A stretch of DNA of 35,490 nucleotides from Nitrospina sp. (lineage in GTDB: Bacteria > Nitrospinota > Nitrospinia > Nitrospinales > VA-1), in the NCBI GenBank assembly GCA_018664975.1, contig JABIXH010000255.1, positions 1 through 35,490 of the forward strand, written 5' to 3'. This document shows positions 1-35,490 of the stretch, in pieces (within the stretch, counting starts at the first letter, position 1; each line of letters opens with the position of its first letter). A program made the position numbers and the translations under genes. The notes under the pieces were generated by a model, which did no database searches, was not told where the DNA came from, and saw nothing but the letters and a program-made list of their open reading frames with translations.

Positions 1-18
1 ATCAGCTAAGAAATAGGA

Positions 19-747
19 ATGACTGAAAATACTCCATCGCTCAAGAAAAAACTGGAAGGTTCGAAAAGATACCTTCAAAACGCCGATCTTAAAGGAGCTG
101 ATCTGGAGGAAGCCGACTTGGAAAGGGCATTGCTAGTCGGTGCTGATTTGCGTGGAGCAAACTTAAAAAAAATATTTCTTAGTGAAGCCCAAATCTCTAA
201 AGCTAACCTTTCTGGCGCAGAACTATCCGAAGCTAATTTTAGTGGAGCGGATTTAAATAAATCCAATTTGGGAGGAGCCAATCTTCAAAACGCCTACATG
301 CGACGTGCTGATCTGCGTGGTGCGAATTTGAGCGATACCAACCTGGCCAAAGCCAATCTTAGAGAATGTGCCTTATACAAAGCATGGGTAAAGAATTCAG
401 ATTGCAGTGGGGCCAATTTACAAAACATTAAAGGCTCGCAATCACAATGGCAAGATACGGTGCTAAAGGGAGCCAAACTGGAAGGAGCCGACCTTTCTGG
501 AGCCCGGCTTGAAGGCACTAACTTTGAAGATGCCAGTTTGCAAACGGCAAACCTTAACCGGTCCGTTTTAAAAGGTGCAAACTTTAATCGGGCCGATCTG
601 CGTGGGGCCAATTTGCGCTATGTGGTGGGGTTGACCTATGATCAGGTTGAGATGGCTCAAATTGATAGAAAAACTCTTTTGCCTAGCTACCTAAAAATCA
701 AATGGACCTCGGAAACAGCGTTTGAACTACTCGATGACAACAGTTAA
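19..747 (+). CDS. Pentapeptide-repeat protein
   Basis: Many tandem A(D/N)LxX pentapeptides (ADLKGADLEEADLERALLVGADLRGANL...); tail IDRKTLLPSYLKIKWTSETAFEL. Confidence 0.95.
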   Translation: MTENTPSLKKKLEGSKRYLQNADLKGADLEEADLERALLVGADLRGANLKKIFLSEAQISKANLSGAELSEANFSGADLNKSNLGGANLQNAYMRRADLRGANLSDTNLAKANLRECALYKAWVKNSDCSGANLQNIKGSQSQWQDTVLKGAKLEGADLSGARLEGTNFEDASLQTANLNRSVLKGANFNRADLRGANLRYVVGLTYDQVEMAQIDRKTLLPSYLKIKWTSETAFELLDDNS

Positions 748-753
748 CCGTCC

Positions 754-1233
754 TCATCTTTTATTTCTTTGGTCGATTTCTCCCAGTAGTTCCCCCACTG
801 TTCGAATATTGATCAGATCTCGATAGCCCGAGACCATTCCAATGATTCCTATACTAAGAGGAAACGGTTCGTCCCGGTCACGCAATATAATCGTTCCCGT
901 TATATCCTTCTCGTTAAACGTGGGAATCTGATCTACCTTTATTGGAAGCTTAACCTCCTCGACCTCAACCGAAAAAGAATACTGTTTTTCAAGATAGAGT
1001 TTCAGTTCCTCCACCTCCTCATCGGATAAAAAATAATTAGCCCGACGCAAAACCCATAGCTTTTCTTTGCCGGTTTGGGGCAAGTCTTCAAATTTTTCAA
1101 TCAACTGATCATAGGGAACCAGAGGCTCATCTCGCAAATAGCAGACCCAGTCCACCTTTACAAAAGTTTCAGGATTCTGGCCCGATAAAAGCCGAGAAGA
1201 ATCTATTAATGAAAAGGCATGATACAGTTTCAC
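754..1233 (-). CDS. Hypothetical protein
   Basis: 159-aa ORF with a plausible protein composition, convergent with the upstream gene; no family recognised. Confidence 0.6.
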   Translation of the reverse strand: MKLYHAFSLIDSSRLLSGQNPETFVKVDWVCYLRDEPLVPYDQLIEKFEDLPQTGKEKLWVLRRANYFLSDEEVEELKLYLEKQYSFSVEVEEVKLPIKVDQIPTFNEKDITGTIILRDRDEPFPLSIGIIGMVSGYRDLINIRTVGELLGEIDQRNKR

Positions 1234-1383
1234 CCTTATTATCTCCTACTTCCGCAACCTGCAATTCCTGAATTAATATATTCAAACAACATGGAAACTT
1301 TATATGTTTTCCCCTGCACACAAAGAGTATGATGGGGATTGTTTAATTTTAACCGACACCCGTTAATTTTCCATGGACAAAAA

Positions 1384-1614
1384 ATGGATACTGATAGAAA
1401 GCTAATCAAATTTTCCGCCTCAACAGGGTTTTCAGTGGTTTTAGAGTTCGGAAATAATGAAGAAATGAAAGAATACGAAGATAAAATCAAAAACTCTGGG
1501 CTACAATGCGAAATCATTCCAAGCTTTAACTTTAACTTCGATCAGGCCGATTTGTTCATGGACATGAGAAGCCCAGAGTGCAGATCCCAGTTCGACCTTG
1601 AGGACTGGATTTAA
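1384..1614 (+). CDS. Small hypothetical protein
   Basis: Internal Met of ORF 1339..1614 (MDTDRKLIKFSASTGFSVVLEFGNNEEMKEYEDKIK...); acidic soluble composition. Confidence 0.5.
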   Translation: MDTDRKLIKFSASTGFSVVLEFGNNEEMKEYEDKIKNSGLQCEIIPSFNFNFDQADLFMDMRSPECRSQFDLEDWI

Positions 1615-1681
1615 CCAGTGTGGCACTGAGAAATATCTCGTTATGCCAAGACAACGATTTGCTAGCCAACCAAACTTGTAG

Positions 1682-2206
1682 CTAGTTTCCAACGTCCGCT
1701 GACTGGCGCAAAGTTTGCAGTCTTTCTGCCAGGGTCTGGGGTTTGCCTTTTCGATTCTGCAAAAGGCGGGTAAACCAGTCCAAACCCTCCCCAAGTTTAG
1801 GGTCCATTTTTATAGCCCGGTCATAATCTAAAACAGCCTCAGGATAATGACCCATGCGATCATGCAAGATTCCCCGATTGGCAAAGGAAACGGCTGACCC
1901 TGGGTCGCGTTCAAGCACTTCATTAAAGGCTTGCAACGCCTCTCTATCTCGGCCTAGTTGCATCAAAGTCCTGGCTCTTCCCCTTTGTGCATGGATAAAA
2001 CCAGGAAATTCCTCAATACTGATTTGATATTCACGCAGAGCTTCTTCAAATTTCTGGTCGGTATATAATCCAACCGCACGACTGAAGGCAGGCCCGCCAG
2101 GGTGGCTTTCTGATCCAGCCCCTTTATAAAAGGCCCACGCCAGCGAAATAAAAATCAACCCTACCCCAAAATAACGGATTCCTCTATAAATCGTGTTGGT
2201 GTCCAT
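1682..2206 (-). CDS. TPR-repeat protein with N-terminal TM segment
   Basis: TPR-like units (LYTDQKFEEALREYQISIEEFPGFIHAQRGRARTLMQLGRDREALQAFNEVLERDP...). Confidence 0.85.
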   Translation of the reverse strand: MDTNTIYRGIRYFGVGLIFISLAWAFYKGAGSESHPGGPAFSRAVGLYTDQKFEEALREYQISIEEFPGFIHAQRGRARTLMQLGRDREALQAFNEVLERDPGSAVSFANRGILHDRMGHYPEAVLDYDRAIKMDPKLGEGLDWFTRLLQNRKGKPQTLAERLQTLRQSADVGN

Positions 2207-2272
2207 AGCGCAATAAATTTCTGAGCTCCCTGTTGCTCAAGAAGCACACAAGTAAAAATGAGCGAGGAAGAG

Positions 2273-2788
2273 TTAGTTTTGTAGCTTCCAGTGGGCGAGG
2301 CGAATATCATCTTTTTGGGATTTGCGAATAAATCTATCGACGGCTCCCGCATCCATAATTCCACCGTTGTATACCGCATTGACAAATTTCGCAACAAGCT
2401 CCGGTTGAGCGTGGCCAAAGGCAGGAATTTTTTTACCGACCCAATCGAATGTTGATTCATCGGCCGTATAAAATTGCAAAAAAGTTGAAAGGTGCAAAAT
2501 CAAACTATTCCGCCCCACATTTTGAGGCTTGCGTTTTGGGTGACCTTTGTTCACAGAAACTGGTAATTGAAGGCCTCCTATTCTTCGGCGGGAATCCAGT
2601 TGGTCCTTTTCCAGCACGTATTTTGAAGCCAGGAAACAAGTAGATAGCACACTGCTTTCCAGGTTTCCGTAGGGAAACTCATTGTCACCCTGTTTTAATT
2701 TCTTCATTTGATCTATTGCCGACTTGCCTTTGGGTGAATAACAGAAATGGGCACGCCAGACTTTAAATTCTTTAACCGTTTTAATCAT
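2273..2788 (-). CDS. Hypothetical protein
   Basis: 171-aa ORF in tandem with the downstream HspQ-like gene; family not recognised. Confidence 0.6.
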   Translation of the reverse strand: MIKTVKEFKVWRAHFCYSPKGKSAIDQMKKLKQGDNEFPYGNLESSVLSTCFLASKYVLEKDQLDSRRRIGGLQLPVSVNKGHPKRKPQNVGRNSLILHLSTFLQFYTADESTFDWVGKKIPAFGHAQPELVAKFVNAVYNGGIMDAGAVDRFIRKSQKDDIRLAHWKLQN

Positions 2789-2805
2789 CGGGAAATTGCC
2801 TTTTG

Positions 2806-3048
2806 CTAATTATGGCTGGCAGGGTCAGATTCCAAGTTTTGTTCTGCCACATAGGTTTGGCTACCCCGCTGATGGACCAGAACATGGTACCAGGGTTTAT
2901 CCTTGGGAGGTTTGCTACGGGCCATTTGCTCATACCATTCATCTGTCTGCTGGAATTCCAGATCCACCCCCAGAATAATTCCGCGGTAGTCAAACAGTTT
3001 ATGATGAATCAATTGGCCAATACAAAATTTTGCTTTAGTTGTACTCAT
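2806..3048 (-). CDS. hspQ: HspQ / YccV-like (hemimethylated-DNA-binding fold) protein
   Basis: Family signature KFCIGQLIHHKLFDYRGIILGVDLEF...EWYEQMARSKPPKDKPWYHVLVHQ...TYVAEQNL. Confidence 0.88.
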   Translation of the reverse strand: MSTTKAKFCIGQLIHHKLFDYRGIILGVDLEFQQTDEWYEQMARSKPPKDKPWYHVLVHQRGSQTYVAEQNLESDPASHN

Positions 3049-3114
3049 CTCTTATTCCACATCCTGGGCATTAATACTATCCGTTGACTTGCGCCTTATT
3101 AAAAACGGAAATCA

Positions 3115-3954
3115 TTACGGCCTCATTCTACACTCATAAGTGTCTTCCGAGGTCCAATTCACTACAATATAGTCTGGAATTTGGGTTTTGCTGTCTATAA
3201 ACGCCAACTCCAATTCTTCAGAAGAAATATTCTTAACCTTTCGCAGGTCTACCCCCTGAAATTTAGCCTCGATAAGCTCAGCGCCCATAAAATCGGAATC
3301 CGTGAGGTCCGCGCCTCTAAAGTCTGCATCGCCTAATTTTGCTTTTACAAAACGGGCAGACTTAAGGCAGGCATATTTAAAACTGGTTTCGCTCAAATTC
3401 GCATTGGAAAAGTCAACATCGGTACAGTCAGTTTCTGCCATCTCTGCTCCAGAAACATCTGCATTTCGAAATTTTGCGCCGGCAAGTTTTGCTTTATTTA
3501 AATTGGCCCCGCGACTGAAGTAACCTTCACGCTGGTATCTACCGGTCAGTTTGGCTTCACTCAAATCGGCGCCTTCCAGGCTTACTCCGGTTAGACAGGC
3601 TTCAACGAGTTTGGCTCGAATCAAGTCAGCTTTTCTCAAGTCAGCTTCAGATAGATTTGCCCCCATTAAATCTGCACCATTGAGATTAGATCCCTGAAAG
3701 TTTGCTCGGGAAAAATTTGCCTTAAGTAGACTGGCACCTGATAAATTGGCATTGCTCAGGTCTGCACGCATACCTTTGGCTGTAAAAATTTTTGCTCCCG
3801 ACAAGTCCGCCCCGCTCAAATTGGCCGACACGAGATTAGCCGAAATCAGATTGGCATTTTTTAAATCAACTCCAGATAAATCCAAACCTTTCAGTTCTGC
3901 TCCTTCAAGGTTTTTTTTTGCTTGTGCAATAGTATCTTTATTCCAAGTCTCCAT
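3115..3954 (-). CDS. Pentapeptide-repeat protein
   Basis: Dense A(N/D)L repeats; C-terminal tail (AFIDSKTQIPDYIVVNWTSEDTYE) resembles that of 19..747. Confidence 0.95.
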   Translation of the reverse strand: METWNKDTIAQAKKNLEGAELKGLDLSGVDLKNANLISANLVSANLSGADLSGAKIFTAKGMRADLSNANLSGASLLKANFSRANFQGSNLNGADLMGANLSEADLRKADLIRAKLVEACLTGVSLEGADLSEAKLTGRYQREGYFSRGANLNKAKLAGAKFRNADVSGAEMAETDCTDVDFSNANLSETSFKYACLKSARFVKAKLGDADFRGADLTDSDFMGAELIEAKFQGVDLRKVKNISSEELELAFIDSKTQIPDYIVVNWTSEDTYECRMRP

Positions 3955-4104
3955 AGTGGAGTATTTTCCTCAAATTTTTAATTTTAGTATGAAAATAAGA
4001 TAACAATCTATTCATCTCCCGGCCCAAAGTCAAATAGTTCCTTTAAAAACTTAAAACCCGGGAAAATTAAGTTACACTGGTAGAAATAGTAAGGGGTACA
4101 TAAC

Positions 4105-4470
4105 ATGAAGGCAACGATTACGGATCAGAGTGGTTTCACTTTAATTGAGCTTTTAGTCGTTGTCGGTATCGTAGGTATTCTTGCAGGGCTCAACTTTTCC
4201 TCTCATCGACAATTTAAAACCCGTGCCTACGACACAGATGCTAAAACAAATCTTCAGAGCCTTTTCCTCACCTGCAAATTATATTGGAATGATGAGGGGT
4301 CGACCGCCAACTGCAATGTCAGTAACGTTTCTGGGTCATCTTATGGCTTTGCCACTTCTTCCAATGTCACCATTTCAGGGCAAGGCGCAGAAACCAGTTT
4401 TAGCGGAAGCGCGACCCATAACTCCAGCACTACCACATACACCATAAACTCCAAAGGTGCCTTGTCCTGA
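4105..4470 (+). CDS. Type IV pilin / pseudopilin-like protein
   Basis: Prepilin N-methylation motif GFTLIELLVVVGIVGILAGL followed by a short Ser/Thr-rich C-terminal domain. Confidence 0.9.
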   Translation: MKATITDQSGFTLIELLVVVGIVGILAGLNFSSHRQFKTRAYDTDAKTNLQSLFLTCKLYWNDEGSTANCNVSNVSGSSYGFATSSNVTISGQGAETSFSGSATHNSSTTTYTINSKGALS

Positions 4471-4769
4471 GTTAATCTAGGGTAAAGAACACTTATCAAC
4501 ACAATTCAAAATAGTGGGAACACTCAATCAATAAATAAGTATTCAGTTGCTATATTTCACTGATTTTAGTGCATCCCCTAAAAAATAGTACAAAACACCA
4601 AATAATTTATCAAAGATGGGCTATTAAACGATATAATATTGAAGGTCTAGTTACTCAGGAATTGTGGGTCATTGAGAAGTTTGCTAAGAGAAGTTTACTA
4701 ATATTTTGAGATTTGGCCTTATCCCACCAAATATTTTATAGTACCCAGCCATTAGTCGGGCCAGACAAT

Positions 4770-4815
4770 TGTTAAAATTGTATTTTCATGAATGTTGAAA
4801 TTGTATTTTCATGAA
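4770..4815. repeat. Tandem direct repeat, 2 x 23 nt
   Basis: TGTTAAAATTGTATTTTCATGAA at 4770-4792 and TGTTGAAATTGTATTTTCATGAA at 4793-4815 (one mismatch), 45 nt upstream of the rSAM gene. Confidence 0.9.
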
Positions 4816-4859
4816 TTAGTACTTCCTTTTCTAATTATTCGGGAGCATTAAGTAATCCC

Positions 4860-5885
4860 ATGACAGATTTTCTTAAACTAGCTAAAAACGGTTTTAAATT
4901 ATATGGGCTTGGGCAAAGGGTTCCCCTTTTTGTTCTCTGGCTCTTGACCAACCGCTGTAATATACGTTGTGTTTACTGCAATATACCCTACCGGGAATAC
5001 AAAGAGCTAGATACAAAAAGATCGCTGGAAGTCTTGGATGAAATGGCCGAAGCCGGAACAGTCCGCGTGGGAATGTATGGTGGAGAGCCCCTGGTAAGAA
5101 AAGATATTTATGCCCTTGTCAAGCGGGCTAAAGAAAATGGGCTCATAACACACCTTTATACCAATGGAGCCTTGGTTGAAAGAAACCTAGATACTATTAA
5201 ACAGCTTGACGGAGTTTTTATTTCGCTGGATGGTCCTGAAGAGATTCATGACAAATATAGAGGAAAAGGAACCTTTCAGGAGGCCATGAGGGCTATAGAA
5301 GTCTGTAGCAAATATGTTCCTGTATTCATAATGACTGTTTTGACCAATGAGAATAAAAGCTCTATCCAATACATTTCTGACCTATCCAGTCGATATGGAG
5401 CACTAGTAAATTATCAGCCCGTCTTGCAAGTCCCTTCCCTTTCAACCGATGTAACTGATTACAAATTAAGCCATGAAGATTTGAAAGAATGTATAGAAAA
5501 AATTCTAGAACTCAAAAATAAAAACCCGAGAATCGCCCTTTCAAAGACCTATTTAAAGCGAATGCTAAACAGGGAACCCAACTTACAAAAAAAAGGTCAT
5601 CAACTTGGAATCGTAAAATGCTGGAATGGTACAGCATCCTGCCAAATTGATGCGGATGGCTCTGTACATTCATGCCTGCATATCAATGACACTGAAAAAG
5701 CCCTGAACCTGGAAGAAAACAATTTCAAGGAAGCATTCGAATACTTGGGCCATTGTTCATGCACTACATGCAATGTCACATGTAGCGTAGAATATAATTT
5801 TTGGCTGTCATTCAACCCTGAATCAATCATAAACTTGGTTAAACTTATGGCCCAGTCAAAAAATTATCAAAAGGTGGCTAGCTAA
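4860..5885 (+). CDS. Radical SAM protein with Cys-rich (SPASM/twitch-like) C-terminus
   Basis: CNIRCVYC (CxxxCxxC), GGEPL, C-terminal C..CQIDADGSVHSCLH...HCSCTTCNVTCSVEYNF. Confidence 0.92.
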   Translation: MTDFLKLAKNGFKLYGLGQRVPLFVLWLLTNRCNIRCVYCNIPYREYKELDTKRSLEVLDEMAEAGTVRVGMYGGEPLVRKDIYALVKRAKENGLITHLYTNGALVERNLDTIKQLDGVFISLDGPEEIHDKYRGKGTFQEAMRAIEVCSKYVPVFIMTVLTNENKSSIQYISDLSSRYGALVNYQPVLQVPSLSTDVTDYKLSHEDLKECIEKILELKNKNPRIALSKTYLKRMLNREPNLQKKGHQLGIVKCWNGTASCQIDADGSVHSCLHINDTEKALNLEENNFKEAFEYLGHCSCTTCNVTCSVEYNFWLSFNPESIINLVKLMAQSKNYQKVAS

Positions 5886-6009
5886 AAAAAGGAAAATTCA
5901 GTTGAAATTGTCTGAGTCATCACCATGAATATATCCTCTCCTACGTCCCAACCTTAGATTGTCTAAATACTTACTCAAAATGAGATATTCAACAACTATT
6001 GATAAATTG

Positions 6010-6606
6010 CTATTCCAGTTCCTTCCGGGCGACAAAGGAATCATCGTCTGATATATCTAATCGTTCAGACTTCCAGATAATTTTCAACTCTCTCACGAGG
6101 GGCTGAAGTTTCTTGCTCACTCTACGGAGTTGGCGACGAAAATCATCTATCTTTTCTTCAGGATATTCTTCTATTTTGGAAACAGCCTTTTCCAAAGGCT
6201 GATACCGTTCTATTTTGTTACTCAATCGGGCCATCCCTTTCGTAGCGATATTTCCAGCCATCGTCAAACCAATCGAACTCATACCAAATAGTAACAACAA
6301 AATAATTATTGCCTTGGAGGTAAATGTCAGCATTGCAGAATAAAACTTTTTCAATGCAGATGGTTTAAAATTCAATCCAGTCGGACCTGTTGGGTCTGGA
6401 ATAGTAGAACCTAACCCTGCTTCAATAATGTTCTTTATATAATTAGCTTTTGCAAGTTGAAGTTCTCTGTACCCTTCATCAATGCTCACATTACGTGTAA
6501 GTAACCCAAGCTCTGGAATAGAAAGAACAAATACCTTTGCCTCTTCTCTAACGAGAACATTATAGTTTTGATATTGATTAGGTTCTTTAGTCTGATCGTT
6601 TTTCAT
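6010..6606 (-). CDS. Membrane-anchored protein with HicB-like N-terminal domain
   Basis: N-terminus YNVLVREEAKVFVLSIPELGLLTRNVSIDEGYRELQLAKANYIKNIIEAG resembles HicB antitoxin fold; TM segment AIIILLLLFGMSSIGLTMAG, then charged coiled-coil-like tail. Confidence 0.6.
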   Translation of the reverse strand: MKNDQTKEPNQYQNYNVLVREEAKVFVLSIPELGLLTRNVSIDEGYRELQLAKANYIKNIIEAGLGSTIPDPTGPTGLNFKPSALKKFYSAMLTFTSKAIIILLLLFGMSSIGLTMAGNIATKGMARLSNKIERYQPLEKAVSKIEEYPEEKIDDFRRQLRRVSKKLQPLVRELKIIWKSERLDISDDDSFVARKELE

Positions 6607-6633
6607 CGAAAAGTCCTCTAGCTATGGCATGAA

Positions 6634-7920
6634 TTATAGGTACCAAAGGGGTGGCATGGATAGCCAATATGCCAGCAATTGAGAGCCCGACACAAAAAAA
6701 GTGAAAACACATGAAATGAAAACAAATACACCTGAATACAAACTAAAAACTTCCAACCATGCCGGCAGTAAAGCGAACAATGCCAAAATCAATGGCCAGG
6801 CAAGATACAATTGAAACGAATAAGAGTGAATAATAACATTTTGACTAAATAAAAATGCAAAACACAGAAAACAACCTAAACCCGACAAAAGGATTAATTG
6901 CTGTGAAAAATAAAGCTTTTTCTTTTGAATGAATGCAACGACACCCACTAATGCCAAAAACCCACAAAAAAACAGCGGGTTAGAACCAGGTAAGTTATGG
7001 AGCCATTTATCGGAAAACAAATCCGAATGATTAAAATAATATTTAGTTCCTCCGTCAAACCCCGTCCTGATTAATGGATTACTTGAAGAAAATGAGATAT
7101 TTGGAAATGAATATCGAACCCAAAATAATTGGGTCAAAAGAAGTCCAAAACCTCCCAACGCAGGCAACAGAACATTTTTAAAAATACCATAGAGTTTGAA
7201 TTGGCAAGGCATGGACAATACAAGAAACATGTAATAAGTTGCTAGAAAAAAAACTGCCCCAGACACATCACAACCAGCCATAAAAAACACAACACTACCT
7301 CTTGAAAAGGTAGTTAATAAAGAGGCTCCCTTTCTGAAGTAATGCTCTTCAATAACTAGAAAAAGAATCGCAAATAAAGCTATAGCCGCTTGTTTATAAA
7401 GTCCCCAAACTAATCCAAGGTTTAAGGGAAGTGTCTGATGGATTGTTACCACGCATGCACCCAGCAAAAATGTTTGCATATAAGGTATATTCATATTCAG
7501 GGTTAGGCGCATCGCGAGAAAACCTAATAAAACAGAAGAAATTAAAGGAGTAATCTGATTTGAAAATACCAGCAATCGATGGCTGAACTCCCCTCCAAAA
7601 TAAATATTGACTCTTTGAAGAATGTGTCCAATTTGAAGCCCTATCATGTTAGACGAACCATGAATATTATCAGAAACACCTTTCTCCGCGGGCTTTAAAA
7701 AGCGTAGCCCTCCATGCTTAAAATATCCATGATTAATCCAAACCATAATAGTCTTTTCCGAGCGGGAGTCTAATCGAAGCTTTAATTCTAGATCTGTCCG
7801 ATCGTGAATAATTGCCATTAAGAAGAAAAGTAAAAGGGTCCCATAGATGAAATAAAGAAGAAGTGCCCCACCCCCCCCTTGAGCAATACTTGAACGCCAC
7901 TTAACCATAAAATTTTTCAT
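6634..7920 (-). CDS. Polytopic membrane protein (paralogue of 17968..19254)
   Basis: Many hydrophobic helices; shared W.N.GYF.HGGL and SS.LLGFLAMRLTL motifs with the 428-aa ORF at 17968..19254. Confidence 0.8.
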   Translation of the reverse strand: MKNFMVKWRSSIAQGGGGALLLYFIYGTLLLFFLMAIIHDRTDLELKLRLDSRSEKTIMVWINHGYFKHGGLRFLKPAEKGVSDNIHGSSNMIGLQIGHILQRVNIYFGGEFSHRLLVFSNQITPLISSVLLGFLAMRLTLNMNIPYMQTFLLGACVVTIHQTLPLNLGLVWGLYKQAAIALFAILFLVIEEHYFRKGASLLTTFSRGSVVFFMAGCDVSGAVFFLATYYMFLVLSMPCQFKLYGIFKNVLLPALGGFGLLLTQLFWVRYSFPNISFSSSNPLIRTGFDGGTKYYFNHSDLFSDKWLHNLPGSNPLFFCGFLALVGVVAFIQKKKLYFSQQLILLSGLGCFLCFAFLFSQNVIIHSYSFQLYLAWPLILALFALLPAWLEVFSLYSGVFVFISCVFTFFVSGSQLLAYWLSMPPLWYL

Positions 7921-8293
7921 GCTATAACCATCATCCCGACTATTATCAATGTCCCAAGTAAAAATATTAGAAGACGTTCGAAATTATTGTTCGTGACTAA
8001 TCAATAATTTTCATTAAAGCAGTCAATATCACTAATAATAATTTACTCAGCTGAGGCACTTAGCTTTCCGATTAAGAAGCTAAACGCTATATTGATTTCA
8101 AATCAAATTCTGATGAAAACACAGGTTTTTAGAATTTGAAATTAAATACAGCAGAATATTAACAGGTTCAAATACTTGGAGGGTACATATTTATGGTGGT
8201 CACCACAAATTTTCTTAGATAAGTTTGAAGCTATTGAAAAACACAAATCATATTAAATTCAGAATTAAATTTAATAAATAAATCCGGTTCAAA

Positions 8294-9859
8294 TTAACTG
8301 CGGATAAAGCTTTTTATAACCCTGAATCCCATGGGAATCATTTTTCTAAAAGAAAATATTCCCAAGTATCCACCAAAATTCATAATAGTCACATTTAAAG
8401 GAGTTATATATTTATAACTGAGTTCCCTAAACAGTTTGAATTTGGTTAAATATTTAATTATGCCAATCGCCGAACGCACATAATTTAAGAGGAAGGTATA
8501 GTTCTGCATTGTTACCATTCTCTGCATCTCTTCACCTTTAATTGAAGCCCGGTTTATATAAAGATCGCCCTCATCCTCTGTATTATATTCTTCCACCAAA
8601 AGATCATTCTCCAGGCAATAGTCATACATAGCCGTCCCTTTATAGGGAACCAATATATTGGTACACATTACAACCTTGTGCGTATTAGCGAAATTAAAAA
8701 TTTCCTCACAATCTTTTAGAGTTTGCGTTGGAATCGAAAACATATTCAACATCACAACTTTAATATTCTTTTTATGCAAATTAGCAACAACTTTGGCGAA
8801 CTCATCATTGGTATATTTGGGTCGCAAAAGGATTTCATTTCGGATTCGTTCGTTTGTCGTTTCCATTGCGATTCGGGCTAGTCGAGCCTTTCCTTCAGCA
8901 AGTTTCTCAACAATATCCTCACTAAGAGTATTAACGGTTGCCTGATATAGAAAGGGTAAATTCACTTTTTCTATATAAAGATCCATAAAGGCAAGAAACC
9001 ATTTTTTGCTGATAGTTAGATTATCATCGGCAAATGAAATAGCTTCTGCTGGATATTGCTTTAATGTAGTAACTAATTCTTCAATCGCTTGCTCTGGGCT
9101 TCGGAACATTAATTTGACCGAACCCTGAGACTCGAATTTATCATTAAATTTCGAATTATGACAATAGGTGCATTTATACGGGCAACCCACGGACAGCAAA
9201 AAACGCCGAACCTGCATATTTCGTAGAAAAGAGAATTTTTCATAATAAATTTCTCTATTAGACTTTGGGCTTAGGTCAAAATCTTCGACAAATTTTGCTT
9301 CAAATGGGTCGTTTATGTCGAACACAATATTGTGAAAGTTTTTCTTATTTTTATAATGCCCCTGCGCAATCCATTCTGAAAAATAAAATTCACCCGCCCC
9401 AACACAAATAAAGTCAACGGCGGTCATATCAATAGATTCATAATTCAGAGTAGGGAAAGGACCTCCAAGAATTATTATTTTATCCGGGTCTATGCTTTTT
9501 ATTCTCCTAACCAATCCAATTACTCTTTGGTAATCCGTATTACAACAATAAAAGCCTATTATTGAAAAATCCTTAAAATCCTTATCTATTTGATCGATAA
9601 AGCGATCATCATCATTAACTATTTCAACATCATGGGGAATCTTATTTTCGTTTAGCCGAGTGGACAATATCATGTAGGAATAGTATTCCAGAGCATCGAA
9701 TTGACATAACAGGACCGGGGGCCTTTGAACCGATTCATTCCCATTAATTATTCCTGACTTATAAGGGTTTAAATCGATATCCACCATTTTCCCCTGATTC
9801 TGACTCCTTACTGGCCGTCCCAGGGAAGGAAGCATACTTAAGTCTGTATTTTCATTCAT
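8294..9859 (-). CDS. B12-binding-like domain radical SAM protein
   Basis: N-terminal Rossmann-like region with IIILGGPFPTLNYE..AVDFICVGAGE, then CPYKCTYC. Confidence 0.9.
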   Translation of the reverse strand: MNENTDLSMLPSLGRPVRSQNQGKMVDIDLNPYKSGIINGNESVQRPPVLLCQFDALEYYSYMILSTRLNENKIPHDVEIVNDDDRFIDQIDKDFKDFSIIGFYCCNTDYQRVIGLVRRIKSIDPDKIIILGGPFPTLNYESIDMTAVDFICVGAGEFYFSEWIAQGHYKNKKNFHNIVFDINDPFEAKFVEDFDLSPKSNREIYYEKFSFLRNMQVRRFLLSVGCPYKCTYCHNSKFNDKFESQGSVKLMFRSPEQAIEELVTTLKQYPAEAISFADDNLTISKKWFLAFMDLYIEKVNLPFLYQATVNTLSEDIVEKLAEGKARLARIAMETTNERIRNEILLRPKYTNDEFAKVVANLHKKNIKVVMLNMFSIPTQTLKDCEEIFNFANTHKVVMCTNILVPYKGTAMYDYCLENDLLVEEYNTEDEGDLYINRASIKGEEMQRMVTMQNYTFLLNYVRSAIGIIKYLTKFKLFRELSYKYITPLNVTIMNFGGYLGIFSFRKMIPMGFRVIKSFIRS

Positions 9860-9873
9860 AGCTATTACACTCT

Positions 9874-11445
9874 TTATCTCGAAATCAAGTTTTGTCTTAA
9901 CAACCGTGACTTATGATACCCAAACATCACCCAGGCCGGGAAATTACTGTAATCACCAAATCGGACAGAATCTATAGCCCTACGGATTAACATGGCTCTG
10001 TAAAGGAATGTTTTCAGCTTTGGAAATTTTTTCTCTTCTTTTCCTGATATAAATTTTTTCAATATTTTAAGTAGGAATGGAGAAGGTTTTAATATTGCAA
10101 AAACACTGAGTAAATTATTCAACGCATGCGGTTTATATGAAAACATATATTCCTTATCGAATTGCTCAGCCACAAACTTATCGTCTCCCTGCTCTCTCGA
10201 AAGCGCTGTCCCGGGCATAAAGTGCATAGAAAAAAGACTCAACGTAAAAGGCCCATTCAGGCTATGAAGGAAATCAATGGTCTGGTATAATTGATCTTTG
10301 GATTCAAGGGGGTTATCAATGATCATTTCAAATGCAGGGGCAACCATTTTATCCTTGAACTTGGATAGGATTTGCGTTGTTTTCCGAAGGTCTTTGGTTT
10401 TGGCTGGACGTTTAAAAAACTCCAGCATTTCATCATTGCCTGACTCAAATCCCATCTTGATTCGGACGAGCCCCGCATCTGTAAGCACCTTCATTTTTTC
10501 TTCACGGATGGTGGCTGGATTGGTTCCGCTAAGAATGAATTTCAACCCCGTTTCGGGAAACAACCTGCCAAATTCTTTCAGCTCTTCCAAACTCCTTCCC
10601 ATAAAATCACTGTCATAAAATATCACATAATCAATAGCAAACCTTTTTTGCACCTCTTTGATCTCATTGATCATATAAGCAGGAGAAGGTCCTCGAAATT
10701 GTGCGTATTCGGGATTCATATCATTCAGAAGATCCTGCGAACAGAAGGAACAACGGTAGGGACACCCTACGGACCATATTGTGTTATAAACCGTGCCTAC
10801 CTGCTTATAAAAAATCTTTTCAGTTAATGGGATGACATTTTCATCCGCAGCGCTGTAGATATAATTATTATCCAGGGTATAGTCCATCAGAGCCCGGTCT
10901 TCCATCTGCTCCTTGGTCATCAATTCCCTATCCGGGTTTTTGGTTATTTTACCTTTGATATTGGTCCAAGTGCCTTCTAGCCCTTCCAGACTCTCACCGT
11001 TTTTAACCCTGTTCAGAAAATCTACAAAAATCAGTTCCCCTTCTCCAATGGCGATGGCATCTGCAAACTCAATCGCATCTTCAGGAAAGATGGTTGGATG
11101 GTAACTGCCCAATATGATCTTGATATCGGGGTTCAATTCCTTCACTTTTTCACACAATGCCTTGCAGAGGTTTCGCTGTACACTCATTACGGAAAAAGCA
11201 ACAACATCTCCCTTGGACAAATGTTGCGCCAAGGCATTTACTTTTTCTTCATCAGAAATAAAATTTACCCCGAATCCTTCACCTGTTTTTTGTCTCCACC
11301 AGCTCCCAGAATGCGTGTTTTCACGAAAGTCGTCTAAAAAGTAAATTGAATCAACGTCAAAGCCAGCTTTTTTTGCAACAGCCACAACGCGCCTAAATCC
11401 GATAGATAATATATTTCTATCCATACTGACAGCGTATACTTTCAT
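9874..11445 (-). CDS. B12-binding-like domain radical SAM protein
   Basis: IKIILGSYHPTIFPEDAIEFADAIAIGEGE followed by CPYRCSFC. Confidence 0.92.
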   Translation of the reverse strand: MKVYAVSMDRNILSIGFRRVVAVAKKAGFDVDSIYFLDDFRENTHSGSWWRQKTGEGFGVNFISDEEKVNALAQHLSKGDVVAFSVMSVQRNLCKALCEKVKELNPDIKIILGSYHPTIFPEDAIEFADAIAIGEGELIFVDFLNRVKNGESLEGLEGTWTNIKGKITKNPDRELMTKEQMEDRALMDYTLDNNYIYSAADENVIPLTEKIFYKQVGTVYNTIWSVGCPYRCSFCSQDLLNDMNPEYAQFRGPSPAYMINEIKEVQKRFAIDYVIFYDSDFMGRSLEELKEFGRLFPETGLKFILSGTNPATIREEKMKVLTDAGLVRIKMGFESGNDEMLEFFKRPAKTKDLRKTTQILSKFKDKMVAPAFEMIIDNPLESKDQLYQTIDFLHSLNGPFTLSLFSMHFMPGTALSREQGDDKFVAEQFDKEYMFSYKPHALNNLLSVFAILKPSPFLLKILKKFISGKEEKKFPKLKTFLYRAMLIRRAIDSVRFGDYSNFPAWVMFGYHKSRLLRQNLISR

Positions 11446-11459
11446 AAACCTATAAACCC

Positions 11460-12533
11460 TTAGACGTTAGCAGTACTACTATTAATCAAGGTGCTTCGTC
11501 CGTTTCTTTTTCCAACGAACTTCAGCCCATTAACAACAGATTCCAACTTAAAACTAAAAAGATTATTGAACTCACTGGAGCAACTACAAAAATGGCAGGG
11601 CAATTCCTGCAATTTATTCCATGCTTCATCTATCCCATGTTCCTTGATAGAGTATGCAAAACCTTCCTGACCATATTGAACTGCGCATGGATGCAACATT
11701 CCGCTTGAATCCAGCCAGCAAACAAGGTCTCCCATAACACATTTTGGAAATTCCATTTTACGGACCGAATCATTTGATGAAATATAGCTACTATAGGGAA
11801 AAGACTGGCACCACTGAATAATCCCATCAATAGCCCCATACGAGTTATTAGTAGGCATTCCCGATTCTTTTCGCTTACGAATTTCCTTGTACATATTTAT
11901 AATTTTTTCGTTTTCCCCCAAGTTTTTCCCTTTAGCGGCACCCGTGGGTCCCGGAATACAAAAATTCAAATAAGTATTAAATTTATTGGCCAATTCTGTT
12001 AAAGGAATCAGGGTATTTTCTACAGTTGCTTCATTGGTAACAACCGAATGCAAATGAAATGGGATATTATTTTCATCACACATTTTCGCAGCCAAGACAA
12101 CTTGTTCATAGGCCCCTTGCCCCCTATAACTATCCATTATTTCCTGATCTCCATCGACACTCAATTGAACCTGATCCAACTTCTTAATGGCGTCAATGTG
12201 TTTGGAAAAGGTATAACTGTTAGTAGTGATTGAGCAATATATATTCTTGGATTTCACATATTCGATAATGTCATCAATTCTTGTGTGTAGCAGGGGCTCG
12301 CCACCTTGCAACATAATTACTCGGGTCCCCAACGAATGAAGCCGGTCAATTATTTCCTTCAAGTCTTCAAAAGGCCAGTCCTTCCCATTTAAGTTATCCA
12401 CTTCAGCATAGCAATATTCACATTTGAGGTTGCATTTACTGGTCACCCCAATAGAAGCAACAATGGGTGTCCTTATCCCAAAAAACTTATACTTCAAAAC
12501 ACTTATTGCGATTCCAATCAAATTTATCAGCAT
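11460..12533 (-). CDS. Radical SAM protein with Cys-rich (SPASM/twitch-like) C-terminus
   Basis: CNLKCEYC, GGEPL, C-terminal C..LVCWLDSSGMLHPCA...PCHFCSCSSEFN. Confidence 0.92.
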   Translation of the reverse strand: MLINLIGIAISVLKYKFFGIRTPIVASIGVTSKCNLKCEYCYAEVDNLNGKDWPFEDLKEIIDRLHSLGTRVIMLQGGEPLLHTRIDDIIEYVKSKNIYCSITTNSYTFSKHIDAIKKLDQVQLSVDGDQEIMDSYRGQGAYEQVVLAAKMCDENNIPFHLHSVVTNEATVENTLIPLTELANKFNTYLNFCIPGPTGAAKGKNLGENEKIINMYKEIRKRKESGMPTNNSYGAIDGIIQWCQSFPYSSYISSNDSVRKMEFPKCVMGDLVCWLDSSGMLHPCAVQYGQEGFAYSIKEHGIDEAWNKLQELPCHFCSCSSEFNNLFSFKLESVVNGLKFVGKRNGRSTLINSSTANV

Positions 12534-12636
12534 ATCTCAACCCAGGAGTCTGGTTCTCTGTATTTCAATTTTTAATAACACTTTCTCGAAAAACTCATTT
12601 CCAGCCAAAGGCCTTAATTCACCAGAAATTTCTACC

Positions 12637-14178
12637 CTATGACCGAAGAGACCATGAAGGAATTTTTCGAAATTTAAGCTTCTTCAAAAAATCTGTTGCA
12701 AAATAAAATGAGTCCTTTAAATAGATATCTAAGGGGAATCCAGTGAAGTGATGTTTGAATCTATATTTTGCTAAAACCTTATAAATAAGGACTAGAGGAT
12801 AAACCAAACGATTAAAAAGGTTTTCCCTCATGATAAAATTCTCATATTTTCTATCCACAAAATAAACCGTGAAATAGATCATATCCAAAAGATTCTTTCT
12901 CTTTTCATCAATCCATGGAAGGTTTTCAGCATTAGACTCCAACCTGAACCGCGCCCAAGTTTCTAAATTAGCAGGAGGAACAAACCCATGCTCCACTGCC
13001 GTATCAAAAAGCGGATTACCGGGATAGGGAGTAAATTGATGAAACCCAGAAATTTGCGCTTGTGGGTTTTCTGTTAAAAGCTTTTCTATCAAGTCAGTTG
13101 AACATTTCAAATCTTCTTCCGTCTCAGTAGGCAGGCCAGAGAAAAAATTATATAAAGGTTCCAATTTTTTATAGTCGGCCAGCTTTTTATTGGCTTCCAA
13201 GACCTCCTCTATATTGATTGCCTTGTCAATCATCTCCAGCATTCTCGGCGATCCAGATTCTACGCCGATATTCATATGCTCCATTCCGACACGCTCAAGA
13301 AGCCTTAATATAGAATCATCCATTCTGAGAATTTCATCAATCCGTACCCCACGAAGTCCCCATTTAATTTTGATATTGCGTCTTTCAACTTCTTCAAAAA
13401 AAGATTTTCCTCGTTTGACGTTTACAAAGAAGTCATCATCAATGATAGAAATATAATCTGGCGAATAAAGCTTCATCACATGTTCTAAATGATCAACGGT
13501 TTTAGACACTTCTTCTGCCTGCCATCGCCGCTCCTTATTGGAAAGCGAGGTAATATAACAAAAGGTGCAATTATGTGGGCATCCCCTACTGGTAATAAAC
13601 GACATCACCTGAAAATCAAAACCGGATCTTTTATAGTTGCCAATATCCACCAAATCATAAGGGGGAATAGGAATAGAGTCCGCATCAAAAGCATGACTGT
13701 CTTCGTTATGGAGTATTTCGTTTTCCGGAGTTTTATAGCTAAGCCCTTTTACCTGACTCAAATCTCCATTGGCATCGAGGGTTTCAACCAATTCCTTAAA
13801 AATAAATTCTCCCTTCCCTCGAACAACTATATCCACCAAATCATGCTCTAGAGTTTGGTCGGCAAGAATGGTAGGGTGAATCCCTCCCCATACAGTAGGA
13901 ACGTTGGCCGTTTCCTTCACCAATCGGCAGGTTTTAAGAGCAAAGTTAATAGGCTCCCCAGTCATCACGGTTAAAGCAACGCAGAGGACTTGACCGGTCT
14001 TTAATTCGGCAATCAATTTCTCTTCAAAATCAGGCTCAACCCTCTGATCAAACAACTTCAACTCATATTTAGAACGATCAACCAAGCAACCCGCATAGAG
14101 GAGGCTAAGAGGCAGGTCTCGTATAAACATGTCATATTTCCCCAAATGGGGCTGAACCAAAATTACTTTTTTCTTCAT
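12637..14178 (-). CDS. B12-binding-like domain radical SAM protein
   Basis: VPTVWGGIHPTILADQTLEHDLVDIVVRGKGE then CPHNCTFC. Confidence 0.92.
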   Translation of the reverse strand: MKKKVILVQPHLGKYDMFIRDLPLSLLYAGCLVDRSKYELKLFDQRVEPDFEEKLIAELKTGQVLCVALTVMTGEPINFALKTCRLVKETANVPTVWGGIHPTILADQTLEHDLVDIVVRGKGEFIFKELVETLDANGDLSQVKGLSYKTPENEILHNEDSHAFDADSIPIPPYDLVDIGNYKRSGFDFQVMSFITSRGCPHNCTFCYITSLSNKERRWQAEEVSKTVDHLEHVMKLYSPDYISIIDDDFFVNVKRGKSFFEEVERRNIKIKWGLRGVRIDEILRMDDSILRLLERVGMEHMNIGVESGSPRMLEMIDKAINIEEVLEANKKLADYKKLEPLYNFFSGLPTETEEDLKCSTDLIEKLLTENPQAQISGFHQFTPYPGNPLFDTAVEHGFVPPANLETWARFRLESNAENLPWIDEKRKNLLDMIYFTVYFVDRKYENFIMRENLFNRLVYPLVLIYKVLAKYRFKHHFTGFPLDIYLKDSFYFATDFLKKLKFRKIPSWSLRS

Positions 14179-14210
14179 TGAGATAGGGTTCTTTCAGCTA
14201 AGGACATTTG

Positions 14211-15353
14211 TCACTCAGACTCAGATCTTGCAAACATTCTTTCCTTCAGGGATGGCGTTTTTTCATCCTTCGCTTTTAACCGATCAGGGTCCAGCTTCCC
14301 GGTGTAAACAGGATGCTCATCCACCAAAACTGGAAACTCCTTGTAATTGGCAATGGGTGCCATAAAATCCTTTATATATTTATGGTCGGAACCAATGAGG
14401 CAATTCGGCGAACGTTGTGCAATCTCCGGGGAAAGCATCATTTTCTCACGAATATCCTTCAGACTATTTTTCCTAAGATTTCCATAAGATACGGGGTTCA
14501 TTGGACAGGTTGCAATATCTCCATATGCACTCACCCCCAACTTCTCTCGGCCTCCAGGACATTCATTTTTCAGAGACATATTTATGTTCCAGTCAGACCG
14601 CATGAAAGGGTTTTCGCCCATCATATGGTTATACATATTCCATTCTTCTGTAGTCACATTGTTTTCCAACTGCCCGGCCCACTCACCCATGGCGCTGGCC
14701 AGGGAAAGAACCAAAGCTACTTTCCTTTCCCTACAGAACTCAATCATATTCTCTATTTTCTTTTTGTCACCATGTCCCGCAACGGTACTGATGGCAATAT
14801 TGTAGCCAAGGTTCTTAGACCATTGAATGCAGCGAATTACCTGTGCATAATGCCCCTGATAACCGCGAATCTTGTCATTCTCGTCTGGGTCTAAAGAATC
14901 CAGACTGTAGTGAATAGTGCTGAGACCCGCCTCCTTAAGCCTTGCTAGCCTGCTCTCATTCAAGGCAATAGCATTTGTAGTCATGCACACAATATGTTTT
15001 TTGGCTTCAACGGCCTCAAGAACCTCAACCAAGTCCTTGCGCAAAGTAGGCTCCCCTCCTGAAATTATTGATGAAAAGGCTCCCAGGCTTTTAGCTTCCT
15101 GCCAAATACTTCTTATTTCTTCCAGAGACAACTCGTCTTCAGAGTTGCTAACATTTTGCGTAGAATAGCAAAACTCACACTCTGACTGACAATCAGTATT
15201 AACAGAAAACTCAATAGTTCTAAGCGTAGGCCGCTTTAAAACAAGGGTACTAAAATAGCCCCATCCCACCCTAATAATCAAATGGGGTTTCTTCATTAAT
15301 AGGGTACTATGCCCCAGCATACGTTTAAATATACTAAACAGGTCTTTAATCAT
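14211..15353 (-). CDS. Radical SAM / SPASM-domain protein
   Basis: CQSECEFC, SGGEPTLRKDL, C-terminal CPGGREKLGVSAYGDIATCPMNPVSYGNL. Confidence 0.92.
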   Translation of the reverse strand: MIKDLFSIFKRMLGHSTLLMKKPHLIIRVGWGYFSTLVLKRPTLRTIEFSVNTDCQSECEFCYSTQNVSNSEDELSLEEIRSIWQEAKSLGAFSSIISGGEPTLRKDLVEVLEAVEAKKHIVCMTTNAIALNESRLARLKEAGLSTIHYSLDSLDPDENDKIRGYQGHYAQVIRCIQWSKNLGYNIAISTVAGHGDKKKIENMIEFCRERKVALVLSLASAMGEWAGQLENNVTTEEWNMYNHMMGENPFMRSDWNINMSLKNECPGGREKLGVSAYGDIATCPMNPVSYGNLRKNSLKDIREKMMLSPEIAQRSPNCLIGSDHKYIKDFMAPIANYKEFPVLVDEHPVYTGKLDPDRLKAKDEKTPSLKERMFARSESE

Positions 15354-15457
15354 GCTTTATGGATACCTTATGGTTGGCCGCTCTAAATGCTGATTTAAAG
15401 GTGGTTTAACAAGAAATTAATTTTGTTAAACCCTTATAATTAAATAGCGTCTTACTT

Positions 15458-16342
15458 TCAAATTTCTTTACTGTAAACTATTTTACGTAAAATATACCTA
15501 GCCTCCCCCAATGGCATCGGAAACAGAATTTCTTCCATTTTTTGTGGAAGTATGCGGGAAAGCATTGAAATCCCAAGAGCTAATGATTCCGGCCCAAACT
15601 GTTTAGTTTGCGCAGAAAAATAGGCTAGATCAGTATACTTTACAATATGCGAAAACTCGATGAAATTAAGACCAAACTTCTGACAGACCCAGTTCACCGT
15701 ATATTTGGGAAAAAACACCAAGTGTTCCTCCTTGAAATGAAGCCATGAATTACCCATTAGCATACAGGACCAGTGCCTAGGATCAGGAGTAACCATGCAA
15801 ATTATACCATTATTTTTCAATAGTTTACATATTTCCTCCCAGAATAGAGACGGGTCAGGAATGTGCTCAATTAAGTCCGACATAAATATCACATCAAAAC
15901 TTTCTGGCTCAAACCTTACAGTCCCAAGTGTGCCCTGGACCACCCTTGCATCAGGGTTCTCTTTTTTAGCTATTTCACAAGCCTGAAGTGACAAGTCTAT
16001 TCCGGTCACATTAAAACCCTCCTCAAGGGCCACCTTAAGGAAAGAGCCCATAGCGCAACCTACTTCAAGTACATCCCCTTTCGAAATAAATTTTGCGACA
16101 TGCTTAACATGTTTGCGCATGTTTTTCTCTTTAAGGATTTTCACATGCTCCGGCAAAACATTATTTATCATTCCCCATGAGCGGTAATAATTTTGATCAT
16201 AAAATTCTTGATCTAATGAGGGATATGGAGAAACAAAATGGAGATCACAAAGAGAACAGATGAGAAGTTTTGAACCATAGGTTAGGGTTCGCCAGAATGA
16301 GGTCTCAGTTCCATTACAGAGAGGGCAAGACTTTTTATCCAT
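15458..16342 (-). CDS. Class I SAM-dependent methyltransferase with N-terminal zinc ribbon
   Basis: CPLC...CSLCDLHFVSPYP zinc-ribbon-like start; VLEVGCAMGSFLKVA, FDVIFMSDLIEHIPDP. Confidence 0.92.
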   Translation of the reverse strand: MDKKSCPLCNGTETSFWRTLTYGSKLLICSLCDLHFVSPYPSLDQEFYDQNYYRSWGMINNVLPEHVKILKEKNMRKHVKHVAKFISKGDVLEVGCAMGSFLKVALEEGFNVTGIDLSLQACEIAKKENPDARVVQGTLGTVRFEPESFDVIFMSDLIEHIPDPSLFWEEICKLLKNNGIICMVTPDPRHWSCMLMGNSWLHFKEEHLVFFPKYTVNWVCQKFGLNFIEFSHIVKYTDLAYFSAQTKQFGPESLALGISMLSRILPQKMEEILFPMPLGEARYILRKIVYSKEI

Positions 16343-16460
16343 ATTCGAATTAAAATTTTAAAAGGACCAAAGAAAGGAACAATACACACACAAATTTCAA
16401 AAAAAGCTAACGCACTCTTTTAGAGAAAAACCCAATGGAGAGAGCTTCTTATCTATAATA

Positions 16461-17657
16461 TCAATTTTTGTGGATTAAAATAGGCTCATTCTGGAAAAAC
16501 TTTTCCTCAACGCTTTTAATAACCTTCTCGGGAGATAGCTGTTTAAGGCAAATATTATCCTGACAATGCACTTCTGCTTTGTTGTCGAAAACTATAAGGC
16601 ATGGGCTACAAGGTATGTTCTCAAAAAAACAAATCGAATTTGAGGTAAGGGGTCCATAAAATTCCGGGGTTTCAGGTCCAAAAAACACCACGACATCCTT
16701 ATTATAGGCTGAGGCGATATGTGTAGGAAGGCTATCATTGGTAATTATGAGATTACTAGAATACAGTAATCCGCAATATTCATCTATATCCAATAAACCT
16801 GCAGAGCTAATCACGTTTGACAATTTAATTTTCTGGGTAATATTTTCCACATACTGTTTTTCCTGCTCATTACCAACAAACACAAAAGAATTTTCAGGGT
16901 ATTTATTCGCAAGCTCAGAAATTAGCACAACAAAATGACTGGCCGGCCACCTCCTCAAAGAGGACATATCACTTGCATTAGGGTTAACGACTACTATTTG
17001 CGAATGTTCTGGAACATTCAATTTTTTAAAGCAAGATTCGATATCTCCCGAATGGGGTATATCAAGATTTATATCATTTAGCTTTATGTCTTCATACTTT
17101 GCACCAAGCGCGGCCACCAAAGAGTAAAAAACATGATTAACATGATGATGTGTATTCAAGTAAACTTGATGAGTCAAACTCTTACCACGTGCAACTTGCC
17201 TCAGGTGATACCCAACACGAACCTTGGAAAAAGATAACAGAGAAAGCAGGCTAGTAAAATTCGAAAAGAATTCTGCATCTACAACAACAGTAGGCCGAAT
17301 TGACCATACACGCACAAGATTGCGTAAAACATCAATAGAAAATTCCCAAAAACTCTTGGGACTCAGAGTTAAAATATGATCAATGCATTTTATTTTTAGG
17401 CAAAATTTATAATTACGTTCAAAGGTAAGTAAATGGATCTTGCCATTAGGGTAAAGAGCCTTCAACCCTCTCAAGGCGGGAGTCATCATTAATATGCTTC
17501 CTAAACCAAAAAATTTAATTACAAGAATATTTTTCACCCTTTCCCGAGGAGGGTTAGGCTTTTTCTTATTAAACCGAAAAATAAAAAACAGGTTCAAGAT
17601 ATTTATGATAAACCCACCCAACAAAATATCTACATCCCGCATGAATTTCAATTTCAT
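16461..17657 (-). CDS. Glycosyltransferase family 9 (heptosyltransferase-like)
   Basis: KNILVIKFFGLGSILMMTPALRGLKALYPNGKIHLLT; VVVNPNASD..LRRWP..HF; NDSLPTHIASAYNKDVVVFFGPETPEFYGP. Confidence 0.9.
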   Translation of the reverse strand: MKLKFMRDVDILLGGFIINILNLFFIFRFNKKKPNPPRERVKNILVIKFFGLGSILMMTPALRGLKALYPNGKIHLLTFERNYKFCLKIKCIDHILTLSPKSFWEFSIDVLRNLVRVWSIRPTVVVDAEFFSNFTSLLSLLSFSKVRVGYHLRQVARGKSLTHQVYLNTHHHVNHVFYSLVAALGAKYEDIKLNDINLDIPHSGDIESCFKKLNVPEHSQIVVVNPNASDMSSLRRWPASHFVVLISELANKYPENSFVFVGNEQEKQYVENITQKIKLSNVISSAGLLDIDEYCGLLYSSNLIITNDSLPTHIASAYNKDVVVFFGPETPEFYGPLTSNSICFFENIPCSPCLIVFDNKAEVHCQDNICLKQLSPEKVIKSVEEKFFQNEPILIHKN

Positions 17658-17967
17658 CTTAAAACCACCGTCTCATCCAGTTATCATCAAAGTGCTGCCG
17701 GATTGTTTTAAATAGTTAGCCTACCTAAGAAATATATTAAAAAAACAACACTCTAACCCAATTACTTGAAGTATAAAGAATTATAGCGAACCAAGCCAAC
17801 ACATTTTGCTAAGTCCCATATCACCAACAAAGCCCTCTCATTTTGACCGACAGATAAAACAAATAACGAACCATTACAGATCACGACATAAACAAAAAAA
17901 ATAGTGCGCGATGAAAAAATATTAGGCTCATAACAGAGCTGCAAGCATTAAAACCAAGTACTTAAGT

Positions 17968-19254
17968 CTATCCAATAATATTCAATGGATAATAAAGAGA
18001 ATAGTTTCGAAGTTGCACACAAGACCAACAAAGGGAAAAAACAAAAGAAAGGAGAACAAAAATTCCTGAATTATAATTTAAGATTTCCAACCATCCAGGC
18101 AATAGAGCGAATAGTGCCAAAATCAAAGTGAAAACCAGATAAACCTCATAAGCTTCAGGCAATATAAAAGACTTCGGACCTAATAATAAAAATAATGCGT
18201 AATAGCCTATTCCCGTTGCCAAAAAAACAAAATGAATAGAGTTTTTCTTTTCCCTCCGAACCAACGTCATCACAACAAATGTTGCCAGCAAACCCATCAT
18301 AGTGAGAGCATTCCAGTCTGGCAATAGGGGTACATATCTTTTATTCAATGCCGTAGCTAATTCTTTTATCTGCAGGAATGACTTGTCCATCCCTATCTGA
18401 GACCCTGCCACCTCCCTCATTAACTTAACATCAGGGAAACTGGCTTTAACCCAAAGCAATTGTCCAGCCATCACAATAAATGCCAGAAAAACTGGTAAGG
18501 CAATTTTTTTCATTTCCATTTTAATTGGTTTTTTATCTGGAGAAAAATATCTATTCACAAGACAATAAGCCGCAAAAAAACCTAATGCTCCAATCCATTC
18601 AACAAATACCATGCAAAATACTGAAAGTTTTCGTATACGCTGGAGGGATACACTTTCAGAACCAAGGCCATCAGTCGAATTCTCACAAACCAGAAACAAG
18701 GCCATAAAAAACACAAACAGAGTAGTGGGATAAGTCTCCCAAAAAAACCATAAATTACTTGGAAAAGTCTGATACATGGTCTGCGCACTTAAACCCAGCA
18801 CATAGGCATGAACGGGGCGAATGCCTAAGGGCAGAGTCAAGCGCATGGCAAGAAACCCTAATAAGGCCGAGGAAAGCATAGGGATTAATTGATTATGAAA
18901 AGCTAAAAGACCAAAGCTAAAAGATCCACTCAACCAAATATAAAAACGCTCTAAAAGATGTGCCCCTTGCAAAAATCCCATGCTATATGGGGAGATCATT
19001 GTTTGTGCAGGATCATCAACAAGAGCTTTGCTAAACCATAATCCACCATGAGCAAAGTAGCCTTCATTTTCCCAAAGGAGAATTAAATTGGGCCAACGCC
19101 CTTGCAGTTCGCTCTGAGCCCCATCAATTCCTCGAGAGTGCACCGACAAGAACAACCCAATTAAAACAAGGCTTCCCCACAAAAGAAATACCAAAAACCC
19201 AATATTACCCCCTGAAGAAAATTTATTTTCTAATCGCTTTAATATCACTAACAA
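17968..19254 (-). CDS. Polytopic membrane protein (paralogue of 6634..7920)
   Basis: 428 aa, multiple TM helices, shares ENEGYFAHGGLWFSK and SSALLGFLAMRLTLPLG motifs with 6634..7920. Confidence 0.8.
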   Translation of the reverse strand: MLVILKRLENKFSSGGNIGFLVFLLWGSLVLIGLFLSVHSRGIDGAQSELQGRWPNLILLWENEGYFAHGGLWFSKALVDDPAQTMISPYSMGFLQGAHLLERFYIWLSGSFSFGLLAFHNQLIPMLSSALLGFLAMRLTLPLGIRPVHAYVLGLSAQTMYQTFPSNLWFFWETYPTTLFVFFMALFLVCENSTDGLGSESVSLQRIRKLSVFCMVFVEWIGALGFFAAYCLVNRYFSPDKKPIKMEMKKIALPVFLAFIVMAGQLLWVKASFPDVKLMREVAGSQIGMDKSFLQIKELATALNKRYVPLLPDWNALTMMGLLATFVVMTLVRREKKNSIHFVFLATGIGYYALFLLLGPKSFILPEAYEVYLVFTLILALFALLPGWLEILNYNSGIFVLLSFVFSLCWSCVQLRNYSLYYPLNIIG

Positions 19255-19431
19255 CTCCTCAAATTATAGCCAGGTATAAAGCAGGGTAAAAAATAGGGGG
19301 AGGTATAAATCGTACAAATATAGCCAGAGACTCATATGTGCTTCAAAAGTTTGTCCTTTTATTCAATTCTCAAAATTAACAAGCCTGTAACACGATCGTT
19401 CCGGCTATTGAAGGTTGCTACCCATAAATAA

Positions 19432-19481
19432 TGGTGCCCCCGAGGCGATTCGAACGCCTGACCTACGGATTAGGAATCCGA
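19432..19481 (-). tRNA. Truncated tRNA-Arg(CCT) 3' half, probable attL
   Basis: Minus strand TCGGATTCCTAATCCGTAGGTCAGGCGTTCGAATCGCCTCGGGGGCACCA: anticodon loop TTCCTAA, T-arm AGGCG-TTCGAAT-CGCCT, acceptor CGGGGGCACCA. No matching 5' half (GCCCCCG...) follows. Confidence 0.85.
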
Positions 19482-19703
19482 AAAGCACCACTTTCCTTGA
19501 CTTTCCCGTATCATCCTAATATCATATAAATGTAACTAAACAAAAGCCTTCCTGTTTCATTCGGTTTGAAACGGGATGCAACGGGAAAGCGTTTTAGTGG
19601 TACAGGAGTGGTACAAACTGGGTTACGGAATGTAAAGCGGATTAAATAACTCCAGTACGATATCAGCCCTGCCAGCCCCCTCGAGAAATACTAAAATACA
19701 TTT

Positions 19704-20957
19704 ATGGCTAAGTCAAACGAATCAAAAACTACATGGGTGCAAACCAAGCATGCAGGGGTGAGATACCGTGAGCACCCTACCCGTAATTTCAAACGCCGCC
19801 CTGACAGATATATCGTTATTCGATATAACCGGGAAGGGAAACTCACGGGAGAAGCTGTAGGTTGGGAAACTCAGGGGGCCAACTTTCTGGATGCGGTGAA
19901 AACCCGAAATCAGATACTTCAAAACATAAGACACGGAGAGGGCTATCAGTCTTTAAAGGAAAAGCGTGGACTGGAAAATACACGGCGGGATCAGTTAGAA
20001 GAGGAAAGGCTGGATTTAGAGCGTGAAAATATTCCCCTTGATGTGTTTGCCGAAAAGTACCTTGAATGGGCGCAGTTGAACAAGAAATCATGGCGTGATG
20101 ACAAGACGCGGTACTATAAACATATTGCCCCTTTGATGGGACAAAGATCTGCAAAGGAAATCCTTGTCCTTGATATCGAAAGGCTGAAACAAAAGCTGTC
20201 GAAAAAAAAGGTGAAAGGAAAACCCATTTCACAAGTTACGGTTAAACATTGCCTGGTTCTTGTTAGACAGATATTCAACCGAGCTATTGGATGGGGGCTG
20301 TTTCAAGGTCCAAACCCTGTAACCAGTACGATCAAAGCCCACAAGGGCTTCTTGAAGGTTCAAGATAATAAAAGGTTAAGGTTTTTGTCTCATGAAGATG
20401 CAAGGAGCCTTTTAGCTGAGGTTAAGAAAACCAGTGAGCAGACTCACGATATCTGCCTGCTATCCCTTCAAACCGGCATGAGAATGGGAGAGATATTTTC
20501 TTTGAAGTGGCAGGAGATTGATTTAAAGAACGGGATAATTCATATCCGGGACGCAAAGAACAATCATACTCGGCAAGCGTATATTACTCCCACATTGAAT
20601 GCGATGTTTTCAGCTAAGGAAAATCCTTTAAGAACTGCACTTGTATTCCCTGCGCGTGGCGGTGGGCGTATCAGTCAGATGTCAGACACCTTTGACCGTG
20701 CCGTGAACAAGCAGGGACTCAACAAAGGTGTGAATGATCGAGCTAACAAGATTGTGCCGCACTCACTCAGGCATAGTTTTGCAAGCTGGCTGGCTATGCA
20801 GGGAGAAAGTATTCTGGTAATCAAGGAACTGTTAGGGCACAGGGACTTGTCCATGACACAACGATATGCGCACTTGTTACCTGATACCAAACGACAAGCC
20901 GTTGAACGGTTAGCTCTCAATCAGGAAGAAGCCATTTCTTCGCAAGAAGCAAAATAA
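19704..20957 (+). CDS. int: Tyrosine recombinase / phage-type integrase
   Basis: LQTGMRMGEIFSLKW, HSLRHSFASWLAMQG, LLGHRDLSMTQRYAHL catalytic motifs; adjacent to tRNA fragment. Confidence 0.96.
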   Translation: MAKSNESKTTWVQTKHAGVRYREHPTRNFKRRPDRYIVIRYNREGKLTGEAVGWETQGANFLDAVKTRNQILQNIRHGEGYQSLKEKRGLENTRRDQLEEERLDLERENIPLDVFAEKYLEWAQLNKKSWRDDKTRYYKHIAPLMGQRSAKEILVLDIERLKQKLSKKKVKGKPISQVTVKHCLVLVRQIFNRAIGWGLFQGPNPVTSTIKAHKGFLKVQDNKRLRFLSHEDARSLLAEVKKTSEQTHDICLLSLQTGMRMGEIFSLKWQEIDLKNGIIHIRDAKNNHTRQAYITPTLNAMFSAKENPLRTALVFPARGGGRISQMSDTFDRAVNKQGLNKGVNDRANKIVPHSLRHSFASWLAMQGESILVIKELLGHRDLSMTQRYAHLLPDTKRQAVERLALNQEEAISSQEAK

Positions 20958-21051
20958 ACCAGACCTTATCCGACGGGAGACAGGCCGGGTATCCTTACAC
21001 GGCTTGGTCTGGATCATTTTAAGGAAGCGTTTAAAGGAGACGTGATCAAGT

Positions 21052-22209
21052 ATGAGCCCCCCTAAGAAAACAAAAAGCCCCCCTCAGGCCAGCAAGAAAA
21101 AAACCGCAAAAAGAAAATCACCGGCCAAAGCAAGTAAGAAGAAAGCTACAGAACCTGATAGCGTTCAAGAAAGAAAATATTCGTTCTTGGTCGAAGGTGG
21201 TATCGACGGGACCGTTGGAATGAGGTATACGCGAGAAAGGAAGCACTCTTTCTCGACGAACAAATCATCCAAGAAACAAGAAAGGAAGCACACTTATTAT
21301 ACATATGGTGGGCTTGGAGCCCCAACTGTAAAAATCTGGAACCCAGACGAACTATCAAATCCTATAGTCATTGATGAGGTCAACTACGACCCCAAAAGGC
21401 ACGTAAAATACGATGATGATAATAAATCAATCCCTCAGTTTCCATCCAGAATAAATTACATAGAAAGGATTGAAAAGAGTCTTTGGAGGTGGGAGCCGAC
21501 CACAATGGATGAAGCATGTTGCATACGTTCGCTTTTGTTTGGAAAGGAGTACTGGTTCTTCACAATAGCGGCCTCTAACCCTCAAACACCCCTCCATCCT
21601 TTGGAAAACAATTATGGGTTAGCCAAAGGGCTTCCAGAGTGGAAAAACTTTGAAGATAAAATATTAACGGCACAAATTAAGTTATACAGACAACTCCAGA
21701 TCGCGATTGAAAAGCATGAACTGATAAATATTTCCCATGACAAAGAACGTCCAGCATTTGCCCAAACTGATTTTTTAAAGTGGTTCCAGGGGCTTCACCC
21801 TGCACTCGTTCCTGACCAACTTATAAGCGCAAAAACTTCCATTGAAGAAAGAGCTCGGCTATTAAAGAAAATGCGGACAGACTTTCACTATTGGGTCAAT
21901 ACGGGTGAATACCCAGTTGGAGTTAAGGGAGGAACGGAACCACCTTTAAATCCCACAACTCCTTATGGTCGCAAGCAAATACTTCGCACGGCTTACATAT
22001 CTGAGGCCGCAGAAAAGATTAAGGAAACCACGTCTTTAACTTCCAAGGATTTGCTGGCGGACCCTGACTTGAAGGCATTGATTAGAGACGGTTGCATCAT
22101 TAAGGATGAACGGCCTGATGAAAAAATACTAAAAAAGAACTGGATCCCCGCTGCCAGGAAGGCTGCCGGTGTTATAGGCCGTCCCGGAGCACCAAAGAAA
22201 AAGAAATAA
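21052..22209 (+). CDS. Hypothetical protein with Lys-rich N-terminus
   Basis: 385-aa ORF; low-complexity KKTKSPPQASKKKTAKRKSPAKASKKKA then repeated QERKYSF/RERKHSF/QERKHTYY motifs. Confidence 0.75.
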   Translation: MSPPKKTKSPPQASKKKTAKRKSPAKASKKKATEPDSVQERKYSFLVEGGIDGTVGMRYTRERKHSFSTNKSSKKQERKHTYYTYGGLGAPTVKIWNPDELSNPIVIDEVNYDPKRHVKYDDDNKSIPQFPSRINYIERIEKSLWRWEPTTMDEACCIRSLLFGKEYWFFTIAASNPQTPLHPLENNYGLAKGLPEWKNFEDKILTAQIKLYRQLQIAIEKHELINISHDKERPAFAQTDFLKWFQGLHPALVPDQLISAKTSIEERARLLKKMRTDFHYWVNTGEYPVGVKGGTEPPLNPTTPYGRKQILRTAYISEAAEKIKETTSLTSKDLLADPDLKALIRDGCIIKDERPDEKILKKNWIPAARKAAGVIGRPGAPKKKK

Positions 22210-22317
22210 CCCCACTCCCCCCATTGCCAATAATTCCCCGATAGCGCAAAAACCTTGTTGGAGAATTATACGTTATAGCCCTATTTAAAGCCTCCAAAAA
22301 ACCCCCAAACATAAAGA

Positions 22318-22347
22318 AACCCCCGATGGGTTGTTCGGGGGTTTTTT
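22318..22347 (+). terminator. Rho-independent terminator
   Basis: ACCCCCGA-tgggttgt-TCGGGGGT followed by TTTTT. Confidence 0.85.
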
Positions 22348-22433
22348 ATTTTCAACAAAGTCTCTAACCTTTATGCATACCCGTCAAGAGGACGGAACAG
22401 GATTCAGCAACCACTTGAGAAAGGTTTCAGGAA

Positions 22434-22631
22434 ATGAAAAAGAACAGGTCAATTTGGCCGAAATATGTAGCTCGAAAATGTCTAGCTGACTACTACCCAG
22501 GGCTTTCTGGCAAGACACTTGCCAACCTAGCTCTTGAAGGAAGAGGCCCTCGACATTTTAAGCGGGGACGAAATGTCTACTATCGAACCGAAGAACTCGA
22601 CAAGTTCATAGAGGAAGGAGATTCTAAGTGA
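22434..22631 (+). CDS. Small HTH / excisionase-like DNA-binding protein
   Basis: 65 aa: WPKYVARKCLADYYPGLSGKTLANLALEGRGPRHFKRGRNVYYRTEELDKFIEE, typical of MerR-like/AlpA-Xis helix-turn-helix proteins. Confidence 0.75.
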   Translation: MKKNRSIWPKYVARKCLADYYPGLSGKTLANLALEGRGPRHFKRGRNVYYRTEELDKFIEEGDSK

Positions 22632-22646
22632 TAACCAAAAAAGAAA

Positions 22647-22666
22647 CCCCGCCGTGCAGGGCGGGG
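22647..22666 (-). terminator. GC-rich hairpin, terminator-like on minus strand
   Basis: CCCCGCC-gtgcag-GGCGGGG; on the minus strand followed by TTTCTTTTTT. Confidence 0.55.
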
Positions 22667-22817
22667 CAAAGACAAACAATTACTACTCAATCTTATAAAT
22701 ACAGAGTACACGGGTTCCAGGGATATTTCAATATGGAACCAGAGAATAAGCAGTCCCTGTCTCACCTTTACATGTGCCCTGATAAAAAAACAGACCTAAA
22801 ACAGGGAGGGCGTGTTA

Positions 22818-25076
22818 ATGGCCGTTAAAAACCTCGAAAGATATGATGCCTGTGAGTCTATGGCGGTCGAGAGAAAGGTGACCTGTCGCAAATGCTCACA
22901 TACAAGAAAGAAAAAAAACGACAAATGCCTGAGTGTGAATGAAGCGAAAGGAACTTTCTATTGTCACCATTGCCATTGGACGGGAAACCTCGCAGAGTTG
23001 AATGGTAATGGCAACGGTAATAGCAACGGAAATCACGCCAACACGCACTACCTCTATTGCGATGAACAGGGACAGGCTCTTTATCGGAAAGTAAGAAGCT
23101 CTCAAAAGAATTTCTGGTTTGAACATCCTGATGGTGCGGGAGGTTGGACTTCAGGAGCAACAGGGATTCGACGTGTCCCTTACCGATTGACTGAGCTGAT
23201 TAAAAGTGAAGCGACCGTTTATATCGTGGAAGGCGAGAAGGATGTTGACACTCTGGTCAATCATGGACTCGTAGCTACCTGTAATGATTCCGGTGCGGGA
23301 AAATGGAAACCTGAGTTTAACGAATTTCTGAAAGACAGGGATGTTGTAGTTCTCGAGGACAACGATAAGCCGGGGCGGAAGCACGGCAAGGTTATTTCTG
23401 AAGGTTTATACGGAGTAGCAAGAAGCATCAAAATTGTCAGGTTTACTGAGCTCGACAAGGGAGGAGATGTTACAGATTTTCTCAAGACCCATAGCAAAGA
23501 CGATTTGATAGTACGGCAAAAAGATGCTCCTGAATTTATGGGATCATACTCTAAACATTTTAAGGATGACGAAGAAACCTGCTCCGAGATCGAGTGGGAA
23601 GAACCGGTTTTGTTCGATCAAATTGAGACCCCTGAAATAGGGGTTGATGTTCTCCCCTCATGGCTCGGAAACTACGCCAAGGCGGTGAGTAGGAACTCAC
23701 AGACCCCCTTCGGCATGGCGGTTATGATGGGACTCTCGGTGGTAGCTACCTGCCTTCAAAAACGTTTTGTCGTGTCCCCATATGGTGATGACTATGTTGA
23801 GCCGTTAAGTTTGTGGACGGCCACCATCTTACCTCCCGGAACCAGGAAGACGGCTGTTCTAAGTGCTATGACCGCCCCACTTTCGGACTGGGAGTGTGAG
23901 ATGGCAAGAAATCTTAAAAATGAGATCGCTGAGAACGAAACCATACGGATGGTAAACGAAAAAAAACTTGACCGACTTCAGAATGAAGCCTCCAAATGCA
24001 AAGAACATGATGAGAGAAAACTATTGTTGGCTGAAATCACACAGTTAAAACTTGATAACCCGGAAGAGATGTATCCGCCAAGATTATGGACTGGCGACGT
24101 TACTCCCGAAAGACTACAAAATCTTTTAGCAGAGCATGGTGAGAGGATGAGTCTGTTAAGTGATGAAGGCGGCATCTTTGAAATCATGAGCGGCCTATAC
24201 AGTAACGGAGCCGCAAATATTGATGTGTTCCTTAAGGGGCATGCGGGGAGCTCCATCCGTGTCGATCGCGGGAACAGGGAAGCTCATCTCAAGGCTCCGG
24301 CACTATCCTTTGGATTAACAATCCAACCTGAGGTTGCTTCACTACTTGGGCAGGGCAACAAAAAGCATTTCAGGGGGAATGGTACTCTGGCGAGATTTAT
24401 GTTTTGCCTTCCCAAAAGTAATGTTGGCCATAGAAACATTAGTCAAAGGGAACCCATCCCAGAAACAATCAAGGCTGCTTATTGTGCTGGCATATTTCAC
24501 TTATTGTACATAGTGGACATAGTGGATGAGGATGGCGCGAGTAAACCACGAATCATCGGATTGGATAATGAGGCTCTTACATCATGGGAACGGTTCGCCC
24601 AGTACATTGAATCCAACCAAGGGGAAAATAACCAGTTTGAATCTATTCAGGACTGGACCGGGAAATTACCCGGTGCGGCTTTAAGGATTGCAGGGTTATG
24701 TCATGTTGTTGAACATGGTGAAGGAAGCCCCATGATTAATAAAAAGACTCTCGAAGCAGCACTTGATTTATGTGACAGCCTAATAATACATGCCCAGGCA
24801 ACATTTGAACTTATGGGTGGTGATGAACAAACTACTGATGCAAAACATATATTAAAATGGATGTTAAAGCGAAAAGATACTTTCTTTAAACGCAGGGATT
24901 GCCAGCAAGAGCTACGGGGGAGGTTCAGGAGAGTTGATAAACTCGTAAAAGCACTTGATGTATTGATCGAGAGAAACTTTGTTTCAAAACCTGAAATGCT
25001 CCCCACCCGAAAACCAACCATCATTTATCACATAAATCCAAAACTGTTAAAGGAGGGGAAAGATGGGTTGGCGTGA
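22818..25076 (+). CDS. Primase-like protein: zinc finger, toprim-like region, DUF3987-like C-terminal region
   Basis: CRKCSH...FYCHHCHWTGNLAEL zinc motif; TVYIVEGEKDVDTLVNHGLVATCNDSGAGKW and VVVLEDNDKPGRKHG toprim-like; C-terminal part as in DUF3987 proteins. Start at ATG 22818 preferred over GTG 22812. Confidence 0.82.
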   Translation: MAVKNLERYDACESMAVERKVTCRKCSHTRKKKNDKCLSVNEAKGTFYCHHCHWTGNLAELNGNGNGNSNGNHANTHYLYCDEQGQALYRKVRSSQKNFWFEHPDGAGGWTSGATGIRRVPYRLTELIKSEATVYIVEGEKDVDTLVNHGLVATCNDSGAGKWKPEFNEFLKDRDVVVLEDNDKPGRKHGKVISEGLYGVARSIKIVRFTELDKGGDVTDFLKTHSKDDLIVRQKDAPEFMGSYSKHFKDDEETCSEIEWEEPVLFDQIETPEIGVDVLPSWLGNYAKAVSRNSQTPFGMAVMMGLSVVATCLQKRFVVSPYGDDYVEPLSLWTATILPPGTRKTAVLSAMTAPLSDWECEMARNLKNEIAENETIRMVNEKKLDRLQNEASKCKEHDERKLLLAEITQLKLDNPEEMYPPRLWTGDVTPERLQNLLAEHGERMSLLSDEGGIFEIMSGLYSNGAANIDVFLKGHAGSSIRVDRGNREAHLKAPALSFGLTIQPEVASLLGQGNKKHFRGNGTLARFMFCLPKSNVGHRNISQREPIPETIKAAYCAGIFHLLYIVDIVDEDGASKPRIIGLDNEALTSWERFAQYIESNQGENNQFESIQDWTGKLPGAALRIAGLCHVVEHGEGSPMINKKTLEAALDLCDSLIIHAQATFELMGGDEQTTDAKHILKWMLKRKDTFFKRRDCQQELRGRFRRVDKLVKALDVLIERNFVSKPEMLPTRKPTIIYHINPKLLKEGKDGLA

Positions 25077-25395
25077 CTTTCAATCAGCCTCTCCCCCTGT
25101 ACACTATGTACACGAAGTACACTTAGTAGATGACAATGGGGAAAACTCACCGCTTAGTGAACACGGTATACAGGGGGAGAAGCTGGATATTTTTGCTTCG
25201 GGCACAAAGGAAAACCCCCAGCTTGATCTATTAACCGAGGTTGAACTGGAGGCCTTCAATGGCTGGTACGCTACCTGCCGGAAGCCAAAGTTCAATTTAT
25301 CGCATGAGGAGGCGACCTTAACTTCTTGGCGGTTATTAATCGAGTCTATGGAAAGCATGTGTCGGGATGGCAGGGGGCGGTACAAAAAACCATGA
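25063..25395 (+). CDS. Small hypothetical protein, overlapping primase end
   Basis: 110 aa, ATG overlaps the end of the primase ORF by 14 nt, suggesting translational coupling. Confidence 0.6.
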   Translation: MGWRDFQSASPPVHYVHEVHLVDDNGENSPLSEHGIQGEKLDIFASGTKENPQLDLLTEVELEAFNGWYATCRKPKFNLSHEEATLTSWRLLIESMESMCRDGRGRYKKP

Positions 25396-25448
25396 CATTT
25401 ACAATCGAAAAAACGGCGAGAAGATCTTAAGTAGAGGGGATGTGGTGG

Positions 25449-25679
25449 TTACCCTGTCTTTACGTATCGGGCGATGAGAGCCTTTCTGCCCTTGTCTTGC
25501 AGTTCGGTAATGTCAAAGCCTAACTGTTCGTAAGAGCGTGGGTTAACGTACGCTTGGTGCCCACGCTGTATATCGCTTTTATGTTCGCCGAGGCGGGGGA
25601 ACTTTGAGGCTATGGATAACGCCCTTTTCCAATCGTCTTTTGCCATCAACTTCTTGAGTTTTGAGAGCTTGGTTTCCAT
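25449..25679 (-). CDS. Small phage-associated hypothetical protein
   Basis: METKLSKLKKLMAKDDWKRALSIASKFPRLGEHKSDIQRGHQAYVNPRSYEQLGFD...ALIARY resembles small proteins I associate with prophages; start trimmed to internal Met. Confidence 0.65.
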   Translation of the reverse strand: METKLSKLKKLMAKDDWKRALSIASKFPRLGEHKSDIQRGHQAYVNPRSYEQLGFDITELQDKGRKALIARYVKTG

Positions 25680-25807
25680 GGCTGGAGACCATACCAAGAC
25701 GTCTAAAAATGGCGAGCAGAACTTCGTGAGAATGGCGAGATAAATATTAGCGGCAGAGTAAAAGTGTACCACCAAAAATATTCAAGAACAGGGAGAGAAC
25801 AGGGCAA

Positions 25808-26185
25808 ATGGCGATTCATAATAGTTTTGAAAATAGCAAATTCATAAAAGGTCAGTCTGGAAATCCAAAAGGACGACCCAAAGGTGCCAAGGATGGGTTG
25901 CCGGCATATATCAACCGAATACTCAGAAAAGATGCGCGACCGGAGATTCTGGAGTTACTAAAGAAAAAAGGTGTTGATCTGGACAACGGATCCAATAGTG
26001 CGGTGATAGCATTTGCGCTTATAAAAACGGCGCAGGCGGGTGATGTGAGTGCTATCAGGTTAATTTTTGATCAGACAGAGGTTCCTTTGCCGAAACAGGT
26101 TGACCTGTCCAGCTCTATACCCCTGACCGCAGAACAAAAACGAAAAATAGCCGAAACATATCTGGGGAGTCTGGAAAACTGTTGA
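25808..26185 (+). CDS. DUF5681-domain protein (terminase small subunit-like)
   Basis: FIKGQSGNPKGRPKGAKDGLPAYINRIL matches the DUF5681 N-terminal motif. Confidence 0.75.
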   Translation: MAIHNSFENSKFIKGQSGNPKGRPKGAKDGLPAYINRILRKDARPEILELLKKKGVDLDNGSNSAVIAFALIKTAQAGDVSAIRLIFDQTEVPLPKQVDLSSSIPLTAEQKRKIAETYLGSLENC

Positions 26186-26299
26186 ACCCGCACAGTTTGC
26201 CTGGAAATACAACATCTCGAATTCAAGTGTGAAGTGCAACTCTGATTGTCGGTAGTCCGCTGTTGTTGCAATAACTGCATCCGGGCATGGAGATTCTCG

Positions 26300-26420
26300 C
26301 CCCTCCCCCTTTGCCATCCTCCCTAGCGGCCTGACGGCCTCCCTCCTGCTTATCCCCCTCACCCCATATGGGGGTGAGGCTGTCATTGACAGGGAGGATT
26401 CGACAAGGGGGAATAGGGGC
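26300..26420. repeat. Imperfect long inverted-repeat / REP- or MITE-like element
   Basis: GCCCCTCCCCCTTTGCCATCCTCCCT pairs with AGGGAGGATTCGACAAGGGGGAATAGGGGC; inner palindrome CCTCACCCC-atatg-GGGGTGAGG at 26357-26379. Confidence 0.65.
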
Positions 26421-26914
26421 TGTCGTGGAGCCTCCAACTCCACTTGTCATAACCATGCCCTCAAGAACAAGAGCCCGCCCATCGCAAGGCGTCTGATCGC
26501 TTGCCTTCCTATAAACTGGCGGAAAGGTGTTGTTTAAAATACCAATGGGGTAACCAACGGGTTAAGAAATATATCTAAGAAGTAGACAATGCCAACTCGA
26601 CTATCGAATCAAGCTTTGAATCAGTTTGTGATTCTATTTCCTGGAAGGATGATAGATAGTTAGCCTATGGGCCCTGCTACTAGATTGGTTTTAAATGGCA
26701 AAGAATCAAGATTACTAAGAGAAGATCAGTTTAATAAGAAATCTGACCTGCCGGGTAATGAACACCTATGCCAACGCACCTCGCGAAGGTTCCCCAGAAT
26801 GGGATATCATGTATCACAAGCATTTCGAAGAATACATGAACAAAAAAGGGTTTTAAGTTTACGTCACATTCCGACGACACTTCTTTCTAAACGACTGCAA
26901 GTGAGCAATACCCT

Positions 26915-27322
26915 CTATGGGTTCTTCCGACTTTGAGTTGCAAAAATAAAATCTTCGACCCCTGCCCTTCGAATCTCTTCAATTATTCTCCCAAATAGCG
27001 CGAATTCAATATTTCTGTCTCCGTGTATCTCGACTGCTTTAAATTTGTTTTGTGCTAAAACCTGCTCCACTTGACTTTGAAGTTCATCACGAGTAACAGA
27101 TGTTCCATTAAGCTCTAGGAATCCTGCGCGGGAAATTTTAATCACAATATTTTTTCCGGGAACCTTACTCGCAGAATGCGCCTCAGGAAGTTCTGCCTGC
27201 AAAACACCACTTATCGAACTCGAGGTCAACATAAAAAAAATGAGCAGTAGAAAAACAATATTGATCAATGGAACCAAATCCATCTCGATATTTCTCTTTT
27301 GATTGCCTTTAATTTTGATCAT
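26915..27322 (-). CDS. exbD: ExbD/TolR family protein
   Basis: MIKIKGNQKRNIEMDLVPLINIVFLLLIFFMLTSS; internal start preferred. Confidence 0.93.
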   Translation of the reverse strand: MIKIKGNQKRNIEMDLVPLINIVFLLLIFFMLTSSSISGVLQAELPEAHSASKVPGKNIVIKISRAGFLELNGTSVTRDELQSQVEQVLAQNKFKAVEIHGDRNIEFALFGRIIEEIRRAGVEDFIFATQSRKNP

Positions 27323-27344
27323 AGCCAGTCTCGGTAAAATAAAA

Positions 27345-27734
27345 CTACAAGACCAGTGAAAAGTCACTGGCACCCGCTTGGCGGGCCATATCAAAAACCT
27401 GAACAAAAATATCGTACAGGGCTTTATCATCGGTGTGTACAACCACGGCTTTATTGCTACGACGAGTGATCTCTGACTTTAAAATTTTCATGAGACCCTT
27501 CAAATCAGTCGATTGATCACCCACTCGAATATCATCAGCCTGATTGATTCTGATAACCAGAGGCATTTCTTCAGGGGTATTGGATGAAGTTCCATTTGAT
27601 AATTTCACATCCAGTCCCTGCGCCGGAATAGCAAAGGTAAGCATATAAAATATTAACAGAAGAAATACCACATCGATCAAGGGAGCAAGATCGGGTTTGA
27701 AGCGTTTATGATTGCCTTTGGAAATATTCAACAT
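27345..27734 (-). CDS. exbD: ExbD/TolR family protein (second copy)
   Basis: MLNISKGNHKRFKPDLAPLIDVVFLLLIFYMLTFA; internal start preferred. Confidence 0.93.
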   Translation of the reverse strand: MLNISKGNHKRFKPDLAPLIDVVFLLLIFYMLTFAIPAQGLDVKLSNGTSSNTPEEMPLVIRINQADDIRVGDQSTDLKGLMKILKSEITRRSNKAVVVHTDDKALYDIFVQVFDMARQAGASDFSLVL

Positions 27735-27741
27735 AGGGTGA

Positions 27742-28392
27742 TCAGGAAGAGTTTCGAGAAATCGGGTAAAACTTAATGTCCATAGAATATATAAACTGCT
27801 GGCCATATTTATTGAGGGCAAAAGCCAGTTTCTCCTTCTTCCTGTCAAAATAATGCAACATAATCACAGTGGGAATGGCAACAGATAGTCCAGCGGCAGT
27901 TGTTAATAAAGCTTCCCAGATACCACCCGCCAAAAGACTCGGATCAACCTGTCCCTCAAATTCAGCGACTTTATTAAAAGCCTGCACCATTCCGATAACA
28001 GTGCCCAACAAACCCATTAATGGGGAAATCGTGGCAATGACTTCCAAACCACGTATATTTTTTTCCAGAGAATTTATTTCTTCCTGACCTGCGAGGGTTA
28101 GCTTTTCTTCCAGCTTCCAGCGCGGAATATCTTTTTCGCCGAGCCCGGCTTCAATGATGCGCCCTAATGGGTTGGGAGATTTTTGGCACTGCTCCAAAAC
28201 TTTGTCAGCATGACCTTCTTTTATTAAATCAAGAACAGGTTTTAAAAATCCATCTATATCTACAATATATTTTTTAAAGAAAATTGCGCGTTCAATAACG
28301 ATCGCCAAGGCAATGATCGAGCAAAGAAAAATTGGGAACATTATTATCCCTCCCTTGGCTATCAACCCAAACAAATCAGAAATCGCACCCAT
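27742..28392 (-). CDS. exbB: ExbB/TolQ/MotA proton channel family protein
   Basis: GGIIMFPIFLCSIIALAIVIERAIFF; TISPLMGLLGTVIGMVQAFNKVA; GIWEALLTTAAGLSVAIPTVI. Confidence 0.95.
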   Translation of the reverse strand: MGAISDLFGLIAKGGIIMFPIFLCSIIALAIVIERAIFFKKYIVDIDGFLKPVLDLIKEGHADKVLEQCQKSPNPLGRIIEAGLGEKDIPRWKLEEKLTLAGQEEINSLEKNIRGLEVIATISPLMGLLGTVIGMVQAFNKVAEFEGQVDPSLLAGGIWEALLTTAAGLSVAIPTVIMLHYFDRKKEKLAFALNKYGQQFIYSMDIKFYPISRNSS

Positions 28393-28438
28393 TAAAAACC
28401 CTTTCTTATAATTTTACCAAACACAGAAATCCAGAACA

Positions 28439-29185
28439 TTACTGATCCTGAACCATATCTGGCTTGCCGTCGAAGTTCCTGTCTGCCTCTATTCGAATCA
28501 ATTTCCCTGATGGATCAAAAAATTCCCATCGATCTGTCTTACCATCAAAATTGGTATCATTCTCGACCTTTACCAACACATTAGATCCCTTGAAAAACTG
28601 CCATTGATCGGGTTTCTGATCCGAGTTTGTATCAAACCCTACCTTCTCAAGTTTTTCGCTGACGAAGTAATCCCAACGGTCAGTAGTACCGTTAAAGTCG
28701 GTATCGTAGTTGGTCTGCTTTATCTTCTGATTGCTATCAAAGTATTGCCATATATCTACCTTCCCGTCACCGTTTTCATCAATTTCGGTCTGCTCAATCT
28801 TGCCATTAGCATCAAATTTTTCATTCCAATCGAACTTGCCGGTATTTTTACTATCCTTTTCAATTTTTTCCAGCTTACCCTGATCCGAGTAATGCTGAAT
28901 CTGATCCATTTTCCCATTCTTGTCGGCATCGAATTCGGCCTTGACTAGAATTTTATCTCCCACGAAATGCTCGACCTGATCAATATTGCCATCAAAGTTG
29001 GTGTCGTGTTCAACCTTGAAAATCTTTCCATCAGCAGTGGTATGTCTCCATTGATCCATCTTGCCATCAAAATTAGAGTCGATTTTTGCAACATCAGCAA
29101 AAACCATAGAACCGCTCACCGTGAATAAGATAAATGTACATATTGAAATCAATCTTAATGAATTAATAATATTATTTTTTGTCAT
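28439..29185 (-). CDS. Exported protein with about 8.5 Asp-rich 25-aa repeats (EF-hand/dockerin-like loops)
   Basis: Signal peptide; repeated D-x-N-x-DG-x-x-D-x-[WV] units e.g. DTNFDGKTDRWEFFDPSGKLIRIEA. Confidence 0.85.
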   Translation of the reverse strand: MTKNNIINSLRLISICTFILFTVSGSMVFADVAKIDSNFDGKMDQWRHTTADGKIFKVEHDTNFDGNIDQVEHFVGDKILVKAEFDADKNGKMDQIQHYSDQGKLEKIEKDSKNTGKFDWNEKFDANGKIEQTEIDENGDGKVDIWQYFDSNQKIKQTNYDTDFNGTTDRWDYFVSEKLEKVGFDTNSDQKPDQWQFFKGSNVLVKVENDTNFDGKTDRWEFFDPSGKLIRIEADRNFDGKPDMVQDQ

Positions 29186-29188
29186 GGC

Positions 29189-30193
29189 TCATCTCAAAAT
29201 GAAAGAAACTGGAAGTTTTAATGATACATATTGTTTGTTCAGTTTTTCCGGAATTGGCGGAAAGGGTCCAGCATTTTTAACAGCATTTCGGGCCGCCTCA
29301 TCAAGCATTGCGTGACCAGAGGAATGTTCAACTAAAAGCTTGAGCACCCCGCCATCTTTTCCAAGTTTGAAGGATAAATTAATTTTTCCCTGTTGCCCTT
29401 TTTTACGAGCACTTGGAGGATAGATCTTAGCGCGAGCAATCATCTGCCTCACTGTGGTGGTGTACCCATTCCAGAGTTCATCCAATTCATCACCCGAAAG
29501 TTGATCCTGTTTATCAAGGTTCAATGCAGCAACATTTCTCACCTGCGGCTTAAAGGAATGATTTACACCACCACGAGTATCCACCAAAGTTGAGTGCCCG
29601 CTAGTACTTTGCTTGAGTTTGTCAACTTTACCCATTCGTGTCCTGGGTTGAAAAGCATTTCGCTTAAATGTCCCTTTCGCTGCAAACCTGCCAACTACAA
29701 CTTTACCGACTGGAGAAAAAGCCGTCTGGTAATAGCTTTTTGAAACATTTTTCACCATCCTCGGCTTAGCTGAGTAATTCGGCATATTTGTGTTGAAAAC
29801 GGTTTTTTGAATTGACGCCGATGTGCTGACCTCAATGCTTTTTGGTGCTTTAGTCATCACTGGAGTGACCGTTGCCCTGGTCACCTGCATGGGGACACTT
29901 TTAATTTGCCTTATCGGAGTACTCACAGGAATAGCAACGGGTTTAGGCAGAACAGATTTCTTACGTAAAACCGGCCTTTTTACTTCCAGCATTTTTTTGG
30001 GATCTCGAACAAGTTCCGGTTTCTTTACCACTTCCAGACGAATCTTTTTATATTTTTTTTCCTGAACAAGTGGCTTATCAAATATCCCAAAAGGCTGTGT
30101 AGCAAAAAAAACAAAGTGCAGGACAATAGATATAAAAGCCGCATGGCTTAAATCAAAAGTGTCATTAAAGTATTTTGAAACAAGTTTATTCAT
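29189..30193 (-). CDS. tonB: TonB family protein
   Basis: Single N-terminal TM, Pro/Lys/Val-rich linker, C-terminal YPPSARKKGQQGKINLSFKLGKDGGV..LLVEHSSGHAMLDEAARNAVKNAGPFPPIPE. Confidence 0.92.
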   Translation of the reverse strand: MNKLVSKYFNDTFDLSHAAFISIVLHFVFFATQPFGIFDKPLVQEKKYKKIRLEVVKKPELVRDPKKMLEVKRPVLRKKSVLPKPVAIPVSTPIRQIKSVPMQVTRATVTPVMTKAPKSIEVSTSASIQKTVFNTNMPNYSAKPRMVKNVSKSYYQTAFSPVGKVVVGRFAAKGTFKRNAFQPRTRMGKVDKLKQSTSGHSTLVDTRGGVNHSFKPQVRNVAALNLDKQDQLSGDELDELWNGYTTTVRQMIARAKIYPPSARKKGQQGKINLSFKLGKDGGVLKLLVEHSSGHAMLDEAARNAVKNAGPFPPIPEKLNKQYVSLKLPVSFILR

Positions 30194-30211
30194 AATTTGT
30201 TCGACCTTAAT

Positions 30212-31486
30212 CTAAGACTGAATTCGTCCCCGGCAAAGCATTACCTGCGGGCCTTCATCCCCGATCTCCGTCCACATGGCATATACGCGACCGCCATTAC
30301 CTTTGAATAAATATGGATAGGCCACTCCTTTACTTGTTGAGGGAAGCGGCGATGGGGAGGAAATATTAACATCCGAAGAGACTTTCACCAGCCATGCTTT
30401 ATCTCGTCCCCAGCCACCTTCAAGGATAGGGTCGCGCCCCTGGAAAATAACCCAGGCCTCTTTTCCGATAACAGTGATGTCAGGGTGATTAGCATCTAAA
30501 ACCAGTCCATTTATATCTTTAGCGACCTGATAAGTTTTCCCATTGTCAGCAGAGTGAGCAAACTTTAGGCTGGCTTTACCATTTGCCCCCGTATACCAGC
30601 TGACGAACAGTTTGCCTCCTACGTACTTCATGGCTGGTCCTGAGTGAGCACAACCATTAATCTTCCAGCCTGTCTTTGTCACTTTTACTGGTTTGCTCCA
30701 CGTCTTGCCTCCATCCAGTGAAGTGGCTACTACAATGATCCTCTCGTTGTCATCATAAACATGGCGCCATGAAGCAAATATTTCTCCGTTGTCTCCAAAA
30801 GCCAGAGCAGTGCGGCAGCACGGGCAAATATCTCCCGAAATTTTTATATTTTTTTCAAAAGATTTACCCTGGTCTACAGAACGGGCGATATAGACGGAAG
30901 TGGTTCCGGACTTGCCGGATTTCCTATCTCGTCCATCTAACCAAATAACATAAATAGTTCCATCAGGGGCCACCTCCATTGTGAAAAACGATTGCGAGGC
31001 TTTTCCAAAATCGTCATTCACTCTAATGGCCGGGTTGAAGCTTTTACCAAAATTCATGGAACGGGCGAATTTGATATCGCGCTTCCCCACCCAAGCGGCA
31101 AACATACCTCTGCCTTTTCCATTTCTTAACTTAGGGCCATTTTCTCCATGTGCACTGACTTCTCCTTTTTCCAAATTCACGGGTACCGCACCAGAAAAAC
31201 TATCACCGATATTTTTCGTCTTTGCCATGAACAAATTCTGTTTGCCCTTGTCATTATGGGCAGCATAGAGCATGTTCATAGACTCAGATGTCCTGACCAA
31301 TAGTTGACCATCAGTGCCCTTGGCGATGGGTCTCGGCACTGGCTCCCAAACAACTTCAGAATTACTCTCCTCTGACTTAGCACTCTCACTCCTGTTATCT
31401 GGAGCAACACCCAGCCCAGATCCCACACAGGAAGTGAGAAATATAAAGATTACTAATATAAATTCGATCGACTTTTGACTTCGCAT
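30212..31486 (-). CDS. BNR/sialidase-like beta-propeller lipoprotein
   Basis: Lipobox-like LTSC near N-terminus; repeated Asp-box-like segments (ARSVDQGKSFEKN, ATSLDGGKTWSKP, AHSADNGKTYQV); CPCC motif. Confidence 0.82.
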   Translation of the reverse strand: MRSQKSIEFILVIFIFLTSCVGSGLGVAPDNRSESAKSEESNSEVVWEPVPRPIAKGTDGQLLVRTSESMNMLYAAHNDKGKQNLFMAKTKNIGDSFSGAVPVNLEKGEVSAHGENGPKLRNGKGRGMFAAWVGKRDIKFARSMNFGKSFNPAIRVNDDFGKASQSFFTMEVAPDGTIYVIWLDGRDRKSGKSGTTSVYIARSVDQGKSFEKNIKISGDICPCCRTALAFGDNGEIFASWRHVYDDNERIIVVATSLDGGKTWSKPVKVTKTGWKINGCAHSGPAMKYVGGKLFVSWYTGANGKASLKFAHSADNGKTYQVAKDINGLVLDANHPDITVIGKEAWVIFQGRDPILEGGWGRDKAWLVKVSSDVNISSPSPLPSTSKGVAYPYLFKGNGGRVYAMWTEIGDEGPQVMLCRGRIQS

Positions 31487-31540
31487 GATGCTTATCTCCG
31501 GTCTTTTCAGACGACGGTGTTAGTAAATTTTAGGAAAGCA

Positions 31541-31703
31541 AACGCCCCGGACCAGAGGTCATTATGATCCGGGCGTTAACCATTCCTAACGTGTCCGCTT
31601 AGGAGGAGACAGACACGATAATCAGGAAGTCCTTGACCAACCTCAAGGATCTTCCCGGGGTGCAGAGTATTGAGAAGTAGTTAGTCATCAATCATGCTTC
31701 TCA
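31541..31703 (-). promoter_or_regulatory. Structured intergenic region with four consecutive hairpins
   Basis: Stems at 31541-31577, 31590-31617, 31625-31655 and 31671-31703; no ORF; between the TonB-dependent receptor and the downstream Ton genes. Confidence 0.5.
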
Positions 31704-31763
31704 GTACCACTTTCGAGCCTCGGGGCAGAAAACAAACTATCCCGTGTTACAAATTTATAGAGA

Positions 31764-34091
31764 TCACATGAACTTCCATTTCAAATCAAGAGAATAGGTT
31801 CTATTTGGATAAGTATGCGGACCTGTATTGGCCGACTCATCAGTTAAATTGTTAATGCCAAAAGACGCATTCATTTTTTGGTATCTATAGGTCGTTTTAA
31901 GATCCATGAAAAAATACTCATCCTGCCCACCATCGCCTTCAAGAATGTCATCATTCTGAATGCGACCAAAAGCCTTATCCTGCCAACGTCCTGCCACCAT
32001 GGCATCCCAGTTAGTATTGATGTGATACAAAGACTGAAACTTGGCCCTAAACTCAGGAACACGAGGTATTTTATTTCCCTCAGCTGATGTATTTGAAGTG
32101 TGCTTCCTGATTTCCGCGTTGGTGTATGAAATATTAAAGTCAAAATCATGCTTGGAAACCAAAAAGTCTCTTCGCTTAACAACCAATTCAGCCCCAAATG
32201 TCCTTACCTTATCGATATTAATGAAAGTGGATGTGGTTACCGCGCCCGTTATATCCTGATCACTGAAAATGGTATCCGTGAGATCATCAAAAAACAGGTT
32301 CAGTTGCGTTGTGGCCTTTGGCCGATAATGTTCCACCATGATGGTGGCATGAGTTCCTACCTCAGGCTCCAGACCGGGACTGGCTATACTGTTATTTGCT
32401 AAGTCATCAATATTTTCAAACAATTCTTCCGGCAAAGGGAAGCGGGTAGCTCGAGCAACGGAAAACCTCAAGTCCAAATCACTATTGGGTTTGAATCCCA
32501 GAGAAACTTTGGGAGAAAAAGCTACGTCATCGCGTTCCAACTGCCCACCTATCTCACCTGCCGTTTCATGCTTGAAACCATTGAAAGAACGCCAAGCTTC
32601 AGCACGCCCACCAAACTGGAGGTCCCATTTAGGGGCAATCTTCCAACCTAAGTTGCCATGAATAGCATGTGTATCTGTCTGGCCACCACTGGAGTTGTTG
32701 AACGTACCCTCACTCCTTTCGGATAACTCCCAGTTAGGAAGACTCCTGTAGTTTGCTACCTTGAGCTTGGCGTGGTCATAGTGATACCCACCTTCAAAGG
32801 AAAGGTCATTGTGGGCAAGAAAAGCATCTTTATCGAATCTCAGTTCAAACAACTGCCAGCCTGTTTCCGAAAACTCCGTTAATTGACCACCATTGTCGAA
32901 AGCTGGTGAATCCGGATTTTGATCTGAGTCCCTCGAAACGTCCTGCAAAACCGTATAAGTACTCAGAACAGCATCGTAATTCCACCCTCCTCCAAACTCC
33001 CCGCTGACACCCATTCCGGCAAGCAGGTCCTGCTTGTCCTGCTTGGAAACATCAAAATCATTTTCTGCTACGGTAAAGTCCTTTCCATTAAAATTCAGAG
33101 TTCCGGTCCAGAGTTTATTGCCATTAGCATCCTTGATATAGTTATTCACATTCTCTTGATCCCTGTGGCGATCAAGCAAACCGATCATTCCTCTCAACTT
33201 GAACTGGGATGAAAAATCATAATTCATTTTCAACTTAAATAAATCGTTGATGCTACTTTCTTCACCATTATCAGCGTAAGCAATAGAATCTCGCACTCGT
33301 GAATCTATAAAGTTATTCACTCCCGTCACAGCGGTGCCGGCACCGGCGGCGACATTATTTTTTACCGTAGTGTCTGTGGGTTGAGTCTGAGTGTCCAAAC
33401 GGTTGTAAAATACGTAATAAGAAAGTTTATCGATTTTATTACCGTGGGAAAAAAAGGTCTTATAGCCAGGCGCATTACCCTTGCTCTCAAAAACCTCCCA
33501 ATCCTGAACCCAGGCTGTGGTTTGCAAAGTCCATTCTTCGCCTTCAGGTTGCCGTGATGTAATATCAATAACCCCTCCCATAGCGTTACCACTATGCTTG
33601 GGAGAGAAAGGGCCATAAGTAATATTGACAGCTTCTGTTTCATCAGCAGCTACAAAGTTCCACTGAGGAGCTCCGTTAAAACGCGTTCGCAACATGCTGT
33701 GAAGTGGAAAACCATCCACAAAAAGCATGTGGCGAGCAGTTTGAAAATTCCCATTTCCCCTCATAGAAATAACCCCATTGGGATCACCAAAGTATCGCCG
33801 TCTGATTTCTAGATTAGGAGCGTATCGAACTGTATCTTCTGCTGAAATAGTAGTTATCGCGTCTATTTCTGAACGGTCTACTTTGAATTTTGATGTTGGT
33901 ATTGGCATGAAGTCATCAAAAGTATCTCTTATCTCAGCTCTTGGTGCCTCGATAACAAGTTCATCTAAACTTTTTGCCTCATTTTCATCAGCGGCATTGA
34001 CCGTGCCAGCAGAAAGCATTAACACAACCAGAGACAACACTAATAACTTACGGTTAAAACAGCGCATAGAACATTCCTCCCTACAAAACAC
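31764..34091 (-). CDS. TonB-dependent outer membrane receptor
   Basis: Signal peptide, plug domain (GVISMRGNGNFQTARHMLFVDGFPLH...SPKHSGNAMGGVIDITSR), beta-barrel, C-terminal NRTYSLDLKWKFM ending in an aromatic. Start may be 34067. Confidence 0.95.
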   Translation of the reverse strand: MFCREECSMRCFNRKLLVLSLVVLMLSAGTVNAADENEAKSLDELVIEAPRAEIRDTFDDFMPIPTSKFKVDRSEIDAITTISAEDTVRYAPNLEIRRRYFGDPNGVISMRGNGNFQTARHMLFVDGFPLHSMLRTRFNGAPQWNFVAADETEAVNITYGPFSPKHSGNAMGGVIDITSRQPEGEEWTLQTTAWVQDWEVFESKGNAPGYKTFFSHGNKIDKLSYYVFYNRLDTQTQPTDTTVKNNVAAGAGTAVTGVNNFIDSRVRDSIAYADNGEESSINDLFKLKMNYDFSSQFKLRGMIGLLDRHRDQENVNNYIKDANGNKLWTGTLNFNGKDFTVAENDFDVSKQDKQDLLAGMGVSGEFGGGWNYDAVLSTYTVLQDVSRDSDQNPDSPAFDNGGQLTEFSETGWQLFELRFDKDAFLAHNDLSFEGGYHYDHAKLKVANYRSLPNWELSERSEGTFNNSSGGQTDTHAIHGNLGWKIAPKWDLQFGGRAEAWRSFNGFKHETAGEIGGQLERDDVAFSPKVSLGFKPNSDLDLRFSVARATRFPLPEELFENIDDLANNSIASPGLEPEVGTHATIMVEHYRPKATTQLNLFFDDLTDTIFSDQDITGAVTTSTFINIDKVRTFGAELVVKRRDFLVSKHDFDFNISYTNAEIRKHTSNTSAEGNKIPRVPEFRAKFQSLYHINTNWDAMVAGRWQDKAFGRIQNDDILEGDGGQDEYFFMDLKTTYRYQKMNASFGINNLTDESANTGPHTYPNRTYSLDLKWKFM

Positions 34092-34232
34092 AGAATTTTA
34101 AAATCACTTAACATTCCATTTCATAGCCTGGACACCTCCGTTCTATCAAATAACGGATTACTGACGAAAAACGCAAGACGAGCCTGAAACGGAATTTACA
34201 ATGAAATTATTTTGGGAACTAAAATGGATGTA

Positions 34233-34652
34233 CTAAAGAACTCTAGGGGGAGGATCCAGCGAATCAATGAAACGATGATAGGAAAGCATTTCTGAAGGGA
34301 CTAACATTTTACCTGGCGAATAATGATTCAGCGTAAGAAAGCTCGCTTCGCCAGAATCATTACTGAAAGATGTAGTATTAGGAATCGAAGGAGTTGTTTT
34401 GCCGCCACAATCAGTAGCAATGTTGGCAGTTTGGCTCCGCTCAGGTTTTGAGTGAGGACAAAAGCCTTGATGAGTGTGGGATCTTAGAAGACAGTGTAGA
34501 GATCGATCTTCTTTGTCTCCATCAAAAGGAGAAACTGTAGTGATCTGATGCTGATGGTGATCTCCATGCACATGGGACTTTGCCAGTACATTGCTGGCCC
34601 CCACAAGGGCCCACACCAAAACCACAATCAAAATGTTTTTCGTCAGAGACAT
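34233..34652 (-). CDS. Exported His/Cys-containing small protein, putative metal-binding
   Basis: Signal peptide LTKNILIVVLVWALVGASNVLA, then KSHVHGDHHQHQ and HCLLRSHTHQGFCPHS; internal start (MSLTKN) preferred. Confidence 0.7.
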   Translation of the reverse strand: MSLTKNILIVVLVWALVGASNVLAKSHVHGDHHQHQITTVSPFDGDKEDRSLHCLLRSHTHQGFCPHSKPERSQTANIATDCGGKTTPSIPNTTSFSNDSGEASFLTLNHYSPGKMLVPSEMLSYHRFIDSLDPPPRVL

Positions 34653-35091
34653 ACTAAAATCAAAGTTATTGCTATTTAAAAAAATCACTATATGAGCTAT
34701 AGAGCTTAATTGTCAATATTTTATTCCCATTATCTCTGCCCAAAAATGAGACAATGACACCAAATTTACTCAAGTTACTTGACCCATTGCTTTTGGCTTT
34801 ATTCAATAAAGAGGATCTTGTTTGGAAGTGTTTGTCAGGCCGGTCGCTTTGCATACGTACTCTCCCTCGCTCTCTCCTTCGGTCTAACGCTAATAACCCT
34901 ACACTACGTTCCGGATTATTAGCTTAGTTAGCCATCACTCTCTCCCTCAGTCGGTACTGCTGCATGCTCCCTGGAGTAGGGTAGGTTACAGATCTTTACA
35001 GGATTTCCCGTGGTATTGGTGAGTGAATGTTTCCGTTCAAGCAGCAATATTATGTGGGGCTGAATGTGGGGCTATAAATAGCCAAAAATAA

Positions 35092-35115
35092 AACCCCCTG
35101 ATAAATCAAGGGGTT
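35092..35115. terminator. Probable bidirectional hairpin terminator
   Basis: AACCCCCTGAT-aa-ATCAAGGGGTT with flanking A/T-rich tracts. Confidence 0.55.
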
Positions 35116-35295
35116 ATTATATAAATTGGCGGCAAATTAGGGCCGGGTGTGGGCTATTTGTTACGGCTCTACCTGTTTTTTTGAAGATTTGAGGCGATAA
35201 AAGTATTATGTCGGTACTTTTAATATTTGTAGGTAATTAATCACTCGAACTCGAATAAGCCATGAACGAACTCATTCGTAAAATCCAGAAGACTT

Positions 35296-35490
35296 TGACC
35301 TGCCCCATTAAGTTGTACCACTTCTTAAGTTAGTATTTCCACTTTTGGCTTAATCGTTACAGGAGCTGGAGGTTGATAATTCAGTGAACTGTGCGGTCTA
35401 ATTTGGTTGTATTCAATCCTCCAGTTTTCAATCAACACTTTAGCTTCCAGTAAAGTTGTAAAGATTTCTCCATTCAGTAGTTCATCTCTA
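35296..35490 (-). mobile_element. IS3-family insertion sequence, one end
   Basis: Transposase C-terminus followed by IR-like end TGACCTGCCCC at 35296; other end outside window. Confidence 0.75.
35325..35490 (-). CDS. IS3-family transposase, C-terminal part (truncated by window end)
   Basis: Minus-strand translation RDELLNGEIFTTLLEAKVLIENWRIEYNQIRPHSSLNYQPPAPVTIKPKVEILT*, the conserved rve-domain end of IS3 transposases. Confidence 0.92.
   Translation of the reverse strand, partial: RDELLNGEIFTTLLEAKVLIENWRIEYNQIRPHSSLNYQPPAPVTIKPKVEILT

Follow-up and report, generated by a model that had tools for sequence, protein, structure and literature searches.

The window, which here means the whole analysed stretch of 35,490 nucleotides from Nitrospina sp. 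(contig JABIXH010000255.1), contains a group of radical SAM (rSAM) genes beside a methyltransferase and a GT9 glycosyltransferase. This raises the question of whether these genes form one pathway and, if so, what is made by it. B12-dependent rSAM enzymes have been described as a source of chemistry that is still mostly untapped (PMC8992657).

Content and conservation of the gene block

The genes of the locus, named hereafter by their first coordinate, are the following.

4860..5885, plus strand: rSAM protein, 341 aa, four-Cys twitch-like C-terminus (PF04055, 99 bits; family alignment)
6010..6606, minus strand: small membrane-anchored protein, 198 aa, no family (no Pfam match)
6634..7920, minus strand: polytopic membrane protein, 428 aa, paralogue of 17968, no family
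8294..9859, minus strand: B12-binding rSAM enzyme, 521 aa, conserved block (PF04055 and PF02310)
9874..11445, minus strand: B12-binding rSAM enzyme, 523 aa, conserved block (PF04055 and PF02310)
11460..12533, minus strand: rSAM enzyme, 357 aa, four-Cys twitch-like C-terminus, conserved block (PF04055)
12637..14178, minus strand: B12-binding rSAM enzyme, 513 aa, conserved block (BchE-like by profile, far under the cut-off)
14211..15353, minus strand: rSAM enzyme, 380 aa, degenerate three-Cys SPASM/twitch region, conserved block (Pfam)
15458..16342, minus strand: class I SAM methyltransferase, 294 aa, N-terminal zinc ribbon (PF13489, Methyltransf_23)
16461..17657, minus strand: GT9 (heptosyltransferase-like) glycosyltransferase, 398 aa (PF01075)
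17968..19254, minus strand: polytopic membrane protein, 428 aa, cluster-specific orphan family

The first-pass annotation had listed six rSAM ORFs, and all six, which lie at the coordinates it gave, match PF04055 above the cut-off with 54-99 bits; three carry B12 domains and three have short twitch-like C-termini. Its tight packing (14-nt gaps around 9874/11460), the zinc-ribbon methyltransferase, and the GT9 enzyme were likewise recovered. The conserved unit consists of five rSAM genes (8294-15353), the methyltransferase, the GT9 gene, and two orphan membrane proteins, and is carried by 2 of 77 Nitrospinota genomes. The same rSAM block is present in the Nitrospina sp. MAG SI036_bin78. The sole other carrier, G008, has the block, the methyltransferase, the GT9 gene, and both membrane-protein families, with the five rSAM genes and the methyltransferase in identical order and separated by gaps of 14-104 nt; gene order and partners at the edges are not alike in the two carriers, and the G008 locus additionally holds a GT2 gene and a second methyltransferase. 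With a dN/dS of 0.02-0.09 over the rSAM genes between the two genomes, the block is under strong purifying selection. The extent given by the first-pass annotation stood for the five rSAM genes but was too long on the left, where 4860 lies on the island yet outside the block, and too short on the right, where 17968..19254 belongs to the unit. As for linkage in related genomes, on which its proposal had been made to depend, five of the six rSAM genes are linked in G008 and 4860 is absent there.

Homologues outside G008 occur alone or in different combinations. A scan of the genome contigs with just two patterns returned three loci, which is weak evidence of absence elsewhere. Loci L141, L144, L171, L173, L174, and L176-L178 were rechecked by tblastn. 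All six rSAM proteins stay below the NCBIfam cut-off of every characterised rSAM family, and the check for hopanoid or tetrapyrrole identity that had been proposed earlier found no such equivalog among them. As the first-pass annotation had suspected, this linked multi-rSAM group matches no characterised family, and the pathway seems to be undescribed so far; searches of the literature on rSAM enzymes in relation to Nitrospina, LPS, O-antigen, or polysaccharides mostly found nothing relevant. Riboswitches, of the B12 or any other type, were not found with Rfam. A short and defined set of five strongly selected rSAM genes beside a methyltransferase and a GT9 gene makes the locus a tractable target for new sugar or lipid chemistry.

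A genomic island at a tRNA-Arg site

The unit forms an island of low GC content, flanked on one side by a pilin gene and on the other by a 3' fragment of a tRNA-Arg(CCT) gene, with an integrase/DUF3987 mobile element as neighbour.

19435..19480, minus strand: 3' half of a tRNA-Arg(CCT) gene, remnant of an attachment site that marks the outer border of the island
19704..25775, plus strand: neighbouring integrase/DUF3987 mobile element, outside the pathway

In G012, G013, and G030, an intact tRNA-Arg(CCT) gene lies beside the pilin gene without the cluster. In G003 the pilin site holds only the neighbouring integrase element (99.3% identical to 19704-25775), again without the rSAM cluster. The locus fits a tRNA-targeted genomic island, with the tRNA 3' fragment at its edge and the site empty in these four relatives; a second repeat of the tRNA fragment was not found at the pilin edge. 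The rSAM cluster island is horizontally acquired, rare, and strain-variable in Nitrospinota. It suggests that surface structures vary among marine members of the phylum, perhaps under pressure from phages or grazers. This rare island beside a tRNA-Arg site had gone unrecognised in the first-pass annotation.

Enzyme classes of the rSAM proteins

Three B12-binding-like N-termini had been described previously, and PF02310 (B12-binding) is indeed above its cut-off in 8294, 9874, and 12637. With a predicted N-terminal B12-binding domain followed by a CxxxCxxC core, these proteins are assigned to the B12-dependent rSAM class. Identities with G008 are 81% for 8294 (dN/dS 0.04, at saturated dS), 87-88% for 9874, and 96% for 12637, and 9874 also has homologues of 32-35% identity in five further Nitrospinota genomes. 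The AlphaFold model of 12637 (pLDDT 80) matches OxsB, TsrM, AprD4, MgmA, and CysS; AprD4 (apramycin 1,2-diol dehydratase), OxsB, TokK, and CysS are among its top structural matches. These six known enzymes share its fold and domain order, but they are only 15-19% identical to 12637 and none occurs with this gene set. BchE, HpnJ, and ladderane B12-rSAM profiles are among the best NCBIfam matches of the three proteins, yet 12637 reaches 149, 103, and 90 bits against cut-offs of 481, 578, and 360 bits, respectively, and the tetrapyrrole, hopanoid, and fatty-acid genes of those systems are absent beside the B12-rSAM genes of the window.

The other three rSAM proteins had been described as having SPASM/twitch-like C-termini, of which the twitch-like part holds. 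Four C-terminal cysteines are conserved in 4860 and in 11460 (C265, C283, C313, and C316 being invariant in the family alignment of the latter), and three are present in 14211, the only protein in which PF13186 is marginally over its cut-off. A seven-Cys SPASM domain with two auxiliary clusters is absent from all three, and judging by these motifs they would be better called twitch-like than SPASM proteins. In G008, 11460 is 86% and 14211 is 98% identical, the latter with a dN/dS of 0.02. Prokaryotic viperin (PADLOC pVip) was also considered and ruled out, as the matches are confined to the shared rSAM core and the viperin score of 11460 is 62 bits against a cut-off of 180 bits.

Neighbourhoods of the methyltransferase and GT9 families

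The methyltransferase 15458 (84% in G008) carries a CxxC...CxxC motif at its N-terminus. From the PF08421, PF13489, and PF08484 set of NovU/TylC3-type sugar C-methyltransferases, it has PF13489 only. Methyltransferases resembling 15458 directly adjoin relatives of 14211 in G220, G125, G345, G340, and G068, and in two of these five genomes the pair lies in CDP-sugar (O-antigen-type) loci. The G125 locus comprises RfbF/RfbG/RfbH with NeuB-like and TPP-enzyme genes, and the partner methyltransferase is of the sugar C-methyltransferase type (PF08421, PF13489, and PF08484); RfbF is also carried in G340 and G301. These CDP-3,6-dideoxyhexose or branched-sugar O-antigen loci resemble the window in that relatives of 14211 and 15458 adjoin each other with glycosyltransferases close by. 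They differ in having one or two rSAM genes rather than five and in containing the nucleotide-sugar genes that are missing from the window. Since the relatives of 14211 found there are only 26-31% identical to it, the substrate need not carry over.

Membership of 16461 in GT9 is clear (PF01075, 69.4 bits against a cut-off of 22 bits). Like GT9 heptosyltransferases of the WaaF/WaaQ type it also matches the WaaF/RfaQ profile, but with 82 bits it falls short of the 135 bits required for the WaaF type, and its partners are rSAM genes instead of core-LPS genes. In 10 of 13 loci, GT9 relatives have an rSAM gene within ~4 kb (naive P 4e-7), a tally classified by hand over loci that are not all independent; when related loci are collapsed, the count is 7 of 8 (P 6e-6 at the rSAM density of the window genome, 2e-4 at a generous density). 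In G056, a GT9 gene (50%), a methyltransferase gene (46%), and an rSAM gene stand side by side. The rSAM, methyltransferase, and GT9 families recurrently associate with glycosyltransferase and sugar-nucleotide genes, and the recurrent GT9-rSAM partnership is open to testing across phyla.

The membrane proteins

Among 120 genomes, the 6634 family is confined to G008 and the window genome, and 17968 is 77% identical in G008 and absent elsewhere in that set. No Pfam match was obtained for 6634 even at E 10, and a profile comparison linked the 6634/17968 family to none of the membrane proteins encoded in related loci, those of PMT type included. The AlphaFold model of 17968 (4 sequences) was uninformative (pLDDT 38) and was left out of the reasoning. 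A 32% relative of 6010 adjoins the 6634 homologue in G008.

What the island may make

In our view there is about an even chance that this strain-variable Nitrospinota island makes or modifies a surface glycoconjugate, either a sugar of the LPS/O-antigen type or the headgroup of a glycolipid, and this is the most likely of the readings considered. This reading is based on the co-occurrence in G008, the dN/dS values, the GT9-rSAM proximity, the methyltransferase-rSAM pairs, the sugar loci, and the additional GT2 and methyltransferase genes of G008, and also on AprD4, an enzyme with a sugar-type substrate, ranking among the closest structures to 12637. The first-pass annotation had already suggested a surface glycan or glycolipid, a suggestion now backed by GT9-rSAM, methyltransferase-rSAM, PMT, and CDP-dideoxyhexose neighbourhoods elsewhere. 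In such a pathway, 14211 and 15458 would act on an activated or lipid-linked sugar, and 11460 together with 12637, 9874, and 8294 would perform further radical steps at unactivated carbons, most likely C-methylation, dehydration, epimerisation, or C-C rearrangement. The GT9 enzyme would then join the sugar to an acceptor, and the two polytopic proteins may serve a membrane-linked step. Counting against a glycan are the absence from the window of any nucleotide-sugar synthesis gene, Wzx/Wzy, ABC export, or lipid carrier recognised by Pfam, as expected of an O-antigen/LPS locus, and the orphan membrane proteins that match nothing. GT9 and rSAM genes are, moreover, each common near many pathways. 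In a bolder and rather doubtful version, a single sugar, lipid-linked or nucleotide-bound, would pass through all five rSAM enzymes in turn and become a surface sugar of a type not seen so far, carbocyclic or with several C-alkylations, while 6634 and 17968 would represent a novel family of glycosyltransferases or polymerases in the membrane.

A secreted small molecule, for example an aminoglycoside- or nucleoside-like natural product with the GT9 enzyme for tailoring and the membrane proteins as exporters, is unlikely. Islands dense in rSAM genes are typical of natural-product pathways, the distribution of the cluster is rare and mobile, the top structural matches of 12637 (AprD4, OxsB, TokK, and CysS) are all natural-product enzymes, and in a genome of the same family (G034) related rSAM genes stand with SDR and PurH-like genes. 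On the other hand, the window has no scaffold synthase (PKS, NRPS, or aminocyclitol synthase), recognisable exporter, or resistance gene, GT9 is a cell-envelope family, and relatives of these genes are located in surface-sugar loci.

Less probable still is a modified membrane lipid resembling hopanoids, ladderanes, or tetraethers, in which the B12-rSAM enzymes would act on hydrocarbon chains and the GT9 enzyme would glycosylate the headgroup. The HpnJ, BchE, and ladderane profile matches would fit, as would tetraether synthase as a PDB match of 14211 and the rSAM genes of the wider family in lipid A operons elsewhere, but every score is about 3-9 fold below the curated cut-offs and the cluster lacks isoprenoid and fatty-acid genes.

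The peptide-derived product that had also been suggested earlier is very improbable: twitch/SPASM and B12-rSAM enzymes often serve in RiPP maturation, and the ApyD model (a RiPP family) scores 114 bits on 12637, but the gaps contain no small ORF shared by both carriers, neither a precursor nor a peptidase or RRE family was found, and GT9 would be an untypical partner. Equally improbable is that unrelated rSAM genes came together by chance on an island of low GC content: the host genome has 53 rSAM genes and the edges differ between carriers, but the density of five in 7 kb, far over the genome average of 53 per 2.92 Mb, together with the low dN/dS, argues that the block is not due to chance, and the five rSAM genes and the methyltransferase keep the same closely spaced order in two genomes.

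Radical-SAM enzymes of the locus

The six radical-SAM (rSAM) ORFs proposed by the first-pass annotation, named here by start coordinate (4860, 8294, 9874, 11460, 12637, and 14211), are all present and carry PF04055, and the B12-binding regions it proposed were recovered as PF02310 beside PF04055 in 8294, 9874, and 12637. Of its SPASM/twitch-like C-termini, the second half of the term holds better. Since the SPASM match is marginal and found in 14211 alone, and since 11460 and 4860 conserve four C-terminal cysteines common to a wider family, twitch-like is the preferred term. Tetrapyrrole and hopanoid equivalogs are unsupported, as none of the six proteins reached an NCBIfam cut-off (12637 scores 149 vs 481 on BchE and 103 vs 578 on HpnJ). 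The AlphaFold model of 12637 (pLDDT 80) has a B12-rSAM fold, whose nearest predicted likenesses are OxsB, TsrM, AprD4, MgmA, and CysS. A perspective article portrays B12-rSAM enzymes as a subgroup of about 10,000 sequences that is still largely untapped (PMC8992657). The window genome (G000), a 2.92 Mb MAG that is 78% complete, contains 53 rSAM matches, and the window is one of its contigs in full (G000:C160).

Searches of open-access papers yielded no account of this gene set, of rSAM enzymes in Nitrospina, or of O-antigen loci rich in rSAM genes, a weak absence given that scope; the set as such appears undescribed. Each of its enzymes belongs to a known superfamily, and loci combining rSAM and glycosyltransferase genes recur widely.

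Conservation and distribution

The methyltransferase (MT, 15458) and five rSAMs (8294-15353) retain their gene order in Nitrospina sp. SI036_bin78 (G008), a genome of the same genus, whereas the edges are mosaic. The G008 locus reads as follows (identities in brackets):

membrane protein (77%)
110-aa ORF and membrane protein (43%)
extra B12-rSAM
GT9 glycosyltransferase (55%)
extra methyltransferase
MT 15458 (84%)
rSAMs 14211 (98%), 12637 (96%), 11460 (86%), 9874 (88%), and 8294 (81%)
GT2 and another rSAM
pilin

Between the two carriers, dN/dS is 0.02-0.09 for the rSAMs, with dS saturated in the case of 8294; the MT stands at 0.14 and the membrane protein at 0.19. G008 lacks a counterpart of the 4860 protein. 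The membrane proteins 6634 and 17968 are paralogues (~33%) known from these two genomes only, and Pfam yielded nothing beyond chance level for them even at E = 10. Close copies (>80%) of the five rSAMs occur in 2 of 77 Nitrospinota genomes, the two carriers; because many of the 77 are incomplete MAGs, absence from the others is a lower-grade statement. The remaining matches are scattered, at 24-39% identity.

A genomic island at tRNA-Arg

The island has a GC content of 38% (flanks 42-45%) and is bounded by a pilin/pentapeptide segment, conserved across the genus and its neighbours, and by the 3' half of tRNA-Arg(CCT) at 19435-19480. In genomes G012, G013, and G030, the intact tRNA directly adjoins the same pilin. 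In G003, a genome of a different species-level group within the genus, the tRNA fragment and an integrase/DUF3987 element come immediately after the pilin, making this locus an empty site for the rSAM cluster. That element matches the window's at 19704 with 99.3% identity over 6.3 kb and was therefore recently transferred. The G008 cluster likewise ends at a tRNA-Arg fragment, beyond which the outer element differs. A second tRNA-fragment repeat was sought at the pilin edge and not found. The window element is of integrase/DUF3987/DUF5681 type and, together with the adjoining tRNA fragment, spans 19435-25775.

Related loci in other genomes

An rSAM gene lies within about 4 kb of a GT9 relative (the window's own GT9 is 16461) in 10 of 13 distinct loci (G000/G008, G056, G117, G040, G072 twice, once at G072:C64, G115, G073, G074, and G128; not in G075, G070, and G067). 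The naive chance is 4e-7 at the window genome's rSAM density; with related loci collapsed (7/8) it rises to 6e-6, and to 2e-4 if a generous density is assumed. The GT9 (50%)-MT (46%)-rSAM arrangement recurs in G056, and in G117 GT9, MT, and B12-rSAM are consecutive among glycosyltransferase- and epimerase-like genes. Nitrospina sp. SI039_bin56 (G040) encodes a type I phosphodiesterase/sulfatase-like domain fused to a methyltransferase (L172:11581-13887) between its GT9-rSAM pair and a B12-rSAM. At the end of a contig, locus L213 (G345) groups four twitch-type rSAMs and a B12-rSAM beside a GT9 fragment.

A 15458-like MT directly adjoins the 14211 relative in 5/11 loci (G220, G125, G345, G340, and G068) and is near it, not directly neighbouring, in G303. 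The G125 locus is of the CDP-dideoxyhexose kind, encoding RfbF, RfbG, and RfbH (all above cut-off) together with NeuB-like and TPP enzymes, and its MT has the complete sugar-C-methyltransferase architecture; RfbF is also found in the G340 and G301 loci.

Genome G034 carries repeated modules of twitch-rSAM, SDR, PurH-like (AICARFT/IMPCHase), and an unassigned ~390 aa protein (L083, L084, and L085), two with MT and B12-rSAMs. These possibly represent a nucleoside-like pathway in a relative, and may resemble formycin/coformycin-type clusters. Two unrelated genomes (L149 in G162, L150 in G289) each have one twitch/SPASM-type rSAM, from a related subfamily with CxxxCxxC near residue 97, beside lipid A-looking genes (FabZ and LpxA, in L150 also LptF/G- and LpxB-like, judged by N-termini only).

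Proposed function

The simplest reading, which we hold with about even confidence, is a variable surface-glycoconjugate module, of which the parts and their linkage are seen while we infer substrate, order, and product. The methyltransferase and twitch-rSAM may form a sugar-modifying pair, the B12-rSAMs would perform further carbon chemistry, GT9 would be the transferase, and the orphan membrane proteins could provide a membrane step. The window holds no nucleotide-sugar genes, and precursors would therefore come from elsewhere in the genome. A small-molecule pathway is a less probable rival, and a modified membrane lipid is somewhat less probable again. A RiPP cluster is unlikely because no gap contains a small ORF conserved in both carriers. 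The first-pass annotation described a real locus and interpreted it correctly in part only.

Elsewhere in the window, ExbD, ExbB, TonB, a BNR-repeat protein, and a TonB-dependent receptor lie in a single run (26915-34091), which is a separate uptake locus.
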